A DNA stretch of 64,000 nt from a virus, in the IMG/VR virus record IMGVR_UViG_3300045120_000498, positions 62,001-126,000 of that record, one strand, 5' to 3'. This document shows positions 1-64,000 of the stretch, in pieces (within the stretch, counting starts at the first letter, position 1; each line of letters starts with the position of its first letter). The notes beneath the pieces were generated by a model, which saw only the letters and a program-made list of their open reading frames with translations, made no database searches and was not told the origin of the DNA. Made by a program: the position numbers and the translations under genes.

Positions 1-16
1 ACACTTCGTGTGTATT
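1..16 (-). promoter_or_regulatory. Early-promoter family member, cut by the window edge
   Basis: Read on the minus strand, the sequence just after the stop of the gene at 17-184 contains ATACACACG followed by AAGTGT. This is the upstream half of the family of promoters described at 3638-3660. The -10 element would lie outside the window. It presumably drives the next operon to the left. Confidence 0.5.
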
Positions 17-184
17 TCAGCGGGTCACGATGCGGCCCTGGCCCTTGCACATCACGCACTCCGTCTCGCCCCCGGCGGGGTCCACGACCACCGTGCCGTA
101 GCCCGAGCACTTCGGGCATCGCAGCACCTTGCCGGGCATCGTGCCGGTCAGATGGATGCGCGCCAGGCCGCGGATCGCGCTCAC
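17..184 (-). CDS. 55-aa protein with DnaJ-type CxxCxGxG pairs
   Basis: The protein has two CxxCxGxG motifs (CPKCSGYG and CVMCKGQG), the zinc-binding pattern of the DnaJ cysteine-rich region, but is far too short to be DnaJ. I chose the GTG at 184 because it overlaps the stop of the preceding gene (GTGA), the usual coupling in this operon. It is the last gene of a run of four that starts near 880. A zinc-stabilised small phage protein of unknown partner is the most I can support. Confidence 0.6.
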   Translation of the reverse strand: MSAIRGLARIHLTGTMPGKVLRCPKCSGYGTVVVDPAGGETECVMCKGQGRIVTR

Positions 185-327
185 GCCGACCGGCCCCACC
201 GGAACGTCGGCGCGTGGCGTTGCGCGCCGCACCGGCGGCAGCGTTCCAGCCACACGACCTTCGGGTCGCGCTTCCAGCGGTGCCGGATCGTGCACAGGTA
301 CGGGCGGCGGGGCAGCTTCAGCTTCAC
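181..327 (-). CDS. 48-aa zinc-ribbon-like small protein
   Basis: A short basic protein with a spaced cysteine-histidine set (YLCTIRHRW, then CRRCGAQRH) typical of tiny zinc ribbons common in actinophages. The GTG start at 327 overlaps the TGA of the upstream gene. The far end overlaps the next gene in the same way. Function unknown. Confidence 0.55.
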   Translation of the reverse strand: MKLKLPRRPYLCTIRHRWKRDPKVVWLERCRRCGAQRHAPTFRWGRSA

Positions 328-536
328 GCCAGCAGGCGGACGCCGGTGCCGCCGCACGACGTGCACTCGTGCGTGGCGATGATCGGGTCGAGGCAGCAGC
401 GGCCCTGCACGAGGTTGCCGCAGCAGCGGTAGTCAAAGTCCAGGCCGTGCTCGCATTCGCACGGGGACGAGAGTAGGGCGGCGGGCGCCGCGACGGCCAA
501 CGGCGTCGTGGTCACGTACTCGGTTTGGGTTGTCAT
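324..536 (-). CDS. 70-aa cysteine-rich protein
   Basis: The C-terminal half holds eight cysteines (CECEH, RCC, RCC, CTSCGGTG), including a CxxCGGxG end, suggesting zinc binding. The N-terminal 25 residues are plain and Thr/Ala-rich. The ATG at 536 has an AAGG-type ribosome site about 8 nt upstream. It is coupled by overlap to the next gene. No family recognised beyond a zinc-binding phage protein. Confidence 0.55.
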   Translation of the reverse strand: MTTQTEYVTTTPLAVAAPAALLSSPCECEHGLDFDYRCCGNLVQGRCCLDPIIATHECTSCGGTGVRLLA

Positions 537-601
537 CGGGTGGGCCTTCGATGGGTCGGCGAAGCAGCCGCCGACGTGTGGCAGGAAGTAGCGGAGCGTG
601 C

Positions 602-880
602 CTACGAGCCGCGGGGTGGCGGACGTACGGGTAGCTCGGTGCCGCACAAGCGGCAGGCTGTGTCCCGCTCGTGCAGTGCGCCGCATCCGCTACACACGGT
701 GTGTGTCAGTTCGGCGTACACGAGCGTGCCGTGGATCAGTCGGTGCATCAGGCGTCCTGCGCCGCCGCGCAGGTAGACGGTGTTGGGCGGTGCGGAGTTG
801 ACCCACATCGCGTGCGCGGAACGGCTCACGGTGAGGATCGCTCCATCGAGCGGCCCTCCCCATACCTGAACGGCGCCCAC
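602..880 (-). CDS. 92-aa protein with VWGGPLDGA start and C-terminal zinc ribbon
   Basis: The protein begins with a VWGGPLDGA stretch seen at the start of many small actinophage proteins and ends with two CxxC pairs (CSGCG, CRLCG), a probable zinc ribbon. The GTG at 880 lies about 6 nt after a -10-like TAGACT with no clear ribosome site, so a leaderless mRNA is possible. A strong hairpin lies just upstream (914-950). Confidence 0.6.
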   Translation of the reverse strand: MGAVQVWGGPLDGAILTVSRSAHAMWVNSAPPNTVYLRGGAGRLMHRLIHGTLVYAELTHTVCSGCGALHERDTACRLCGTELPVRPPPRGS

Positions 881-913
881 GCGGCGAGTCTAGCGCGCGT
901 GTCCAGGAAGCGC

Positions 914-950
914 GAAGCCCGCGCTCGCCGGGGCAACGAGCGCGGGCTTC
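914..950 (-). terminator. Perfect 14-bp GC hairpin after the gene at 1008-1373
   Basis: A 14-bp perfect stem (arms GAAGCCCGCGCTCG and complement) with a 9-nt loop lies between two genes. The U-tract is poor (GCGCTTCC on the minus strand), as is common in high-GC phages. It most likely ends the operon that includes 1008-2423. Confidence 0.6.
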
Positions 951-1007
951 GGTGTCAGGCTCGGCGCGGAGGGTGGGGGAGGAATGCGCCGTGCCTGCTC
1001 CGGGTCG

Positions 1008-1373
1008 TTAGGGCGAGATGCCCGCGGCCCGAAGGTCGTAGTGGCAGTCGTCGCCACTGATCGCTGCTAGCAGAAGGTGCAACGCTGCTCCGTCGGTGTC
1101 GTTCTTCAGGGTGAGCTTATCTGCCAGATACGACGCCATCGGGGCGCCGACGGGGAACTCGTAGCTCGTTCCGAAGTTCAGGATGGCGACGATCCACTGA
1201 TCGGGGTATTCGTGCTTGGCGGGGCCGACCTGCTCGGCGTAGTTCACGATCAGGATGTCGTACCGGGTGCCGTTGCCGGGCTGGTACTCGACGCGCACCG
1301 TGCCGTTCGAGTGGAGCGTGTTGCGAGCGTCGGCGCCCAGCGCGGCGATGCCCTCCAGCGTCATCGCGGGCAT
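1008..1373 (-). CDS. Hypothetical 121-aa protein
   Basis: No family recognised. The sequence looks like a compact alpha/beta protein with no signal peptide or membrane segment. Its ATG overlaps the stop of the upstream gene (TGATG), so it is translationally coupled. It is the last gene before the hairpin at 914-950. It carries one copy of the dispersed 10-mer at 1318-1327, where it encodes Ala-Arg-Asn-Thr. Confidence 0.6.
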   Translation of the reverse strand: MPAMTLEGIAALGADARNTLHSNGTVRVEYQPGNGTRYDILIVNYAEQVGPAKHEYPDQWIVAILNFGTSYEFPVGAPMASYLADKLTLKNDTDGAALHLLLAAISGDDCHYDLRAAGISP

Positions 1374-1717
1374 CAGCCGCCATCCCTCTCCACCAGCAGC
1401 CAGTTGGGCGCCGGACGCTCGTCCAGTTCGACCTTGTATCCGACCCCGCGGAGGAAGGCGGCGAGCCGGTCCAGCGGCTCGTTAGCGAACACGGCCATGA
1501 TCCGGTCGGCCTTATCCTCGACGCCTTCGCCGAGAAACAGCGCCTCGATGATCTTCGCGCGCAGGGTAGGCGACTCAGCCGCGCCGGTTTCAAGGTCGAG
1601 GCGCCGCGCTGTCTCCGGCGGGATGCCGTCGTGACCGTTCTCGCAGACCGGCCCGTACTCGCCCATCGCGACGATCTTGCCGCCGCACACCTCGCAGACC
1701 GCCTCGGCCTCGCTCAT
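1373..1717 (-). CDS. 114-aa protein with N-terminal zinc ribbon
   Basis: The first 30 residues hold CEVCGG and a later C-x2-GH, a likely zinc ribbon, followed by an acidic helical segment. The start at 1717 is fixed by a GGGAGGG ribosome site embedded in the last codons of the upstream gene and by the ATGA overlap. The same junction occurs again at 2090-2112. Function unknown. Confidence 0.6.
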   Translation of the reverse strand: MSEAEAVCEVCGGKIVAMGEYGPVCENGHDGIPPETARRLDLETGAAESPTLRAKIIEALFLGEGVEDKADRIMAVFANEPLDRLAAFLRGVGYKVELDERPAPNWLLVERDGG

Positions 1718-2094
1718 GCCAGCCCTCCCGGCATCGCGGGCACCGCGTGCTGCGCGAGCATCCCGGTGCGGAACGTCGTGGACGCCATCGCGCCGATGGT
1801 GTAGAAGCCGCCGTCGAGCCAGCTTCGCGTCGTGAGCCAGTTCTTGAACGTGCGCTCGAACTCGCGCCGCGACATCTCGTAGGCCACGGCCGGGCGATCC
1901 GTCGGGTACGTCTCGACGCGGAACCGCTCGTCGAGTTCCATCCGTTCGATCAGCCCGCGGTAGGCGGAGAAGTTCGCGTTCTCGTGCGCGAACACGATCC
2001 CACGTGCGGCCTCGGCCGGGGTCGGGTTGCGCAGCGTGGTGCACGTGACGCGCGCCGGGTGCGGGCGCCGCAGAATGTCCGGCTCGTAGCTCAT
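1714..2094 (-). CDS. Hypothetical 126-aa protein ending MPGGLA
   Basis: No known domain seen. It has many charged and aromatic residues and no membrane segment. Its start overlaps the stop of the upstream gene. Its own last residues (MPGGLA) are encoded by the same DNA as the end of that gene, because both carry the ribosome site for the next gene. Confidence 0.6.
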   Translation of the reverse strand: MSYEPDILRRPHPARVTCTTLRNPTPAEAARGIVFAHENANFSAYRGLIERMELDERFRVETYPTDRPAVAYEMSRREFERTFKNWLTTRSWLDGGFYTIGAMASTTFRTGMLAQHAVPAMPGGLA

Positions 2095-2423
2095 GCCAGC
2101 CCTCCCGGCATCTGCGCGGCGCCGTCCGGGTCGAACGTCGCGACCCACGCGCGGAGCAGGTCGATACCGCGCACGACAGCCTTGTGCTCGCCCCAGTTCA
2201 GGGTGATGAAGTCGGTGCCCATCCCGGTGCCGGTCTGGACGCTGCCGACGGAGGACCCGTCGTCGCCCTCCAGGTCGAACATCTGCGCTCGGAACCCGCA
2301 CGCGATGGACTCAATCGTGCTGATGTAGGCGTACGGCACGGCCAAGTCGGCGGTGCGCTGCTTCCCGAGCATCCCGCTCATCGTGGCCTGCTCGCCGTCA
2401 CTGGTCTGTACCCTCGCGTCCAC
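2091..2423 (-). CDS. Hypothetical 110-aa protein, first gene after a hairpin leader
   Basis: I chose the GTG at 2423 over the internal ATG at 2381 because a hairpin (2438-2451) followed by GGAGAGGAG sits 5 nt upstream, the leader layout seen before many early genes here. The protein has no recognised domain and ends MPGGLA. It heads the operon running to 1008. Confidence 0.55.
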   Translation of the reverse strand: MDARVQTSDGEQATMSGMLGKQRTADLAVPYAYISTIESIACGFRAQMFDLEGDDGSSVGSVQTGTGMGTDFITLNWGEHKAVVRGIDLLRAWVATFDPDGAAQMPGGLA

Positions 2424-2437
2424 TCGTGCTCCTCTCC

Positions 2438-2451
2438 GCGGCCGTTGCCGC
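2438..2451 (-). promoter_or_regulatory. Hairpin-plus-RBS leader
   Basis: On the minus strand GCGGC-AACG-GCCGC forms a short stem directly followed by GGAGAGGAG and a GTG start. It matches the hairpin leaders at 3616-3631, 4367-4382 and others, but has no promoter of the 23-bp family directly upstream. Confidence 0.5.
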
Positions 2452-2462
2452 TGGTCGTTGGA

Positions 2463-2537
2463 TGCCGCTGCCGGGAGTCGAACCCGGACGCCTGCCCACA
2501 GTGGAGTCGGGGCGAGCGCAGCCGATCTGACAGCGGT
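2463..2537 (-). other. tRNA-like element: degenerate tRNA or attP-type tRNA 3' end
   Basis: On the minus strand there is a perfect 5-bp T arm (CCGGG-TTCGACT-CCCGG, 2471-2487). It is followed by CAGCGGC plus A, and six of these bases pair with CCGCTG at the far end, giving a 75-nt element of tRNA size. An anticodon loop CTCCACT (CCA) can be drawn only with a mismatched stem, and no D arm forms. It could be a decayed tRNA gene, or an attachment core copied from the 3' end of a host tRNA. No integrase is visible nearby. Confidence 0.4.
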
Positions 2538-2652
2538 GCCGGAGCCGACGTGGTTGACAGGGCTGGCTCCATGCCCTTCGGAGGAATGCCGGGGCGCGAA
2601 AGGTGAACGCACCGGCTTGTCGTTAGGCCACTCACGTCTAGGCCCGGCGCTC

Positions 2653-2853
2653 TCAGCCGTCTCCGGCCAGGCGCCTAATCTCGTTCGCGTACGACCGCCA
2701 GTAGTCGTGCAGGCTGTCGTTCAGCAGCTTCTCGGCCGCCTTGCGCAGGCTCCAGCGGCCGTCGCAGGGCGCCAGCGCCCAGTCTTCCCGGGCGTGCGTG
2801 ATGCCGTCCTCGGGCAGCATCTTCGGCAGCGGCGTTACCGTCGCGGCGGTCAC
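2653..2853 (-). CDS. Hypothetical 66-aa protein
   Basis: Last of four overlapping genes driven by the promoter at 3638-3660. The GTG at 2853 overlaps the upstream stop (GTGA). The protein is helical and charged with no known motif. About 110 bp of non-coding DNA follow before the tRNA-like element; I see no gene in that gap. Confidence 0.55.
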   Translation of the reverse strand: MTAATVTPLPKMLPEDGITHAREDWALAPCDGRWSLRKAAEKLLNDSLHDYWRSYANEIRRLAGDG

Positions 2854-3110
2854 GGCGTGCCCTTCGCCTGCCGCGCCTGGAGCCGGTCGGCGAACTCGCG
2901 CATCACGAACTGCGCTTCGGCCGCGGGCATCTTCGGGGTGGTCGCCGTCCACGACGAGCCGCCGATGCTCTGCACCGCGATGGCCGTGCCGTAGTCCCAC
3001 AGCCCGCTGTTGCCGGGCCTCTCGGCGTTCTTCATCCCCTGGTGGTAGGCGCCCTGGAGCGCGCGCATCTCGTCCGTGGTCGCGCTGTCGATGTGAATGG
3101 CGATCCTCAC
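2850..3110 (-). CDS. Hypothetical 86-aa protein
   Basis: The GTG at 3110 is supported by a GAGAGGGG ribosome site directly after a hairpin (3128-3143) and by GTGA overlap with the upstream gene. The ribosome site and hairpin lie inside the upstream coding sequence. No family recognised. Confidence 0.6.
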   Translation of the reverse strand: MRIAIHIDSATTDEMRALQGAYHQGMKNAERPGNSGLWDYGTAIAVQSIGGSSWTATTPKMPAAEAQFVMREFADRLQARQAKGTP

Positions 3111-3295
3111 TCGCCCGTCCCCTCTCCGCGGGTCGGAACCCGCAAGTCGATCAGTTCGATGCTCGCCGTCGGCCGTGGCGCGTGCTCGCCGCACGCCTCC
3201 CACGTCCGCCTGATCCGGCGGCCGTGCGTCTCCATCACGAGCACGTCGGCCGGAGCGCCGCAGGTGACCCCGCGCGTGTGCCGCGCGCAGGTCAC
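3107..3295 (-). CDS. 62-aa protein with scattered Cys/His
   Basis: A small basic protein containing CARH, a lone Cys and CGEH, which could form a zinc site. The GTG at 3295 overlaps the preceding stop. Its last codons double as the hairpin leader for the next gene, which constrains the C-terminus (RVPTRGEG). Confidence 0.55.
   Translation of the reverse strand: MTCARHTRGVTCGAPADVLVMETHGRRIRRTWEACGEHAPRPTASIELIDLRVPTRGEGTGE
3128..3143 (-). promoter_or_regulatory. Hairpin-plus-RBS leader inside a coding region
   Basis: GCGGGTTCCGACCCGC on the minus strand is a 6-bp stem followed at once by GGAGAGGGG and, 8-9 nt later, the GTG of the gene at 2850-3110. It is the same layout as the promoter-linked leaders, but lies within the end of the upstream gene, so its role is likely translational. 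Confidence 0.55.
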
Positions 3296-3597
3296 GCCAG
3301 CGTCTCCCGGGCGATGCCGTGCGTGCGCCGGTGCGCAGCGTTGACCGCGCCCAGCACCTCGGCCGCCGTCAACTCGCGGTAGTCGGTGATGAACAGGTCC
3401 TCGCCGAAGGTGAGCAGGTAGTACCCGGCGTTCAGGCGCCCGTCCGTGCGGCTGTTCGTGATCCGCTCCGCGAGCGCGGCGTCGTCGGCCACGTAGGCCG
3501 TGACCGTGCCGGTGCCGGTGGTGCTGACGGTGAACTGGAATCGCTCGATCGCGTGGTCGAAGATCACGTTCAGCAGGTAGACGTTCTGGGTCGCCAT
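3292..3597 (-). CDS. Hypothetical 101-aa protein, first gene of an early operon
   Basis: The ATG at 3597 follows the promoter at 3638-3660, a GC hairpin and GGAAAGG, which fixes the start (MATQNVYLL). The sequence looks like a small alpha/beta fold with no known motif. It is followed by three genes overlapping by 4 nt each. Confidence 0.7.
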   Translation of the reverse strand: MATQNVYLLNVIFDHAIERFQFTVSTTGTGTVTAYVADDAALAERITNSRTDGRLNAGYYLLTFGEDLFITDYRELTAAEVLGAVNAAHRRTHGIARETLA

Positions 3598-3615
3598 CTC
3601 GAACCGTCCCTTTCC

Positions 3616-3631
3616 GCGGGGTTCTCCCCGC
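3616..3631 (-). promoter_or_regulatory. Hairpin-plus-RBS leader
   Basis: GCGGGG-AGAA-CCCCGC on the minus strand, then GGAAAGGG and the ATG at 3597. It is the archetype of the 5' leaders in this phage. The stem would lie a few bases from the predicted transcript start and may protect the mRNA or tune initiation. Confidence 0.65.
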
Positions 3632-3637
3632 ACTCCA

Positions 3638-3660
3638 AGTGTAGCACACGTTGTGTGTAT
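3638..3660 (-). promoter_or_regulatory. Early promoter with CACAC-N3-GTGTG operator
   Basis: On the minus strand the 23-bp element reads ATACACAC, AA, CGTGTG, then CTACACT. The inverted repeat CACAC-AAC-GTGTG abuts an extended -10 (TG-C-TACACT). Identical length and layout occur at 4389, 5322, 7008, 16375, 17765, 53209 and 58448. No ordinary -35 is needed for an extended -10 promoter. The palindrome is an obvious site for a dimeric regulator. Confidence 0.7.
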
Positions 3661-3672
3661 CGCGCCGGTCGA

Positions 3673-3930
3673 TCAGCAGCGCGGTCGTGTCAGCCGATCC
3701 TCGATGTCGCGCAGCACCTCGGGCGCGACGTTCGGGTCGTCGTTTAGGGTGAGCACCTGCCCGTAGCCGGTGCCCAACTGGCCGAGCCACACGCCCGTCC
3801 AGCGCGCGTCCGCCGCGCACTGCACGCAGAAGTTCCCCCACGGCCCGAACGTCGTCTTCACGTCCACCCGTGCGTCGCCGCCGCACACGTCGCACGACGG
3901 CAGCTTCGCGACCTGCACCCACTCGCCCAT
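3673..3930 (-). CDS. 85-aa zinc-ribbon protein
   Basis: Two CxxC pairs (CDVCGG near residue 13 and CVQC near residue 35) suggest a zinc ribbon. The start at 3930 has GGGAGG 6 nt upstream and overlaps the upstream stop (TGATG). Last gene of the operon driven from 4389-4411. Function unknown. Confidence 0.65.
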   Translation of the reverse strand: MGEWVQVAKLPSCDVCGGDARVDVKTTFGPWGNFCVQCAADARWTGVWLGQLGTGYGQVLTLNDDPNVAPEVLRDIEDRLTRPRC

Positions 3931-4130
3931 CACGAGCCTCCCACGATCATGCGGGGCGGCTCGACGCCGCAGCGGTAGTCGGCCGCGGCGTGCCACGGCT
4001 TCGAGTCGCAGTTCACGCAGCGGACCTCGTAGTCGTCGCCACCGCCCATCGCGGCGAAGTGGTGCGTCGCGCGGTTCTCGGCGCGCTCCGCGTCGGTGCC
4101 GGTGAAGCGGACTGGCATGTCCATCGCCAT
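3930..4130 (-). CDS. 66-aa Cys-containing hypothetical
   Basis: Contains CVNC and a later single Cys in an otherwise charged short protein. ATG at 4130 overlaps the upstream stop (TGATG). Middle gene of a three-gene operon. Possibly a zinc-binding microprotein; no family recognised. Confidence 0.6.
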   Translation of the reverse strand: MAMDMPVRFTGTDAERAENRATHHFAAMGGGDDYEVRCVNCDSKPWHAAADYRCGVEPPRMIVGGS

Positions 4131-4348
4131 CAGACCTGGCCCTCCAGCACCATCTCCGCGACGACCTTGGCGAGCGTGCGGCGCGCCGTCATCAGTTCGC
4201 TGACCCCGGCGCGGACGCCCGAGGCGCCGCTGGTGCCCTCGGCCTGCATCTCGGCGCGCACCGTCTCGACGTTCATGACCAGGTTGTCGAGCGCCGTGAT
4301 CATGCCCTCCAGCCTCGCGATGTAGCAGTCGTTCGTAGCGTTCGTCAT
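4130..4348 (-). CDS. 72-aa helical protein, first gene of an early operon
   Basis: Predicted almost entirely helical (MTNATNDCYIARLEG, then a leucine/valine-spaced segment), compatible with a coiled coil. The start at 4348 is fixed by the promoter, hairpin and GGAAAGG leader upstream. Function unknown. Confidence 0.65.
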   Translation of the reverse strand: MTNATNDCYIARLEGMITALDNLVMNVETVRAEMQAEGTSGASGVRAGVSELMTARRTLAKVVAEMVLEGQV

Positions 4349-4366
4349 CTCCGAGCCGTCCTTTCC

Positions 4367-4382
4367 GCGGGACCCTTCCCGC
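4367..4382 (-). promoter_or_regulatory. Hairpin-plus-RBS leader
   Basis: GCGGGAAGGGTCCCGC on the minus strand gives a short GC stem followed by GGAAAGG and the ATG at 4348. Same design as 3616-3631. Confidence 0.6.
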
Positions 4383-4388
4383 ACACGG

Positions 4389-4411
4389 AGCATAGCACAT
4401 TCCGTGTGTAT
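4389..4411 (-). promoter_or_regulatory. Early promoter of the 23-bp family
   Basis: Minus strand: ATACACAC, GG, AATGTG, then CTATGCT; extended -10 TG-C-TATGCT. One half of the palindrome is imperfect (AATGTG). A second ATACACACG half-site lies 20 bp upstream (near 4424-4431) without its own -10 and may be an extra operator. Confidence 0.7.
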
Positions 4412-4448
4412 CGCGCCGCCAACGTGTGTATCATGGCGGCGCGGAGGT

Positions 4449-4487
4449 GGCCGCCGGGCCGGACCGCGAAGCCCGGACCCGGCGGCC
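4449..4487 (-). terminator. GC-rich terminator-like hairpin after the gene at 4493
   Basis: GGCCGCCGGG and its exact complement flank a 19-nt loop directly after the stop of the gene at 4493-4699, and upstream of the next promoter. There is no U-tract. Position between a stop codon and a promoter argues for transcription termination. Confidence 0.55.
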
Positions 4488-4492
4488 CTCCC

Positions 4493-4699
4493 CTACTCAG
4501 CCTCGCGGATCACGACCGTCCGTTCGTACTTGCGCGGCGAGTTCGTGTACCGCGCGACGTACGTCCCGGCGTGCGAGATGACCGCGAACTGGTACGTGCG
4601 CTCGGACATGCGCCGCCCGATCACGTCGCCCGCCGAGTTGCGGACGACGTGCAGGAACCGCTTGCCCTTCGGCTCGCGCGTGGCGGTGTAGACAGTCAT
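4493..4699 (-). CDS. Hypothetical 68-aa protein
   Basis: Small basic protein rich in beta-forming residues, no known motif. The ATG at 4699 overlaps the upstream stop (ATGA). Last gene of the operon that starts at 5204, followed by a hairpin. Confidence 0.6.
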   Translation of the reverse strand: MTVYTATREPKGKRFLHVVRNSAGDVIGRRMSERTYQFAVISHAGTYVARYTNSPRKYERTVVIREAE

Positions 4700-4995
4700 C
4701 GGTCGTCCCCTTTCCCTAGCGTTCGGTCAAGCTCGGCCTTCATCCGCTCCCACATGCCGGGCTGCGGCTCGCGGGAACGCTCGACCAGGATGTTGTCCGG
4801 GCCGCGCTCCAGCACCGCCGCCCAGACCGTCTCGTCCTCGGGGTAGTCGGGCGTGTAGAACACGCACACGAGCTTGCTCCGCGGCGGCACCGTCACGGCC
4901 ATCACCAGGTCGGTCGTGGTGCCCAGCACCTCGGCCACCTCGTGCATCGCCGGAGCGGTGCGGTCCACCCAGCGGACATCGGGGTCGCCGGTCAT
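4696..4995 (-). CDS. Hypothetical 99-aa protein
   Basis: No recognised domain; central hydrophobic strand (KLVCVFYTP) and an acidic, helical C-terminus. Start at 4995 overlaps the upstream stop. Second gene of a three-gene coupled operon. Confidence 0.6.
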   Translation of the reverse strand: MTGDPDVRWVDRTAPAMHEVAEVLGTTTDLVMAVTVPPRSKLVCVFYTPDYPEDETVWAAVLERGPDNILVERSREPQPGMWERMKAELDRTLGKGDDR

Positions 4996-5204
4996 ACCGT
5001 CGTCACCTTCCAGCACTCGCCGTGCTCCGGGTGCGCCGCGATGTGCTGGACGCTGCCGGGCCACTGGTAGCCGAAGTCGTAGCCCAGCGCCGCCTGCCGC
5101 ACGCGGGCGACGGCCTCCTCCTTGCCGCGCGCCTCGGCCTCGGCCGCGTCGTCGTAGTAGGCCCAGCCGACCTTGCAGCCGGACTCGGTGTGGATCAGCG
5201 CCAT
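4992..5204 (-). CDS. Hypothetical 70-aa protein, first gene of an early operon
   Basis: Compact protein (MALIHTESGCKVGWAYYDD) with a helical middle. The ATG at 5204 follows a hairpin and GGAAGCGAGG. Unlike its sister operons it has a long leader of about 110 nt between the promoter and the start, with a further inverted repeat. Confidence 0.65.
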   Translation of the reverse strand: MALIHTESGCKVGWAYYDDAAEAEARGKEEAVARVRQAALGYDFGYQWPGSVQHIAAHPEHGECWKVTTV

Positions 5205-5222
5205 CTCCGTGCCTCGCTTCCC

Positions 5223-5314
5223 GCGGGGTCAGTCCCCGCCTCGGGTTTCCTGGAGCAGGGCGCGCCGCCGGTGGGAGATTGACGACCCCCGGATCAGGCG
5301 ACGCAGCCTGCTCC
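5223..5314 (-). promoter_or_regulatory. Long structured leader with two stems
   Basis: The predicted transcript begins near 5315. Its first bases GGAGCAGG (5307-5314) can pair with CCTGCTCC (5252-5259), and a GCGGGG/CCCCGC hairpin (5223-5239) follows just before the ribosome site. This is the only leader of the family with an extra, 5'-terminal long-range stem, so the operon may have added RNA-level control. Confidence 0.5.
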
Positions 5315-5321
5315 AAACCGA

Positions 5322-5344
5322 AGTATAGCATACGGCGTGTGTAT
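5322..5344 (-). promoter_or_regulatory. Early promoter of the 23-bp family
   Basis: Minus strand: ATACACAC, GC, CGTATG, then CTATACT, giving a near-consensus extended -10 (TG-C-TATACT). It drives the operon 5204-4493. Same 23-bp length as the other members. Confidence 0.7.
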
Positions 5345-5374
5345 CGCCTTCAGGCCCCGCCTGGCCTGGCGCCC

Positions 5375-5572
5375 TCAGTCAGTCGATTTTGGCCTCCGCA
5401 GGCCGTCACGCGCGACGCTCGCGCGGACCATCGCCAACTGCCGCTCGGCGTCCCGCATCCGGGTCAGGTCGCCCGGGAACTCGCCCGTCCGGCGCAGCCG
5501 CTCCGCGTACGCCCGATGCGCGTCGGCCACCAGCCGGTGCGCCCGCTCTAGCGCCTCCAGGTCATCCGCCAC
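5375..5572 (-). CDS. 65-aa charged helical protein
   Basis: Almost wholly helical with regularly spaced Leu/Ala and many Arg/Glu, compatible with a coiled coil. The GTG at 5572 overlaps the end of the upstream gene by 11 nt. It is the last gene of the Ku operon, just before the next promoter. Confidence 0.55.
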   Translation of the reverse strand: MADDLEALERAHRLVADAHRAYAERLRRTGEFPGDLTRMRDAERQLAMVRASVARDGLRRPKSTD

Positions 5573-5750
5573 GCAAGCGCCTGATCCGCTTGCGGAACCG
5601 CCGCGCCCGCATCGACTTCGCGCGTGCCCGCGCCTGCCGCTCGAACAGCCCCGTGCTCGGCGGCTGCGGCACCCTCGGATGCTGCGGGTGCACGAGCATC
5701 TTCCCTCGCCGCCGCCGGTACACGTCCGGACCGACCGGCCGCGGCCTCAC
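5562..5750 (-). CDS. 62-aa very basic protein
   Basis: About a third of residues are Arg or Lys, clustered at the C-terminus (RARAKSMRARRFRKRIRR), suggesting nucleic-acid binding. The GTG at 5750 has GGAGG 6 nt upstream and overlaps the upstream stop (GTGA). Being two genes after Ku, it could be a DNA-binding accessory, but that is inference from position only. Confidence 0.5.
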   Translation of the reverse strand: MRPRPVGPDVYRRRRGKMLVHPQHPRVPQPPSTGLFERQARARAKSMRARRFRKRIRRLRGG

Positions 5751-6058
5751 GTCGCCTCCGGCCCGGCGCTCCACGACTTGCCGTCGAACACGAACGCCAG
5801 GACGCCATCGACCGGCGTCAGCGGACCGGGCGCCATCGTCGGCTCGACGCCGCGCAGCCCGCGGTCGGCGAAGTACGCGCTGGCCTCCGGCGTCTCGGCC
5901 AGCGACTCGATGTCGCCACCCTCGATCAGCGCGGACACCTCGCTGTCCGACGTGTAGTGCTCTCGCAACACGTCCAGCGCGTCCTTGTCGTCGCGAAGGA
6001 AGACCGACCGGTACAGGTCGTGCTCGGGGTCAACCAACTGGTACAGAATCGCGGTCAC
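5747..6058 (-). CDS. Hypothetical 103-aa acidic protein downstream of Ku
   Basis: Acidic protein (VTAILYQLVDPEHDLY) with no recognised family. GTG at 6058 has GAGGGAG 5-6 nt upstream. That ribosome site lies just after two overlapping hairpins (6070-6117), so its translation or transcription may be conditional. It contains a copy of the dispersed 10-mer (5962-5971) encoding Val-Leu-Arg-Glu. Confidence 0.6.
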   Translation of the reverse strand: MTAILYQLVDPEHDLYRSVFLRDDKDALDVLREHYTSDSEVSALIEGGDIESLAETPEASAYFADRGLRGVEPTMAPGPLTPVDGVLAFVFDGKSWSAGPEAT

Positions 6059-6069
6059 GGTGTCTCCCT

Positions 6070-6117
6070 CGTCTCGGTGTGCCCCCGCGCTCGCCACCGA
6101 GACGTGCGAGCGCGGGG
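6070..6117 (-). promoter_or_regulatory. Two mutually exclusive hairpins between Ku and the next gene
   Basis: Hairpin 1 pairs 6083-6094 with 6106-6117 (12 bp, CCCCGCGCTCGC arms). Hairpin 2 pairs 6070-6079 with 6095-6104 (10 bp, CGTCTCGGTG arms). Each uses part of the other, so only one can form at a time. Hairpin 1, nearer Ku, resembles a terminator without a U-tract; hairpin 2 ends directly before the ribosome site of the gene at 5747. Confidence 0.5.
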
Positions 6118-6129
6118 ACGGGGGGAACT

Positions 6130-6969
6130 CTACGCCGACGCGGCGGCGCGCTTGCGCTTGTTCGCAGCGACCAGCGACGCCTCCAGCGCAGCCATCAGGT
6201 TGTCCGCCGCCTTCTTCGGAGCCGCGGACACCGGCGCCTTGTCGATGGGCTTCCCGGCCGCGGCCTTCGCGATCAACTCGACCCGGCGCTCGCGCACCTC
6301 GTCCGTGAGCGAGTCGATGGCATCGACCGGCTCGGTGTAGGTCGCCACGAGCGCGCGTGCTGCCTCCAGGTGGCGCTTGTCGGAGTCCAGCCCGGCGAGC
6401 GACCCCATCGCCTCGTCGATCTGCCGGAAGTCCTCAGCCCACGCCAGCGTGTTGACGATCAGCCCGTCGCCCTCCGGGTACACGACCGCGAGATGCTGGA
6501 GCGAGCGCGGCATCAGCTTGAACACGCCCGCCATCGCGCCACGCTTCTCGGCGCCCTTCGGGATCGGCTTCAGCGCGTCGAGCAGCAGCCGCAGCGCCGT
6601 CGGCGACGATCCCTTCGCGGGCATCAGGTAGTAGCTGTCGAGCACCCGCGCGCGCGAGATGTCGGCCAGCGGCACGAAGAACTCCACGTCGAACGAGTCG
6701 AGCTTCGTGGCCGCCTCGATGTTCGCGATGGCCTCGTCGGGGATCGGATAGAACGTCCCGTCCTCGTCGCGGAAGCCCTTCGCGATGTCGGCGGCTTCGA
6801 GTGTCTTGCCGGTGTCGGCGTCCACCTCGATCCGCTTCACCGCGGCGCCGCCTTCCTTGGCGCCCCGGTGGAAGTTCACCTCGCCCTTGGTCGTGATCTT
6901 GCGTAGCGCCACGGGCACGTGGAACGTGCCCCCGATGCTCAGTGTGCTGTTCCGCACGGTCGATGCCAT
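6130..6969 (-). CDS. ku: Ku-family DNA end-binding protein
   Basis: A 279-aa homologue of bacterial Ku, the homodimeric ring that threads onto broken DNA ends and recruits LigD in non-homologous end joining. Visible family landmarks are the N-terminal STLSIGGTFHVPVALRKI strand, NFHRGAKEGG, AADIAKGFRDEDGTFYPI, DFVEFFVPLADISRA-like region, YYLMPAKGS, and the RSLQHLAVVYPEGDGLIVNTL segment followed by a basic Ala-rich tail. Length fits bacterial Ku. Known phage Kus (mycobacteriophages Omega and Corndog) work with host LigD, probably to circularise genomes with short overhangs; no ligase is seen here. The start is fixed by its own promoter, hairpin and GGAAAGG leader. Confidence 0.93.
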   Translation of the reverse strand: MASTVRNSTLSIGGTFHVPVALRKITTKGEVNFHRGAKEGGAAVKRIEVDADTGKTLEAADIAKGFRDEDGTFYPIPDEAIANIEAATKLDSFDVEFFVPLADISRARVLDSYYLMPAKGSSPTALRLLLDALKPIPKGAEKRGAMAGVFKLMPRSLQHLAVVYPEGDGLIVNTLAWAEDFRQIDEAMGSLAGLDSDKRHLEAARALVATYTEPVDAIDSLTDEVRERRVELIAKAAAGKPIDKAPVSAAPKKAADNLMAALEASLVAANKRKRAAASA

Positions 6970-6983
6970 GCCGTCCCCTTTCC

Positions 6984-6997
6984 GCGGTCAGTTCCGC
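6984..6997 (-). promoter_or_regulatory. Hairpin-plus-RBS leader of ku
   Basis: GCGG-AACTGA-CCGC on the minus strand, then GGAAAGGGG and the ATG of ku. The stem is shorter than in sister leaders. Confidence 0.55.
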
Positions 6998-7007
6998 TAT
7001 TGATCGG

Positions 7008-7030
7008 AGTCTAACACACGTTGTGTGTAT
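7008..7030 (-). promoter_or_regulatory. Early promoter of the 23-bp family driving ku
   Basis: Minus strand: ATACACAC, AA, CGTGTG, then TTAGACT. The palindrome is perfect and the extended -10 is TG-T-TAGACT. It begins inside the stop region of the upstream fibre-module gene, so ku is transcribed separately and shares its operator with the other early operons. Confidence 0.7.
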
Positions 7031-7404
7031 CAGGCGGCCCGGGTCACGTCCGGCAACACGAAGAACCTGCCGAGCGCCATCGTCTGCACCTCGCTCGTCA
7101 CGATCACCTTCACCTGCGTGTCGTAGAAGTACCGGCCCGGGTCGAGCACCGCCGTCTCCCCGGCCGGGATCACCACGTCCACGACGTGGTTGTTCGGCGG
7201 CACTCGGATCGCCATGTCGCCCGCGCCCATCCGCTTCCGGATCACCGCCTGCGAGTCCGGGTCGGCCGGGTCGATCTTCACCGTCAGCCACACCTCGTGC
7301 GTCGTGTCCGCAATCGGGAACGGCTGCATCGTGCCGCTGTCGTCCGGCTTCGCGAGCACCAGCGTGATCGTCGCCGTGTCGCCTCGAAGCACCTCGATGT
7401 CCAC
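7030..7404 (-). CDS. BppU-like baseplate or fibre-adaptor protein
   Basis: The 124-aa sequence follows the pattern of the BppU N-terminal domain and related small phage proteins. It opens with RGDTATITL and has VWLTVKID, a VVDVVIPAGETAVLDPG segment, a YFYDTQVKV strand and a GRFFVLPDVTR end. Such proteins join receptor-binding or fibre proteins to the baseplate. GTG at 7404 shares a base with the stop of the 2123-aa fibre gene (TAGTG) and has GGGGAGG upstream, consistent with a fibre module. Confidence 0.65.
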   Translation of the reverse strand: MDIEVLRGDTATITLVLAKPDDSGTMQPFPIADTTHEVWLTVKIDPADPDSQAVIRKRMGAGDMAIRVPPNNHVVDVVIPAGETAVLDPGRYFYDTQVKVIVTSEVQTMALGRFFVLPDVTRAA

Positions 7405-10400
7405 TACCGACCTCCCCTGCGCACCGTCACGGTCGTCCCCATCTGGGAGGCGCCGGTCTGCACCGAGACGCCCGCCTGGACGCCGCCGCTCACCGTAGCA
7501 ATCGTGCCTCCGCCGTTGCCGTTCGCGCCGACTCCGGCCAGGACCCGCCCCTCGTCGTCGCTCACCGCGGCGACCACGCCGCCCACCCGGCTGACGATGG
7601 CCTCGACGGTCGGCGTGCCGAACGTCAGTGTGCTGGCGATCCCGTCCGCCTCGATGTGCGCCTCGGTCGCCATCAGCAGGTCGGACTGGGGCGAGAGCAG
7701 GCCCGCGTACGCCGTCGCCAGCGCCCGCCGGATCGCGCTCACCGGCGCGACCGCTCCGCCCAGCGCCTTCCCGGCGGACCGCTTCACCAGGCCGACCGGC
7801 GCCAGCGCGCCGCTGATCAGCAGCGGAACCGCGTGCGACACCGAGTCTGCGCCGGACAGCGGCAGCGCCGCCGTAAACCGCTTCGCGCTCGACTTGACCC
7901 GCGCCCCGGTCGGCGCCAGCGCCCCGGCCAGCGGCTTCCCAACCGACCGCCGCAATGGCGCGGTCAGCGCGAGCGCGCCCGACAAGGCCACCAGGAACGC
8001 GCGTGCCGTCGCCAGCGTCGCCGCAGGCGAGACGCTGCCCGTCATCCGCCGCGCCGTCTGCCGCGTCTCCGTACCCGCCGGAACGGTCGATCCGGTGTAC
8101 CGGGTGGTCGTCGTGCGGATCACGATGCTCGTCGGCGTCGCCGAGCCGACCGTCCTCGGCGTGCTCGCACGACGCATGATCCCGATAGGGTTCAGCGCCG
8201 CCGACAGCGCGACCAGGTACGCCTTCGACGTAGCGAACGTACTGGCCGGAGTGATCGTGCCGGTCGCCTTCTTCGCCGTGTTGCGAGCCACCGCGCCGGT
8301 CGTGCCGACCGCGCCGGTCAGCGGCTTGCCGGTCGAGCGGAACAGGTTGCCGATGGGCGCCAGCGATCCGGCCAGCGCCCGCGTGGTCGAGAACCGCAGC
8401 GTCGCGGCCGGAGTGATCGTCCCGGTCAGCCTCCGCGCGAGCGACCTCGCGACCACACCCGCGGGCGCCACCGTGCCCACGAACGTGCGTGTGAGCTTCC
8501 GCGTCTCCGTCCCGGTCGGCGCGACCAGGGCCGACAGCGCCTTGCCGGTGTTGCGAGCGAGCGTGGCTGCCGGAGCGACGGTGCCGCCCATCGACAGCAG
8601 GAACCCGCGGATCGGCGTCACCGCTCCCGCCGGAGCCAGCGCGCCAGTCATCGTCTTCGTCATCGCGCGCTTCAGCGTCGCGGCTGGAGCGAGCGCCGCC
8701 GTCAGCGCCAGCGCGTAGGCGTGCGACATGGCCGTCACGCTGGCGGTCGGTGTGATCGCGCCGGTCGGCTTCTTGCCCGTCTGCCGCGTCTCCGTACCGG
8801 CCGACGTGATCGCGCCCGCCAGCGAGCGCGGGATCGACTTCGTGGCTACACCGGTCAGACCGAGCGCGGCCGTCAGCGTCCGAGCGAGCGCCCACCGCAG
8901 CGCCGACGTGCCCGGCGTGATCGACCCGCCGACGTTCTTCCGCGTCTGCTGGACGAGCGCCGACGGCCCCGGCGTGATCGCGCCCGCGAACGCCCGCACG
9001 AACGCCCGCGACGCAGCCAGCGTCCCAGCCGGAGTCAGCGTCCCGGCCACGCCGTGCGCGGTCGAGCGGGCCAGCGCACCGACCGACGTGATCGTCCCGG
9101 CCAGCGCGCGCGGGATCGACTTCGTGAGCAGCCCGACGGGAGCCACCGCGCCCGCCGTCTTCTTGCCAGTCTGCCTTGTCTCGACCCCGGCCGGAGTGAT
9201 CGTCCCGGCCATCGGGTGCGACGTGTTGCGAGCGACGACGCCGGTCGGCGAGAGCGTGCCCGCCGTGAGCTTGCCCATCGACCGCTTCTCCACGCCCGCC
9301 GACGTGATCGTCCCGGCCGCCGTCACCGCTCGCGTCAGCGTCCGCGCGAGCACGCCCGCCGACGTGACCGTGCCCGCCATCAGGTGCGTAGTCGAGCGCA
9401 CCTCGGCGCCGGTGGGCGAGAGCGTGCCGCCCGGCGTGATCGGATAGGTCGTCGTCCCAGCGACCTTGTTCGCCGCCAGCGCGCCGGTCGGCGCCGTCGA
9501 GCCGGTCAGCGTCCGCGTGATCGAGTAGGCGTCCGCGCTCGGCCCCGGCGTGACCGTCCCGGTCAGCGTGCGTGCCCACTGCCGCGTCTCCACGCCAACG
9601 GGAGTGACCGCCGCGTCCGGAGCCACCCACCCAGTCCGGGCCGCCGTGGCGGACCCGCCGCGGAACACGTCCACCCGCGCGGTCGTGTCACCGAACTCGA
9701 ACGCGAACCGGCCCGCCACCGGAGGGATCAGCGTGTTCGTCGCGGTCAGCACCAGCGACCAGCCGCCCGACCTGGTGAAGCGGTAGAAGTCAATCTTCGG
9801 GCCGACCTGCCGCACGCCCACCGTATCGCCCGCCGCGAACGGAACCGCCGCGGATGCCAGCACGCCGGTGTCGGCCCCGCCCACGTTGCCGCGCAACTCC
9901 CACGTGAAGTTCGGCGACCCCTGCACGAGCCGCAGCGCGTACGCCGTGAACGTCGAGCCGGGGTTCGCGATGCCCCACCAGAACTTGACGTACGACGCCG
10001 CCGTCGGCAGCACCGGCACCTCGAACTGGTAGTCGAACGGCGGCGAGTGAGTGATCAGGCCGCGGACACCGCCGCTCGCTGCCCCCGCCGCCATCCGCAG
10101 CGCCGAGACGTTCACGTTCGCGATCCCGTCGTTCGCCGAGACGGTGTTCCAAATCCCGGGGCCGCCAACGTCCACCGTGCCGTTCGCGCGGTCGAAGTCG
10201 TCCAGCGTCGTTGACTTGGACGGATACCTGCCGACCCGCGTGTACGCCCCCGTCGGCCCGCCGCTCGTGAGCGTGCCAGTGAACGTCCGCGCCCACGACT
10301 TCGCGAGCGCACCGACCGGCGACACCGCACCCGTCAGCAGCCGCGCCAGCGACTTCGCCAGCACGCTCGCTGGCGTGATCGTGCCCGCCAGCGGCTTGCC

Positions 10401-13400
10401 GATCTGCCGCGACTCCACGCCCGCGGGAGTGATCGTCCCCGCGAACGCGCGCAGGAACGCGCGCGACGCCGCCAGCACACCCGCAGGCGTGATCGTGCCC
10501 CCGAGCGGCGTGCCCTTCGTGATCGCCTTCGTCGGCGCACCGGCAGGCGTCACCGTCCCCGCGAGCGCCCGCACGACCGACTTCGCCAGCACGCCCGCAG
10601 GCGTCACCGTTCCCGCCGGAGGCTGCGTGCCCGTGGTCCCCTTGCCGACCAGCCAGGTGTCCGCGCTCGGCCCCGGCGTGATCGTGCCGCCAACGCTGAT
10701 CGGGTTCGTGACTCCCGTGACGACCGAGCCGCCGCCGAAGTCGTCGTACGTGGCCGAGGCGTCGTTCGTCCGGAACCCGATCCGCGTGCCGGTCGTCAGC
10801 GACGCATCGAGGACGCTCCCGATCACGTTCCACGCGCCCGCTCCGCCCGTCTGCTTGTAGACCGTGATGGTCGATCCGTACGCGCGGATGCCCACCTTGT
10901 CCCCGGCCGAGATGCCCCCGTTGAACGTCCCCAGCGTCGTGTACGTGCTCGGGCCGACGAACTTCTGGATCACGAACTGCCCGAGGCCGCCGTCGCCGGA
11001 CGGGTTGAACCACAACAGGTACGCCGTCGCGGACGTTGTGCCCGGGTTCGCGATCCGGACGTACAACTCGAACTGGTTCGGGAACGACGTGACGCACGTC
11101 AGGTACGCCTCGCAGTCGCTTGGGAACGTGGCCGCCGACCAGTAGTTCGACGACGGACTCGCGCCGCTCATCACGTTCGACGCGACGTTCATGCCGGTCG
11201 CCGCGTTGCCGATGGCGTTCGCTATCCAGTTGCCGGACGCCGCCAGCGTCGCGTTCGCGCGGTTGAAGTTGTCCAGCACCGACGTTGCCGGGAACGCGCC
11301 GCCGCTCGCCGGAGGCGTCAGCGTGTACGTGACCGCGACGCGGACGTAATCGAGCAGAACTTCCGTGACCGCCGACGTGGACGAGCCGGTGTTCGGCTTC
11401 ACGCCGATCCGCAGCTTGACCGGCCTGCTGGACGGGTCGAGCAGCCCGGTCTGATTCGCGCCGTCCGCACCCGCGTAGGTCGTGATGGCCGTGAACGCGG
11501 CGGGCGACGCCGAGAGCGTCTTCCGGACAGTCGTCCCCGCGCCGTCGCGAAGCTCGGCCGGACCGACCGTCGAAGATGCACCGGTCGTGTACGTCAGGCA
11601 TTGCCAGTCGTAGTCCAACTCGCACGCCGTGACGAGCGCGCCGGGAGGGACGCCCAGGTCCTCCCAGGTGCCCGTCCACTCCCAGTACGGCGTGCCGTCC
11701 GAAAGGCTCTTGCCGTTGCGGCGCGCGGAGAGGTTGCCGTTGATTGTGCTGCTCAACGGCTCATTGGGCGAGTCGGCGACGCCGCTCCACGCGCCCGTCA
11801 GGCCGGTGCCGCCGCCCGCGTTGAACACCCATCCCTCTAGCCCGGCGGTGAACGTGAACGGCGCGTCCATAGTCTGGACGAGCGACCCGGAAGCCTGATT
11901 CCATAGGCTCGGCGTGGCGCTCGACGACGCCGCGGCCCCGGCAGAGACGATCACCAGGAACTTCTCGCCTGGTGTCACGGTGATCGCCGTCGTCTTGCCG
12001 TACCCACCGCCGCCGCCACCCGCGCCGCTCGTGGTGGTCGATCCACCCTGCCCGCTGCCGCCAGGTCCCCAGACTTCGATGTCAATGCTGGTGTGTCCAG
12101 CCGCGACGGTGTGCACGTAGATGCCCGGCGTCGAGTACGTGGTGCCGTCCACGATCACCTTGCCAGCACTGCCAGCACCGCCACCCGCGAAGGTCGAGCC
12201 GTTGCTACCACCACCGGCGCCGCCGCCACCCGGTGCCGTTCCCGCGGCCGCAGCGCCAATGCCGATCACGCCGGAGCCGCCAGCGCCACCACCCGCCACC
12301 GCGACACCGCCAGCACCGCCCGCCGCACCGGTCGCGCCCGGGTTGCCACCCGCCGCTGTGCCCGCGCTGCCGCCGCCACCACCACCCGCCTGAGCGGAGG
12401 TTCCAGCCGCGCCGCCAGCGCCGCCTAGCCGAGGGGAGGCAGCCGAAGCACTGCCCGCCGTCGTGGGACCACTGGCCGATCCACCGCCTGTCGCGAGAAT
12501 GAGGAGCGCGCCAGCCAGAACGTACGTCGATCCGCCAGTAGCGCCAGCACCGGTAGTCCCCGGAAGGACGCAGGTCAGTCGTTGACCCGGCGTGACCGCG
12601 ATGGTCGTTTTCGCGTACGCGCCGCCGCCGCCACCGGAACCGGCGGAAACGTTCGTCACGCCAGCAGACCCGCCGCCACCGGCACCCCAGCACTCGATCA
12701 CGAGCGACGTGACACCGGCCGGAACCTGATAAGGACCCGTGCTGCTGACGGAGACGCCGTTCATGAGACACTTGCCGGGGAACGCCGCGGCCCCACCGGC
12801 CGCCGTAGTGGCGGTGCTACCGCCACCAGCAGCGCCACCGCCACCCGATGAGCCTGACCCACCCGCGCCGCCGCTCGTACCGCTGCCGCCTGCGACGCCA
12901 CCCGTTACAGCCGCGCCACCAGCGCCGCCCGCCAAAGAGGTTGCGCCCGGGTTCCCGTTCGCGGCCGTACCCGCGCTGCCGCCGCCGCCGCCACCCGTCG
13001 TCGTACCGGTCGCGCTTCTACCCGCACCGCCAGCCCCGCCCGAGAACGCCACGTCGCCGACGCACGACGCCGCCAGGCCACCCGCACCGCCCGTCAGGCC
13101 GACCGCGCCACCGCCACCGACCGCTCGGCACAGCAGATTGCCGACCGTGACCGGGGCGTAGTCAACGCTCGTCGCGACGTTGGCACCTGGATTGGTACTG
13201 GCAGTCACGGCCCCGGCGACGACCACCGTCAGCCTCGTGCCAGGCGTGACCGTCAGCGTCTTCTTCGCGTAGGCACCGCCACCGCCGCCCTGCCCGGAGG
13301 TAACGCCCGTCGTCCCCTTGCCGCCGGAACCGCCGCCAGCCCAGCACTCGATCACGATGGACGTGACGCCCGCAGCGACGGTGTGCGTGAACGTCAGCAC

Positions 13401-13775
13401 CCCGCCCGTCGCGTTGTCGTACGTGGTGCCGTCTACGATGGCCCGGCCTGCGGCACCGTTGCCGCCAGCGGACGAACCGGCCGTGTTACCACCAGCACCG
13501 CCGCCGCCCGGCGCAGTCCCCGCCCCGCCCACACCGGCGGTACTGCTGCCGCCAGCGAAGCCACCGGTCGGAGCCGCGCCGCCCGCACCGCCGGAAGCGC
13601 CGCCCGCCGCGCCGTTGTTGCCGTTCGATGCAGTGCCCGCGCTAGAGCCGCCGCCGCCGCCATTACCGGACGCCGCAGCAGCACCGCCCGAGCCACCCGC
13701 GAACACCACGTCGCCGATGGACGCCGCCGCAGTGCCGCCCGCGGCACCCGCAGGACCGGCAGCGAGGCAGATCAT
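7404..13775 (-). CDS. 2123-aa glycine-rich and repeat tail fibre protein
   Basis: N-terminal ~620 residues are glycine-rich modules typical of phage minor tail proteins (AGVTSIVIECW, GGGGGAYAK, VTPG repeated about four times). Then come two jelly-roll-like modules that begin LDNFNRAN or LDDFDRAN and end near DDFGGGS or FRGGS. Next are some 30 repeats of about 25 residues with the core AGTITPAG followed by an Arg-containing spacer. The C-terminus is Gly/Val-rich. The likely role is host-surface binding. The ATG overlaps the upstream stop. Compared with the internal copies, the first glycine-rich module starts in its middle, so the 5' end looks truncated or rearranged. Confidence 0.75.
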   Translation of the reverse strand: MICLAAGPAGAAGGTAAASIGDVVFAGGSGGAAAASGNGGGGGSSAGTASNGNNGAAGGASGGAGGAAPTGGFAGGSSTAGVGGAGTAPGGGGAGGNTAGSSAGGNGAAGRAIVDGTTYDNATGGVLTFTHTVAAGVTSIVIECWAGGGSGGKGTTGVTSGQGGGGGAYAKKTLTVTPGTRLTVVVAGAVTASTNPGANVATSVDYAPVTVGNLLCRAVGGGGAVGLTGGAGGLAASCVGDVAFSGGAGGAGRSATGTTTGGGGGGSAGTAANGNPGATSLAGGAGGAAVTGGVAGGSGTSGGAGGSGSSGGGGAAGGGSTATTAAGGAAAFPGKCLMNGVSVSSTGPYQVPAGVTSLVIECWGAGGGGSAGVTNVSAGSGGGGGAYAKTTIAVTPGQRLTCVLPGTTGAGATGGSTYVLAGALLILATGGGSASGPTTAGSASAASPRLGGAGGAAGTSAQAGGGGGGSAGTAAGGNPGATGAAGGAGGVAVAGGGAGGSGVIGIGAAAAGTAPGGGGAGGGSNGSTFAGGGAGSAGKVIVDGTTYSTPGIYVHTVAAGHTSIDIEVWGPGGSGQGGSTTTSGAGGGGGGYGKTTAITVTPGEKFLVIVSAGAAASSSATPSLWNQASGSLVQTMDAPFTFTAGLEGWVFNAGGGTGLTGAWSGVADSPNEPLSSTINGNLSARRNGKSLSDGTPYWEWTGTWEDLGVPPGALVTACELDYDWQCLTYTTGASSTVGPAELRDGAGTTVRKTLSASPAAFTAITTYAGADGANQTGLLDPSSRPVKLRIGVKPNTGSSTSAVTEVLLDYVRVAVTYTLTPPASGGAFPATSVLDNFNRANATLAASGNWIANAIGNAATGMNVASNVMSGASPSSNYWSAATFPSDCEAYLTCVTSFPNQFELYVRIANPGTTSATAYLLWFNPSGDGGLGQFVIQKFVGPSTYTTLGTFNGGISAGDKVGIRAYGSTITVYKQTGGAGAWNVIGSVLDASLTTGTRIGFRTNDASATYDDFGGGSVVTGVTNPISVGGTITPGPSADTWLVGKGTTGTQPPAGTVTPAGVLAKSVVRALAGTVTPAGAPTKAITKGTPLGGTITPAGVLAASRAFLRAFAGTITPAGVESRQIGKPLAGTITPASVLAKSLARLLTGAVSPVGALAKSWARTFTGTLTSGGPTGAYTRVGRYPSKSTTLDDFDRANGTVDVGGPGIWNTVSANDGIANVNVSALRMAAGAASGGVRGLITHSPPFDYQFEVPVLPTAASYVKFWWGIANPGSTFTAYALRLVQGSPNFTWELRGNVGGADTGVLASAAVPFAAGDTVGVRQVGPKIDFYRFTRSGGWSLVLTATNTLIPPVAGRFAFEFGDTTARVDVFRGGSATAARTGWVAPDAAVTPVGVETRQWARTLTGTVTPGPSADAYSITRTLTGSTAPTGALAANKVAGTTTYPITPGGTLSPTGAEVRSTTHLMAGTVTSAGVLARTLTRAVTAAGTITSAGVEKRSMGKLTAGTLSPTGVVARNTSHPMAGTITPAGVETRQTGKKTAGAVAPVGLLTKSIPRALAGTITSVGALARSTAHGVAGTLTPAGTLAASRAFVRAFAGAITPGPSALVQQTRKNVGGSITPGTSALRWALARTLTAALGLTGVATKSIPRSLAGAITSAGTETRQTGKKPTGAITPTASVTAMSHAYALALTAALAPAATLKRAMTKTMTGALAPAGAVTPIRGFLLSMGGTVAPAATLARNTGKALSALVAPTGTETRKLTRTFVGTVAPAGVVARSLARRLTGTITPAATLRFSTTRALAGSLAPIGNLFRSTGKPLTGAVGTTGAVARNTAKKATGTITPASTFATSKAYLVALSAALNPIGIMRRASTPRTVGSATPTSIVIRTTTTRYTGSTVPAGTETRQTARRMTGSVSPAATLATARAFLVALSGALALTAPLRRSVGKPLAGALAPTGARVKSSAKRFTAALPLSGADSVSHAVPLLISGALAPVGLVKRSAGKALGGAVAPVSAIRRALATAYAGLLSPQSDLLMATEAHIEADGIASTLTFGTPTVEAIVSRVGGVVAAVSDDEGRVLAGVGANGNGGGTIATVSGGVQAGVSVQTGASQMGTTVTVRRGGR

Positions 13776-14044
13776 CCGTCAGCCTCCAGCCCAGCGCCGA
13801 GTCCGTCAGCCCGCTTCCCCTGCCGGTAGCTGATCGCAAGCTCCGTGCTCCAGATCGGGTTCACGCCGACGCTCACGACCCCGAACGCGAAGTGCACGTC
13901 CACGTACGGACCGAACCTGATCCCCTCCCGCGCCGTGACGCGGCGGTGCCAGTCCACGTGCACGCCCGGCAGGATCGTGAAGCCCTGCGACAAGCACCAG
14001 TGCGCCGCCCACCAGGAGCCGTGCCGGGAATGCCAACCGGCCAT
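13772..14044 (-). CDS. 90-aa conserved-type small phage protein
   Basis: Rich in Trp/His (MAGWHSRHGSWWAAHW) followed by alternating beta segments (VHVDWHRRV, GPYVDVHFAFGVVSVGVN). This resembles small proteins of unknown function often found beside fibre genes in actinophages. Coupled to the giant fibre gene by an ATGA overlap. Confidence 0.55.
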   Translation of the reverse strand: MAGWHSRHGSWWAAHWCLSQGFTILPGVHVDWHRRVTAREGIRFGPYVDVHFAFGVVSVGVNPIWSTELAISYRQGKRADGLGAGLEADG

Positions 14045-14063
14045 GCTCCGGCGCCGCTAGCGC

Positions 14064-14777
14064 CTAGCCGCCCGCGGCGACGGTCAGGTCGTACGTCGCG
14101 GCGATGCTATCGCCGGACGACAGCGTGATCGCGGCGAACACCGTCCGGTCGAGCAGCGTGCCCGCCGTCGCGGCGCTGAACACGCCGTGCTCGCGGATCG
14201 CGGCGCCCGGCGTGGCGTCCACGGTGACGGTGCCGATGGTGCGGTAGACGGTCGCGCCGTTGTTCGTCTGGGAGCCGGTCGGCCGGGTGTTGTCCGGCGC
14301 GTACTCGGTCGTCAGTTCCGTCACCAGCGTGGTGTCGCCCGCGGCCTCCGCGGTGGAGCCGGTGCCGATCCCGTGGAACTTGAAGTTCGTCCCCGTCGTC
14401 ACGTCGTTCGCGCGCAGGAAATCGACGATCTTCGTCACGCCCGCCGTCGTCACGACCTTGTGGCCGACCAGGCCCAGGTCGAACCGCAGACCGTCCTCGC
14501 GGATCACTTCCAGGTACAGCGAGCCGTAGATCACGACCGCGCCGACCGCTCGCGCGGCGGCGACCTTCCGCAGCGAGCGCAGGTACAGCGGCATGTTCGC
14601 CGCGCGCCACCGGAACACGTCCGGCGTCAGGCCCGGCGTCGGCATCGACTGGCCCAGCATCTCGCGGACGGTCAGCGGCCGCTCGGGCAGCACCCGCTCC
14701 ATCGGCTCGATGACGCGGCCCGGCCGCTCGACCACGAGCGCCAGCCCTCCGCTCATGTTCGCCTCGCCTCCGTACAT
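14064..14777 (-). CDS. Putative virion or tail protein, 237 aa
   Basis: Two ATGs 24 bp apart each have GGAGG upstream; I use the first at 14777. The C-terminal 140 residues are Thr/Gly-rich beta sequence (KFHGIGTGSTAEAAGDTTL, FAAITLSSGDSIAATYDLTV), a pattern seen in phage structural proteins of fibre or decoration type. Its neighbours are the other fibre-module genes. Exact role unknown. Confidence 0.6.
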   Translation of the reverse strand: MYGGEANMSGGLALVVERPGRVIEPMERVLPERPLTVREMLGQSMPTPGLTPDVFRWRAANMPLYLRSLRKVAAARAVGAVVIYGSLYLEVIREDGLRFDLGLVGHKVVTTAGVTKIVDFLRANDVTTGTNFKFHGIGTGSTAEAAGDTTLVTELTTEYAPDNTRPTGSQTNNGATVYRTIGTVTVDATPGAAIREHGVFSAATAGTLLDRTVFAAITLSSGDSIAATYDLTVAAGG

Positions 14778-14788
14778 GGCCCGTCCTC

Positions 14789-14959
14789 CTACGTGTTCGG
14801 CTGAACGACCTGCGCGTCGTCGGCAGGCTCGGCCTCGGGTTCGCGTCGCGCTATCTCGGCGCCGATGGCCTGGACCTTCTCGCGGGCCGCCTCCCGCTCA
14901 TCCATCGCCTCAGTGAGTGCATCTGCCAGTTCGGCATCGCTCAGGTCATCGAGCGCCAT
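14789..14959 (-). CDS. 56-aa acidic coiled-coil protein
   Basis: Short, very acidic helical protein (MALDDLSDAELADALTEAM, then EREAAREKVQAI), likely a coiled coil. ATG at 14959. It lies between two putative structural genes of the second fibre module. Function unknown. Confidence 0.5.
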   Translation of the reverse strand: MALDDLSDAELADALTEAMDEREAAREKVQAIGAEIARREPEAEPADDAQVVQPNT

Positions 14960-14982
14960 CCGAGCCAGTATGACAGCCGGAG

Positions 14983-15387
14983 CTACAGGGCGAAGATGCG
15001 CGAGCTTCCGGCGTCCCACGAGATGATGATGTTGCCGCCGTTCGGGGTCACCGAGAACCCGTCGATGTACGCCACCAGGTCGCTCGTCGCCTCGGTGCCG
15101 GTGTCCTTGAACAGCAGGATCGCCTCCGACGGGTCACCCGTCACGGCCGTCAGCGTCGTGTCCGCCGCGTCGAACACGCCCGGCGACGGCTGATTGATCG
15201 TCCTCGACGCGAGCGCGGTCGGCGTCCCCACCCGCGCGGCGACCGCCACGTCGTTCAGGAAGTCGTGCGCGGTCGAGAACGTGTAGTCCGCGCTGTCGAT
15301 CAGCACGCACTTGATCCCGGCGTCGTTCTCCAGGTCGATGCCTGCCGTCAGCAACAGCGCCTTCACACTCGGGTACAGGTCCGACAT
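14983..15387 (-). CDS. Putative structural protein, 134 aa
   Basis: Beta-rich protein (HDFLNDVAVAARVGTPTAL, TLTAVTGDPSEAILLFKDTG, LVAYIDGFSVTPNG) of a type recurrent beside actinophage tail or fibre genes. The ATG at 15387 was preferred to an in-frame TTG at 15405; neither has a clear ribosome site. Confident as coding, weak on function. Confidence 0.6.
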   Translation of the reverse strand: MSDLYPSVKALLLTAGIDLENDAGIKCVLIDSADYTFSTAHDFLNDVAVAARVGTPTALASRTINQPSPGVFDAADTTLTAVTGDPSEAILLFKDTGTEATSDLVAYIDGFSVTPNGGNIIISWDAGSSRIFAL

Positions 15388-15413
15388 GCGTCGGATGATA
15401 CGCAAACCGTCAC

Positions 15414-15626
15414 TCAGGCGTGGTTCAGCGGGCGGCCCAGATCAGGCTGCGACATCGCCTCGAACCGCCTGCCCTGCACCCGGCCGCGGTAGTAGAACGA
15501 CGGGGCCGCCGGGACCACGCCCGGGCACCATCGCTCCGTCGGCGTCTGCCACGGGCACAGCCATTCATGCGCTGCGTGCGGCTCCATCTTCAGGCACCGC
15601 AGCATCGACGGCCGCGTGTCGAGCAT
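15414..15626 (-). CDS. Hypothetical 70-aa Cys/His protein
   Basis: Contains C-x7-H-x2-HEWLCPWQ and WCPG, a possible zinc or redox cluster. Starts 2-3 bp after the upstream stop. No family recognised. Confidence 0.5.
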   Translation of the reverse strand: MLDTRPSMLRCLKMEPHAAHEWLCPWQTPTERWCPGVVPAAPSFYYRGRVQGRRFEAMSQPDLGRPLNHA

Positions 15627-15630
15627 CGGC

Positions 15631-15996
15631 CTACGGGCCGCGGCGCAGGTCGATGCCGGGCGGCAGCACCACGTTCGGGATCACGACGCCGTTGTTTGGC
15701 GCCAGCCCGGCGGCCAGGCTCGGATCGTCCGCCATCGTCTTGTTCACCGCCTGTATCAGTTCGTTGATCATCGCCATGATCGTCGGGAGCGGCAGCGCCA
15801 CCTCGACGACGGCAGTCAGCACGTGCTCCGGCCCGCGCGCGGCCAGCCCGTCCTCCGTCGCCGTCCACCCCTCCGGCCCGTCGTCGCCCGGCTTCAGGTG
15901 GTACTCGACCTGCTGCGCCTCGACCAGCCGCAGGCGAACGCCGCCGGGGATTGACTCCGCCGACGGCGTTACGTAGCCCTCCAGCGTGAACTTCAC
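15631..15996 (-). CDS. Hypothetical 121-aa protein
   Basis: GTG at 15996 overlaps the stop of the HTH gene (GTGA), so it is co-expressed with it. It has an N-terminal beta region and a helical segment (TIMAMINELIQAVNKTMAD). No known domain seen. Confidence 0.55.
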   Translation of the reverse strand: MKFTLEGYVTPSAESIPGGVRLRLVEAQQVEYHLKPGDDGPEGWTATEDGLAARGPEHVLTAVVEVALPLPTIMAMINELIQAVNKTMADDPSLAAGLAPNNGVVIPNVVLPPGIDLRRGP

Positions 15997-16367
15997 GTCT
16001 CGGGCACCTCGCGCGGGACGCGCTTGCGGGCGAACGCCGCCGCGCGTACCGCGATGATCTGGGATCGCAGCCACACTGGGCCGGACCCGAGGATTGCGAC
16101 TGGCGTCGGGACCAGGCCGTTCCTGATCCACTTCGCGAGTCGCGGCTTCTCGACGGACAGGATCACCGCCGCTTCACCCGTGCCGACAAGCTCGTCGTCG
16201 AGCGGTGGTAGCTCCACGTTCAGGCGCTCCAGCACGCTCGCAACACGAACCTGCTTGACCCCGCTGTCGATCTTGGCCTGTAGCCACGCTCGTGTCTCCG
16301 GGGCGAGCATCGGCGCAAGCGAAGCATCGACCTGATCGTCCATTGGAGTCTCGATGCTGCTTGCCAT
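15993..16367 (-). CDS. HTH DNA-binding protein, probable phage regulator
   Basis: The 124-aa protein has a C-terminal MerR/excisionase-like helix-turn-helix (LVGTGEAAVILSVEKPRLAK, then WIRNGLVPTPVA and a GPVWLRSQI wing), preceded by a helical N-terminal half. Its ATG is 7 nt after the -10 of the promoter at 16375-16397, so the mRNA is probably leaderless, an arrangement also used by lambda cI. It is a candidate for the protein that reads the shared operator, but that link is inference. Confidence 0.7.
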   Translation of the reverse strand: MASSIETPMDDQVDASLAPMLAPETRAWLQAKIDSGVKQVRVASVLERLNVELPPLDDELVGTGEAAVILSVEKPRLAKWIRNGLVPTPVAILGSGPVWLRSQIIAVRAAAFARKRVPREVPET

Positions 16368-16374
16368 GTCACCC

Positions 16375-16397
16375 ACAATAGCACACGTTGTGTGCAT
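16375..16397 (-). promoter_or_regulatory. Early-family promoter for a leaderless HTH mRNA
   Basis: Minus strand: ATGCACAC, AA, CGTGTG, then CTATTGT. The -10 TATTGT is followed by 7 nt and the ATG itself. It is the only member without a hairpin or ribosome-site leader and has one base change in the upstream box (ATGC for ATAC). Confidence 0.65.
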
Positions 16398-17725
16398 TAG
16401 ACCGTTCCCGGCTCGGTGTAGATGGGGCGGCCCTTCCACGGCGCTCCGGCAGGCCCCTTCACGTATCCGGCGATCCACACGCAGTACGCGCCCTTCGAGT
16501 CCTGCCACTTCGCGTGGTCGGCAGTGGATACCCGCCAGTGACCGCGCACCAGGAACCGGACCGTCAGATAGTTGCCCGTCTCGTCCTTCGCGTCGCTGGT
16601 CGCCGTCGCGATGCTCACGTTGTAGATGCGCGACTCGAACCGCTGCCGCGGCGCCGCCCGGTGCATCTGCTTCAGCGCCTTGCGGGGCAGGAACGTCTCG
16701 CGGCGATCCACGTTGCGGGCCGTCACCATGTCGGCCAGCACGACCGCCCACGCCAGCATCGCGCCGCGGTAGGCGTACTCGGAGTCGGCCACCATCGGCT
16801 GGTCGGCGTCCATCGGGATGAACAGCGCGTCCGGGTGCTTCGCGACCGTCAGAAGCTCGTGCAGGTCCACCCGCTCGTAGCGGAGGCTGGACAGGATCGA
16901 CCCGTCCTTGAACCGGTGCCCGCTCGTCCGCTGGTAGTAGTCGGCCGGATCGTCCAGACCGCCCGAGCCGGAGGCGACGTACTCCCAGTCGTCCTTGCGT
17001 ACCACGATGATGCCCCACGACTGGCCGGGCACCACCTCCGTGATGCCCAGGCCCCATAGCTCGGACGTGTCGTTCGCGTTCCACACGTCCTCCGGCGGCG
17101 TGCCGTGCCAGAGCGGCATGAAGTCGCCGTTCGGGCCGCGCGCCTCGAACCACATCCGCGGGTACGGCAGCGGCGGAAGCTCCGTGAACGGCAGCCCGCC
17201 CCAGATCGAGTCGAGCACGCCCTGGGCGCCGTCCTCGCCGCCGTCCACCCGGTAGATGCCGCCGGTGCTCATCAGCGCGCGCAGGAACGTGTGCTGCTCG
17301 TGCAGCACCTCCTGATCCACGTCCGCCGTCAGGTAGCGACGAAGCTCCGGCGGAACCGCCCGCAGAAGCTCGTCGTGCGCCGACAGCGCCAACAGCCGCG
17401 CCTGGCCGGTCGGCGAGATGACGTTCCAGTCCACGTGCGTCTCGTCGTAGCCGGGGCTGTGGCGGACCATCGTGTGCTCCGCCTGATCGGTGATCGACAC
17501 CCCCTCGGGGTTCCCGATCATCGTCGAGCCGCCACGAATCCCTAGCTCGCCCGTCTCCCCGATGCCGACCGAAATCCCGGCCGCCTGAATCGCGTACTGT
17601 CGCGCCTTCCGGCGATTGACCACGCCCGGCGGCTCGCGCAGCGTCTCCAGCGCGAGCAGCACGTCCTTCTCCCGGTGCGGGATGCGATAGCCCTTCGCCA
17701 GCAGCAGCTTCTCCGCCAGCAACAT
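16397..17725 (-). CDS. Conserved phage protein of unknown function, 442 aa
   Basis: Long soluble protein. Its C-terminal ~80 residues follow a pattern common in actinobacterial phage and prophage proteins (FLVRGHWRVS, then YCVWIAGYVKGP and a PIYTEPGTV end). The middle is rich in Trp and acidic residues (GGLPFTELPPLPYPRMWFEA). No catalytic motif is evident. The start at 17725 is fixed by its promoter, hairpin and GGAAAGG leader. Confidence 0.65.
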   Translation of the reverse strand: MLLAEKLLLAKGYRIPHREKDVLLALETLREPPGVVNRRKARQYAIQAAGISVGIGETGELGIRGGSTMIGNPEGVSITDQAEHTMVRHSPGYDETHVDWNVISPTGQARLLALSAHDELLRAVPPELRRYLTADVDQEVLHEQHTFLRALMSTGGIYRVDGGEDGAQGVLDSIWGGLPFTELPPLPYPRMWFEARGPNGDFMPLWHGTPPEDVWNANDTSELWGLGITEVVPGQSWGIIVVRKDDWEYVASGSGGLDDPADYYQRTSGHRFKDGSILSSLRYERVDLHELLTVAKHPDALFIPMDADQPMVADSEYAYRGAMLAWAVVLADMVTARNVDRRETFLPRKALKQMHRAAPRQRFESRIYNVSIATATSDAKDETGNYLTVRFLVRGHWRVSTADHAKWQDSKGAYCVWIAGYVKGPAGAPWKGRPIYTEPGTV

Positions 17726-17743
17726 GATGACCTTGCCCTTTCC

Positions 17744-17758
17744 GCCGGATCATCCGGC
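17744..17758 (-). promoter_or_regulatory. Hairpin-plus-RBS leader
   Basis: GCCGGATGATCCGGC on the minus strand forms a 6-bp stem followed by GGAAAGG and the ATG at 17725. The stem sequence differs from sister leaders while the fold and spacing are kept, which supports a structural role. Confidence 0.6.
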
Positions 17759-17764
17759 AGGCGG

Positions 17765-17787
17765 AGCATAGCACACTCCGTGTGTAT
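17765..17787 (-). promoter_or_regulatory. Early promoter of the 23-bp family
   Basis: Minus strand: ATACACAC, GG, AGTGTG, then CTATGCT; extended -10 TG-C-TATGCT. Drives the 442-aa gene. Its upstream end touches the stop codon of the gene at 17787-18179. Confidence 0.7.
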
Positions 17788-18179
17788 CAGGTCGGCCAGG
17801 CTTCGATCACCGGCGGGTCGATCAGGTCGAGCGTGATCATGTCGCCCACCGTCGCCACCGGCGCCCGCCGCACCCGCACCCGCGTCGAACGCAGCCGCCC
17901 GTAGCTCGTGGTAGCCACCAGCGCCGTCACCGCGCCCCGCTCCCACACCACGCCGTCGCACAGGTGAAACAGCGCGAGCGCCTGCGCGAGCGGCATCTGC
18001 GCCTTCGGGTAGGCAGGCGCCAGCGTCTTCAGCAGCCCCTCCGACATGCCCGTCCCGTAGTGCGACTGCGGCCGCTCCACCGTCACGTGCACGTGCACCT
18101 CGATGGGACCCGGGATCGCCTCGTCCACCTCGGCCACCAGTTCCGACGGGTCGGACGGCTCGTGCAGCATCACGTCCAT
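17787..18179 (-). CDS. Hypothetical 130-aa protein
   Basis: No known motif. An N-terminal beta stretch (PIEVHVHVTVERPQSHYGTG) precedes a helical part and an Arg-rich C-terminus. ATG at 18179 was chosen over a GTG at 18188. It lies directly after rusA. Confidence 0.5.
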   Translation of the reverse strand: MDVMLHEPSDPSELVAEVDEAIPGPIEVHVHVTVERPQSHYGTGMSEGLLKTLAPAYPKAQMPLAQALALFHLCDGVVWERGAVTALVATTSYGRLRSTRVRVRRAPVATVGDMITLDLIDPPVIEAWPT

Positions 18180-18190
18180 CACGTCCACGG

Positions 18191-19090
18191 CTAGCCAAGC
18201 GTCAACTGCGTCTGCGCCAACTCCGCCGTGCACTCGATGCTGCACGTCTGCGGCGGCCGCTTCCTGGTGCCCGGGTTGAACGGCTCGCAACACACCGCGC
18301 AGCGCGGCCAGTGGTCGGTCCCGCGAGGAATCGTCGGATCGACGTACTGCATCACCGAGACGACGGTACGCGGATTCTCGGTGTCGAGCGTCATGCCCGT
18401 CGCCTTCGCCGTCACCTGCGCGTCGTCCAACCACAGCCCACCATCGTTTCCCGCATCGAGCACCAGCTTCTCCAGGTTGTCCACGTCGATCCGTCGCCGC
18501 GACCCGAGCGCGAAGAACAGGCCCAGCGCCACGTTCCCGCGAAGCGTCGGCAGCGTCGCGAAGCGGGCCGCCAGCACGTCCCTCGCGGCCGTCGCGGCCT
18601 TCGGCACGTAATGCCCCCCGTCCGGGCGCGTCCCGGCACGCGGCCACGGGACCGGCGCGCCAGGCACCTCGATCACCAGCCCGGTCGCGCCGTGGCGGCC
18701 GACCAGCCACCCAACCGACACGCCCGCGATCATCGACGCCTCGCCGCCCACCCGGCCGCCGTCCCGCAGCAGGTGCGTGCCGTCGTCGAACTCCACCCCG
18801 ATCCGGAACGCGCGGTCGATCACCGCACCAGCCGACCGGCCCATCTGATGCGCCAGCAGCGCCACCGACGCCACGCCGTCCGCGCGCGCCTCCGGGAACT
18901 CGGCCCTGATCCGCGCATCCTCCCGCGCCCGGAACACACGCCGGAAGTCGTCCCGGCGCCGCACGCCCTCCTTCTTGAACCGCTGCTCCACCGACGCCCG
19001 CTGATTGCCGACCTCCAGCGCCACCAGCGCCGTATGCCCGAGCCGCGCGTACGACTCGATCAGCGCCTCCAACGGCAGACTCCGCGCCAT
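18191..19090 (-). CDS. rusA: RusA-type Holliday junction resolvase with N- and C-terminal extensions
   Basis: Residues ~165-275 match RusA: an N-terminal strand (VIEVPGAPVPWPR), the acidic set RRRIDVDNLEKLVLDAG and WLDDAQVTAKATG, with the Asp residues expected to bind metal for cleaving four-way junctions. RusA is usually about 120 aa. Here ~165 residues precede it, with a helical region and a cyclic VALLAHQMGRSAGAVI segment that may be an HTH, and a four-Cys end (CAVCCEPF, then CSIEC) follows. ATG at 19090 has GAGGGGGG upstream. It fits the recombination and replication block. Confidence 0.75.
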   Translation of the reverse strand: MARSLPLEALIESYARLGHTALVALEVGNQRASVEQRFKKEGVRRRDDFRRVFRAREDARIRAEFPEARADGVASVALLAHQMGRSAGAVIDRAFRIGVEFDDGTHLLRDGGRVGGEASMIAGVSVGWLVGRHGATGLVIEVPGAPVPWPRAGTRPDGGHYVPKAATAARDVLAARFATLPTLRGNVALGLFFALGSRRRIDVDNLEKLVLDAGNDGGLWLDDAQVTAKATGMTLDTENPRTVVSVMQYVDPTIPRGTDHWPRCAVCCEPFNPGTRKRPPQTCSIECTAELAQTQLTLG

Positions 19091-19100
19091 CCCGCCCCCC

Positions 19101-19202
19101 TCAGTCGAAGTCGCGGTCCGGCGGCCGCCAGTGCAGCGCCCACAGGTACGCCAGGCGAAGCAGCGCCGCGATCCCAAGCACGATCACGACCACATCGGCC
19201 AC
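19101..19202 (-). CDS. 33-aa single-TM microprotein
   Basis: GTG at 19202 with AGGGTGG about 8 nt upstream opens a 33-residue peptide with one hydrophobic helix (VVVIVLGIAALLRLAYLWAL) and a charged C-terminus. It fills the gap between the loader-like gene and rusA and ends inside the ribosome-site region of rusA. Coding status is likely but unproven. Confidence 0.45.
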   Translation of the reverse strand: MADVVVIVLGIAALLRLAYLWALHWRPPDRDFD

Positions 19203-19250
19203 CGCGCCACCCTACCGCAACACCCATCCGCGTCACTCCCGACGTGTGTA

Positions 19251-19850
19251 TCACGAATCGGCCTTCCGATCCATCGACAGGTCCGGCACCGGCCCGATCT
19301 GCTTGACCACCGCCGGAGCCAGGATCGCAGGCAGCACGTTGCCCGTACGACGCCGGTCGAGCACCATCGCCTTCACCGCTCGCCGGAACCGGTCATCACG
19401 CTCGGGCACCAGGTTCCGGACGAACGCCCCGGAATCGTCCACGCCACCGGTCGTAGTCATGCCCCAATCACCCCACGACCCAGCCGCCAGCACGACCGCC
19501 TCCGCGATGATCGGATCGGAGAACTCCGGCATCGGCCGCTGCGTGCCACGGAACTTGCCGACCTCCGCGTACACCTCCGCCAGCCACCGGTTCGCGATCA
19601 AGTCCGGGTCAGCATCGACGCCGGTGGACTTCGCCGTCCACGCCTCCGCAATCTCCGGCCACGACGGCGGGAACGGCGAGCCACGCCGGAAGAAGTCGTT
19701 CACGACCGCCAGTGCGTGCTCCAGCGTCGCCTCCGGCGGCATCGTCCCAGCGACGACGGCGGCCGACTCGTCCGTCAGCGGATCGACCAGCCGCGGCGGC
19801 CACAGCGCCTTGATCGCCGCGTATACCTTCACCACGTCGCTCGCCTTCAT
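19251..19850 (-). CDS. Putative helicase-loader or primosome-type protein
   Basis: 199-aa helical protein whose N-terminus (VVKVYAAIKALWPPRL, then PPEATLEHALAVV and FPPSWPEIAEAW) follows the pattern of small phage replisome-organiser proteins of the G39P type, which bring the host replicative helicase to the initiator. It directly follows the DnaD/phg_2220-type initiator with a 4-nt overlap, the usual place for a loader. No Walker motif, so not a DnaC ATPase. Confidence 0.5.
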   Translation of the reverse strand: MKASDVVKVYAAIKALWPPRLVDPLTDESAAVVAGTMPPEATLEHALAVVNDFFRRGSPFPPSWPEIAEAWTAKSTGVDADPDLIANRWLAEVYAEVGKFRGTQRPMPEFSDPIIAEAVVLAAGSWGDWGMTTTGGVDDSGAFVRNLVPERDDRFRRAVKAMVLDRRRTGNVLPAILAPAVVKQIGPVPDLSMDRKADS

Positions 19851-20683
19851 CGCCCCTCGGCCTCCAGCCGATCCGCCATCGCCACCAGGTCATCGAACGT
19901 CTGCACCGACCGCCGCCCTGCTGGCCGTGAGCCGGTGCCGCTCCACTCCTTCGAGCGAGCGAGCGCGTTCGGGAAGGCGTTCGGTCCGAAGATCACGTTC
20001 AGTCGCGGCGCACCGTCCCACCACGGCGACGCAAGCTCGGCGGCGATCACCGCCCGGTAGTCGGTCATCTCCAGCGTCGGATTGTCGCGAAGGCGGCCTA
20101 CCACGAGCCGCAGGTGTTCCCGAGGTTTGAGCGTGACCTTCGTCCCGGCAAGCTCGTTGAACACGGCGACCACCGCCTCAGCTTGCCGGAACTCGTCCGG
20201 CGTGACCTTCGCTCCGAGCACGACCGTGCCGACGCCGACGTGGCCTGTCGGCTTCCGTGCATCTGGGACTAGGGTTGACGGTTCACCTGACGGTTCACCG
20301 CTTTCCGGTCGCGCGCGCGTAGGGCGCTCCTGGAGTTCCCCATTTTCTGCGGCTGGAGTTCCTGATAACGGCGCCGAAGTGGCGGCCCTGGGTTCCTCAT
20401 TCTCGAAGCCGTATAGCGCCAGCACGTCGGCCGTCGGGAAGACGAGGTAGACGTTCCCGCCGCGCCGCCGGTTCCGGATCGCGAGGACGCCTCGCTCGAC
20501 CAGCTTCGCGAGCATCGTGCTGATGTGCCGCTCAGTGCAGTTACAGGCTCGTGCGAGTCGCGACCGGCCGGGGAAGCAGTAGCCGTCGGGGTTCGCCGCG
20601 TCGGCCAGCGCGAGGAGCAGCACCTTCTCGCCGTTCGGCATGTCCGGGAGGTACAGCGCCCGGCCGAATAGCTCCGCGCTCAC
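19847..20683 (-). CDS. Phage replication initiator (winged helix plus phg_2220_C-like domain)
   Basis: The N-terminal ~90 residues are a winged-helix DNA-binding domain of the replication-initiator type (GRSRLARACNCTERHISTM, then LVERGVLAIRNRRRGGNVYL). A Pro/Glu-rich linker follows. The C-terminal ~100 residues (VVAVFNELAGTKVTLKP through LNVIFGPNAFPNALAR) match the conserved phage C-terminal domain of initiators. It should bind the phage origin and recruit the helicase through the next gene. The origin is not identified; AT-rich or iterated DNA may lie within the gene. Confidence 0.75.
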   Translation of the reverse strand: MSAELFGRALYLPDMPNGEKVLLLALADAANPDGYCFPGRSRLARACNCTERHISTMLAKLVERGVLAIRNRRRGGNVYLVFPTADVLALYGFENEEPRAATSAPLSGTPAAENGELQERPTRARPESGEPSGEPSTLVPDARKPTGHVGVGTVVLGAKVTPDEFRQAEAVVAVFNELAGTKVTLKPREHLRLVVGRLRDNPTLEMTDYRAVIAAELASPWWDGAPRLNVIFGPNAFPNALARSKEWSGTGSRPAGRRSVQTFDDLVAMADRLEAEGR

Positions 20684-21030
20684 GACCGCACCATCTCGTA
20701 GCTGCTGCCGGTAGCCAGGCCGCGCTCCCCTCCCTGCCCCACCGTGACCTCGCCCGCCTTCCGCAGCCGGATCAGTGACCTCCGAACGGCGGCGCGGGTC
20801 AGTCCCGTCTCGGCGGAGATGGCGAGGTGCGTCATCCCAGCAGCGGCACGTTCCGCGTTCGCCGTCAAGAACTCGCGGATGATCCGATCCTTGTCGGGCC
20901 GTCCGTTAGTGAGGTAGCCGCGGTCCGCCCACCGCGCCCGCGCGTCCAGTCGGCTTAGTTCCGCCATCTCCAACCGCAAGCGCGCTAGCTCGCGAATGCG
21001 CTCCTCGGCGCGGCTCCGTACCTGAGCCAT
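20680..21030 (-). CDS. Winged-helix DNA-binding protein, 116 aa
   Basis: A helical N-terminus is followed by a wHTH (HLAISAETGLTRAAVRRSLI, then RLRKAGEVTVGQGG). ATG at 21030 has GGGAGG 6-7 nt upstream, better than the ATG further up. Coupled by overlap to the initiator gene. It could be a replication accessory or regulator. The upstream region carries a plus-strand promoter and terminator. Confidence 0.65.
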   Translation of the reverse strand: MAQVRSRAEERIRELARLRLEMAELSRLDARARWADRGYLTNGRPDKDRIIREFLTANAERAAAGMTHLAISAETGLTRAAVRRSLIRLRKAGEVTVGQGGERGLATGSSYEMVRS

Positions 21031-21047
21031 AACCAGCCTCCCAGGCA

Positions 21048-21070
21048 TCGCGCACGCCATGTGCTACGCT
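21048..21070 (+). promoter_or_regulatory. Plus-strand promoter resembling the early family
   Basis: On the plus strand the 23-bp window ends in CATGTGCTACGCT, giving extended -10 TG-C-TACGCT, and matches roughly 13 of 18 fixed positions of the early promoter family. An overlapping partial match on the minus strand (21062-21084, ATACACGC then CGTGAGC) suggests a shared operator between divergent transcripts. Confidence 0.45.
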
Positions 21071-21076
21071 CACGAT

Positions 21077-21137
21077 GCGTGTATTTGTTTGGCGGCCGGT
21101 AGGGGCAGTAACCCCGATGATCCGGCCGCTTTTCGTT
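21077..21137 (+). ncRNA. Candidate plus-strand small RNA ending in an intrinsic terminator
   Basis: Downstream of the promoter at 21048-21070 lies a nested hairpin (GCGGCCGG 21092-21099 with CCGGCCGC 21122-21129, and inner GGGG/CCCC) followed by TTTTCGTT, a proper U-tract on the plus strand only. The predicted transcript is about 60 nt with no useful ORF. It would be the only plus-strand transcript in the window. Alternative: a terminator that only blocks antisense transcription. Confidence 0.45.
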
Positions 21138-21162
21138 CTAGCAGGACCGCCCCCGCAGCGTC

Positions 21163-21190
21163 CAACGTGACTTCCCGCACATAGCGGGAA
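21163..21190. repeat. Short inverted repeat in the 21.0-21.25 kb intergenic gap
   Basis: TTCCCGC and GCGGGAA flank a 5-nt loop in the roughly 215-bp gap between genes, next to the small-RNA locus. It could be a weak terminator for the gene at 21245 or part of an origin-like region; nothing else is evident there. Confidence 0.35.
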
Positions 21191-21244
21191 CCTCCGCAGC
21201 GGCGGACGCGGCCCAGCACCGCGCCCGCCGCGCGCTCCGGGGGC

Positions 21245-21649
21245 CTAATCCTCCGCCCGACGCACCCGGTGCATCCGCACCTTGTGCCGCCGCTCGGTGC
21301 CGTCCACGTAGCCGTCCTTGCCGAGATGATCGACGAACGCCACCTCCGTCACGATCCCCTCGACCCAGATGCGCACCCGCTCGCCCTTCTCGAACTGGCC
21401 CTCCACCGGCAGCGTCCCGCCCAGCAGCCGCATCGACGCCGACTCCGGCGCCTCGCCGCCCGCATCGAGCGTGATCGACCCGCCGGTGCCGGGAATCGGC
21501 ATCTGACCCAGCCGCGTCTCCAAGTCCTCGGCCTGCGCCTCGATGCTCGCCTCCGGATCACCCTCGCCGCCGTTGTCCGGCTGGCCCGGATCGTCCGGCT
21601 CGCCTTCGCCGTTGCCCGTGTCAGGGTCGGCCGTCTCGGCTTTCGCCAT
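21245..21649 (-). CDS. Hypothetical 134-aa acidic protein
   Basis: Acidic, low-complexity N-terminus (about 60 residues of D/E/G/P) and a compact beta-rich C-terminus (GERVRIWVEGIVTEVAFVDH then a basic end). ATG at 21649 has GGAGGG 4-5 nt upstream. Possible OB- or SH3-like fold, uncertain. Lies in the replication and recombination block. Confidence 0.6.
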   Translation of the reverse strand: MAKAETADPDTGNGEGEPDDPGQPDNGGEGDPEASIEAQAEDLETRLGQMPIPGTGGSITLDAGGEAPESASMRLLGGTLPVEGQFEKGERVRIWVEGIVTEVAFVDHLGKDGYVDGTERRHKVRMHRVRRAED

Positions 21650-21737
21650 GCTGCCCTCCAGTCTCGCGGTCGGTCGATCATTGCCGTTCGCACCGGCGGG
21701 ACGCAACGACAAACCCCGCAGGTAGCGACCGTTTCGT

Positions 21738-22004
21738 TCAGTCCCGCAGCCACTCCAGCGGGATCGGGAAGTCGTCCTCGTGATCCTCGACGCCGACCAA
21801 CCGACCGTCGAACGCCGCCTTGAACTCGTGCACCGCCATCGCCTCCCGGTACACCCGCCGCAGCCGCGACGACACGTGCCCGGTCGAGAGCATCAGCGAG
21901 TAGTCCGGCAGCCCCGCGACCATCTCTCGCAACACGACCAGCGCCTCCGCCGAGTACGTCGCCGCGCCGGTCGCGCCCGGCGGCTTCACCCGGTACGTCT
22001 TCAC
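21738..22004 (-). CDS. Hypothetical 88-aa protein
   Basis: GTG at 22004 has GGAGGGGG just upstream and overlaps the preceding stop. Helical C-terminal half with an acidic end. No family recognised. Contains a 10-mer copy at 21926-21935 encoding Val-Leu-Arg-Glu. Confidence 0.6.
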   Translation of the reverse strand: MKTYRVKPPGATGAATYSAEALVVLREMVAGLPDYSLMLSTGHVSSRLRRVYREAMAVHEFKAAFDGRLVGVEDHEDDFPIPLEWLRD

Positions 22005-22243
22005 GCCCCCTCCAGGGCAGCGTCGATCCGCTCGCACAGGTCGGCCACCTCGGCGTCCGGCGTGAACCGGCCCGGCAGCACGACGCAGATCACCGTCGCG
22101 CCCTCGCGTTCGTACACGCCGCGGAACAGCAGCGCCCGAGCCTCGCGTGGCAGATTCGGGTCGTTCCCTGCCATCACCTCCACACCGGGCCGGTGCTGCG
22201 ACCAGCCCAGGTGACCGATGACGATGCGAGCGGACTCGGCCAT
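22001..22243 (-). CDS. Hypothetical 80-aa protein
   Basis: Small alpha/beta sequence with a hydrophobic strand (GATVICVVLPGRF) and an acidic helix at the C-terminus. ATG at 22243 overlaps the upstream stop (TGATG). No family recognised. Confidence 0.55.
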   Translation of the reverse strand: MAESARIVIGHLGWSQHRPGVEVMAGNDPNLPREARALLFRGVYEREGATVICVVLPGRFTPDAEVADLCERIDAALEGA

Positions 22244-22947
22244 CACGCGACCGGCTCCTTCTCAGCCGCCTGCATCCCGAACCCGCGCGTCTCCGCGCAC
22301 TTGAAGTGGTACGCAGGCATGTCGAAGCCCGGCGCGATCCCCGACTCCGACCAGCCAAACCGCTCACCGCACGCCGGACACCGCACCTTCCGCCACCGCT
22401 GAAGCCGACCCCACGGGATCACCTGCACGCTCCAGTGGTGAACGTGCCAGGCGTGCATGTGCCGGAAGACGAACCACCACCACCAGTCGGCCAGCTTGTC
22501 CTCGTCGTGATGCGCCGTAAGCTGCCGCGTCCGCACCGCCCGGCGGCACGAGTCGTCATCGCCGCCCTTGTCAGGATCGACGTGCCACACCGTGACCAGC
22601 GGCGGGAAGTAGTACCTGCGCCTGCCGAACAGCCAGAAGTGCCACGAGAAGTAGAGCCGCCGCCGCCGCGGGCACGGCGTGAAGCCGCGTCCGAGACAGT
22701 CCGGGCACTCGTCGCCCGGCCCGTACACGTGCCGCACCTGGTAGCTCGGCACCGGATCGCGCACCTTCCCGTCGTCGCAGTGCGCGCACGTGAACCGCGC
22801 CGCGCGACAGTTCAGCGGACCCCACTGCCGGTGCCGGTAGAGCTTCGGCTGCGGACTTCGCTTCTGCTCCGTCCACCGCTTCCCGTTCGGGTTCTTCTGC
22901 GGCCACGGCCGTAGCACGTCGAAGATCACCGTGAGCGGGTCATGCAC
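22243..22947 (-). CDS. 234-aa multi-zinc-ribbon protein
   Basis: Several Cys clusters (CAHCDDGKV, CPDCLGRGFTPCP, CPACGERF, then a late Cys) and a Trp/His-rich middle (WWWWFVFRHMHAWHVHHW). The CxxCxGxG element is DnaJ-like. GTG at 22947 has AGGGGG upstream. Similar Cys/Trp-rich proteins of unknown function occur in actinophage replication regions; nucleic-acid binding is plausible. Confidence 0.6.
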   Translation of the reverse strand: MHDPLTVIFDVLRPWPQKNPNGKRWTEQKRSPQPKLYRHRQWGPLNCRAARFTCAHCDDGKVRDPVPSYQVRHVYGPGDECPDCLGRGFTPCPRRRRLYFSWHFWLFGRRRYYFPPLVTVWHVDPDKGGDDDSCRRAVRTRQLTAHHDEDKLADWWWWFVFRHMHAWHVHHWSVQVIPWGRLQRWRKVRCPACGERFGWSESGIAPGFDMPAYHFKCAETRGFGMQAAEKEPVA

Positions 22948-23119
22948 CGCGCACCCCCTGTTCTCTCAGCCACGTGTCGATCCGCTCGCGCAGGTCCTCG
23001 TGCCCATGCTGCGGATCGAACAACGTCACCTCGCGCGCCTCCCGCAGCAGATCGCGCGCCTCCGCCAGCGCACCCCGAATCTCAACTCCCGGGTCCGGCG
23101 CCGCCGTCGCCACCGCCAT
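22940..23119 (-). CDS. 59-aa helical hypothetical
   Basis: Short helical protein, Ala/Arg/Glu-rich with a central helix (LAEARDLLREAREV). ATG at 23119 overlaps the stop of the nuclease gene (TGATG) and its own stop overlaps the next gene. Function unknown. Confidence 0.5.
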   Translation of the reverse strand: MAVATAAPDPGVEIRGALAEARDLLREAREVTLFDPQHGHEDLRERIDTWLREQGVRGA

Positions 23120-24423
23120 CACTCAGCGCCCCGCGCGTGCGCCTCCGCCAGCGCCCCCTCCAACGCCGCCAGGATCACCGCATCCTCCTCGTTCGACTTG
23201 TCCTTCCGAGGCACGTGCTCCACGTACCGCGTCGAGAGCGTCTTCCGGTACAGCCGGTCCGGATTCACCTCGCCCAACGCCAGCGCCGTCTCCAACGCCT
23301 CCCGCGTCGGCCGCTCGACCCGCTCAGACGCCACGTAGCCGTACACCCGCGGCCCCTTCGCATCCCGGATCGGCACCGGCCCATGCACGTCCGACCACGC
23401 CTGAAGCGCCGCCCGCGCCTGCTTCGCGACCGCCGCGCCGACCACCAGTTGCCGCGCCGTCCGCTGCGCATCCACCGCGTCGATGATCTTCCCCTCGCGG
23501 CGCAGGTTGATCGGGATGGGACACGCCTCCGGCCGCAGACAGAACGAGCACCGCTTCCCCGGCGACGGCGGGAACAGCCGCTCCGACCACGACCGGTCGA
23601 ACCGCTCCACCAGCGCCGCCATCTCCAACCGCACGTCCTCCAGCGCCTCCCGCGTCAGCGTCGCCTCGCGCGGCTCCGAGTAGCGCGGATAGAACTCGCG
23701 CAGCGTCACCCGCTCGATGCTCGGGTAGTTGTCGAACACCAGCAGCGCGTAGAACCGCTGCTGGAAGTAGCCGCCGAACGACACCTCCGCGGTCGCCGGA
23801 AGCGCCCACGTGTCCTTGAAGTCGATCACGATGGCGTCCCGGTCGCCGTGCTCCGCGAACAGCGCGTCAAGCTGCCCCGTCACCGTCCGAGACACGTAGC
23901 CACCGTGGCCGTCCGGGTAACGCACCGTCGCCGACAGCCGTTCCTCGACCGCCACCAGGTTCGACACGTCCCACTCCGTGTCATGCGCGAACTTCTTGAC
24001 CACCATGTAGAGGTCCTTCACCTCGCGCAACGGCAGGTTCATCAGTTGCGACGCGAACTCGTGCCCGCACTCGCGGCACTTCCGGTGCGACCGCGCATCC
24101 ATCCCCCGCGCGATGTCCGTCGAACCGCACACCGGACACTGCCGGTCGGCGTCGTCCTGTCGCAACACGTCATGCAGGATCGCCAGCGCCGCATCGACCG
24201 GGATCGACCCCTCCTTCATCTTCGCCATGTCCAGAAGGCACTGCGCAGCGACCCGGTGGAAGATCGTCCCGCGCGCCTGCGGCGTCGTCGCGCCGATCCG
24301 ATCCTCCGCCTCCCACCGCGCCGACAACGCGCACTCGTCGAAGGCCGACAGCATCGACTGCCGCACACGCGGGAACTTCAGCACCGCCGCCGCGTACGGC
24401 CCCAGCCCCTCGGTCGTCACCAT
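23119..24423 (-). CDS. RecB/Cas4-family PD-(D/E)XK exonuclease
   Basis: 434 aa with RecB-family landmarks: SMLSAFDECALSARW near the N-terminus, a GTIFHRVA helix, the catalytic GQLDAL and AIVIDFKD pair with a following QQRFYALLV helix, and Cys residues (CSFCLRPEACP) that in Cas4/AddB relatives hold an iron-sulfur cluster. A central CPVCGS/CREC zinc knuckle is inserted. With RecT one gene away it would resect DNA ends for single-strand annealing. ATG at 24423 has GAGGGAGGA upstream. Confidence 0.8.
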   Translation of the reverse strand: MVTTEGLGPYAAAVLKFPRVRQSMLSAFDECALSARWEAEDRIGATTPQARGTIFHRVAAQCLLDMAKMKEGSIPVDAALAILHDVLRQDDADRQCPVCGSTDIARGMDARSHRKCRECGHEFASQLMNLPLREVKDLYMVVKKFAHDTEWDVSNLVAVEERLSATVRYPDGHGGYVSRTVTGQLDALFAEHGDRDAIVIDFKDTWALPATAEVSFGGYFQQRFYALLVFDNYPSIERVTLREFYPRYSEPREATLTREALEDVRLEMAALVERFDRSWSERLFPPSPGKRCSFCLRPEACPIPINLRREGKIIDAVDAQRTARQLVVGAAVAKQARAALQAWSDVHGPVPIRDAKGPRVYGYVASERVERPTREALETALALGEVNPDRLYRKTLSTRYVEHVPRKDKSNEEDAVILAALEGALAEAHARGAE

Positions 24424-24677
24424 TCCTCCCTCGCTCGGGTAGCGGCCTCGATGTGCTCTCTCGCAACACGGTACGCCCTGTCCTCCCGGACGCCCCGGCG
24501 GTAGCGGATCAGCACCTCGATCAGCCCCGCCAGCGCCACGCCGGACACGATCAGGAACATCACGTCGAGCGGCACGTAGTTCGTCGCCCAGTCGTACGCC
24601 GCCGTCAGCGCAGGCCACCCCGTCGCGCCGGTCACGAACCCAGCGATCAGCAGCGCGATCACCGCCAACCACCTCAC
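24417..24677 (-). CDS. 86-aa two-TM membrane protein between recT and the exonuclease
   Basis: Two hydrophobic helices (WLAVIALLIAGFVTGATG and DVMFLIVSGVALAGLIEVLI) then a basic/acidic cytoplasmic tail. It overlaps both recT and the nuclease gene. A membrane protein inside a recombination pair is unusual; function unknown. Confidence 0.65.
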   Translation of the reverse strand: MRWLAVIALLIAGFVTGATGWPALTAAYDWATNYVPLDVMFLIVSGVALAGLIEVLIRYRRGVREDRAYRVAREHIEAATRAREEW

Positions 24678-25930
24678 GACTCGTCGTCTCCGTTCCCGAA
24701 GTTCAACTCGTCCATGTCGGCCTGCTCGCGCTGCTCGAACGCCTCCGCCTCGCGGTTCGCGTCCTCGACCGCCTCGTGCTCGGCCGCCAGCTTGTCGTCC
24801 TCGGTCGGAAGATTGACCCCGGCCGCGCGCATCGCGCGCTCCGCGGCCTTACGCACCTCGTCATCCGGTGCATCCTCTACCTGGGCGGCCGCGTCAACCT
24901 CACCCTTCGGTTCGGGCGCGGCCGCCTCTGGCTCCAACGGCGAGCCGTCGTCGTCCACGCCCTCCGGCTGCGGCTCCGACGGCTCGTGCACGTAGCCGTC
25001 CTCGTCCAACGATTCGGCCGGTTCCGTTGCAGCGTCGGCCGACTCGCCAACGTCCGTTGCATCGTCCGGTTCCTCCACCACGTCCGTCACCGTCTCCGCC
25101 ACCACGCCGCCGTGCGCCACGATGAACTCGCGAAGCTGCCCCTCTAGCTCCACCAGCCGATCCTCCGACGCGCCCGCCAGTTGCAGCCGTTCCTTCGCAG
25201 GCGTCCACGACGACGCATCGAACAGCCGCGCCTGGTCATACAGCGACCGCACCCGCTCGACCAACTCCGGCGGCCCCTGCGGCTCCGGCGCGGCGAGCGC
25301 CGCCTGCGCCTCCATCGACTTCGCCATCTCCTCCTCGGCCACGATCCCGGTGATCGAGAACGCCCGCCGCAGCGCACCCGCCTCCGCGCACTTCAGGATC
25401 ATCGTGCTCGGCCCCTTCGACCACTGCGAATGCACCGACGGGCTGTTCGGCTTGAAGTCGCTCATGGCCGCGTAGAAGTACGTCGGCAGCCGACCCGTCC
25501 GGTGCACGACGCAGTACGCCGCCACCGGCGCCCCGCGATCCTGCGTGTAGCTGTGGCTGATCAGCCGCTTGCCTTCCACGCTCTCGACCTGGAACTTGTC
25601 GTTCGCGTACACCACGTCGGCGTCCATGCCCAGGAAGTCCGGATGCCGCTGCGCGATCTTCAGGAAGCCGTCGCGGCCGACCATGATCATCACCTTGTCG
25701 GTACGCGACGAGCCGTCCTGATTCTTCGGGACGGCGCACCATATCTCCCGCGCGAACGGGTCCAGGTTGTACGTCGCCGCCAATTCCAGGAACATCATCA
25801 GTTGCGCCCGCGTCGCACCCTCCGCGACGGTCGAAGCGATCAGGTTGATCTGCTCCTCCGACCAGTCGCCGCGGCGACGCTCGGTCACCGCGCCGCGCTC
25901 GACGCGGGCTAGCGCCTGCTCACTACTCAT
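24674..25930 (-). CDS. recT: RecT/Bet-family single-strand annealing protein
   Basis: 418 aa. The N-terminal ~200 residues match RecT/Bet (LMMFLELAATYNLDPFAREI, then VMIMVGRDGFLKIAQRHP, APVAAYCVVHRTG, MILKCAEAGALRRAF). The rest is an acidic, low-complexity tail (E/D/A/P) of about 200 residues, longer than usual. The protein anneals complementary strands produced by the neighbouring exonuclease. The start follows GAGGGAGCACGAT. Confidence 0.85.
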   Translation of the reverse strand: MSSEQALARVERGAVTERRRGDWSEEQINLIASTVAEGATRAQLMMFLELAATYNLDPFAREIWCAVPKNQDGSSRTDKVMIMVGRDGFLKIAQRHPDFLGMDADVVYANDKFQVESVEGKRLISHSYTQDRGAPVAAYCVVHRTGRLPTYFYAAMSDFKPNSPSVHSQWSKGPSTMILKCAEAGALRRAFSITGIVAEEEMAKSMEAQAALAAPEPQGPPELVERVRSLYDQARLFDASSWTPAKERLQLAGASEDRLVELEGQLREFIVAHGGVVAETVTDVVEEPDDATDVGESADAATEPAESLDEDGYVHEPSEPQPEGVDDDGSPLEPEAAAPEPKGEVDAAAQVEDAPDDEVRKAAERAMRAAGVNLPTEDDKLAAEHEAVEDANREAEAFEQREQADMDELNFGNGDDES

Positions 25931-25994
25931 ATCGTGCTCCCTCGGTCAAAGAGAACCGTGCACCTCCGATGGTAACGACCCCATCGGACAGACA

Positions 25995-26032
25995 GGGGAC
26001 GACTCAGCCGTGTGCCGTTCCGAGCCGTCCCC
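25995..26032 (-). terminator. Hairpin at the end of the late operon
   Basis: GGGGACGGCTCGG pairs with CTGAGTCGTCCCC (13 positions, two G-U pairs) around a 12-nt loop, followed by TGTCTGT on the minus strand. It lies in the 190-bp gap between the last tail gene (26123) and recT, a natural end for the structural operon. No promoter of the early family is seen in this gap. Confidence 0.55.
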
Positions 26033-26122
26033 CGTCACCGCCGGGCGGGTGCGGACGAAGCCCAGGGAGTCGAGCCAAAACCCGCCTCCCGACCGAGTGG
26101 GATTCGCCCGGCCGCCATGCTA

Positions 26123-26305
26123 TCAGCCGTCAGCTTCAGCGTCCCGAGCGGGCCTCGTCGGATCGTGCTCGGCGGCGCGCTGCTCGGCGCGCTGCTCCAG
26201 GCCCACCGCCACGATCCGCTCCAACTCCGCGATCCGCGCCCGCGCCTCCGCCAGCGCGACCGTCTGCCGCCCGATCATCTCGTAGAGCATCGCTTCGTCA
26301 GCCAT
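26123..26305 (-). CDS. 60-aa coiled-coil protein at the end of the tail operon
   Basis: A heptad-like helix (ALAEARARIAELERIVAVGL) followed by an acidic tail. Starts immediately after the fibre gene's stop. Possibly a fibre or baseplate accessory; no family recognised. Confidence 0.5.
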   Translation of the reverse strand: MADEAMLYEMIGRQTVALAEARARIAELERIVAVGLEQRAEQRAAEHDPTRPARDAEADG

Positions 26306-28093
26306 CTACACGTTCCTCACGTCTATCGTCACGGACGACCTCGACCACGCCGCCACCGCACTGCCGGACCGGTCAGTCCGCATACAGACCAGCAGCATCC
26401 CGTCCGTCAGCGCGGGCATCGCCTGCCAACCGCTGTCGATGACCTGGACTCCGGTGCCCGCCAGCGAGCCAGACGCCCCAACCACGGCAGTCAACGTACC
26501 CGCGCCGCCCGTGTCGGTGATGTTCACGTACCGCAACAAAACCGTCCACGTGCCGTTCGTCGCCACGCTGATCGCCGCCGCAAACTGCCAGCGCCACTGG
26601 ATCGAGCCACCCATCGCATTGATCCCCGACTTCAGCAGCGGAATGCCCATCTGCACGTAGCCGAGGTTCGATTGCGTCCACCCGAAAGACGCATCGGCGC
26701 GCATGTCCAGCCCGTTCGACGTGCTGTCCGTGACAACGCCGCACGACTCGAAGAACGCGAAAATCCGCATCGGGTTCAGCCGCGACGCGCCGCCCGCCGT
26801 GTCGTAGATGCCTTGCGTAAGCTGGTGCCGGTGGTCCGCTCGCGCATACCGCTTCGAGACGCCGACCGCTGCCGCCGAGTCGTCCACCACCACCGGCGCC
26901 ACCGCCGACGCCTGATTGATCACGAACGCCGTCGTCGCCACGTCCACGCTCACCGAGTCCACGGCCATCGTCGGCGCGGTCATCATCCCGGTCGCCGACA
27001 GCGTGGCGGCCTGGAACGACCCGTTCATCACCAGCCCGCCAGGGGCCGACCGCTTGATCGTCGTGTCAGGCAGCGTCGCGCCGCCCGGCCCGAACGCGAC
27101 CCGCCCGACGCCAGCCGTATCGACGCCCACCTCTGCCCGCGCCTCGGTGTCGCCCAGCGTGTACGCCCGCATCGCCATCCGCGTCGTCGCGTTCGGCGCG
27201 ATCACGTCCAGCATCCGCGCCGTCCCGGCCACGTCGCCGCGCACCTGGAGGTTGTCGTCCGTGCTCCACGTGTCGGCCGCAGACCGGTACAGGTTCGTGT
27301 CCGGCGGCGACGTGCCGAAGCCCGCCTCGATCATCGGGAAGCCGGTGGCCGTCAGGCCCAGCCGCATCCGTGGCTGCGCGTCGCCCGCCACGAACGCCCG
27401 CACCGACCCCGCCGCGCCCGCCGGTTCGTACAGGTCGATGAACCGCGCCGCGCCCGCCGTATCGCCGCGCACGCCGAGCGAGTCGTCCGTCCGCAGGTCA
27501 TTCGCCCCGGCCCGGTACAGGTTCACGTCCTGCGCCGCCGCGCCAGTGCCCATCAGCAGCGTGCCGTCCGCTCGCAACACGACCCGCGGCAGCGCGTCGC
27601 CGCGCACCCGGGCCTGAAGGAACGTCGCCGCCGCCGTGCCGCCGATGAAGTCCTGCCAGTCCGCCGTCCGGATGTCGAGGATCACCCGCGTGATCGACGT
27701 GCCGTCCCACTCGACCGACCCGATCTGCCTCGACAGCGGCGCCGCAGGCGTGCCGGACGAGCGAATCTCCATCCCGAAGGCGTACACCGTCGAGTCCGAC
27801 TCCGGCGGCCCCGGCGCGAAGCTGTTGTCCGTCGCCGTCAGCCACAGCGTGTGCGTCGCCGCGGCGCCGCCCGGGTCGGCCGCCGTGATGTTCCCGACGA
27901 TGTACCGCCACTTCGCGCCGACGGCTGCGCACACCTGGCCGTTCCCCGCCGACGCAGCCACCTGCACCGTCGTCGCGTTCACCAGCGACACCCGGAAGTT
28001 GGGCGACACGTACGTGCCGATGAACTCCTGAATCTGATCGACCCACTGCTCCGGGAGCGCGTCCCCGTAGTTCAGGATACGATTTTGCGTCAA
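26306..28093 (-). CDS. Tail fibre protein, 595 aa
   Basis: A beta-rich head (LNYGDALPEQWVDQIQEFI) leads to repeats of the form NLYR-x-TDD-x-L-x-VRGD-x-AG-x-AR (for example near 27260 and 27470) and a long fibrous tail ending in a compact C-terminal domain. This pattern is usual for phage side fibres. I use a TTG at 28093, 2 nt after the HNH stop, with AAAGG about 13 nt upstream; no better start exists. Follows baseplate genes, so it is probably the main receptor fibre. Confidence 0.7.
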   Translation of the reverse strand: MTQNRILNYGDALPEQWVDQIQEFIGTYVSPNFRVSLVNATTVQVAASAGNGQVCAAVGAKWRYIVGNITAADPGGAAATHTLWLTATDNSFAPGPPESDSTVYAFGMEIRSSGTPAAPLSRQIGSVEWDGTSITRVILDIRTADWQDFIGGTAAATFLQARVRGDALPRVVLRADGTLLMGTGAAAQDVNLYRAGANDLRTDDSLGVRGDTAGAARFIDLYEPAGAAGSVRAFVAGDAQPRMRLGLTATGFPMIEAGFGTSPPDTNLYRSAADTWSTDDNLQVRGDVAGTARMLDVIAPNATTRMAMRAYTLGDTEARAEVGVDTAGVGRVAFGPGGATLPDTTIKRSAPGGLVMNGSFQAATLSATGMMTAPTMAVDSVSVDVATTAFVINQASAVAPVVVDDSAAAVGVSKRYARADHRHQLTQGIYDTAGGASRLNPMRIFAFFESCGVVTDSTSNGLDMRADASFGWTQSNLGYVQMGIPLLKSGINAMGGSIQWRWQFAAAISVATNGTWTVLLRYVNITDTGGAGTLTAVVGASGSLAGTGVQVIDSGWQAMPALTDGMLLVCMRTDRSGSAVAAWSRSSVTIDVRNV

Positions 28094-28095
28094 GG

Positions 28096-28677
28096 TTACC
28101 GCCCGCCCTTTCGGAGGTTGCAGGCTGGATGAGTGACCTGCACGTTGTCGTAGGCGTGAGCACCGCCGAGCGCGAGTGGCACTACGTGATCGAGGTGCCA
28201 GCGTGCCGGGTCTGCGGCCTCGTGGCAGATTCCGCACACACCTCCGTCCCGCTCGAACACGACCGCACGATCCACTCTCTCGACTAGGACCTCCAGCTTC
28301 CGCGCTCGCCGCGTTCCCTGGACGCTGGTATGGAGCGACCGGCGTGCCGCGGCGAACTCGGGGTCGGCATCCATGCGCTCCGCGATGTACCGGCGGCTCG
28401 CGTCCGGATGAGCTTCGCGCCACGCCCGCGAGCGGAGCCGCCGCCGCTCTCGCTGCTCCGGCGTCAGGTTCGCGTTCGCCCGCCGGTGCTGCTCCTTGAC
28501 GGCCTCCGGATTCGCCTCTCGCCACGCCTTCGCGGCAGCCTTGACCTGCTCGCGGAACACCGGATCGTTGGCGTACCGTCTCTGCATACTGGCGGCCGAC
28601 CGCTGGCGGGCCAACTCGGGGTGCGCTCGATTCCACGCCACAGCGCGGTCAATATCGCTTTGGCTGCTGGCCGCCAT
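28096..28677 (-). CDS. HNH endonuclease inserted in the tail operon
   Basis: 193 aa: an Arg/Ala-rich helical DNA-binding N-terminus with repeated short helices (PEQRERRRLRSRAW and similar) and a C-terminal HNH domain (CGICHEAADPARWHLDHVVP, then DNVQVTHPACNLRKGGR) with the HxD-H/N residues expected for metal-dependent cleavage. Its start overlaps the baseplate gene stop. Free-standing HNH enzymes in late operons are usually homing endonucleases. Confidence 0.85.
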   Translation of the reverse strand: MAASSQSDIDRAVAWNRAHPELARQRSAASMQRRYANDPVFREQVKAAAKAWREANPEAVKEQHRRANANLTPEQRERRRLRSRAWREAHPDASRRYIAERMDADPEFAAARRSLHTSVQGTRRARKLEVLVERVDRAVVFERDGGVCGICHEAADPARWHLDHVVPLALGGAHAYDNVQVTHPACNLRKGGR

Positions 28678-29222
28678 CAGATTCGCCCGACCCCAATCGG
28701 GCTGACGCCGATGATGAAGCCGCCCGCGCCACCGGCGCTGTAGGTGACCACCAGGTCGAGATGCGCCGGGGTGATCTGCCGCGCGAGCGCCAGAATCCCG
28801 AGCGCCGTGATGTCCGTCGAGCCGTACGGGATGATCAGCCGCACCGTGTACGGAGCGTAGTCCTCGGTGTAGTCCCACACGCCCGCGCCGAACGCCTCGT
28901 TCAGCGTCGCCACCCAGTCCGAGCCGGTCGCCGTCGTCCGCTTTCGCCGGTGCGTCGTGATCAGCAACGCCCGCTGATCATCCGTCAGGCCCGGCGGCGC
29001 GACCGGCATCCCCAGGTTGAACTCCCACATCCGCAGGAACGGGTCGGTGACCGTGAACTGCGGGAACCACTGGAGCCGGATGTTCTCGATCAGCGTCTCG
29101 ACCCGATCAAGCTCGCGCTGCATCACGTCCAGCAGGCCGCGCACCTGCGGGTCGTCCCGCAGGAAGTGAGGCACGTCATCGACGCGCTCCAGGCCCGTGT
29201 CCGTCATCACGCGATTCGCCAT
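28677..29222 (-). CDS. Baseplate protein of the XkdU/gpI (DUF2313) type
   Basis: 181 aa; DDPQVRGLLDVMQRELDRVETLIENI near the start and TPAHLDLVVTYS near the end match the gpI/XkdU group that sits after baseplate J in P2- and PBSX-like tails. ATG overlaps the J stop (TGATG). Expected to link wedge and fibre. Confidence 0.75.
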   Translation of the reverse strand: MANRVMTDTGLERVDDVPHFLRDDPQVRGLLDVMQRELDRVETLIENIRLQWFPQFTVTDPFLRMWEFNLGMPVAPPGLTDDQRALLITTHRRKRTTATGSDWVATLNEAFGAGVWDYTEDYAPYTVRLIIPYGSTDITALGILALARQITPAHLDLVVTYSAGGAGGFIIGVSPIGVGRI

Positions 29223-30607
29223 CAGGCGATCCCCGCCAGGCTCGAAATGAACGCCACCTCGCCGGTCGCGACGACCACGTTCGCGGCCGTCGCGTTCAGC
29301 GTCAGACCGGTCACGTCCGCGATCCCGGTGACGTTGAAGAACCGCGCCATCACGTGGTTGAAGATCACGTCACCGCCCGGCGGCAGCCGGTTCACGTACT
29401 CCTCCAGCGCCGACTCCACGTCATCGCGGATCGCGATGGTGCCGCCCGTGCCGTCCAGCGAATAGCCCATGTCGCACGTGACCGACGCGGCGATCACGAC
29501 CCCCTTCAGCACCGGCGTCGAGACGGCCACGATGGCGCCGATGGGAGCCAGCCCGTTCCCCTGACCGCCTTGGTACACGGTCGTGCCCGCAGGCACCGTC
29601 CCCGTGCCGCCCGTGCAGCCGGTCAGCGTCGTGCCCGTCTTGCCCGTGTAGCTCACCACCTGCGGCCCCGACGCGAGCCGCACGACCACCTTCCCGGCGT
29701 TGTCCATCCCGCTCGTGGACGCCACGTTCAGCGTCGCCACCGGCAACGTCTGCGAGCCGGTCGAGAGCGTCGAGAACTGGGGCGGGTCGATCTGCCCCTG
29801 CACCGCATCGACCTCCGCCGACGACGAGAACGGTCGGTTGTTCAGGTCGGTCACCACCAGCGACACCGTGCCCGGCCCGAACGCCAGCGGCGTCACGGCC
29901 GCGTACCCGATCCCCGGGTACGCCAGCGCCCACCGCCGGTAGTCCGTCTGCGTGCCCGCGCCCGCGGCGCCCTGCCACGCCAGCAGCACCCGGTCGCGAT
30001 ACACCTCGTCCGACTCCACGTCCGACCCGCCGCTCGTCGGCAGCGCGTTGTAGACGCTCGCGATCCCCGACACCGGCGACTGCAAGTCGTCGATCTGCCC
30101 GGCCGTCACGTTCCCGAACATCGACGCTTCCTCGGCCACGATGTCCAGCGTCACGACCTGCTGGCCGATGCCGATACTACCGCCCGACACCACGTGGAAC
30201 ACGACAGGCTCCTCGTCGGCCGACTGCGGCGTCGTCGCCACCAGCGTGCCGGTGCCGATCAGGATGGCCGCGGACACGGCCACGCCCGCGTCGAACGTCA
30301 CCTGCCCCGTCGCGGCCACCGAGTCCTTCCGAGGCACGCCCACCGACTCCCCCAGGTAGTCCAGGTAGTCGCCCCACGAGAACGCCGGGAACGTCGCCGC
30401 GATGGCCTCCGTCGCCACCACGTCGTACAGCCGCCCAATCTCCAGGATGAGCGGCTGCGTCAGCGTGTGATACATGCCGCCCTCGACCGTATCCACGTAG
30501 TCCGCGTCGGTCACCGACAGGCCCGCGTTGATATCGGCGTCCACCCGATTCCGGATCGACGCCACCGTCTCCGTCACGAGCGGGAGAAAATCGACCAAAT
30601 CTGGCAT
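29222..30607 (-). CDS. Baseplate J-like (gp47/XkdT) protein
   Basis: 461 aa with baseplate J hallmarks: an N-terminal TVASIRNRVDADI helix, FPAFSWGDYLDYLGESVGVPR, VSGIASVYNALPTSGGSDVESDE, YRDRVLLAWQGAAGAGT and a Y-RRWAL segment. J proteins form the wedge of contractile baseplates. About 90 residues of insertion (near residues 260-340, GTLTGC and GTVPAGTTVYQGG) lie in the middle. Neighbours gp25-like and XkdU-like genes agree. Confidence 0.9.
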   Translation of the reverse strand: MPDLVDFLPLVTETVASIRNRVDADINAGLSVTDADYVDTVEGGMYHTLTQPLILEIGRLYDVVATEAIAATFPAFSWGDYLDYLGESVGVPRKDSVAATGQVTFDAGVAVSAAILIGTGTLVATTPQSADEEPVVFHVVSGGSIGIGQQVVTLDIVAEEASMFGNVTAGQIDDLQSPVSGIASVYNALPTSGGSDVESDEVYRDRVLLAWQGAAGAGTQTDYRRWALAYPGIGYAAVTPLAFGPGTVSLVVTDLNNRPFSSSAEVDAVQGQIDPPQFSTLSTGSQTLPVATLNVASTSGMDNAGKVVVRLASGPQVVSYTGKTGTTLTGCTGGTGTVPAGTTVYQGGQGNGLAPIGAIVAVSTPVLKGVVIAASVTCDMGYSLDGTGGTIAIRDDVESALEEYVNRLPPGGDVIFNHVMARFFNVTGIADVTGLTLNATAANVVVATGEVAFISSLAGIA

Positions 30608-31180
30608 TTACATCAGCCTCGTGGAGAAGGGCACCACGTCGTTGTTGTCGAGCCGCAACCGGAAAGTCACGTCCACGCCTTCCTCGTCGTCGGTGATGCT
30701 CGTCGCGAAGTCGTCGATGCCGGTGATCTTCGGGTGGAACATCAGCGCCTCCTCGACCCGCTGGCGCAGGCTCGCGACGGCGGAGCCGGTGAACTGGCCG
30801 CCGATCAGCCCGTCGGCGTCCTCCAGCCCGTAGTCCTCCGAGTGGATCGCGAGCGCACCACGCGGCGTGTAAAGCGCCATCTCCACCCACTGGAACAACT
30901 GCGTCATGCCCGTGATCGCCAGCGGCGCTCGCGCCCGCCGCGGCGACGGCACGAACCGGCCCGTGCTGAAGTCGAACGCCCACGAGCGGCCCAGCGTGTA
31001 AAGCTCGGGCGCCGTATCGACCACCACGTCGTCCTGCTGGATGTCGTCGCCGAACAGCGTCGGATCGAGCAGGCCCGTCTCGATGGCGTCCAGTTCGACG
31101 GACGGCGAGAAGTCGTCGTCGTCACTGGCGACGAGCGATCCAAGTTCCTCATCAGGGTCAACGAAGCTCACTGCCACCAT
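30608..31180 (-). CDS. Baseplate wedge gp25/XkdS-like protein
   Basis: 190 aa. The C-terminal ~120 residues (TPRGALAIHSEDYGLEDA, then LRQRVEEALMFHPKITGIDD, VTFRLRL) match the gp25/DUF2634 group; an acidic N-terminal extension precedes it. It abuts baseplate J, as in other contractile tails. Confidence 0.8.
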   Translation of the reverse strand: MVAVSFVDPDEELGSLVASDDDDFSPSVELDAIETGLLDPTLFGDDIQQDDVVVDTAPELYTLGRSWAFDFSTGRFVPSPRRARAPLAITGMTQLFQWVEMALYTPRGALAIHSEDYGLEDADGLIGGQFTGSAVASLRQRVEEALMFHPKITGIDDFATSITDDEEGVDVTFRLRLDNNDVVPFSTRLM

Positions 31181-31201
31181 CCATCTTAGGGATCGAAGCT
31201 G

Positions 31202-32299
31202 TCACGTCTTCACCAGCCAGTTGCCGGTGAAGAACGGTCCGACGTTCGCGTGCGGGTCGGCCGGGCTATTGCCAGCCTGGCCGATGGAGTGCGAGTGCGC
31301 CGTCTGCGTGATCGTGTGCGCGTGCGGGTCCACCGTGTGATCGTGCGCGGTCGGCGTGAACGTGTGCGAGTGGTCGGTCTGCGTGCCGTTGTAGCCCGTC
31401 GCACCCGTCCCGGCCGTAGTGCCCCACTGGGCATTCATCAGCAGGTCGCCGGGGTTCACCGCCGTGCCGGAGGCGTACCCCACCGGCAGCACGACGTGCG
31501 TCGTGCCGATGGTGCCCGTTGCGCTCGCCGTCTGGATGTTCGCGGTCGTGTTGTTGATCGTGATGGCCGCATTGGCAGTGCCCGTCGAGCCGCCGTGATC
31601 GTGCGCGGGCATCTGCCCAATCGTCAGCCGCACCGTCTCCGTGCCGCCGCGCGTGCCGAGCGCGTGCGTGGTCGCATCCGCCACCGTGTCCAGCCCGTTC
31701 GCGCCGACCGGCCCTGTCGCGCTCAGGGCGCCCATGAAGAACCGCCCGCGGCCGTCCGGCAGGTTGAACGTCGTGGTCGTGTCGCCCGGCCCGTAGCTCG
31801 TGCCGATCACCGCGAACAGCGCCGCGTACGTCACCCGGCTCACCGCCCGCCCGTCGCACAGCAGCCACCCCGCCGGTTCCGTCGAGCGCGCCGTCGGCTT
31901 CAGGTCGCCCGGCGACCACGCGGCCGCGCCCGCCGTCACCAGCGCCGCGCTCACCGCCGCCGTGATCGCGTCCGCCACCCACGACTTCGACGCCTGCTCC
32001 GCATGGGACTTCAGCGGCGTCTCGCTGATCACCGCCACCGCCACCAGTTCCTCGTTCATCGCCGGGACCAGCACAATCGTGTCGCCCACCGCGATCCCCA
32101 CGTCCCGGTCGTACTGGCGCACCTCCTGCGACACGACCAACTCGTCCGAGTCGATCACGATGTCCGCCGTCGTCAACTCGACCTCCAGCGGAACCACCGC
32201 TCGAACGATCCCGTACTCCGCCGCCCGCTTCTCCGTCGCCATCGCTCGCAACACAAGGTTCGCGACGCCCCGCGCGGCCTTGTCCGACTCGCGGCTCAC
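31202..32299 (-). CDS. Baseplate/tail collar-domain protein with His-rich tip
   Basis: 365 aa. The N-terminal ~110 residues resemble small baseplate proteins of the XkdR/DUF2577 type (VGIAVGDTIVLVPAMNEELV). A tail collar domain follows (GWLLCDGRAVSRVTYAALF, then YGPGDTTTTFNLPDGRGRFF). The C-terminus has regularly spaced HxH pairs (HDH, HSH, HDH, HAH, HSH), the metal-binding pattern of T4 short-fibre tips. A possible receptor-contacting spike. Confidence 0.8.
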   Translation of the reverse strand: MSRESDKAARGVANLVLRAMATEKRAAEYGIVRAVVPLEVELTTADIVIDSDELVVSQEVRQYDRDVGIAVGDTIVLVPAMNEELVAVAVISETPLKSHAEQASKSWVADAITAAVSAALVTAGAAAWSPGDLKPTARSTEPAGWLLCDGRAVSRVTYAALFAVIGTSYGPGDTTTTFNLPDGRGRFFMGALSATGPVGANGLDTVADATTHALGTRGGTETVRLTIGQMPAHDHGGSTGTANAAITINNTTANIQTASATGTIGTTHVVLPVGYASGTAVNPGDLLMNAQWGTTAGTGATGYNGTQTDHSHTFTPTAHDHTVDPHAHTITQTAHSHSIGQAGNSPADPHANVGPFFTGNWLVKT

Positions 32300-33540
32300 A
32301 CCAGCACCGCCGCGCTCACCGTGTCCACCGTCACCTGCACACGATCCAACGCCGGATCGCCCAAGCCCATGAACGCGCGCCGCGACAGCGACAGTTCCTC
32401 CGTCAGCGTCTCCGAGTCGGAGTGCACGTACACGTACACCGTCCGCGCCGGAGACACGTCGCGACGCGTCACCACCAGCCGCTCGCCCACCATGTCAGCC
32501 AGCGGCCCGTCCACCGACACGATCCCGAACGCGCCCCGCTGCGGATCGAACGCCGTCCCGTGCCAGCCACACGTCGCCGGGATCGCCAGCCCGTCCCGGC
32601 CCGGATACTGGAGCATCCGCTGGCCGTCCGGCCACGGCAGCACCGCCACCTGCTCCTCCTCCATCCCCAGCGGGAACGCCGCCTGCGGCGGAACCGCCGG
32701 AGCCACGCCCGTCGAGAGCGCGAGCGTACCCAGCATCGGCACGTTCGCCACCGTCGTCTTCGGCAACGCCCTCGCCACCGAGCCAGCCGGAGAGAGCGTG
32801 CCCTTCGGACTGTTCGCCGGAGCCACCGTGATCGCCCGCCGCAGCGTGCTGCTCGGCGCGATCAGGCCCGAGTGCAGCAACTCCAGCGGGATCGAACCGC
32901 CGCCGAAGTCGTCCAGGTTCCGCGCCGAGTCCAACAGCGACAGGCCGATCAGCCCGCCCGACGGGAGAGCCGTGTCGCCCGCCGACCCCAGCAGCGTCCA
33001 CGCGCCCGCGGCCTTCTTGTACCACGCCTCCTGCGTGCTGCCGTAGACCCGCAGCCCAATCGAGTCGCCCGCCACCAGCGCCACCGGCATCGTCGAGCGG
33101 ATCAGCGTGCCGTTCGTGTTCGTGTTCGACACCTTCCCCAGCGCGAGGTAGCCGAGGTCCGGCCTCCACTCCAGCGTGTAGGCCGTGTAGGTCGTCGTTC
33201 CCCACCCCGTGCCGCGCGCGTACAACTCCGTGTAGCCGGTCCACGTCGGAGGCGCACCGCCCGCGGGCACGTAGGCCGCGCCCAGCGTCACGTACACCTC
33301 GTGGTTCTTGCTGAACGCCGTCTTCCAGTACCCCGAGGACGTCATGTTGCCGCCGAGGCTCACGTCCTTCGCCCCTTGCAGCGCGTTCGACACAACCTTC
33401 AGCCCAGCGTCCGGCCCCGAGAGCGCCGGGGTTCCGCCCGCAGGTCGGATCGAGTCGTTCCAGTTCGCCGACGCGGGCGGCCCGACGTTCGCCCGGTTGA
33501 AGTTGTCGAGCACCGCCGTGAACGGGAACGGAATCGTCAC
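32296..33540 (-). CDS. Tail protein: jelly-roll module plus paralogous C-terminal domain
   Basis: 414 aa. Residues ~10-215 are a concanavalin/LamG-like module starting LDNFNRAN and ending DDFGGGS, the same as in the giant fibre at 7404-13775. A short AGTLSPAG repeat region follows. Residues ~290-414 (TCGWHGTAF, GPLADMVGERLVV, LSRRAFMGLGDPALDRVQV) are homologous to the next gene. Likely a fibre or baseplate adhesin. Confidence 0.65.
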   Translation of the reverse strand: MTIPFPFTAVLDNFNRANVGPPASANWNDSIRPAGGTPALSGPDAGLKVVSNALQGAKDVSLGGNMTSSGYWKTAFSKNHEVYVTLGAAYVPAGGAPPTWTGYTELYARGTGWGTTTYTAYTLEWRPDLGYLALGKVSNTNTNGTLIRSTMPVALVAGDSIGLRVYGSTQEAWYKKAAGAWTLLGSAGDTALPSGGLIGLSLLDSARNLDDFGGGSIPLELLHSGLIAPSSTLRRAITVAPANSPKGTLSPAGSVARALPKTTVANVPMLGTLALSTGVAPAVPPQAAFPLGMEEEQVAVLPWPDGQRMLQYPGRDGLAIPATCGWHGTAFDPQRGAFGIVSVDGPLADMVGERLVVTRRDVSPARTVYVYVHSDSETLTEELSLSRRAFMGLGDPALDRVQVTVDTVSAAVLV

Positions 33541-34124
33541 GGCTTCATCGCCTTCGGCTCGAACACCATCACCGACACGTGCACGTTGTCCACCGACGGG
33601 AACCCGAGCGCCATGAACGTCCGCCGCGTCAGGCTCAGAGGATCAGGCACATCAGCCGTCCCCACCAGCACCGCGTACACGCCCCGCGTGCCGGACGACA
33701 CGTGCACCCGACGGCCGACCGCGACCGCCAGCGGCCCGTCCGGGCGCGCAAGCGCGAAGCACCCCTTCCGAGCGTCGAAGCTCTCGCCGTGCCAGCCGCA
33801 CTCCACCGGGATCGCGCCCACGTGCGCGTGGCCGATCCGCAGCGCCCGCTGCGCCTCGTAGAACGGCAACTCCGCCAACTGCTCATCCGACCAGCCGTCC
33901 GGGAGCGTCCACTGCGGCGTCGTCACGATCACCGCGCCGAGCGCCCGCCGCGACGGGATGCCGACCGGGTGCACCACCGACCCGCCGTTCAGCACCGGCA
34001 CGCCCATCACCCGCCGCGACGGGCGCGTCGCCGGAGTCACCGTCTGCGTCGCCGGGAACGTCGGCGCGCCGAACGTGCCATCCTCGAAGTGGCCGTCCGG
34101 GTAGACGTACTGCTCGTCAGCCAT
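33537..34124 (-). CDS. Tail-associated protein, paralogue of the previous C-terminal domain
   Basis: 195 aa; its second half (ECGWHGESF, GPLAVAVGRRVHV, LTRRTFMALGFPSVDNVHV) is clearly related to the end of the protein at 32296, indicating tandem duplication. The first half is Pro/Thr-rich and beta. Overlaps both neighbours by 4 nt or less. Function unknown. Confidence 0.6.
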   Translation of the reverse strand: MADEQYVYPDGHFEDGTFGAPTFPATQTVTPATRPSRRVMGVPVLNGGSVVHPVGIPSRRALGAVIVTTPQWTLPDGWSDEQLAELPFYEAQRALRIGHAHVGAIPVECGWHGESFDARKGCFALARPDGPLAVAVGRRVHVSSGTRGVYAVLVGTADVPDPLSLTRRTFMALGFPSVDNVHVSVMVFEPKAMKP

Positions 34125-35401
34125 CAGCTACGCACCGCCCGCAGCCGCGGCTTCGGAGGCGACGACTTCTTGCCCTTCGTCTTACGGCGCTTCTTCGCCG
34201 CGGCCGCCGCCTTCTTCACCGCCAGCCGGTCGGCCCGCGTCAGCGAAAACGGGTCCGAGAACGTGACCGTGACCTCCATCGTGTAGTCGCCCGGCGCCAG
34301 GCTGTGCCGCACGTCGGTCACCCACACCACGTGCGCGAGCGCCGCGTCGCGCGACCGAATCCGCAACGCCTGCCCGCGCCGGATGCCGAGCACGCCCGGA
34401 TGCGTGAACGTGAACTGGCGGTTCGGCTTCAGCCGCTTCGTGATTTCCGCCAGGCCCCGATGCCGCGCCTCCGCCGACGAGTCGATCCCCGACAGCGTGA
34501 CCGTCTTGTGCACCACCCCGAACCGCGCCGACGACTTCGGACTCGTCACCCGCACCGCGATCTTCCGGCCCTTCTTGACCTTGTGCTTCTTGCCGTCCGT
34601 GCCCTTCTCCGTGTGCGCCACGCCACGCACCGTCAGCGCCGTCGCGAAGTCCTCCGTCTTCGTCAGACCCAGCGTGCCCTCGATGATCGTCGGGCCCATC
34701 TCATACATCAGCGACGACCGCCGCAACGGCGTGATGAACAGCTTGCCGCGCCGGAACCGCATCACGAACCGGTGCGCCGTGTGCACCCGTTCCGTCCGCA
34801 GCGCCTCCGTGATCACGTCCAGCGGCGACGAATCGTTCTGCACCATCCGCTTCATCCGGTAGCTCATCCGCGGCAACGCGCCGATCCGGATGCCGTACCG
34901 CTTGCAGACGAACCGGATCACCTGATCGGCCGTCCACCCGTGCTTGTGCTGCTTCTTGTCCCGCACGAACCGGAACGAGTCAGTCGAGTCCGACAAGTTC
35001 TGCAAGTCGTCGGCCAGCGACCACGAGCGCGTCCCGGCCGCCGTCGCCGTCGAAGCCTGCTGCACCCGCATCCGCCACATCTCGACGAACGCCGCCGAGT
35101 TCGCCGCCCGCGCCTGCAACTCCACCATGTCGCCCAACAGGATCGACTGCGGCGACACCGACAGCTTCCCGGCCCCCGGATCGGGGTCCTGGAGCGCCAC
35201 GTCGCCGGTCATGATCGCGCCCGTGTCCTGCCACGAGCACGCCGTCACCAGGTAGGTGATGTCGCCCAGCTTCTTGCGCCCACGCAGCAGGAACAGCCGG
35301 AACTCGTCCTGCGCGAGCGGCAGCGGCGGAGGCGCCACCGGCGGATGCGCGGGCGCCGCCGCGCGATTCGCAGACCTCTGCGTCGCCGTCGAGACAGCCA
35401 C
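34124..35401 (-). CDS. Baseplate hub protein (XkdQ/gpD-like)
   Basis: 425 aa. Position after a LysM protein and features such as SWSLADDLQNLSDSTDSF, the VIRFVCKRYGI segment, SSPLDVITEALRTE and VLGIRRGQALRIRS match XkdQ-type hub proteins. The C-terminus is strongly Lys-rich (KKAAAAAKKRRKTKGKK). It should form the central hub under the tube. Confidence 0.75.
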   Translation of the reverse strand: MAVSTATQRSANRAAAPAHPPVAPPPLPLAQDEFRLFLLRGRKKLGDITYLVTACSWQDTGAIMTGDVALQDPDPGAGKLSVSPQSILLGDMVELQARAANSAAFVEMWRMRVQQASTATAAGTRSWSLADDLQNLSDSTDSFRFVRDKKQHKHGWTADQVIRFVCKRYGIRIGALPRMSYRMKRMVQNDSSPLDVITEALRTERVHTAHRFVMRFRRGKLFITPLRRSSLMYEMGPTIIEGTLGLTKTEDFATALTVRGVAHTEKGTDGKKHKVKKGRKIAVRVTSPKSSARFGVVHKTVTLSGIDSSAEARHRGLAEITKRLKPNRQFTFTHPGVLGIRRGQALRIRSRDAALAHVVWVTDVRHSLAPGDYTMEVTVTFSDPFSLTRADRLAVKKAAAAAKKRRKTKGKKSSPPKPRLRAVRS

Positions 35402-35405
35402 CGCG

Positions 35406-36248
35406 CTACCTCGACGACGGCTTCAGCGCCGGAACGATCACCTGCGGGTGCTTCGCGAGCAGCGCCTTCAGCGACTTCATCCGCTTGGAATGCCCAGCCT
35501 CACCGAGCGCGATGGCGCGCAGATTCTCGTTCCGTGTGAAGTGCGCCAGCCACGGCTTGTTCCGGTTGTAGATCGGCTTCACGTTCGCCGCGTCGCCGTA
35601 GTAGAACTTCGCCAGCCGCGCCACCGAGTATTTGTTCGACGGCAGCGTCTTGATCGTCAGATTGACCGGCAGCTTCGACCGCGCCAGGCTCACCGCCACG
35701 TACTCGACGAAGGTCACGTGGGCGTACAGCGCGTCCGGCTCGCCCATCCGTTCCTCCTGCCGCACCGACCGCAGCGTCACCTCCGACGAGATGCCCAGGT
35801 TGGCCGCGTTCACCGGCTGCTTCGTCGCGGCTACCGCCTTCACGATCTTCGGGTCGGCCATCGTCAGCACCATCGGCGTCAGCGACCGCGCGAGCCGCCG
35901 AAGCTCGTTCATGCGCGCCATCGGCGGCGCGAAAAACGGGTGCGTCGAGATGGCGTCGATGGGCGCCATCGGCCCCGCGTGCACCCGCGTGACGTACGTC
36001 TGGAGTGCCGTCGGCACGTCCGTGTAGAGGTAGTCCGCGAACATCGTGTCGAACTCGTAAGTGACAAGCTGCGGCGCCACCGGCCGCGAGTACCGCTTCC
36101 GGCCCAGCGTCGCGTACTCGCTCCACTCCGCCGTGTATTCCCAGCCGAACGTCTCCATCGGCGCGCCCTGGAAGTAGAACGGCTGCGCGAGCAGACCCGG
36201 CGCCGTCCGCGGGGAGCGGGTCAGCACGCACTCCATCGCCTGCGTCAC
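35406..36248 (-). CDS. Tail hub-adaptor protein with LysM-like C-terminus (XkdP-like)
   Basis: 280 aa between tape measure and XkdQ-like hub, the usual place of XkdP. Residues ~205-245 (LPSNKYSVARLAKFYYGDA, then NVKPIYNRNK) follow LysM spacing. GTG at 36248 overlaps the tape-measure stop and has GGGGAGG 9 nt upstream. Confidence 0.75.
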   Translation of the reverse strand: MTQAMECVLTRSPRTAPGLLAQPFYFQGAPMETFGWEYTAEWSEYATLGRKRYSRPVAPQLVTYEFDTMFADYLYTDVPTALQTYVTRVHAGPMAPIDAISTHPFFAPPMARMNELRRLARSLTPMVLTMADPKIVKAVAATKQPVNAANLGISSEVTLRSVRQEERMGEPDALYAHVTFVEYVAVSLARSKLPVNLTIKTLPSNKYSVARLAKFYYGDAANVKPIYNRNKPWLAHFTRNENLRAIALGEAGHSKRMKSLKALLAKHPQVIVPALKPSSR

Positions 36249-39200
36249 ACGATCACCTCCCCTTCGTCCACCAGGCCCATCGACTCCAGCCGCCGCGCGA
36301 ACTGCTCGAACGCCGCCGCCACCTCGCGCTCCACGTCGCCGCCGTGGTTCACGACCGTCCCGATGTGCACCGCGAACTGCGCGCCGCCCGGCCCCTGCCC
36401 GCCGCCGCGCGTCACGTGCACCGTCTCGTCGCCCGACTCGCCGACGCCGATCAGCGTCGGCCGCCGCGCCTTGATCGTCCCGCCGCGGCCGTGCCAGCCG
36501 CCCCACGACACCCGCCCGCCGGTCGAGAAGCCAGCGCCCGCCGCCAACTGCTTGTTGACCCCCGCCGTCAGACCGGTCGCGAACGTGTCCGCCGACGCTC
36601 CCTCCAGCAGGCCCGGGATGCCACCGAGCCGCGGCGATGGCGCCTGGAGCTTGTTCATCTGCATGAACGGCAAGCCGGGGTTCTTCGCGTGGTTCACCTT
36701 GAAGCCAGACCGGACGCCGCCCGCGAACCACCCCGCGCCGCCGTTCGGGTTCGCGGTGCTCGTGCCGAACGCCCGGCCGTTCAGGATCATGTAGACGTGC
36801 GACGGCGACGCCACCACGTTCAGGCCATGCGGGTCGTAGCCCGGCGTGCCCCAGTTCATGAAGCTCGACGCCACCATTGGGCTACCCAGTAGACCAGCCG
36901 AGCCGAGCACCGCCGACGTAGCGCCCGAGCAGTCGAAGCCGGTGCCGATGGCGCCGCCTGACGAGTGTCGCGTACCGGACGACGGCACGCCGATCCGGCC
37001 GTGCCCGCCGCCCCACGCATACGGGTAGTGCATCGCGTCAATCGCCGTGGCCGCCCGGATCGCGCGCGCCAGCGGCGAGCCGCCTGTCATGCCGCCCGTC
37101 AGGTCGAGCGCCGGGTTCCGCGCCCTGCCCGGCACCCGCCCGCCGGTCGCCAGGCCCGGCAGGATGCCGTTCAAGTCCTCCTTGCCGCCGCCCGCAAAGT
37201 CGCCCTGGTGCGCGCGGTAGTACGCGAGCGCGTCCGCAATCTCCACGCCCGGGTTCGCGGGTCGCTCGAACCGGCGCGAGTAGGCGTCGATGGCCGCCGG
37301 GCCACGCAGCCCGCCGAGTCCCATCCCCGCCATCTGCCCGCCCGCGAACATCAGGTTCGTCATCGGGTCGAGGTACTGCTGCGCCGCCGCCACGCTGATG
37401 TTCCCGAGCGCCCCGCCGATGTGAAGCTGCGTCAGCCCGAAGCTCGTGCCGTTGTCGCCAATCGCGCCCGGGTTCAGGCCCGACTCGTGCCACATGATCC
37501 CGGCCCACGCCGCCGGGTCCAGGTCGTACTGCGACGCGACCTGACTGATCATCCCGGTCAGCCGACCGCCCGTCTGGAACCGCTGCGAGTGCGGCCGCCC
37601 CTCGCCCGCCACCTCGCGCCCCAGCGACGTGCCCGCGCCCGCCAGCATCCCGTCGATCCGCCGCTCCGTGTGCCGGTTGACGATCAACTCGCCCGGCGCC
37701 GCCATCGCCGCGCCGACCGGCACCGTGTCCATCAGCCCGCGGCCCGGGATGCGACCACCACGCGCATTCCGCGCCACGTCCCGCGCGTTGTTGAACCGGC
37801 CCGGCGTCGTCGAACTGGTGTTGTGCGAAGTCTCCATCCCGGCGACCAGCTTCCGCGCCTCCGCCACCGACAGGCCCATCGCCTGCAACGACGCCACCGC
37901 GTTCTTCTGGAGCGTCGTGAAGTCCGCGCTGCTCTCCTCCAGCATCGTCTCCGTCTCGGAAGTCATCGCCTTGCGGATCGTCGCCCAGCCCTGCCTGGTG
38001 CCGTCCGCGATCTTCCCGTTGACCTTCTTGATATCGAGATGGAGCGCGTCGTACTCGCCCAGGATCGCGCTCTTGGCGTCCGCCGTCGCCTTCTTCATCT
38101 TCGGGTTGGCCTTCTCGATGCTCTCGACCAACTGAAGGCCGATCCGGCCCGTCTTCCGCGCCGTCGTCGGGTCCCGCTCCATCTGCGCGGTCATGTGCTC
38201 CATCGTGATCTTCAGCGCCGCGGCCGCCTTCTTCGGGTCCAGGAACCGGCCCTGGGCGTCCGTCTTGCCCGCCAGGATGTCGAACCCCGCGCCAATCTCA
38301 CCGACCGCCTTGTCGCGCTTCGCCCGGCGGCCCATCCGAGCATCCTGCTTCTCCTGCGCCTGCATCGTCGCCAGAATCTCGCGCCGGGTGTTCAACTCGG
38401 CCGTCAGGCCCGCGAGGAACGCCTGCGTCGCCTCGTTCGTCTTCGCGCCGCGCGTGCTCGTGATGTTCCGCTGCAACTTCTCAATCGACGCGATCTGCGA
38501 CGCCTGCGCGCCCGCCGATTGGCCGCCTGTCGTCGCCCGCGCTAGCTGCTGCGAGTACGACTCGGTGTAGATCGGCGCCGTTGTCGCAACACGCCGCTGC
38601 CCGCCGAACCGGCCGACCGGCACGTACTTGTAGCCCGTCGTGCGCGTCCCCTGCTGCACCGCATCGGCGCTCGTCGCGAGCTTCGTCAGAGCCTCGTCGC
38701 GCGTCACGTCCGCACCCTTGTATTGCGGGATCAGCCCGAACGACGCCCCCGTCGCCACCGCCGAACCGGTCTGCGCCGCCTGATTCCAGAACCCGCCCGT
38801 GCGCTTCGCGGAGTAGGCGTCGATGCCCGCCATCGCCAGTGTCAGCGGCAGCGCGAACTTGCCCGCCGCGCGCAATCCCAGCCCGGCGACCTTCCCGAAC
38901 CGGCCCAGCCCGCCCGCCAGCCGCCCAGCGCCGCCCAGCGCCTCGCCCTCGGACATCAGCAACTCCGCCTGCGACAGCCCACCAGCCCCGCCGGGAGGAC
39001 GCGGCCCACGCCGCCGGAACAGGCCCCGAAGGCCACCCATCCCGAGCAGGCCGCCGCCGCCGGGCACAGCCGAGGCGACACCCTGCGCCGCCGCCGCGCG
39101 CGTGGACGACGCGGTGACCAGCCCCCACGACCCCGCCAGCGCCCGCACCGCCGCCGTGGCCTTCAGGATCGGCCCGACGGCGAACGCCGCCACGATCAGC

Positions 39201-40717
39201 GTGCCCAACTGCGGAATCCGCCGCACCAGCCCATTGATAATCATGAGCACGCCGTTCAGCAGCCGCAGCATCACCGTGATCGGCCCGATGCCGTTCTGCC
39301 CGAGCAGTTCCAACGTCTGCGCGAACGTCGAAAGCAACTGGATGGCCGTCGGCCCGAACGCCTTCATCATCGCCGTCAGCATCCGCTCCAACGGCGGCAC
39401 GATGTCCCGCAGCGTCTTGACCATCGCCGCACCCGTCGTCTGCTGCCCGCCGATCCGCGCGAGCGCCTGCGACACGTCCTTCACCAGCCCGAACGTCTCC
39501 CGCAACGTGTCCCGCGTCGAAGCGAAGAACCGCCGCGTCGCCACCTGCCCACCGACCGACTGGAAGAACGTCTTCCAGCCATCCGTCGCCTTCACCGCCG
39601 ACTTGTAAAGGTCGTCGCCCAGCGGCCGCGCCGCGTGCCCGATGGCGACCAGCACATCCCAGATGTTGTGCGCGATCCGCCCGAACTGCTCCAGCGTCGT
39701 CCGCGTCTGCGAGAACCACCGTGCCATCCGGCCCGACTCGCGGCCCGCCCTCGCAGCCCCGTCAGCCCACTTCGTCCAGCCGTAGATCGTCTTCGTCAGC
39801 CAGTTCGTGAACGGCTGTGCCGCCATCGCCACGTGCCGGAGCGCGTCGATCAGGTTGATCAGCCCCTTGCCCATCCGGCTCACGATGGTGCCGCCCTGCC
39901 GCCCCAGCGACTCGAAGTCCGACAGGAACCCCGCACCCGTGAACCGCCGCGACGCCTGATCAGCAAGGTGCCCGAGCGTGCTGCCCATCATCGACAGCAG
40001 CCGGTTCACCATCGGCGCCGCCACCCGCAGCCGCTCCAGGCTCGCGTCCAGCCCCGCGAACAGACCCCGCTGCGCCGACCGGCGGAACTGATCCACCAGC
40101 GGCTTCCACGACTTCAGCGTCTCCGTGAACCGCCGCGCCTCCGGCGTCAGCCGCTTCAACGCCTGCGCGTTGCCGCCCATCGCCTTGCCGATGTCCGCGA
40201 ACGCCAGCTTCACGGTGCCCATCGCCAGGCCCAGGCCCAGGAACGTCGCCGGTAACGCCCCGAGCACGCCGACCAGGTTCGTCAGCTTCGGCACCAGGCT
40301 CGTAACACCAGCCCCCAACGCCGCGATGATCGGCACAAGCGACGTGAACCCGACGATTAGCGCCGGAATCTTCAGCAGGCCGAACACCTTCCCCAGCCCG
40401 CCGAACACCAGGATCATCTTCTTGCCGAACCGCTCCAGCGCCGTGTGCGTTTCGTTCGTCTTCCGCCGGTGCTTCTCCAACGAGCGGGTCTGCTCGTCCA
40501 GCACCTTCGTGGCGCTGCTCGTCGTCTTCGACAACTTCCCCATCTCGCGCTCCGCCGCGCTCATCTGAGCCAACTGCTTCTTCGCGCCCACCTCATCGAG
40601 CGAATGCCCGAGCTTCGTCACCGCCCGGTCGGTGCGCTCCGCTTCCTCCCTGATCTTGCGCAGCGTCGTGCTCGCGCGATCACGCAGGACGAACGCCCCC
40701 TCCACAGTCACGGCCAC
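36245..40717 (-). CDS. Tape measure protein with transglycosylase and NlpC/P60 domains
   Basis: 1490 aa, which sets tail length. Long helical N-terminal and central regions with hydrophobic segments (residues ~120-170 and ~500-530) are typical. From ~residue 1130 an SLT lytic transglycosylase is seen (AAWAGIMWHESGLNPGAI, then GLTQLHIG). From ~1290 follows an NlpC/P60 peptidase (YPYAWGGGHG, GFDCSGATSAVLGSAG, PSHVYMIL with Cys and His). Both would cut the host wall during injection. Starts just after the frameshifted chaperone. Confidence 0.9.
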   Translation of the reverse strand: MAVTVEGAFVLRDRASTTLRKIREEAERTDRAVTKLGHSLDEVGAKKQLAQMSAAEREMGKLSKTTSSATKVLDEQTRSLEKHRRKTNETHTALERFGKKMILVFGGLGKVFGLLKIPALIVGFTSLVPIIAALGAGVTSLVPKLTNLVGVLGALPATFLGLGLAMGTVKLAFADIGKAMGGNAQALKRLTPEARRFTETLKSWKPLVDQFRRSAQRGLFAGLDASLERLRVAAPMVNRLLSMMGSTLGHLADQASRRFTGAGFLSDFESLGRQGGTIVSRMGKGLINLIDALRHVAMAAQPFTNWLTKTIYGWTKWADGAARAGRESGRMARWFSQTRTTLEQFGRIAHNIWDVLVAIGHAARPLGDDLYKSAVKATDGWKTFFQSVGGQVATRRFFASTRDTLRETFGLVKDVSQALARIGGQQTTGAAMVKTLRDIVPPLERMLTAMMKAFGPTAIQLLSTFAQTLELLGQNGIGPITVMLRLLNGVLMIINGLVRRIPQLGTLIVAAFAVGPILKATAAVRALAGSWGLVTASSTRAAAAQGVASAVPGGGGLLGMGGLRGLFRRRGPRPPGGAGGLSQAELLMSEGEALGGAGRLAGGLGRFGKVAGLGLRAAGKFALPLTLAMAGIDAYSAKRTGGFWNQAAQTGSAVATGASFGLIPQYKGADVTRDEALTKLATSADAVQQGTRTTGYKYVPVGRFGGQRRVATTAPIYTESYSQQLARATTGGQSAGAQASQIASIEKLQRNITSTRGAKTNEATQAFLAGLTAELNTRREILATMQAQEKQDARMGRRAKRDKAVGEIGAGFDILAGKTDAQGRFLDPKKAAAALKITMEHMTAQMERDPTTARKTGRIGLQLVESIEKANPKMKKATADAKSAILGEYDALHLDIKKVNGKIADGTRQGWATIRKAMTSETETMLEESSADFTTLQKNAVASLQAMGLSVAEARKLVAGMETSHNTSSTTPGRFNNARDVARNARGGRIPGRGLMDTVPVGAAMAAPGELIVNRHTERRIDGMLAGAGTSLGREVAGEGRPHSQRFQTGGRLTGMISQVASQYDLDPAAWAGIMWHESGLNPGAIGDNGTSFGLTQLHIGGALGNISVAAAQQYLDPMTNLMFAGGQMAGMGLGGLRGPAAIDAYSRRFERPANPGVEIADALAYYRAHQGDFAGGGKEDLNGILPGLATGGRVPGRARNPALDLTGGMTGGSPLARAIRAATAIDAMHYPYAWGGGHGRIGVPSSGTRHSSGGAIGTGFDCSGATSAVLGSAGLLGSPMVASSFMNWGTPGYDPHGLNVVASPSHVYMILNGRAFGTSTANPNGGAGWFAGGVRSGFKVNHAKNPGLPFMQMNKLQAPSPRLGGIPGLLEGASADTFATGLTAGVNKQLAAGAGFSTGGRVSWGGWHGRGGTIKARRPTLIGVGESGDETVHVTRGGGQGPGGAQFAVHIGTVVNHGGDVEREVAAAFEQFARRLESMGLVDEGEVIV

Positions 40718-40724
40718 CTAGCCA

Positions 40725-41542
40725 TCACCCCCTCGCGGCGGCCTTCTGGCTCGTCTTGGCGCCCGCCAGCGCGAGCGCGTCCTCCTCGGCCTTCGCGGCG
40801 AAGGCGTAGACCAGCAGGCGGACGCGGCGGCGCGACGGTGGCAGGTGTACCCGGTCGGCTTGCGTGCCGCCGAGCGGCCGGTAGTCGTCGTCCAGGTCGT
40901 GGTAGAGCCGGAAGGGATCGTGCCCCCCGTGCTTCCACGACAGGTACAGATACCGGGCCTCGCCACGACCGCCGCTCAGTCTTTTCCCGCTTCGATGGCC
41001 TTCACGTCGGCGTCGTCGAAGCCCGACAGCGACATCACGTTCACCGACAGCCGCGCGATCAGGCCCGGCTGCTTCCGGAACCGCCACTTCAGGACTTGCA
41101 CCCGCGCCCACAGCGGATCGCCGATGGAGTCGTTGATCCCCTTCTGCTTCGCGACCGTAGCCAGGTCCGGACTGACCATCGACGCCGCCACGATCCGCGC
41201 GTTCGTCTCGTTCGAGTCCGGCTCCGTGTTGCGACCCCGCCGCCGACCACTCAGGTCGCCCGACTCGATGCGGGTAATCTCGTCCGCCTCCAGCGCCCGC
41301 AGCCGCACCACGATGGCCTGCGGCTTCTCGTCCGTGCCGACGTTCACCGTGTACGACCGCTCGATCACCGGGTCCTCGTCGTCGAGGAACCACGCCAGCG
41401 CGTCGTTCTCCAGTTGCGCCTTCTCGTCGTCGCTGCCGGTGACCTTCCCGTCTGCGACAAGCTCCATCGCCTGCCGTGCCGTCCGCTCGCCCTTGGGCTT
41501 CGCGTCCGGGGGGGCCGTCTCCGGCTCTGCCGTGCCTGCCAT
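40725..41542 (-). CDS. Tail assembly chaperone long form via -1 frameshift
   Basis: Ribosomes slipping back one base at 40982-40988 extend the short form by about 85 residues (RLSGGRGEARYLYLSWKHGG through the basic end) to the stop at 40725. The frame after the slip starts AGA-CTG. The G/GT pair recruits tail tube subunits to the tape measure; the long form binds it. Order and size fit gpG-gpGT systems. Confidence 0.8.
40976..41542 (-). CDS. Tail assembly chaperone short form (XkdN-like)
   Basis: 188 aa, acidic, helical C-terminal half (LWARVQVLKWRFRKQPGLIA, then LSGFDDADVKAIEAGKD). Between tube and tape-measure genes, as expected. The stop lies 4 nt after a GGGAAAA slippery heptamer. Confidence 0.8.
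   Translation of the reverse strand: MAGTAEPETAPPDAKPKGERTARQAMELVADGKVTGSDDEKAQLENDALAWFLDDEDPVIERSYTVNVGTDEKPQAIVVRLRALEADEITRIESGDLSGRRRGRNTEPDSNETNARIVAASMVSPDLATVAKQKGINDSIGDPLWARVQVLKWRFRKQPGLIARLSVNVMSLSGFDDADVKAIEAGKD
40982..40988 (-). promoter_or_regulatory. -1 ribosomal frameshift site GGGAAAA
   Basis: In frame 0 the codons read GCG-GGA-AAA, so G-GGA-AAA has the canonical X-XXY-YYZ layout. It is followed at once by GAC-TGA. The -1 frame stays open for 85 codons that encode a conserved-looking chaperone end. Confidence 0.8.
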
Positions 41543-41639
41543 GCCGCCTCCTAGCGGTAGTGGGGTCGGCGCGGATCACGCATAACGACTGCCCCCGCGG
41601 GACTGCCGATAGAGGCTCCACGCGCCTCTCGCAACACAG

Positions 41640-41831
41640 CTACGCCGCGCCGCGATCCTTGCGCCCGATCCGCCGCACCGGCGGGCCGGGGTCGAAGCTG
41701 TCGTCCGCGGCCGCACACTCGACCTCGATACGGCCCATCTCTGCGAGCAGGTCGCGCTGACCGTGTGATCCCTTCTCCACGATCACGGCTTTCAGCCGTA
41801 TCCACGCTCTCTCGTAGTCGATCACCGCCAC
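41640..41831 (-). CDS. Hypothetical 63-aa protein between tube and chaperone genes
   Basis: Short charged protein (MAVIDYERAWIRLKAVIVEK) with no recognised family. The next 97 bp to the chaperone contain one dispersed 10-mer (41628-41637) and an unconvincing 28-codon frame. Confidence 0.5.
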   Translation of the reverse strand: MAVIDYERAWIRLKAVIVEKGSHGQRDLLAEMGRIEVECAAADDSFDPGPPVRRIGRKDRGAA

Positions 41832-41834
41832 GAG

Positions 41835-42362
41835 CTAGCCGCCGGTGGTCGCGAGCGACGTAGCGGTCGGAACACCCTGCGGGTCGAGGTTCGCCTTGAA
41901 CGCCTCCAGGTAGTCCTCGTCTTCCCATGTCAGCGGGAACTCGCGCTCCACCAGGTCATCGCCGATGGAGAACCCGATGGGCAGCCGCCAGATCAGGCAG
42001 CCGTCCAGCCTGATCTTCTCGATACCGAGCGCGTCCGGATCGTCGTACTCCAACTCCAGGGAGAACGGCTTCATCGGGATGCGCGTCGAGCGCGAGCGCC
42101 GCGACTTGATGAACTCGAACACCTCCATCTCCCACTTGGTGTCCATCTTCTGGATGCGGATGGTGCCCTCCCGAGTCTCGCGACCCGGCTTGTGGCCCAT
42201 CCGCGCCGTGCCCACCAGGGGCACGTCGATGCGGGCGATTTCGATGGCGCCCGACACCTCGATTGCGTCGCTCAGGGCCGTGTGCCCGAGCACAGGGTCG
42301 AGTCGGTAGGCCAGCCCGTACAGGCCGGAGAACCGAAGCAGCCCCTCAGCGGTCGATGCCAT
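41835..42362 (-). CDS. Tail tube protein (XkdM-like)
   Basis: 175 aa following the sheath gene. GTARMGHKPGRETREGTIRI, MDTKWEMEVFEFI and the ERTFPLTW-like end (EREFPLTWEDEDYLEAFKAN) fit the XkdM tube family. It forms the inner tube of the contractile tail. Confidence 0.8.
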   Translation of the reverse strand: MASTAEGLLRFSGLYGLAYRLDPVLGHTALSDAIEVSGAIEIARIDVPLVGTARMGHKPGRETREGTIRIQKMDTKWEMEVFEFIKSRRSRSTRIPMKPFSLELEYDDPDALGIEKIRLDGCLIWRLPIGFSIGDDLVEREFPLTWEDEDYLEAFKANLDPQGVPTATSLATTGG

Positions 42363-42387
42363 CCGTACCTCCGTGTTGCCAGGCGCG

Positions 42388-43839
42388 TTACGCGACCTGG
42401 ATGGTGAAGAACACCTGCTCGACCGAGCGGCCGAAGCCGAGTCCGACCAGGACGGCCACGTACTCGTCGGTGTCGCTCGGTGTCGGGTTCGGGTCGATCA
42501 CGCACGTGAACCCCGGCTGAATCACGCCCAGGTCCACACGCCGCTGGCAGCGCGCGCGAGTCTCGCCCACGACGTACTGCCGCGTCTTGTCGCTCACCGC
42601 GTTGCGGCCGATGATGTTCGCGTCCGACCAGTCGGCCAGTTCCATCTGAAGGCCCTGCATGGTGCGGACGTACTTCGGGTTGCGGTAGATCAGGTACGGC
42701 TTCTGCGCGTTCGTCTTCGCGACGTACGTGGTCAGCGCCTTCTCGATCCGCACCGGCGCGTCCGGGTTCGAGTCCCGGCCGAGCACCATCACGCCCGCGT
42801 CGAACGCGGTCAGGATGTCCGACGCCGACGCACCGACGACCGGCACGACCCCCTGGAGCCGGGCATAGGTCATCGACTGCGCCTCGCCCTTCGCGGCCAT
42901 GATCCCCGCGATCCGCGGCGCCAACTGCGACGTGGACAGCACGCCCAGCGTCTCGTCCCGCACCGACCCCAGCCCGACGGTGACGATGTTCTCCGACGCC
43001 GCCGCCACAGCGCGCGAGACGGCCGTCGCGATCAACTCGTTCGCCAGGCCGCCGAGCACCGTGATAAACCGCTTGCCGTTCGCGTTCCAGTTCTCGCTCC
43101 AGGACCGCAGCGACGCGGTGATGCTCACGTCCGTCAGGTCCTCGAACGCCAGCACCCCGAACCGCTGCGAGTCGAACGCCGCCATCGCCGCCAGGTAGTC
43201 CGCCGCCAGCAGCGTCGTGCCGTCAGCGCCGCCCGAGAACGACTGGTTCGACACGATCCCGAGCGCCACGCCGGTGATCGTCTGCGTGGCCGTGACCCAC
43301 AGCGACGCCGCGTTGATCTGATTCGCCAGGTCGGCCACGTTCGTGTCCGCGAACGTGTACCGCTCCACCTCGACGCCGCCGACGTACAGGATCAGGTCCG
43401 TCTTGGTCGCGTCCGAGGCGGCGTCCTGCGTGGTCACGGTCAGGTTGTTGCCGTACGACCCGTCCGACTTCGCCGTCAGCGTGATCGCCACGGCCGGGGT
43501 CGTGTTCGACAGCGGCCTCGTCGCCTTCGCGCCCGCCGCGCCGACCATCCGGAACGCGAGCACCTGCCCCGCGCCGCCGCGGCCCTCCAGGCCCTCCCCA
43601 GTGAACGCCTGCATCACCGCCTTGAATCCAGCCGTCGTCTCCGTCGGGCCGAAGAACGACTTGAAGTCGGCCAGGTTCCGTAGCGACACCACCGACTCCG
43701 AAGGCCCCCAGTCGTGCGTGAAGCCGAGAGCAACCACCGACCCGATGCCGACCGGCACCGTCGTCGCGGGCGACGCCTCGAAGTTCACGTACGTCCCCGG
43801 GAGCTTGGGCCGCGCGCTCTTGCTGAACTGTCCAGGCAC
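42388..43839 (-). CDS. Tail sheath protein (XkdK-like)
   Basis: 483 aa with sheath features: SARPKLPGTYVNFEA N-terminus that would link subunits, VPVGIGSVVALGFTHDWGP, GSYGNNLTVT, VRTMQGLQMELADWSDANI and a C-terminal insertion-free end (GFGRSVEQVFFTIQVA). The extended N and C termini are expected to weave the sheath. It establishes that the tail is contractile. Confidence 0.92.
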   Translation of the reverse strand: MPGQFSKSARPKLPGTYVNFEASPATTVPVGIGSVVALGFTHDWGPSESVVSLRNLADFKSFFGPTETTAGFKAVMQAFTGEGLEGRGGAGQVLAFRMVGAAGAKATRPLSNTTPAVAITLTAKSDGSYGNNLTVTTQDAASDATKTDLILYVGGVEVERYTFADTNVADLANQINAASLWVTATQTITGVALGIVSNQSFSGGADGTTLLAADYLAAMAAFDSQRFGVLAFEDLTDVSITASLRSWSENWNANGKRFITVLGGLANELIATAVSRAVAAASENIVTVGLGSVRDETLGVLSTSQLAPRIAGIMAAKGEAQSMTYARLQGVVPVVGASASDILTAFDAGVMVLGRDSNPDAPVRIEKALTTYVAKTNAQKPYLIYRNPKYVRTMQGLQMELADWSDANIIGRNAVSDKTRQYVVGETRARCQRRVDLGVIQPGFTCVIDPNPTPSDTDEYVAVLVGLGFGRSVEQVFFTIQVA

Positions 43840-43842
43840 CGG

Positions 43843-44106
43843 TTACCCCTCCTCGCCCGCGTCTTCGCCGCTCGGCGGAATCTCGCGCTTCAGCCACGCC
43901 TTCACCGCGGCCTTCGCGTCCTTGACGGTCATGTCGCCCGTGTCGTCGCTCAACGCCCCGGCCGCAACATGCGACTCGCAGCCCAGGAACGCAGGCGCCT
44001 CCGCGATCAGCCGCTCACGCGAATACGACGGCGGCCCCTCGGCCTCCGGGGCCTCGCGCGTGCGCCGCGGTGTGCGGCCTTCGCTGGCGGTGTCGTCGTC
44101 GGCCAC
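43843..44106 (-). CDS. Hypothetical 87-aa acidic protein
   Basis: Charged N-terminus with RTPRRTREAPEAEGPPSYSR, then a helical end (VKDAKAAVKAWLKREI). Short proteins of this kind often precede the sheath in connector regions. A copy-number or assembly role cannot be read from the sequence. Confidence 0.55.
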   Translation of the reverse strand: MADDDTASEGRTPRRTREAPEAEGPPSYSRERLIAEAPAFLGCESHVAAGALSDDTGDMTVKDAKAAVKAWLKREIPPSGEDAGEEG

Positions 44107-44115
44107 GCTAGCCTC

Positions 44116-44736
44116 CTAAGCCCTGGACACCCTCGGGCGTCCGAATGTCTCGTTGTCACCCTCTATGCCGACTGTCAGCACGTGCTGTTCCTGACCCTCG
44201 ACGATCACACGCTGTCGGATGGATTGTAGGACGGGACCACTGCGGAGCGCATCGTGACGATCAGTCGGCCTCGTCCACGAAGCGCGGAAGTCGCACACCA
44301 CGATCACCCGCTGCTCGTCCTCGCCGTCCGGCACCCGGTTCACCTGCACGTCCACCAGCCGTAGGTAGTCGTGTGTGTTGCGAGACGCCGACCCGTTCGC
44401 GAGCGGCACCCCGGCGTAGTCGTACAGCGGCACCCGGTATGGCGTCAGCCCGCCGACGAACGCCATCCACAGCCGGTCGGTCAACTCCGCTCCGTCGAGC
44501 AAGCCCTGCTCGAACGACTCCGACCGCGGCGGGTAGCAGTAGACCGTGTACGGCTGCGTGATCTGCACGATCAGCGCGGCCTCGCTCGACAGCGCCGGGC
44601 CGACCGTCGCGACGATGGCGTACGGCGGCTCCAGCAGCGTTCCGTCCTCCGCCGCCAGCCGCACCTCCCAGTCCGGCCCGAGCGAGTCGGCCACGTGCCG
44701 CTTCACCGAGCGCAATGCGTCCGCGTGTGTCCTCAT
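44116..44736 (-). CDS. Putative tail terminator/completion protein
   Basis: 206 aa, ATG overlapping the previous gene. The position between the gp10-like and sheath genes and the mixed alpha/beta sequence (WEVRLAAEDGTLLEPPYAIV) fit tail terminator proteins. A 10-mer copy (44375-44384) encodes Ser-Arg-Asn-Thr. Confidence 0.6.
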   Translation of the reverse strand: MRTHADALRSVKRHVADSLGPDWEVRLAAEDGTLLEPPYAIVATVGPALSSEAALIVQITQPYTVYCYPPRSESFEQGLLDGAELTDRLWMAFVGGLTPYRVPLYDYAGVPLANGSASRNTHDYLRLVDVQVNRVPDGEDEQRVIVVCDFRASWTRPTDRHDALRSGPVLQSIRQRVIVEGQEQHVLTVGIEGDNETFGRPRVSRA

Positions 44737-45227
44737 CCGCGCTCGCACTCCCGCTTGAACGCCAGAAGCTCCCGCTCGAACAGGCCGTGCGCAATCTCGT
44801 GCTCCAGCTTCGCCGCGCTGATCCGCACCATCGCCTGCCCGCGCGTGCCCGGGTGATGCACCACCGACGGGAAGTGCCACCGGCCGCCCTTCGTGAACGC
44901 CAGCCGCCGGTTCGGCGGAATCGGCCGAATCTCGTGCGGCGACGTGCTCCACTCCACGTACGGCGCAATCGGGTCCTCCGTCTCCACCCCGGACGCGAAC
45001 CCGCGCGGATGCACCGTCACCGGCTTCTGCCGCCACGACTCGCGCAACGTCCCGCGGCGCCGCTTCCGCGGCCGCATGTCCGGCGGCTCCGGCGGGTCAC
45101 CGATGGGCGTGTTCATCCGCACCAGTTCCGTGAACCGCTCGCCGCCCCGCTGCGCCATGTGGAACGCCGCCCTCGTCGCCGCCTCCGGCTTGCAGATCGA
45201 CGCGATCTTCTCGCCCACGTACGGCAT
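44733..45227 (-). CDS. Neck/tail completion protein (HK97 gp10-like)
   Basis: 164 aa. LVRMNTPIGDPPEPPDMRPR, a GTLRESW segment, YVEWSTSPHEIRPIPPN and a late RISAAKLEHEIAHG helix are the usual landmarks of gp10-type proteins. ATG overlaps the previous stop (TGATG). Confidence 0.75.
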   Translation of the reverse strand: MPYVGEKIASICKPEAATRAAFHMAQRGGERFTELVRMNTPIGDPPEPPDMRPRKRRRGTLRESWRQKPVTVHPRGFASGVETEDPIAPYVEWSTSPHEIRPIPPNRRLAFTKGGRWHFPSVVHHPGTRGQAMVRISAAKLEHEIAHGLFERELLAFKRECERG

Positions 45228-45652
45228 CACGCCGCCGCCCCCGCCAGCGGCTCCCGCGGATGATCGGCCACGACTCGCATCGTCACCGTGTAGCCGATCA
45301 CGCGCCGCTTCTTGCGGATCGGCTCCGGGTCGCCGGTCACCTCGAACACGACCTCCACGCCGTCCCCGAACTGGTGCTTCGACAGCACCCCGATCCGGTG
45401 CTCCGACGTGATCGCGACCGAGCCGCCGTCCAGGTCGCGAATGCCCGTCATCAGCGTCGGCACGCGCACCGTCCGACGCCGACCCCGCGGCGGCGGATCG
45501 ACCGACTCCGGCGCCTGCGGAAGCTGGAGCCGCGCCTTCATCCACGGCCCCACGTGCTCGTGCATCGGCGTGCTGCCCTCGACCCGCACCGCAGCCACCT
45601 GCCGTCGCGAGTAGACCCGCGCCCGATCAACCAGTGCCGCCGTCAGCGCCAC
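45227..45652 (-). CDS. Head closure (Hc1-type) protein
   Basis: 141 aa, beta-rich middle (VRVPTLMTGIRDLDGGSVAI, then VEVVFEVTGDPEPIRKKRRV). The place after the gp6-like connector and before gp10 suggests the head closure ring. Family assignment is by order more than motif. Confidence 0.6.
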   Translation of the reverse strand: MALTAALVDRARVYSRRQVAAVRVEGSTPMHEHVGPWMKARLQLPQAPESVDPPPRGRRRTVRVPTLMTGIRDLDGGSVAITSEHRIGVLSKHQFGDGVEVVFEVTGDPEPIRKKRRVIGYTVTMRVVADHPREPLAGAAA

Positions 45653-46201
45653 CTACTGCTCCCAGATGCGCCCCGGCGCGCCGGTATCCCACACGCCCGG
45701 CACCGATTCGTACGGCCCGAACACGCCGCCCCAGTCCACTTCCACCACGTCCACCGCCGGAACGTTCTTGCCGGACAGGATCGCGAGCCAGTAGTCCTGC
45801 ATATCGGGCGTCATCATCAGCCACAGCAGCCGGTCCAGCGCGGGCGACTGATTCAGCGTCCGCGTCGTCTGCGTGTTGTGCCAGCCCGGCGGGCGCCGCT
45901 GCTCCGAATAGCTGCCCGCCGTGAACGACTGCACCACGTCGTCCGACGACGTTTCCACGTAGTCCTCTTGCGACTCGTAGGCCAACTGCTCGGTGCGCAA
46001 CTGCACCGCCTGCTCCACTATCGGAGTCAGCGGGTCGCCTGTCGGGAAGTCGCTCGCAACACGCCCCGTCACGCCGCCGATGTACGTGACCGCGCGATCC
46101 ACAAGCACCTGGAGAGAATCCGGCGTTGCCTCCGGATACCCCAGCGCACCGAAGTCGATCCGGCTCCACGTGCGCACGTCTGCTGCGGTCGGAATCTGCA
46201 T
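45653..46201 (-). CDS. Head-tail adaptor (gp6-like connector)
   Basis: 182 aa; helical N-terminus (TAADVRTWSRIDFGAL, then LQVLVDRAVTYIGGVTG and IVEQAVQLRTEQLAYES) as in gp6/gp15-type adaptors that extend the portal. Directly follows the capsid genes. Confidence 0.7.
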   Translation of the reverse strand: MQIPTAADVRTWSRIDFGALGYPEATPDSLQVLVDRAVTYIGGVTGRVASDFPTGDPLTPIVEQAVQLRTEQLAYESQEDYVETSSDDVVQSFTAGSYSEQRRPPGWHNTQTTRTLNQSPALDRLLWLMMTPDMQDYWLAILSGKNVPAVDVVEVDWGGVFGPYESVPGVWDTGAPGRIWEQ

Positions 46202-46224
46202 TGCGCCTCCGGCCAGGCGACGAT

Positions 46225-46242
46225 GCGCGCGCGAGCGCGCGC
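46225..46242 (-). promoter_or_regulatory. Alternating GC hairpin between capsid and connector genes
   Basis: GCGCGCG-CTCG-CGCGCGC is a perfect 7-bp stem with a tight loop in the 51-bp gap. It has no U-tract, so it more likely tunes mRNA stability or read-through than terminates. Confidence 0.4.
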
Positions 46243-46252
46243 CCTCGGCTGG

Positions 46253-46855
46253 CTACTTCGCCGTCTTCGGCGTCCCCTGCTCGGCCTGCGCCTTCTCGGC
46301 CTCGGCGTCCTCCGCGCTGATCTGCACGGTGTCCTCGTCGGCCTCACCGGCGGCCTTCGCGGCGGCCTGCTCGGCAGCCGCGACGCGCGCCTTCTCCTCG
46401 GCCGCCTGCGCCGCCATCTGCGCGTTCGCCGCGGCCTCGTCGGCCTCCGCCTTCGCCGTCCGCATCCGCTCGGCCTGCTCCTCGGCGGACACCGGCGGCT
46501 CGCCAGCGCGCTTCGGGCCGCCCGTCTGCTGCTGGAGCGTGGACGCCTTCCGAGCATCCGCCGGAATGTCGAACTTCCGCTTCGGGAGCACCGTCCCGTT
46601 CTCGTCCTCGACCACGCCGATCACGATGCCGCCGCGCACCGCCGCCGCGATCACACGCTCGCCCTTCGCGACCTTCAGCGACTCCAGGTCGAGCGCGTCG
46701 GTGGCGCCTTGGTCGATGGGCGCGAGGGACGCCCGCGCGACATCGCGGTCGATGGACGCGCGATGCGCGGTGATCAGGTCCTCAGCGTTCGCGTGCTCCC
46801 CGACCTTCGCCGCGAACTCGGCCGCGGCGGCCTCTGCATCGTTCCCTCGTGGCAT
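46253..46855 (-). CDS. Capsid-adjacent Ala/Glu-rich protein, 200 aa
   Basis: The first 110 residues look globular (DLESLKVAKGERVIAAAVRG, then GIVIGVVEDENGTVLPKRKF). The last 90 form a long Ala/Glu helix, probably a coiled coil. A minor head or assembly protein is plausible from its place after the major capsid gene. Confidence 0.55.
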   Translation of the reverse strand: MPRGNDAEAAAAEFAAKVGEHANAEDLITAHRASIDRDVARASLAPIDQGATDALDLESLKVAKGERVIAAAVRGGIVIGVVEDENGTVLPKRKFDIPADARKASTLQQQTGGPKRAGEPPVSAEEQAERMRTAKAEADEAAANAQMAAQAAEEKARVAAAEQAAAKAAGEADEDTVQISAEDAEAEKAQAEQGTPKTAK

Positions 46856-46872
46856 CGCGCCGTCCTCCTTGT

Positions 46873-46896
46873 GGGCGGACGCCGCAGCGCCCGCCC
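46873..46896 (-). terminator. Stem-loop after the major capsid gene
   Basis: GGGCGG and CCGCCC arms with an inner GCGC/GCG pairing lie right after the capsid stop, without a U-tract. Such attenuators often lower expression of genes downstream of the capsid. Confidence 0.45.
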
Positions 46897-46915
46897 GGTT
46901 CGTCGTCTGAAGTCG

Positions 46916-47959
46916 CTACGGCGCGACGGAGCGGAAGGCTCCGCGGGGATCGACCGCCGCCATGCCGAAGTCGTGCCGCACCTTGAAGTCCACCGAGTCC
47001 AACTCGAAGGTGTAGGGGTCCATCCCCGGGCCGAGCGCGTTGCGCACCGTCGGGTCCTTGATCCCGACGAACGGCGTGTCGTTCCCGTTCAGGAACCCCA
47101 TCGCGAACGCCGGAACGTCCGCCGGGTCGGCGAACAAGTACCAGTCGGTCGCGTCGGTCATGAACGGCTCGCGGATCACGGCATCCGGCGGCAGGATGCC
47201 CGCCAGCATGTTCATCGTGCCCTTGTCCATGAACGCCGAGCCGATGCCCGCTGTGCCGCCGGTGTAGTTCACCGTCGTGCCGGTGTCCTGCGACCGGATG
47301 ATCCGGTTGGCGATCATCTGGAGCTTCGCGTTCTTCACCAGCAGCGCGTTGGCCCGGATCATGATGTGGTTGCCGTCGTCGTCAAGCTGCGCTTCCATCC
47401 ACGCGATGGCATCGGCCAGCGCGTCCTCGGAGAGCGGTGCGACGCCCGTGTTGCCACGGGAGGCGTGGAAGAACGTCACGCCGTCGTACGCGACGGGGTT
47501 CGACTCGATCAGGGCGACCATCGCCTCGGACACGAACCGGCCCGCCTCCCAGCCCATGTCGGCCGGGTTGCGGTTCAGCAGATCGCCGGTGTCGTCCGAC
47601 AGGATCGCGTGCCGCGTGATCGAGTAGACACCGCCGTAGGTGTCCAGAGCGAGCACGGCAGGCAGCCGCTCCGTGCGGGTCATGCCCGGGTACTCGCCGT
47701 GGTCGCCCACGTACCCGAACCCGCGGAGCATGTTCAGCCCGCGAAGCCGCCGCTCGCGGAAGTCGGGCAGGTTCTCGACGGCCGCGTAGCGCCGCCACTG
47801 CGCGTTGACGCGCTGATAGCCGTGCCACACGCTCGCGCGGACCGGCCCGAACAGGAACTCGGCGAAGTCGGCCCGCGAGTCCGCCTCCTGCAACGCCGCC
47901 CATTCCTGCCACGCCTCGAACAGCAGGATGGGGCGCCCGTACTCTCCGTAGGCTCCCAT
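46916..47959 (-). CDS. Major capsid protein (HK97 fold, Mu gpT-like)
   Basis: 347 aa. Landmarks: FLFGPVRASVWHGYQRVNAQ, a VENLPDFRERRLRGLN segment, LDTYGGVYSITRHAILSDDT, AMVALIESNPVAYDGVTFFH, ALLVKNAKLQMIANRIIRS and a C-terminal DSVDFKVRHDFGMAAVDPRG. This is the pattern of gpT-type capsids. It follows the protease-scaffold and decoration genes. ATG at 47959 has GGAG 8 nt upstream. Confidence 0.85.
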   Translation of the reverse strand: MGAYGEYGRPILLFEAWQEWAALQEADSRADFAEFLFGPVRASVWHGYQRVNAQWRRYAAVENLPDFRERRLRGLNMLRGFGYVGDHGEYPGMTRTERLPAVLALDTYGGVYSITRHAILSDDTGDLLNRNPADMGWEAGRFVSEAMVALIESNPVAYDGVTFFHASRGNTGVAPLSEDALADAIAWMEAQLDDDGNHIMIRANALLVKNAKLQMIANRIIRSQDTGTTVNYTGGTAGIGSAFMDKGTMNMLAGILPPDAVIREPFMTDATDWYLFADPADVPAFAMGFLNGNDTPFVGIKDPTVRNALGPGMDPYTFELDSVDFKVRHDFGMAAVDPRGAFRSVAP

Positions 47960-48009
47960 GTGTTTCTCCGTCGGTTCCTGTCTCGTAGGTTGAGGACGCC
48001 CAGGGCGGC

Positions 48010-48408
48010 CTAGAAGCTGTCCTTGTCGTCCAGATCGACGCGGCACTTGCCGGTCGGAGTCCCGCGCGAACCGGCCTTCTCGTTCAGACGGCCGAACTTC
48101 ACGTTGCCCGCCGCCGTGGTGGTCAGCAGGTTGGACGCGGCGATGATGTAGATGGCATCGCCCACGTTCGCGGCGGCGACGCCCGCGCCGGTGTTCGGCA
48201 CCTGCACGACCCCCTTCGCGATGATCGCGAACGGTTCGCCAATCGCGACCGTCTTCTGCGCCGTGGTGCCCGAAGCGGCACCCGACGACGGCTTCTTCTG
48301 CTTGACCGCGACGCCGACGAAGTTCAACTCGGTGCACGGATCACCGTGCACCACGGCCTTCGTCGCAGCGGCGACGTACTTCATGTAGCCAGGGCGGCTG
48401 TACGGCAT
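48010..48408 (-). CDS. Head decoration protein (DUF2190-like)
   Basis: 132 aa, N-terminal VVHGDPCTELNFVGVAVKQK then beta-rich repeats (GEPFAIIAKGVVQVPN, VGDAIYIIAASNLLTT), ending basic/acidic. The fold and position between scaffold and capsid genes fit DUF2190 decoration proteins that cap capsid surfaces. Confidence 0.75.
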   Translation of the reverse strand: MPYSRPGYMKYVAAATKAVVHGDPCTELNFVGVAVKQKKPSSGAASGTTAQKTVAIGEPFAIIAKGVVQVPNTGAGVAAANVGDAIYIIAASNLLTTTAAGNVKFGRLNEKAGSRGTPTGKCRVDLDDKDSF

Positions 48409-48443
48409 TCCCTATCTCCCTCTCGTGGTCGGAGCGGTTGCCT

Positions 48444-49841
48444 CTAGTCCCCGACCGGCTGGTACACGTCGTCCGGGGACGGGACACCGGCCGACTCCAG
48501 GAGCGCGCGCGTGCGATCCCCGAGCCGATCCGGCTTCTGATCGCCGGTCGGCGTCTCGCCGTCCGGCTTCGTGGTGCCGGGAACCGCCCGGACGCGGGTC
48601 GGATTCAGTTGCGCCACCAGGTCGCGCCCGCGCGTGACCGACTCGGTGACGGCCTCGGTCAGCACCTCGCTGGCCGTCTTCGTGCGGTTGCCGTCGGCGT
48701 CGTAGTCGTCCACCACGTCGAGCGCGATGGTGGGGATGCCCTCCACCAGCGCGAACTCGGCGCGCATCGACTCGGCCAGCGCATCCGGCAGCTTCGCCTC
48801 CGCGATCAGCGCGTGCGCCTGATCACGCAGGTCGCGAAGCTCGATCTGGCGGTCGGCGTCAGCGCGGGCCTCGGCGCGGATCATGTCGCGCTCCTCGGCA
48901 ATGGCCGCCTCGACCATGCCCGCCACGCGCTCCTCGACGGCCGCCTCGATGAGGGGCAGGAAGGCTGCGGCGACCTGCGGGTCGCTCAGGGCCTCGGCCA
49001 GCGCCTCGGGGGTCACGTCCATGTCCTCGTCCTTTCCGGCCGCTTCCTTCACGGCGCTCGCCATCGCTCGCTTCGCCGCCTTCATCGCCATCCCGTGCGG
49101 CAGCCCCTTCTTTTCGTACGCCTTGCACTTGGCCTGAAGCTCGGCGTCCTCGTCAGCGCCGCCGTCCGCCTTGTCCTCGGCGTCGCCGTCGCCCTTCTTG
49201 CCCTTCGCCTCAGCGAGCGCGTCCAGCAGGCCCGGCCGGGTGTTCTCCATGTAGGCCGCGAACTCGTCGTCCTCCAGGGACTCCAGGAACGTCTCGTCGG
49301 CGTCGGCCGCGGCGGCCTCCATCAGTTCCACGACCTTGCCGCCAGCGCCCGCCTCGGTCACCCAGTCCACGGTGCCCTTCTTCTGGATGCCCTCCACGAG
49401 CATCACCCGCACGCCGTCGCGCATGACCGGCTTCACGCCGGTGGCGTTCGAGTTGATCGACGACTCGACCAGGCCCGGGTCGTGCTCGATCATCGACGCC
49501 ACGAACGGCGTCGGCTTCGCACGGCCGACGACGGCGCCCTGCCCGAACCGGCCCTCCGCAGGCACGTTCGGGTCCCACCATGACTCCAGGATGCGACCGC
49601 CCAGGTCGCGAATCGAACGGGGCAGACCGCCCGCCGCCCGCCGCGCCTCCGGCGACTGGTGATCGACGTACATCTTCCAGCCCGCGAAGTTGCCCGCGTT
49701 CCGCTCCAGCATGTCGGCTTCGTACAGGTGCCGACCCCTGCCACGGCCAATGCACGGCCGGATCAGGTGGAGAAGAACCGTCCCATCGTCAGCAACGCCT
49801 TCGACTAGCTGTGCCGTCTCGTGCAGCTTCAGTTCGTCCAT
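48444..49841 (-). CDS. Capsid maturation protease fused to scaffold
   Basis: 465 aa. The N-terminal ~180 residues resemble a prohead protease (FAGWKMYVDHQS with His, GLPRSIRDLGGRILESWW, LVESSINSNATG with Ser). The remaining ~280 are acidic and helical with coiled-coil segments and few aromatics, as in scaffold domains. ATG at 49841 has GGGAATCGGG upstream. The protease should cut the scaffold once the shell forms. Confidence 0.75.
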   Translation of the reverse strand: MDELKLHETAQLVEGVADDGTVLLHLIRPCIGRGRGRHLYEADMLERNAGNFAGWKMYVDHQSPEARRAAGGLPRSIRDLGGRILESWWDPNVPAEGRFGQGAVVGRAKPTPFVASMIEHDPGLVESSINSNATGVKPVMRDGVRVMLVEGIQKKGTVDWVTEAGAGGKVVELMEAAAADADETFLESLEDDEFAAYMENTRPGLLDALAEAKGKKGDGDAEDKADGGADEDAELQAKCKAYEKKGLPHGMAMKAAKRAMASAVKEAAGKDEDMDVTPEALAEALSDPQVAAAFLPLIEAAVEERVAGMVEAAIAEERDMIRAEARADADRQIELRDLRDQAHALIAEAKLPDALAESMRAEFALVEGIPTIALDVVDDYDADGNRTKTASEVLTEAVTESVTRGRDLVAQLNPTRVRAVPGTTKPDGETPTGDQKPDRLGDRTRALLESAGVPSPDDVYQPVGD

Positions 49842-49920
49842 CACCCGATTCCCACGTTTGGACTGTAGCGGACGTGCTGCCGCCGATACATACCGTGCAT
49901 CTTCCCGCAATGACAGCAGC

Positions 49921-49930
49921 CTCGCAACAC
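49921..49930 (+). repeat. Intergenic copy of the dispersed 10-mer CTCGCAACAC
   Basis: One of 19 exact copies. Plus orientation starts: 5962, 16237, 18284, 21926, 24460, 27571, 32245, 41628, 46053, 49921, 50428, 55545, 60245. Complement (GTGTTGCGAG): 1318, 8278, 8548, 9223, 44375, 53839. The core CGCAACAC also occurs at 19216 (ACCGCAACAC) and as GTCGCAACAC at 24159, 38583 and 41226. Two exact copies, here and at 41628, are intergenic. Elsewhere the encoded peptides differ by frame (VLR, VAS, VAR, RNT, CCE), so selection seems to act on DNA. Confidence 0.75.
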
Positions 49931-49940
49931 ACGCCCCTGG

Positions 49941-50591
49941 CTAGCCAGTCCGGCTGTGCACGGCTGCCACATACTGACCGGCGGTCGTCGTCTTCGGTCG
50001 GCCAGCCTTATCCCAGGCCCTCGCCGCTGCCCAGCCGACGTTGTACGCCGCCAGCGCGAGGTCCCAATCCTTCTTCCCGTTCACCGTCAGCACGCCGTCG
50101 TACGCCTCGCGCATGTAGTCCGCCTGCCACCGCACGCAGAACGTCACGTCGTACGCCGACGAGTCCGAAACCTCGGGGTGCCAGCGGCCATTGATCTGCG
50201 CCGGGCCGCGATCCTCCATGTTCGCCGACACGCACGCGAAGTCGTCCGCCGACTCCAACTCCAACTGCTGCGCGATCAGCATGTCCGGCGCGTGCACCCG
50301 GTTCGCCTCCAGCTTCGCGCGCTTGCGGATCAGCACCTTGGCCGTCTTCGGTCCGACCACGCCATCGACCTCCAGCGCGTTGCGCTGCTGGAACGTCTTG
50401 ATCGCCCGGTCGGTGCCCTGCCCGATGCTCGCAACACCCATCTCCATGCCGCCCTGCGGCACCCCGTTGAAGACCAACTCGAACTTGATCGACAGCACCG
50501 CCCAGCCGACCCGCGAATCGTGCGGCGCCCGCAGCCCGTTCGCGAAGAACACGTCCCACGTCCCGTCCTTGAAGAACGAGTCCTTCTCCAT
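49941..50591 (-). CDS. Peptidoglycan-binding lytic transglycosylase
   Basis: 216 aa. A PG-binding-1 domain (IKTFQQRNALEVDGVVGPKT) is followed by an SLT-type fold (LIAQQLELESADDFACVSAN with the likely catalytic Glu, EDRGPAQINGRW, DLALAAYNVGWAAARAW). It cleaves glycan strands. Start overlaps the small membrane gene. Together with the amidase/peptidase-type lysin it gives two lytic activities in one cassette. Confidence 0.8.
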   Translation of the reverse strand: MEKDSFFKDGTWDVFFANGLRAPHDSRVGWAVLSIKFELVFNGVPQGGMEMGVASIGQGTDRAIKTFQQRNALEVDGVVGPKTAKVLIRKRAKLEANRVHAPDMLIAQQLELESADDFACVSANMEDRGPAQINGRWHPEVSDSSAYDVTFCVRWQADYMREAYDGVLTVNGKKDWDLALAAYNVGWAAARAWDKAGRPKTTTAGQYVAAVHSRTG

Positions 50592-50752
50592 CAGCCGAAC
50601 ACCCCCCACATCGTCTGGAACAGCGACCAGGCCAGCCCGCCGACCAGGCCAAGCACGACCGCCAGCACGAGCACGAGCAGGCACAGCCCAGCCGTGCCGA
50701 GAGCCGCCGCCCAGGCGTTCTGACCGACCGTCCGCTGCGGCTTGACTGCCAC
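50591..50752 (-). CDS. 53-aa single-TM protein in the lysis cassette
   Basis: GTG immediately after the lysin stop. One long hydrophobic helix (GTAGLCLLVLVLAVVLGLVG), then a Trp-containing end. ATG of the transglycosylase overlaps its stop (TGATG). Could be a second holin, antiholin or pinholin; not decidable from sequence. Confidence 0.6.
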   Translation of the reverse strand: MAVKPQRTVGQNAWAAALGTAGLCLLVLVLAVVLGLVGGLAWSLFQTMWGVFG

Positions 50753-51604
50753 CTACCGCTTCGCCCCCTGCATCGCCCACGGCTTGAAGCCAGGACGCAC
50801 GTCGAGCGGCATGATCTTCACGAGCGTCACCGGCCGATACGCGATGTTGACCAGCAGCGGCCCCGGCTCGGAGCCGTGCGACACGACCATCGAGCCGCGC
50901 TTCACGACCAGCGCCTCGTGCCCAATCGGGCGGCCGTAGAACGCCACCGCCATCACCGGCGCCACGTTGTACGACGTGGCCCGGCCCTTGTTCGACTGCG
51001 TGCCCGTGTAGCCCTGCCCGTTGTAGCCCAGCCCGTTCGGATCACGCGCGCCCGAGACGAAGTACCACCACGTCACGCCCGACGAGCAGTCCATGTAGTG
51101 CGGGTAGTTCGGCGGGTACATCTTCCGGTTCACGCCGACCATCCGCAGCCCGCCCTGCGTGTAGTGGATCACCGACCGGTGCCGCACGCACATCAGCGCC
51201 GCCGCCACCCCCCGCTGCGTGACCGAGCCTGACGACAGCAGCAGCCGCTCCTGCGCCCGCAGCTTCTTCGCCACGTCGCCCATCACCTTCGCGCCGACCG
51301 CGCCGTACCAGCCGTAGGCGTGCAGCGCACCGTTCTTGCCCCGGTACGCCTTCGCCAGCCGGTTGTGCGTCGCCCGGTCGATCTGACCCGTGACCGGCAG
51401 CTTCATCCGCCGCTGGAACTCGCGCACGTGCATCGCGAACTTGTGCGTGTAGACCGGCGCGTCGTAGTACCGCGGCACCTTGCCCGTCTTGTTCAACGGC
51501 CAGAACCCCGCCCGCGTCATCGCCCGGCGATCCTGCTGCACGTCGCGGCCGCGCGTCCCCACCTTGCGGGTACGCGGGAACGGCACCTTGACCGCCACCG
51601 CCAC
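50753..51604 (-). CDS. Endolysin: PG-binding plus NlpC/P60-like peptidase
   Basis: 283 aa. A PG-binding-1 domain (VREFQRRMKLPVTGQIDRAT) then an NlpC/P60 fold (HYMDCSSGVTWWYFVSGARD with the nucleophilic Cys, GHEALVVKRG with the His). It should cut stem-peptide bonds. GTG or ATG start at 51604 follows the holin gene by 2 nt. Confidence 0.8.
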   Translation of the reverse strand: MAVAVKVPFPRTRKVGTRGRDVQQDRRAMTRAGFWPLNKTGKVPRYYDAPVYTHKFAMHVREFQRRMKLPVTGQIDRATHNRLAKAYRGKNGALHAYGWYGAVGAKVMGDVAKKLRAQERLLLSSGSVTQRGVAAALMCVRHRSVIHYTQGGLRMVGVNRKMYPPNYPHYMDCSSGVTWWYFVSGARDPNGLGYNGQGYTGTQSNKGRATSYNVAPVMAVAFYGRPIGHEALVVKRGSMVVSHGSEPGPLLVNIAYRPVTLVKIMPLDVRPGFKPWAMQGAKR

Positions 51605-51606
51605 GG

Positions 51607-52191
51607 CTAACCCCGCCTGCCCTTGCTCCTCGGGTCGCTCGGCGGCTCGGGCTGGTCCGGTGGCGGCGGCGGCGCCGGTAGCGTAGTCGCGGTCGGCGCG
51701 GCCGGATCAGCGTGCGGCTGCCCGGCCAGGATCGAATCGTCTGCGTCGTCCGGGAAGTCGTCCGGATCGTCCGGCACGAACAGTTCGCCCTCGCCCTCCA
51801 GGTCAGCCACGCCGATGTTCCCGGCCGCCACGTCCGGCTGCTTCCGTATCCCCATCGCGATGCCGGTCGCCATCACGATCACGCCCTGAATCACCTCGTA
51901 GGTCTTCACGTTGATCGTGTTCGAGAACGCCGCGATGATCGCCGGGAGCGACGCGATGACCGCCACCCAGAACTCGCTCGTGTGCCAGTAGTCCTTGACA
52001 TCGGAGTTCTGCTTCGCCAGGCCCCGCCACAGCGCGTAGCCCGCGCCCGACGCCGCCGTCGCATACACCGCCCACCGGTCAGGCAGTGACCCGGCAATCG
52101 CCGTCAGCCACGCCGCCACGTTCACGACCACGAGCAGCAGGAACTCCAGCGTGCGGAACGTCTTCGGGTTGAAGTTCAACGCGCCCGTCAT
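51607..52191 (-). CDS. Putative four-TM holin
   Basis: 194 aa. Hydrophobic segments at residues ~17-35, ~43-57, ~73-92 and ~100-115, then an acidic, Pro-rich cytoplasmic tail ending basic. Placement in front of two lysins supports holin function. The Pro-rich tail is longer than usual. ATG at 52191 has GAGGGG upstream. Confidence 0.7.
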   Translation of the reverse strand: MTGALNFNPKTFRTLEFLLLVVVNVAAWLTAIAGSLPDRWAVYATAASGAGYALWRGLAKQNSDVKDYWHTSEFWVAVIASLPAIIAAFSNTINVKTYEVIQGVIVMATGIAMGIRKQPDVAAGNIGVADLEGEGELFVPDDPDDFPDDADDSILAGQPHADPAAPTATTLPAPPPPPDQPEPPSDPRSKGRRG

Positions 52192-52231
52192 GTGCCAATC
52201 CCCTCGTGAAGCGGCAGTAACGCTCGGCGTG

Positions 52232-52262
52232 AGCCTATCACTCCGACCGACGGACGCAGATA
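52232..52262 (-). promoter_or_regulatory. Possible promoter for the lysis cassette
   Basis: Minus strand TGATAGGCT gives an extended -10 (TG-A-TAGGCT) 32 nt before the holin gene's ribosome site. It lacks the CACAC operator of the early family, so a different control is likely. Confidence 0.4.
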
Positions 52263-52268
52263 CAGCAA

Positions 52269-52301
52269 CGCCGCCCGGTGTCTCTCGACGACCAGGCGGC
52301 G
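52269..52301 (-). terminator. Hairpin between the PASTA operon and the lysis cassette
   Basis: CGCCGCC and GGCGGCG arms with partial inner pairing, followed by TTGCTGT on the minus strand, after the stop at 52325. It probably ends the operon started at 53209. Confidence 0.55.
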
Positions 52302-52324
52302 CTGCGCGGGGGGGAAGCTCTACG

Positions 52325-52561
52325 TCACGGCGTGGCGAACTCGCATCCGTCGAGGGATGGGTCGGTGTCGCACGGATCGGCAGGAACGTAGTCAGGTGCC
52401 GTCACAGCGCGCGGACGGCCGAGCATGTCGGTCGTCGCCGTCGGCGCCACGAACGGCGACTTCGGCTCGCCCGCCGTCGCCTTGTGCACGTGGTAGATCA
52501 CGTTCGCGAGCACGAACACGACCGCCACCAGCGACAGCAGCGTCTTCGCCTGATCGCTCAT
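52325..52561 (-). CDS. 78-aa single-TM protein
   Basis: N-terminal helix (TLLSLVAVVFVLANVIYHVH), then a polar tail with two Cys at the end (PADPCDTDPSLDGCEFA). ATG overlaps the lipoprotein stop and has GGGAG upstream. Probably faces the outside together with the lipoprotein. Confidence 0.6.
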   Translation of the reverse strand: MSDQAKTLLSLVAVVFVLANVIYHVHKATAGEPKSPFVAPTATTDMLGRPRAVTAPDYVPADPCDTDPSLDGCEFATP

Positions 52562-52941
52562 CAGCCACACTCCCGATCCACGATCAGGGACACGGCGCCG
52601 GTCACCGCAGCGCCAGCCGACGGGTCAGTCTCGCAGACCGTCCAGTTCGAGCGGACGACGATCCCGAAGGTGCCGCCGCCGACCTCCACGTAGCCGATCC
52701 CGAGCGCGCCCAGCTTCGCCTCGGCCACGTCCAGCCGACGCCCGATCAGGTTCGGCATCGCCGAAGCGTCCTCGGTCGCGGCCGGAGCCGGAGCCGGAGC
52801 CGCCGCCGGAGCCGGAGCCACGACCGTCACCGTCGCGGGCGCAGCCGCGGCGCCCACCTCGCTCGTGGCACCGCCACAAGCAGCAACCGTACCCACCAGG
52901 GCGAGCAGCCCCAGCATCGAACCAATCATCTTGCGCATCAT
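52561..52941 (-). CDS. PASTA-domain lipoprotein
   Basis: 126 aa. Signal peptide with lipobox VAAC near residue 22; a Pro/Ala linker; then one PASTA domain (PNLIGRRLDVAEAKLGALGI, ending with two Cys). PASTA domains bind peptidoglycan or lipid II. It is anchored outside the membrane and may modify the host envelope or exclude other phages. Three nearby ATGs exist; I use 52941, placed 6 nt after GGAAAGG. The Cys pair inside the PASTA domain could form a disulfide. Confidence 0.75.
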   Translation of the reverse strand: MMRKMIGSMLGLLALVGTVAACGGATSEVGAAAAPATVTVVAPAPAAAPAPAPAATEDASAMPNLIGRRLDVAEAKLGALGIGYVEVGGGTFGIVVRSNWTVCETDPSAGAAVTGAVSLIVDRECG

Positions 52942-52954
52942 GCGCATCCTTTCC

Positions 52955-52970
52955 GCGGCCCCTCGGCCGC
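52955..52970 (-). promoter_or_regulatory. Hairpin-plus-RBS leader of the lipoprotein
   Basis: GCGGCC-GAGG-GGCCGC on the minus strand, followed at once by GGAAAGG. No promoter lies between it and the preceding gene, so this leader operates inside an operon. Confidence 0.6.
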
Positions 52971-52991
52971 AATGAACCGGTCAGCCGTCGG

Positions 52992-53162
52992 CTACCGGTA
53001 TCGCTCCGACGCCAGCATCACCTTCGTGATCTGCGCGCCCTCACCGGCCACCTCGACCGATGCCTGGTGCACCGAAGGGGTCACCTTCGGCGTGTCGTGC
53101 ACGTCGAAAAACTTCTTGTCCTCCGTACCGTCCTTCCGGAAGACGACAACGAATCGCGCCAT
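52992..53162 (-). CDS. 56-aa small protein, first gene after an early promoter
   Basis: MARFVVVFRKDGTEDKKFFD, then an alpha/beta end; it resembles a one-sheet fold. Below the usual size cut-off but preceded by promoter, hairpin and GGAAAGG, so very likely real. Function unknown. Confidence 0.6.
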   Translation of the reverse strand: MARFVVVFRKDGTEDKKFFDVHDTPKVTPSVHQASVEVAGEGAQITKVMLASERYR

Positions 53163-53176
53163 GACTTACCCTTTCC

Positions 53177-53191
53177 GCGAGCGATGCTCGC
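53177..53191 (-). promoter_or_regulatory. Hairpin-plus-RBS leader
   Basis: GCGAGC-ATC-GCTCGC on the minus strand, then GGAAAGGG and the ATG at 53162. The adjacent ATACACACGTTG half-site (53190-53201) has no -10 and may be a second operator. Confidence 0.6.
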
Positions 53192-53208
53192 AACGTGTGT
53201 ATGGCCGG

Positions 53209-53231
53209 ACTATACCACACGCCGTGTGTAT
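53209..53231 (-). promoter_or_regulatory. Early promoter of the 23-bp family inside the structural region
   Basis: Minus strand: ATACACAC, GG, CGTGTG, then GTATAGT. The -10 extended box is TG-G-TATAGT and the palindrome is perfect in both arms. It lies directly after the stop of the gene at 53232. Confidence 0.7.
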
Positions 53232-54986
53232 CTAGCGGCTCGGCCTCCGGTTCGCCTGCCGATGCGCCGCCAGTGCCGCCGCGATCCGCTTGTGCACCCG
53301 CCGAAGCTCGCGCACCGACTCGCCCATCCGCACCGGGTCCTTCTCGTTCGCGATCCACGGATGCGTGCCGTCCTTCAGCGCCGCCCGCGAGTTCGTCAGG
53401 AACCGCGACGCCCGCTGCCACTGCTCCTCGTCCGCCGTACCGGTCGCGAATGCGTCGATCAGGTCGCGATGGCCGCCCACGTCGAGCATCCCCTGCCGCA
53501 TCGCGTCCATGTGCTCACGATCCGGCTGCCGGTGGCGCATCGCCCGCTGCTCGGCCGCCAACTCGCTCCGGGTGAACTTCGGCATCTGCCGATCCTCCGG
53601 CACCGGCCCCACCGGCGACTGGCCCTTCGACTTCGGCCGCGTCGAGCCGTGGATCGCCTGCCACTCGTGCGGCTCGGTGCTCACGCCCATGTCCTCGTTC
53701 GCGTGCAGCCGCACCGCCTTCGACCAGTCGAACTCCAGGTGCGACGCGCCCGTGTCATGCGCGTGCGCCACGTCCACCGGCACCATCCGCGTGCCCTGCT
53801 TCCGTGGACCGACCTGCCGCCAGGCGACGATCTGCCCCGTGTTGCGAGAGCGCGCGAACCCGGCCGCGCTGTGATGCTCGGGATGCACCTCGCGGTGGGT
53901 GATTTCGTACTCCGGCCCGCGGCCCTGCCCCGGGAAGTGCGCGTTCCCGGTCGCGTGATGGATCACGTACCGGCCGCCCATGCGCGACGGCGCGCCGCCA
54001 GCCAGGCTCGTGATCGTGTCCGGGTGCGCCGTCGTCTTCCCCGACGCGAACAAGTTGTGCGCGGTCGCCGACGCCGCCCGATGGTGCGCTTGCCGGTCGC
54101 GGTTCTCCTGCCGCGCCCGCTCCAGCCAGTCATCGCCCGACTCTGCGCGAGCACGCGGGATCGTCGGCAGCGCGCCCGTCGGCGCGGCTCGCGCCATCCG
54201 CATCGCTTCCGCGCGCGAGAACGTCCCCGGCTGCCGCTTGTCGTTCACGTCCACGACGTGCTCCCGTGTCCCTTCCAGCCGCTTCACGCGCACGGTCGCG
54301 TTGTCGCCGCGGCGGCGGTACGCCCCGACGAACAACTCCCGGCCGCTGCGCCGGTTCTCCAGGGACGCGAACATATCGACCGAGAGCCTGTCCAGATTCC
54401 GCTGGATCGCGCCCGCGTCAACGAAGTCCTCGCGCCCCGCAGGCTTCGGCCCCGCGGGCTTCGCGCTCGCAATGGGCCTCCCCTGCGGCCGGTCGCGCAT
54501 CAGCGGCACCCGTTCGGCTGGCCGCGCCGCCTCGCGCTTCAGCGCCGTGCGCTTGATCGCCACCTCGCGCCGCCGTTCAGCGGCCGACCCGCCGGTCGGC
54601 AGGAACTTGCCGGTGCGAGGCTCCACCGGGTAGCCCCCGATGTGCGGCGTGAACGTCCGCGCCCATCGGCCCTTCCGGTCGTGCGGGTGCAGGATGTTGT
54701 AGGCCGCCGACGACTCCGACTCCTGGAGCGTGGGACCCAGCATCTTCTCCAGCCCGAGCGCCTTCGCCCGCTGCCGGATGTGCGCCATCGCCGCCGCCCG
54801 GTTCTTCGCCCGCCCGAGCGCCTGAATCGCGTTCTTCAGGTCGCTCGCGTTCCGGATCGGATAGCTGCCGTCCGGGAGCGCGTGGCCCTTCTCGGCCAGC
54901 TTCTCGCGCTGCGCGGTCGAAAACTCCGCCTCCGCCATGTTGGCCGCGACGGCCCGGCGCTGCTGCTCTGATCCCTGCCAGCCCAT
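53232..54986 (-). CDS. 584-aa head-associated protein with DUF6582-like N-terminus and HPHDR-GRW motif
   Basis: Residues ~22-90 (FSTAQREKLAEKGHALPDGS, then DLKNAIQALGRAKN and HIRQRAKALG) match a domain widespread in phage capsid-region proteins. Around residue 100 comes LHPHDRKGRWARTFTPHIGG. The long remainder is basic and rich in His (HATGNAHFPG, HREVHPEHHSAAG, VDVAHAHDTG), with no clear catalytic set. ATG at 54986 has GGGAGG 5 nt upstream. A packaged or injected protein is plausible. Confidence 0.65.
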   Translation of the reverse strand: MGWQGSEQQRRAVAANMAEAEFSTAQREKLAEKGHALPDGSYPIRNASDLKNAIQALGRAKNRAAAMAHIRQRAKALGLEKMLGPTLQESESSAAYNILHPHDRKGRWARTFTPHIGGYPVEPRTGKFLPTGGSAAERRREVAIKRTALKREAARPAERVPLMRDRPQGRPIASAKPAGPKPAGREDFVDAGAIQRNLDRLSVDMFASLENRRSGRELFVGAYRRRGDNATVRVKRLEGTREHVVDVNDKRQPGTFSRAEAMRMARAAPTGALPTIPRARAESGDDWLERARQENRDRQAHHRAASATAHNLFASGKTTAHPDTITSLAGGAPSRMGGRYVIHHATGNAHFPGQGRGPEYEITHREVHPEHHSAAGFARSRNTGQIVAWRQVGPRKQGTRMVPVDVAHAHDTGASHLEFDWSKAVRLHANEDMGVSTEPHEWQAIHGSTRPKSKGQSPVGPVPEDRQMPKFTRSELAAEQRAMRHRQPDREHMDAMRQGMLDVGGHRDLIDAFATGTADEEQWQRASRFLTNSRAALKDGTHPWIANEKDPVRMGESVRELRRVHKRIAAALAAHRQANRRPSR

Positions 54987-55006
54987 CCCAGCCTCCCTAC
55001 GGCCCA

Positions 55007-56179
55007 TCACTCACCGGCTTGATAGGCGTGCACGCCGGTCGGATCGAACAGGTTCCGCTGCACGGCCCGCTGCCGATGATGCCACGCCTCCGACCCCACG
55101 TCGGACGACACGACCAGCTTCCGGCCGTCCACGATCTTCTCGACCTTCCGCACGCCCGCGTCCTTCCCGTACGTGCGCACCCGCACCGCCCTCAACTTCT
55201 GCATCGCCAGCGCCGCGGTGTCGTGCCGGTCGCGCGCCTCCCGGTCGGTCGCGCGCTTGTCCTTCGCCTCGTCGATCACGGCCTGCAACCGCGCCATCAT
55301 CCGCGACAGGTCACGCGGCTCGATGTCGCCCGACGCGAGCTTGTCCGCCAGCGGCTTGTCCTTGCCGCCCGTCGCCTGCTGGTGCAGTTGCGCCACCTGC
55401 TTCAGCAGCGCGTGATGTGGCGTGAAGTCCGGCTTCTCCGGACCGATCGGCGCCGCGTGCCCAGCGTGTGGCTCGACGTGCACGCCCAGGCCCTTGATCC
55501 ACTCGCCGCCGCGGCCGCGCGGATGCTCCGTCTCGTCGTACGCGCTCGCAACACCGGACGCGACCTTCTTGCCGCCGCGACCGAACAGCCCTTCCTCGAT
55601 GTCGCGGTAGTCCTGGAGCGCGGCCGCCGCCAGCGCCATCTCGCCAGTGCCCGGCGTCATCGTCGTGTAGCCACGCGCAATCGCCGCTCGCCGCTTCTTC
55701 TCCGCGTCCGACGGCTCGTTGCTCGAACGCACGACGTGCAGGTGCCGCTCGACCGCCTGCGTGCGCTGCATCGACTGCTTCCACTGCGCCGACAGATCAC
55801 GGGTCATGCTCAGGTCCCCCTCGGCCCACGTGTCGCCCCGCAGGAACGGCCGCTGCGTCGTCGCGTCGTGATAGCCGCCCTGCGGCATCCGGATCGCCCA
55901 CCCGCCGACGCGACCGCCGACGGCGTTCAGCCGCACCACCCGGCTCCGCGGCAGCCCCGCCGACACGCTCTCCGCGTGCCACTTGTCCGCGAAGTACGTC
56001 GTCCCGCCAACCGTCTCCGTGCCCGGCGGCCCCACGTTCGGCCCGCCCATGAGTCCCTGATGCCGACCCGGGATGTCCGACAGGTGCGGGAAGGTCGTCT
56101 TCCACCGGCCCCTCCGGTCGTGCGGGTGCAGCCGTTCGTCGTACATCGCCTCGCGCACGCGACCGCTCATGGCCGACAT
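55007..56179 (-). CDS. 390-aa head-region protein with an HPHDR-GRW motif and a second variant
   Basis: Starts with LHPHDRRGRWKTTFPHLSDI and has a related TEHPRGRGGEWIKGLG near residue 230. The middle has AVERHLHVVRSSNEPSD; the end is basic (GVRKVEKIVDGRKLVV). No known enzyme seen. The start is uncertain: ATGs at 56179, 56170 and 56146 are possible; the terminator at 56198-56230 rules out longer forms. Confidence 0.6.
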   Translation of the reverse strand: MSAMSGRVREAMYDERLHPHDRRGRWKTTFPHLSDIPGRHQGLMGGPNVGPPGTETVGGTTYFADKWHAESVSAGLPRSRVVRLNAVGGRVGGWAIRMPQGGYHDATTQRPFLRGDTWAEGDLSMTRDLSAQWKQSMQRTQAVERHLHVVRSSNEPSDAEKKRRAAIARGYTTMTPGTGEMALAAAALQDYRDIEEGLFGRGGKKVASGVASAYDETEHPRGRGGEWIKGLGVHVEPHAGHAAPIGPEKPDFTPHHALLKQVAQLHQQATGGKDKPLADKLASGDIEPRDLSRMMARLQAVIDEAKDKRATDREARDRHDTAALAMQKLRAVRVRTYGKDAGVRKVEKIVDGRKLVVSSDVGSEAWHHRQRAVQRNLFDPTGVHAYQAGE

Positions 56180-56197
56180 GCTACAGCGCGCATACGC

Positions 56198-56230
56198 AAA
56201 GCGCCCGGCTGGCATGTGCCAACCGGGCGC
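56198..56230 (-). terminator. Terminator of the 56.7 kb gene
   Basis: GCGCCCGG-TTGGC-ACAT-GCCA with matching GCCGGGCGC makes a long stem, followed by TTTGCG on the minus strand. It closes the small operon ahead of the 390-aa head-region gene. Confidence 0.7.
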
Positions 56231-56246
56231 TCACTGTCGGATGCTG

Positions 56247-56726
56247 TCAGTCGCAGCCGGGCGGCCCCACCGGGCGCCACCCGTCGGACTTGCGCGCGTC
56301 CGGGCGGAAGGTGCGCACCCAGACGTTGCCGCTCATCCCGCGGCCGTTGCCGTCCAGCATGACCACCGCCGGAGCAACCTCGCGCTCCTCGACCTCGCGG
56401 TAACCGCGCTTCGCCAGCGTGGACTCGCGCGCCGGGCGCACCGGCAACCACTGGTCAGTGGAGTCCAGGCGCCACTTCCAGCCGTAGCGCGTCTGCACCT
56501 CGCGCGCGTCCGTCTCGGTGCCGTCCAGGCGCACCAGGCGCGTCCGCGTGAACGTCCACATGCCGCCCGCGTCCGCCACCTCCGCCGCGATCCGGTCGCG
56601 CTGCGCGCAGACCCCGTTCGCCCACTGCGACAGGAACCCGTCGGTGTCGCACCGCTCGAAGCTCTCCGCCGCGCGCGTCTCCGCCTCGTTCGCCCGAGCG
56701 CGAAGCTCGTTGCCGGTCATCGTCAT
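56247..56726 (-). CDS. Hypothetical 159-aa protein
   Basis: Helical N-terminus (MTMTGNELRARANEAETRAA) with conserved-looking Trp and a beta-rich second half (YGWKWRLDSTDQWLPV). Start fixed by its promoter, hairpin and GGAAAGG leader; monocistronic, ended by the terminator at 56198-56230. Confidence 0.65.
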   Translation of the reverse strand: MTMTGNELRARANEAETRAAESFERCDTDGFLSQWANGVCAQRDRIAAEVADAGGMWTFTRTRLVRLDGTETDAREVQTRYGWKWRLDSTDQWLPVRPARESTLAKRGYREVEEREVAPAVVMLDGNGRGMSGNVWVRTFRPDARKSDGWRPVGPPGCD

Positions 56727-56745
56727 CTCCGAAACCTGCCTTTCC

Positions 56746-56762
56746 GCGGGGCCTCTCCCCGC
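56746..56762 (-). promoter_or_regulatory. Hairpin-plus-RBS leader
   Basis: GCGGGG-AGAGG-CCCCGC on the minus strand, then GGAAAGG. Identical in stem and loop to the leader at 58425-58441. Confidence 0.65.
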
Positions 56763-56768
56763 ACCCGC

Positions 56769-56800
56769 AGTGTAGCAGGTATCGCACACGTTGTGTGTAT
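56769..56800 (-). promoter_or_regulatory. Variant early promoter with shifted -10
   Basis: Minus strand: ATACACAC, AA, CGTGTG as usual, then a 9-bp insertion (CGATACCTG region) before TG-C-TACACT, making 32 bp instead of 23. Either the -10 moved or a nearer TGCGATACCT is used. It is the only family member with altered spacing. Confidence 0.55.
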
Positions 56801-57000
56801 CAACCGTCGCCGAACAGCCACCTCTCGTAACGATCCGCCGCACGGTCGCTCTCGTCGTCATCCGGGCCGTCGTCGTACTCGGCCTCCGCGATCCGCGGGT
56901 CCTCGTGATCGTCGTCGTCCGGCGCGTAGCGGTCATCGTCCATCGCCCGCATCATCCGGCTGTGCTCGTGCGCCGCGTCCTCGTCCCAGTTCAGAGGCAT
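56800..57000 (-). CDS. 66-aa very acidic protein
   Basis: About 40% Asp/Glu with His (MPLNWDEDAAHEHSRMMRAM, then DDDDHEDPR). ATG at 57000 has GGGAGGG upstream. DNA mimicry is possible for such acidic small phage proteins but there is no direct support. Confidence 0.5.
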   Translation of the reverse strand: MPLNWDEDAAHEHSRMMRAMDDDRYAPDDDDHEDPRIAEAEYDDGPDDDESDRAADRYERWLFGDG

Positions 57001-57011
57001 CGCTGCCCTCC

Positions 57012-57362
57012 CTAGTTCCTGATCGTCGTCGTGATCGCCTTCCGGCCGTCCGCGTACCGCGTCTCGACCGTGATGATGTTCCGGTCGTTCGTCATCCACT
57101 GGCTCGTCCACAGGTCGCCCACCTCGATGCCGAACTGCGCCGCCGCGGACTGGTAGTCGAAATGCGACGACGTGAGCGGCGTGTGCGCGCCCTTCGCCTG
57201 CTGCTCGCGCACGTACGCCACGTGCCGCTCCACGCAGTCGCGACACAGCCGTCGCCGGATCGACCGATTCCCGCGCCGGTAGTTGCCGCCCGCGTTGCCG
57301 AACACCTGCACCGTCTCGTCCTTCGGCCGCGAGCGACCGCAGTTCCCGCATCGTCCCGTCAT
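57012..57362 (-). CDS. 116-aa zinc-ribbon protein
   Basis: N-terminal four-Cys site (CGNCGR and LCRDCVERH) then a helical and beta C-terminus (WMTNDRNIITVETRYADG). ATG at 57362 overlaps the upstream stop (ATGA). Function unknown. Confidence 0.6.
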   Translation of the reverse strand: MTGRCGNCGRSRPKDETVQVFGNAGGNYRRGNRSIRRRLCRDCVERHVAYVREQQAKGAHTPLTSSHFDYQSAAAQFGIEVGDLWTSQWMTNDRNIITVETRYADGRKAITTTIRN

Positions 57363-57595
57363 CGCGGCTTCCCCAGCGAGGCGAGCAGAGCCGCGTGCGC
57401 CGCCTTCTCCTCGTCCGTCGTCTCGCGGACGAACAACTCCAGCGGGGAGCCATCGTGCATCGACTCCGTGCGCAGACCCTCGCCCGGCCGCAGCGCGTAC
57501 TGCTTGCCGCACGCCATCGCGACGCGACGCGCGAACAGTTCCGGCGTCACTTCCTCGTCCAGCAGGAACGTGATAGTCACCTCGAACTTTTCCAT
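57359..57595 (-). CDS. Hypothetical 78-aa protein
   Basis: Small alpha/beta protein (MEKFEVTITFLLDEEVTPEL). ATG at 57595 follows GAGGGAGGGC and a strong hairpin (57610-57635). Coupled to the zinc-ribbon gene. No family recognised. Confidence 0.6.
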   Translation of the reverse strand: MEKFEVTITFLLDEEVTPELFARRVAMACGKQYALRPGEGLRTESMHDGSPLELFVRETTDEEKAAHAALLASLGKPR

Positions 57596-57609
57596 CGTGC
57601 CCTCCCTCT

Positions 57610-57635
57610 GGGGCCGCGCCCGTGGGCGCGGCCCC
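57610..57635 (-). promoter_or_regulatory. 12-bp perfect hairpin inside the 58.4-56.8 kb operon
   Basis: GGGGCCGCGCCC and complement around a tiny loop, between the stop at 57644 and the ribosome site of the gene at 57595. It may act as a partial terminator or protect the downstream mRNA. Confidence 0.45.
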
Positions 57636-57643
57636 GTTGTCGT

Positions 57644-58405
57644 TTACTGCCGAGCCGTCTCCATCTCAGCGACCACCTCGTCGGTCACCTGCGGCGCGTC
57701 GTGGTAGAAGCCGCCCCTCAGCAGCGCCGCCTCGACGCCGCGGTAGGTGCCGGTGAAGTTGCCGTGGCGGAGCAGCGCCGCCGCCCACCCGGCCTCCTTC
57801 TCCGCCAGGTCAGCCGCGCTCGTGAGGTACTGGGCCGGGTCGATCACCGTGACGTTCCCGGCCGCCAGGAAGACCTTCGAGCCGTCCTCCAGCGCCATCC
57901 CGATCCGGCGCTTGGTCGCGCCGCCGTTCCCGTACCGCGGGATCGAATACTGGTCGTCGCCCAGCCAGCAGATCGTGCCCTCCGTGCCGACCGGCACCTT
58001 GCGGCCCTTCGTGACACGGACGCGCTTTCCGACGGCCACGTCGAGCGCAGCGGCCACGTCCTCGCGGCGGTAGCGGCGGATGCCGTCCGCGGCCAGCCAC
58101 TCCGCGGCCAGCGCCTTCACCTCGTCGGTCGCATCGACCGTCGCGCCGTTGTAGTACGTCCAGCCGCGGGTCGTGGCGTACTCGACGGTCGTGACCGCCT
58201 CGCCCGTCCACACCACCGCGAGGAAGTCGGAGTCGTGGTAGCCGTTGCGCTCGAACTTCCCGAGCACCGCGCCCTCATACTCGACCAGGAACACGTCCTC
58301 CTCGGTCGCGTTCGCCAGGCCAGCCTCGCACTCCACGAGGCGCGCCCCAGCCGCCACACGAGCGTCGGTGCGCTCGCCGCGGCGGGTGAAAGTCGTAATC
58401 GCCAT
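57644..58405 (-). CDS. 253-aa protein with KOW/SH3-like segment
   Basis: The N-terminal half is mixed alpha/beta. Residues ~125-190 read GKRVRVTKGRKVPVGTEGTI, then CWLGDDQYS and RRIGMALEDGSKVFLAAGNV, a KOW/SH3-like barrel found in assorted phage and bacterial proteins. Start fixed by its promoter, hairpin and GGAAAGG leader. Function unknown. Confidence 0.65.
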   Translation of the reverse strand: MAITTFTRRGERTDARVAAGARLVECEAGLANATEEDVFLVEYEGAVLGKFERNGYHDSDFLAVVWTGEAVTTVEYATTRGWTYYNGATVDATDEVKALAAEWLAADGIRRYRREDVAAALDVAVGKRVRVTKGRKVPVGTEGTICWLGDDQYSIPRYGNGGATKRRIGMALEDGSKVFLAAGNVTVIDPAQYLTSAADLAEKEAGWAAALLRHGNFTGTYRGVEAALLRGGFYHDAPQVTDEVVAEMETARQ

Positions 58406-58424
58406 CTCCGGCACCTACCTTTCC

Positions 58425-58441
58425 GCGGGGCCTCTCCCCGC
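58425..58441 (-). promoter_or_regulatory. Hairpin-plus-RBS leader
   Basis: GCGGGG-AGAGG-CCCCGC on the minus strand, then GGAAAGG and the ATG at 58405. Confidence 0.65.
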
Positions 58442-58447
58442 ACACGG

Positions 58448-58470
58448 ATAGTAGCACACGTTGTGTGTAT
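58448..58470 (-). promoter_or_regulatory. Early promoter of the 23-bp family
   Basis: Minus strand: ATACACAC, AA, CGTGTG, then CTACTAT; -10 TG-C-TACTAT. It drives the gene cluster 58.4-56.8 kb. Confidence 0.7.
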
Positions 58471-58479
58471 CCGCGCACC

Positions 58480-58644
58480 TCATGTGCCGTTCCACAATGC
58501 CGCCAGCAACACCCCGACGCCGACGGCATTCACCGCCAACGCCGCGCCGAACAACCACGAGCCGCCGTGCTCGGCGACCGACGCGACGCCCAGCCCGAGC
58601 ACGAACCCGGCTGCCAGCAGCGCCACGCCGATTGCGAACGCCAC
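58480..58644 (-). CDS. 54-aa two-TM membrane microprotein
   Basis: GTG at 58644 opens a peptide with two hydrophobic helices (VAFAIGVALLAAGFVLGLGV, then LFGAALAVNAVGVGVLLAAL). It ends 10 bp before the promoter element at 58448-58470. No clear ribosome site, so moderate confidence. It could be a holin-like or host-modifying protein. Confidence 0.5.
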   Translation of the reverse strand: MAFAIGVALLAAGFVLGLGVASVAEHGGSWLFGAALAVNAVGVGVLLAALWNGT

Positions 58645-58667
58645 CCGCCGACGATAGCGCCGCGCCG

Positions 58668-58970
58668 CTACTCCAGCGACGTGTCCCGCACGATCCGCTC
58701 CACCACTTCACCAGGCACGTCCCGCGCCTCCCGCTCGCGCGCCTCCCGTTCCTGATTCACCTCCACCCGCGCCGCCTGCCACGCCGACCAGTGGCCCGAC
58801 ACCAGCGCCCACAGCGACAGCGCCGACACGAACGTGACCGACTTCAGCCACCCGGCCGCCGCCGCCACCGGAATCAGCACCAGGAAGAACACCGCCAGCC
58901 AGCCGTTCACGCGGCGCATCAGCACCGGCGACCCTTGGACGCTGGCCCACAACGACCGGGCGACGCTCAC
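58668..58970 (-). CDS. 100-aa two-TM membrane protein
   Basis: Helices at residues ~25-45 and ~47-65 (GWLAVFFLVLIPVAAAAGW, VTFVSALSLWALVSG), then a highly charged cytoplasmic tail with ERE repeats. GTG at 58970 overlaps a small ORF stop (GTGA). Function unknown. Confidence 0.6.
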   Translation of the reverse strand: MSVARSLWASVQGSPVLMRRVNGWLAVFFLVLIPVAAAAGWLKSVTFVSALSLWALVSGHWSAWQAARVEVNQEREAREREARDVPGEVVERIVRDTSLE

Positions 58971-59068
58971 CCGCGGCGACGTGGCAGGTGGTTCCAGGCG
59001 TAGATCAGGCCGACCGCGATCCCGACGATGATCAGCGCGATGATCAGCGTGTGCTCGGAGATGGACAC
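58967..59068 (-). CDS. 33-aa single-TM microprotein
   Basis: GTG at 59068 encodes VSISEHTLIIALIIVGIAVG, then LIYAWNHLPRRRG. Stop overlaps the next start. Hydrophobic core with positive end suggests an inner-membrane peptide. GGGAA lies about 10 nt upstream. Coding status inferred. Confidence 0.45.
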   Translation of the reverse strand: MSISEHTLIIALIIVGIAVGLIYAWNHLPRRRG

Positions 59069-59084
59069 GCCGAAGTAGTTCCCG

Positions 59085-59219
59085 TCACTCGCCCGAGCAA
59101 CACGGCAAAACGAACCCGCACGCCGCGCATTGCAAGTGCGCGTGCACCTCGAACAGCGCCCCGACGACGCACTGCGGGCACGTCAGGTCGCGTGCGACTT
59201 GGTTTTCATCGCCTCCCAC
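59085..59219 (-). CDS. 44-aa zinc-ribbon microprotein
   Basis: Two CxxC pairs (LTCPQCVVG and QCAACGF) and a CCSGE end form a classic mini zinc ribbon. The GTG at 59219 lies within the end of the upstream gene; a later start is also possible. The Cys pattern argues that it is real. Confidence 0.45.
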   Translation of the reverse strand: MGGDENQVARDLTCPQCVVGALFEVHAHLQCAACGFVLPCCSGE

Positions 59220-59668
59220 TTCGCGACCGCCTTGCACGCAGCCGCGCGCGTGTCCGGCTTCACGTTCCCGCCGCCGCGGCACCACCGCTTCACGATCCCG
59301 ATTGCCATTTGGATCGCTTGCGACTCCGACTTGCCGCGCTTCTCCACCAGGTCGTGCGCGATGTGCTGGATGTAGTTGGGCAGCCCGCCCGCGCGCGCGA
59401 CCCAGTTCGATGTCTTGCTCGTCGAGAATGGCTCCGGCGTCTTGTCGGCCGCCTCCGCCAGCGGCGGCCCCTCGCTCTCCAGCCATGCCGCCTCCGCGAT
59501 GATCGCCGCCCGCGCGTCGCGCACGTCCGTCCGGAACTCGTCGCCGAACCGCCGGTCGCCCGCGATCATCGCCGCCCGCCGCGCGTGGTCGCTCGTGCGG
59601 CCCTGCGTCCGCAGCGACGTGAACGTGGCCTCGAAGAACTCCAGCCGGTCGAACGCCTCATCCTTCAT
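59183..59668 (-). CDS. 161-aa conserved head-region protein
   Basis: Residues ~85-155 (NWVARAGGLPNYIQHIAHDL, then SESQAIQMAIGIVKRWCRGG and DTRAAACKAVAKWEAMKTKS) match a domain repeatedly found in actinophage capsid-region proteins. ATG overlaps the upstream gene end by 11 nt. Probably a minor head protein or protease partner. Confidence 0.65.
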   Translation of the reverse strand: MKDEAFDRLEFFEATFTSLRTQGRTSDHARRAAMIAGDRRFGDEFRTDVRDARAAIIAEAAWLESEGPPLAEAADKTPEPFSTSKTSNWVARAGGLPNYIQHIAHDLVEKRGKSESQAIQMAIGIVKRWCRGGGNVKPDTRAAACKAVAKWEAMKTKSHAT

Positions 59669-62528
59669 CGGACACTCCCATCGTCAGCGCGACCGCCTCG
59701 CGCACCGTCTCGGCTGTCAGGCCCATCTGCACCTTCCGGTCGAAGTCCGTCACCGGCTCGCCGTTCAGGCGACGGCCGACCATGCCCAGCAGCTTCTCCG
59801 CCGCCCGGCTCATCTGCACCGGCACGTCCGCCTCCGTCAGCCCCGCCCGCTGCGTCAGCCCGAACCGGCGGTGCTCCGGCTGATCGTCCGGGTTCAGGAA
59901 GATCGGCTCCGGCGTGAACCGGTAGTCCCGGTCGTAGGCGTCCCACTCGAACATCAGGTCGTCCGGCCGATCCTCGTCGTACTCGGCGTAGATCAGCCCG
60001 TCCATCGTGTCGAGCGCCCACGTCGTCGCGTCCTCGCGCTCGAACCCGGCCAACTCCAGCGCGTCTGCCGTGTCGTGGCCCGCCTGGATGTCCTCGATGA
60101 CACCCTTGACGGCCTCGCGCGCGTCGTCCGTCCAGTCCTCCGTCGGCCCCTTCGGCGGCTGGATGCGGGTCATCTTGATCGACTTCGGCTCGTCTCGGCT
60201 GACCCGCCACTGCTGCTTCGGGTCGGACCGCAGCAGGTGATGCGCTCGCAACACACCCTCGACCGCCTTGCCGACCGGCTCCCACTCCTGCGGCGGCCAC
60301 CGGTGCACCGCGCCGGTCTGCTTCTCGAACTCGCCACGGAACGAGTCGGGCATCGTCGTCCCGAGCCACTGCGCGTACGCCCGCGCCCACAACTCATGCG
60401 GCGACGCCGTGTACGTCTGATCGCTCGGGTGCAGCCCCACCGAGCGCGTCATCGCCGTCTTGAAGAACCGCCGCCACGCCACCCGCTGCTCCGGCCGGAT
60501 GAACTGGGCGTCAATCGCCGTCGGCTCGTTCGCCGCCACCGTGCTCATCATCAGCATCCCCGGCACCGGGATGTAGCCCATCCGCTCGTGCGCGAGCGCC
60601 GCGTCCAGCACGTGCCCCATCTCGTGCGCGAAGATCAGCCCGCCATAGCCGTCGTCCAGCGTCTCCGAGCGCACCGAGACAGTCCAGTCCGGCGGCGCCG
60701 TGTCGCTCGTCACCGCCCGCACTTCGCCTAGCGCGCGGCCCGTCCGATCACCGCCGACATCCTGCTCCTCGATGATGTGGAAGTCGTCCGGCAGCGCAGG
60801 CCAGGCGTGCGCCTTCGCCATGTGCTGCGCCACCTCGTAGATGGATGTCGTCTCCCGGCCAGGCTTCATGCCCTCCGCGAGCGCGTCCCCGAGCCTCGCG
60901 CGGAGCGCCGCCGTGATCGCTTCGGGCGGCTCCATCTCGCGCGTCCTCGGGTTGCCAATCTCGCGCGACTGGTACGCCAGCGGAATCGGCATCACCACGT
61001 ACTGCTGCGCGCTCGTCATCGGGCCGCCGTCGCTGGCGCGCGTGAACTGCACCCCCTCGCCGTACACCCCCGTCATCAGCCGGGCGCCCATCGCGTCCGC
61101 CTCGCGCTGCGTGAGGTCCTGCGGTTCCTCATCCGGACGCCCGCCCCGCGCGATCCCGGCCGCAGCCGCGAACGCCTCGCCCGACGGCGACCGCTCGCCC
61201 GTGTCCGTCGTCAGCGGCAGGCCCGTCTCGTGCCGCGCCACCGCGAGCAGCTTCGACGCGACGCCCTGCCGCCGCACCGACTCATCCACGTGCACAAGCT
61301 CGACCGTGCCGCGGCGCTCGTCCACCGTCAGCAGCCCCAGCGGCAGCCCGGCCGCGAACGCGCCGAACACCCGCGTCGAGGTTTGCATCCCGTGCACCTC
61401 GGCCAGGGCCACCGGTCGGTCCTCGCCCAGGAACCGCACCGTGAACGGCCCCGACCCGGCGCGTGCCTGCGCGCTCGGCCGCGTGTACGTCCGCGCCCAC
61501 CGCCCGAGGCGATCATGCGGATGCCGCAGCTTGTCCCACAGCACGTTCGCCGCTTCCTCGACCGGCTCCACCTCGTCCCACCACGGCAGCGTCGTCACGT
61601 CCGGCCCGACGATCTCCTCGCCGTCCACGACCACCCGATCCGGATGCACCTCCGGCTCCGGCGCGTCCGCCTCGTCCGCCGCCTGCATGATCACCGTCGT
61701 CGTCTTCAGCTTCGGCGGCGACTTCGACGACACCCGTCCCGTCGAGCCGCGGCCGCCCAGCGGCTTGCCGCCCTTCCGCGTCGCAGGCTCATCCGCCGAC
61801 AGGAACCCCGTCCGCGACTTGCCCGACTCCACCTCCGCCCGGCGCGCGTTGATCCGCCGCATCGCCTGCACCGTCACGACACCCGTCGGCGGCAGCCCGT
61901 AGCCCGACTGGAACAGCCGCACGGCCTTCTCTAGCTCCGGGCCGAACACGCCGTCCACCGCCACGTCGTAGCCCAGGTGCTCCAGCATCGTCTGGATGTT
62001 CTTGACCCGCGAGTCCGGGTGCTCCTTCGTGCCCATCCCGATCTTCGCGTACTCGTTCTTGCCCAGCTTCACGACACCCGGCTTCGCCACGCTCGCGCTC
62101 GCGCTCGTGCTCGTCTTCGCAGCCGCCTTCGCAGCCGCGTCCACCTGCGCCGCCGTGTGCGCGTTACGCAGCGCCACCACCGTCCGCTGGTCGAGCTTCC
62201 CGGTCACCGGCAGCCCACGCGACTTCTGGAACTCCGCGACCGACTTCACCCCAGCCGACTTCAACATCTGCGCCGTCGTCGCCGGACGCTGCTGCCGCTG
62301 CTGCTTGCGCAACTGCGCCTGCGTCTGCGACTTCTTCGCGAACTGTCCGCCGCCGACCCGGCCCATCGCCGTCCGCGGATGCGCCTGATTGAACGCGCCC
62401 TGCGCCGCGGTCGTCCCACCCCGGCCCTTCGGCGCCGCCGCCCTCGCCTGCTGGCGCGACGCGACCGAGTACGCCGCCTGCCCCCTCTCGCCCGCGCCAC
62501 CCGCCAACTGCTGGCCGTATGTCGCCAT
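59658..62528 (-). CDS. 956-aa multidomain virion-associated protein (PG-binding, GNAT, metalloprotease motif)
   Basis: Two PG-binding-1-like repeats (AEFQKSRGLPVTGKLDQRTV near residue 120; LEHLGYDVAVDGVFGPELEK near 200) open the protein. KLRHPHDRLGRWART follows near residue 340, then a GNAT-like fold (VELVHVDESVRRQGVASKLL near 410) and a zincin motif FAHEMGHVLD near residue 640. The end is acidic. This resembles polyvalent proteins that enter the host with the DNA. ATG at 62528 has no good ribosome site; an in-frame GTG slightly upstream is possible. Confidence 0.7.
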   Translation of the reverse strand: MATYGQQLAGGAGERGQAAYSVASRQQARAAAPKGRGGTTAAQGAFNQAHPRTAMGRVGGGQFAKKSQTQAQLRKQQRQQRPATTAQMLKSAGVKSVAEFQKSRGLPVTGKLDQRTVVALRNAHTAAQVDAAAKAAAKTSTSASASVAKPGVVKLGKNEYAKIGMGTKEHPDSRVKNIQTMLEHLGYDVAVDGVFGPELEKAVRLFQSGYGLPPTGVVTVQAMRRINARRAEVESGKSRTGFLSADEPATRKGGKPLGGRGSTGRVSSKSPPKLKTTTVIMQAADEADAPEPEVHPDRVVVDGEEIVGPDVTTLPWWDEVEPVEEAANVLWDKLRHPHDRLGRWARTYTRPSAQARAGSGPFTVRFLGEDRPVALAEVHGMQTSTRVFGAFAAGLPLGLLTVDERRGTVELVHVDESVRRQGVASKLLAVARHETGLPLTTDTGERSPSGEAFAAAAGIARGGRPDEEPQDLTQREADAMGARLMTGVYGEGVQFTRASDGGPMTSAQQYVVMPIPLAYQSREIGNPRTREMEPPEAITAALRARLGDALAEGMKPGRETTSIYEVAQHMAKAHAWPALPDDFHIIEEQDVGGDRTGRALGEVRAVTSDTAPPDWTVSVRSETLDDGYGGLIFAHEMGHVLDAALAHERMGYIPVPGMLMMSTVAANEPTAIDAQFIRPEQRVAWRRFFKTAMTRSVGLHPSDQTYTASPHELWARAYAQWLGTTMPDSFRGEFEKQTGAVHRWPPQEWEPVGKAVEGVLRAHHLLRSDPKQQWRVSRDEPKSIKMTRIQPPKGPTEDWTDDAREAVKGVIEDIQAGHDTADALELAGFEREDATTWALDTMDGLIYAEYDEDRPDDLMFEWDAYDRDYRFTPEPIFLNPDDQPEHRRFGLTQRAGLTEADVPVQMSRAAEKLLGMVGRRLNGEPVTDFDRKVQMGLTAETVREAVALTMGVSDEG

Positions 62529-62565
62529 CTGACGGGAGAGGTTACACGCCGCCACCCGGCGCCGG

Positions 62566-63036
62566 TTACTTCGTCGGCGCGGGCTTCGCTGCGGGCGCTG
62601 CGGCCTGCTCCGCGGGCTTCTCCGGAGCCGCCGGTGGCTGCGGAGGCTGGCCCTCGTCCGGCGGCGCCTCTCCCGTGCCGTCGTCCGGCCCGTCTCCCTG
62701 CGCCGCTGCGGCCGCGCTGGAGTCCATGTTCCCCGCCGCCACCGCCGTCCACGCCTCGCCGCCGTTCTTGAAGATCGCGTCCGGCTCCCACTCGGGCGGA
62801 GCCTCCGTGTCCGGGTCATCGAAGTACCGCAGCCCCGATCCGGCGTTCGGCGTCTCGAAAGGCACGTCCACCGCGATGCCCTCGGACAGCAAGTCCTCGG
62901 TGCTCATCCCGGGCTTGATCGCCGGTTCGCCCGTCTCGTCGCCGCCGTCGCCGCCATCCCCGGCCCTGGGGTCAGCAGCAGCAGGCGGCGTCGCGTCATC
63001 GGCGGGCTTTCCGTCGTCTTCGCGGGGACGCGCCAT
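62566..63036 (-). CDS. 156-aa acidic, Pro/Ala-rich protein
   Basis: Low-complexity acidic ends flank a short folded-looking centre (STEDLLSEGIAVDVPFET, then EWEPDAIFKNGGEAWTAVAA). No family recognised. Between the zeta-like gene and the multidomain gene, so likely a head-region accessory. Confidence 0.5.
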   Translation of the reverse strand: MARPREDDGKPADDATPPAAADPRAGDGGDGGDETGEPAIKPGMSTEDLLSEGIAVDVPFETPNAGSGLRYFDDPDTEAPPEWEPDAIFKNGGEAWTAVAAGNMDSSAAAAAQGDGPDDGTGEAPPDEGQPPQPPAAPEKPAEQAAAPAAKPAPTK

Positions 63037-63045
63037 CCGGTCATC

Positions 63046-63993
63046 CTAGCGGGCGGGATGCCGCGGGCGCGCGTCCACGCCCTCGATCTTCTCCTGCGCC
63101 TTGGCCTGCAACTTCTGCCAGAGCGCCTGGTCGATCACCTTGAACTCGCCCGTCGTCGGATCGAACTCCGCGTACGGCTTCGGCGGCCGGAACAGCTTCT
63201 TCGGCTGGCCGTCCTTGCCGACCTCCGTCTCCGACAGGTCGAATCCCTGATCGTTGTCGTACACCGTCACGTGCGGCAGGCCCGTCGCTCCCTTCCCGTG
63301 CTCGTCCGCCAACCGCTGCATGAAGTCCGGGATGGTCGCCGCCACGTCCCGGTGCACGGCCCGCATCACGACCTCCGGGATGTGCCGCCGGTCGGCATCC
63401 GCCTTCGCGCCCGCCGCGCGCCCCGCCGCGCGGTTCAGCGCCTCCTGCGTCGGGATGTCCGTGTAGAGGATGTTCACCGCGCCCGGCACGTCGTTGCCCG
63501 CCTTGTCCTTGCCGTAGCCCGCGTCGCTGAACGACCGCACCCGGTCGCGAATCTCGTCCGTGCTCGTGTCCGAGATGCCGTCCACGATCATGTTCAGCCG
63601 CTTCGCTTGCGCCCGGCGCTGGAGTTCCTGGGCAATCTCCCACGCCTCCCGGTAGACCTGAAGGTTCCCCTCGGGATCGTCCTCGTCGAGCGCCTGCTTG
63701 TATTCCGGCAGCATCGCCTTGATCCGATCCGGGTCGAGCGTGATCGCGCTCTGCGGCACCCGGCCCTGCTTCCGCGCCAGCTTGATCGACGCGCCCTTCC
63801 CCGCCGCGTACCCGCCGCCCGAGAACATCACCTTCGGCACGCCGTCCGCGTCCGGCTCCAGGTACTTGCCGTTCGGGTCCATGTGCAGATCACCGTTGTC
63901 GTCGATGACCGGCTCGCGCAGCAGCGCGTCAATGATCGCCTCGTGAATCTTCCGGCGCGCGCTCGACCACCGCACCGTCCCATCCGGCTGCAC
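63046..63993 (-). CDS. Zeta-toxin-like P-loop kinase domain protein, possibly partial
   Basis: Walker A (VMFSGGGYAAGKGA, residues ~50-63), ITLDPDRIKAMLPEY, MIVDGISD, and VNILYTDIPTQEALNRAAGR match zeta-toxin-type phosphotransferases, which in toxin systems phosphorylate UDP-N-acetylglucosamine. The frame remains open to the window edge, so the real start may be upstream of the GTG at 63993 and it may be the tail end of a larger portal/MuF-type protein. No antitoxin (epsilon) is seen. Confidence 0.7.
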   Translation of the reverse strand: MQPDGTVRWSSARRKIHEAIIDALLREPVIDDNGDLHMDPNGKYLEPDADGVPKVMFSGGGYAAGKGASIKLARKQGRVPQSAITLDPDRIKAMLPEYKQALDEDDPEGNLQVYREAWEIAQELQRRAQAKRLNMIVDGISDTSTDEIRDRVRSFSDAGYGKDKAGNDVPGAVNILYTDIPTQEALNRAAGRAAGAKADADRRHIPEVVMRAVHRDVAATIPDFMQRLADEHGKGATGLPHVTVYDNDQGFDLSETEVGKDGQPKKLFRPPKPYAEFDPTTGEFKVIDQALWQKLQAKAQEKIEGVDARPRHPAR

Positions 63994-64000
63994 ACGCGCG

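Follow-up and report, generated by a model that had tools for sequence, protein, structure and literature searches.

The 127,514-bp virus record IMGVR_UViG_3300045120_000498 (70% GC) carries the gene set of a contractile-tailed phage, including sheath, capsid, terminase, RecT and a Ku homologue, and was analysed over a stretch of 64,000 nucleotides (bases 62001-126000 of the record), hereafter the window. Searches of the contig, which may be incomplete, detected no tyrosine integrase, ParA-type ATPase or HTH_3 protein. The segment had been described as coding exclusively on its minus strand, a reading that held for the whole contig: none of the plus-strand open reading frames tested had a match in PHROGs, and long minus-strand frames (e.g. 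7404-13775 and 26306-28636) span the doubtful stretches where a simple gene caller proposed plus-strand ones.

The locus under study occupies the short interval ahead of two replication genes (Table 1). As anticipated by the original prediction, a gene for a small winged-helix-type (wHTH) protein and an O-like initiator gene lie directly downstream of it on the minus strand. The wHTH protein gave a helical AlphaFold model (pLDDT 81) with no significant match in the PDB. The GTG start codon of the initiator overlaps the wHTH stop codon (GTGA), so that translation of both genes is probably coupled in the window.

Table 1. Features of the replication leader region, with positions in the window
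Feature	Position	Strand	Basis
Replication initiator, O-like/DnaD-like	19847..20683	-	Several PHROG replication-initiation families, best E 3.7e-14; Pfam HTH_36
Small winged-helix-type (wHTH) protein, 116 aa, encoded directly after the leader	20680..21030	-	PHROG 1687 MarR family, E 4.5e-5
Ribosome-binding site GGGAGG for the ATG at 21030	21037..21042	-	Sequence
H2 hairpin with an outer stem of 8 bp, 2 nt ahead of the ribosome-binding site	21045..21078	-	The leader's one 8-bp stem besides H1
TGTGCTACGCT, extended -10-like site inside H2	21060..21070	+	Counterpart at the matching place in L016
AATACACGCATCGTGAGCGT, degenerate copy of the phage-wide operator/promoter element	21066..21085	-	14/20 to the 20-base core; matrix score 2.7
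Hypothetical ~62-nt antisense RNA (linker, H1, U-rich end)	21077..21138	+	Inferred from the -10-like site and T-rich tail
H1 hairpin: 8-bp outer stem, internal loop, 4-5-bp inner stem	21092..21129	-	In plus sense, the terminator hairpin of the original prediction
T-rich tail TTTTCGTTCT after H1 in plus sense	21130..21139	+	Sequence
TAGAAC box, candidate minus-strand -10, 5 nt ahead of the H1 base	21135..21140	-	23/28 match to L016
TTGGAC, weak possible -35, 19-nt spacer	21160..21165	-	Sequence; TTG alone matches the consensus, spacer long

Among the viral contigs searched, the locus was recovered from one other record, IMGVR_UViG_3300045303_000171 (L016), whose gene order matches, whose proteins are mostly 40-70% identical and whose RecT is 57% identical. 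No other of these contigs carried it, blastn and tblastn searches of annotated phages returned no close relatives, and it was absent from the bacterial genome contigs. Three further candidate relatives were set aside, two of them (L007 and L019) as related or near-identical pieces not extending to the locus and the third (L021) as too distant. A covariance model found no second copy of the leader in 219 kb, and no Rfam family matched the whole window at the gathering threshold; local searches extended to E 10 gave nothing in the window and chance-level matches only in L016. An additional hairpin-pattern scan for more copies used the spacing of L016, which fits L016 only and could not match the window's own spacing, so that its outcome is no evidence of absence. 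The comparative claims on the leader concern two sequences, the window and L016, and the associated probabilities are post hoc.

In L016, the interval from the homologue of gene 21245-21712 to the initiator lacks the wHTH gene and keeps the element. The segment TAGAACGmAAAGCGsCsGGATCnTnGGG is 23/28 identical without gaps at L016:19772-19799, a score reached by 1 of 1000 shuffles, and in L016 its TAGAAC box is preceded in the minus sense by a TTGACA at 17-nt spacing (TTGACA-17-TAGAAC, chance 0.0024). Leaders of 110-114 nt counted from TAGAAC in the minus sense contain exactly two places with an 8-bp stem in each phage. The first, H1, stands at 11-48 from the box in both and extends outward to 8-51 in L016, while the second, H2, spans 62-95 (window) or 58-94 (L016). 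The chance of a stem at the matching place is 0.006 for each hairpin, and both occurred together in 0 of 20,000 shuffles. The order common to both phages, in the minus sense, is TAGAACG(A/C)AAAGCG, H1, a linker, H2 close to the ribosome-binding site (2 nt away in the window, 7 nt in L016) and the first replication gene, with H1 ending ~60 nt before the start codon.

The stems differ in sequence between the two phages and remain paired. Two pairs of H1 differ, both through compensatory double changes, and three pairs of H2 (arms GCATCGTG/CGCGATGC against GCGACGGG/CCCGTCGC, counted by hand) likewise differ and are all compensated, giving five double changes and no broken pair over the 16 pairs of the outer stems. 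The leaders also fold better than shuffled sequences (z -4.5 in L016, z -2.8 in the window). In these two relatives, pairing has been kept through compensatory change, in the manner of a structured 5' leader, and the box and its spacing would fit such a leader within the 5' UTR of a regulated mRNA.

The strand of this element is not decided by H1 alone, whose folding energies are nearly equal in the window (-25.5 kcal/mol on minus, -26.1 on plus) and which folds better on plus in L016 (-31.5 against -25.8). H2 is more informative: in the window its minus fold is the more stable (-18.2 against -13.6 on plus), and one U-G pair is standard on the minus RNA only. Nearly all of H2 also falls beyond the limits of the proposed plus RNA, so that the anatomy is best accounted for by a minus-strand leader. 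On this reading, what has been conserved is primarily a leader on the coding strand. Because of the placement and fold of H2 and the TTGACA-17-TAGAAC arrangement of L016, we favour a minus-strand promoter followed by a two-hairpin leader, which probably controls the phage replication operon. Its place is also retained despite a different following gene and unlike N-terminal domains of the initiators. Against this interpretation, TAGAAC lacks the usual final T of a -10, the putative -35 of the window is poor, H1 is predicted to fold no better on minus, and the extended -10 found on the plus strand would be left unexplained.

Under this preferred interpretation, a promoter with TAGAAC as its -10 would start a minus-strand mRNA from the base of H1 or close to it. 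This mRNA would bear a ~105-nt 5' leader with H1 at its 5' end and H2 just ahead of the ribosome-binding site, and its first gene would be the wHTH gene, coupled through GTGA to the initiator, in the window and the initiator itself in L016. The leader would most likely set the amount of initiator, through mRNA stability (the 5'-terminal H1) and through ribosome access (H2 beside the Shine-Dalgarno sequence). The transcription start, the direction of regulation, any ligand or partner and any effect on copy number are what we infer from this layout.

The region had originally drawn attention as a possible source of a small plus-strand RNA, and part of that proposal stands. The predicted succession of a promoter-like site and, ~60 nt later, a hairpin (-26 kcal/mol) followed by a T-tract was borne out. 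A 50-nt piece holding the hairpin folds with z -3.3 against shuffles; shuffled sequence nevertheless yields 0-2 hairpins (at or below -20 kcal/mol) with a T-tail per strand, so the hairpin and its tail alone are not beyond chance and are raised above it by their conservation in L016. The hairpin had been called the only one in the window to carry a clear U-tract, which holds approximately; a stronger one, with TTTGCGTAT, is present on the minus strand at 56200. In L016 the tail after H1 reads TTTGCGTTCT in the plus sense, its U-tract being merely UUUGCGUUCU with three U (TTT) inside the stem, so that termination on plus would be weak there.

The promoter-like site had been assigned to the early promoter family of the phage, which consists of 26 minus-facing copies of the palindromic GATACACACnnnGTGTGCTAnnnT in the contig, most of them followed by a small hairpin (e.g. 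TGCGGGGAGAACCCCGCGGAAAGG) and a start codon. Family membership was defined by at least 15/20 matches to GATACACACnnnGTGTGCTA (n = 26 sites), and members score 20.8-46.3 bits with a matrix built from these sites. The plus-facing site bears a genuine likeness to the family and is the third best match on the whole 127-kb plus strand; its score is weak (9.6 bits) and the members face minus. No -35 accompanies it in the window. On the minus strand the scores are 6.7 bits at the same place and 2.7 bits at 21085, where the degenerate operator copy and a promoter element at L016:14684 have the 15-mer GCTCACGATGCGTGT (plus sense) in common. With members at 20.8 bits or more, these values do not support a working family promoter at the site, and a minus-facing operator copy was rejected as the explanation of the whole site.

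What keeps the plus strand in play is register. The extended -10 (TGNTACNCT; TGCTACGCT in the window, TGGTACTCT in L016) is separated from the end of the TAGAAC box by 79 nt in the former and 78 nt in the latter (chance 0.010), and the plus RNAs that would end in H1 are alike in shape and length (62 and 61 nt), with a U-rich tail in the window. A -10 in register inside H2 makes a ~62-nt antisense RNA plausible, similar to lambda OOP (PMC3349717) or to the counter-transcripts of plasmids (PMC5703833). Both strands would then be transcribed, the minus strand giving the leader and the plus strand a ~62-nt RNA starting within H2 (~21077), antisense to the leader of the replication mRNA. We consider this a realistic possibility, although we lean against it. 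H1 would serve as both terminator and pairing hairpin. The RNA would be complementary to H1 and linker along their whole length, and its pairing with them would act by opening H1, by attracting RNase III or by changing how accessible the ribosome-binding site is; synthesis of the initiator would then be held down as copies accumulate. The putative RNA overlaps the leader and not the wHTH reading frame. Several points weigh against it: the -35 missing in the window and the weak U-tract of L016, the conserved T-rich strip that the minus-strand TAGAAC box explains as well, and the -10 site itself, just 11 bases long and also the reason for choosing the region. The antisense or regulatory RNA originally proposed thus keeps its -10 in register and its hairpin at equal distance in L016, while the conserved set as a whole fits the minus strand better.

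A broader proposal, which we put forward only tentatively since we hold it rather improbable as a whole, is that a large myovirus coding on one strand controls its initiator, coupled to a wHTH gene, by a plasmid-style RNA pair (the leader and its ~62-nt antisense), forming a new RNA family common to otherwise divergent phages. If true, an uncultured group of high-GC phages would possess a compact unit of leader and antisense RNA, and the new RNA motif could be used to seek such units in other phages.

The inverted repeats could instead act as DNA, either as origin hairpins or as operator half-sites bound by the wHTH protein, by the initiator or by the phage-wide regulator, as their position beside the initiator and their overlap with the degenerate operator copy would allow. 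We regard this as unlikely: the stem sequences vary while pairing persists, which fits RNA better than protein sites, the U-G pair of H2 is standard on the minus RNA alone, and no convincing origin iterons were found around the site. Lower still do we rate a stand-alone plus-strand RNA that carries a terminator of its own and whose targets would be host mRNAs or other mRNAs of the phage. The promoter-like site, the 60-nt interval, the hairpin and the T-rich tail do follow one another in the right order for it, but H2, the TTGACA-17-TAGAAC of L016 and the fixed distance to the ribosome-binding site would be left unexplained, and complementarity to other phage sequence is short, the longest stretch beyond the locus being 11 nt and compositional. 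Chance, i.e. a GC-rich palindrome beside a fortuitous -10, can draw on the shuffle frequency of such hairpins and on the ~0.6 occurrences of TGTGnTAnnnT expected per strand in 64 kb (an estimate from base composition), but is hardly credible given that the box, both stems and their spacing are conserved in a relative with such divergent proteins.

Lambda and plasmids offer well-described cases in which RNA controls the start of replication; a literature search turned up little of the kind for other phages. The OOP RNA of lambda is a self-terminating antisense RNA of 77 nt directed against the cII-O mRNA and encoded beside the O initiator gene; it overlaps the neighbouring regulator gene cII and silences it with RNase III (PMC3349717). 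The RNA predicted here would resemble it as a short self-terminating transcript upstream of an O-like initiator gene and opposed to the surrounding transcription. It shows no sequence kinship with OOP and would pair with an untranslated leader, where OOP pairs with a regulator gene at its 3' end.

Plasmids provide counterparts of similar size, with RNAI of pT181 (87 nt, complementary to the repC leader), RNAII of pMV158 (48 nt, in a plasmid where the copG repressor gene precedes repB in one operon) and the counter-transcribed antisense RNAIII of pIP501 (PMC5703833). The likeness lies in a leader hairpin opposed by a small RNA, predicted here on the strand opposite the initiator leader, and, in the window, in the gene for a small DNA-binding protein before the initiator; the differences are that a terminator-attenuator before the initiator is absent here and that L016 has no wHTH gene. 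RNA-based origins without RepA have also been proposed for extrachromosomal mycobacterial prophages (PMC7157519), which would extend RNA control of replication to phages of actinobacteria; here, by contrast, an initiator protein is present.

Other observations concern the promoter family and not H1 or H2. Copies of GATACACACnnnGTGTGCTAnnnT in the window (minus, e.g. 3661, 4412, 7031, 17788, 53232, 56801 and 58471) have one arm that coincides with an extended -10 and are mostly followed by a leader hairpin and GGAAAGG ahead of the start codon. Judging by this layout, it may be a phage-wide regulon element, reminiscent of the ESAS/SAS of cluster K mycobacteriophages, where a 13-bp start-associated sequence is accompanied by 17-bp imperfect inverted repeats (PMC3203893). 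Both combine an inverted repeat, a leader hairpin and a start codon in many copies of one orientation; the sequence differs, and the repeat overlaps the extended -10 here. L016 has its own diverged element at 14060, 14694, 15593 and 16209, made of TCACGnnGCGTGTTATACTTGAG and the leader hairpin GTGCGGGG, which suggests that operator specificity may have changed together with its regulator. Half or full palindromes facing each other occur at 2341/2361 of L002, 10284/10327 of L004 and 689/709 of the window, and are possible operators without promoter function.

The initiators of the window (19847-20683) and of L016 (19886-20740) share a conserved C-terminal half and have unlike N-terminal winged-helix halves, a difference that, from the alignment, would be a module swap below the conserved leader. 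The hairpin at 56200 of the window (minus) consists of GCGCCCGGTTGGCACATGCCAGCCGGGCGC followed by its T-tract, with a folding energy of -29.3 kcal/mol, and resembles a strong terminator near the end of gene 56247-56936. The Ku homologue carried by the phage is encoded at 6130-6969 (minus) and a protein with a zeta-toxin-like domain at 63046-63993 (minus) of the window, while contig L002 holds one open reading frame of 4149 aa (6646-19095, minus) and phage contig L003 a GMC-type oxidoreductase (9357-11060, minus).
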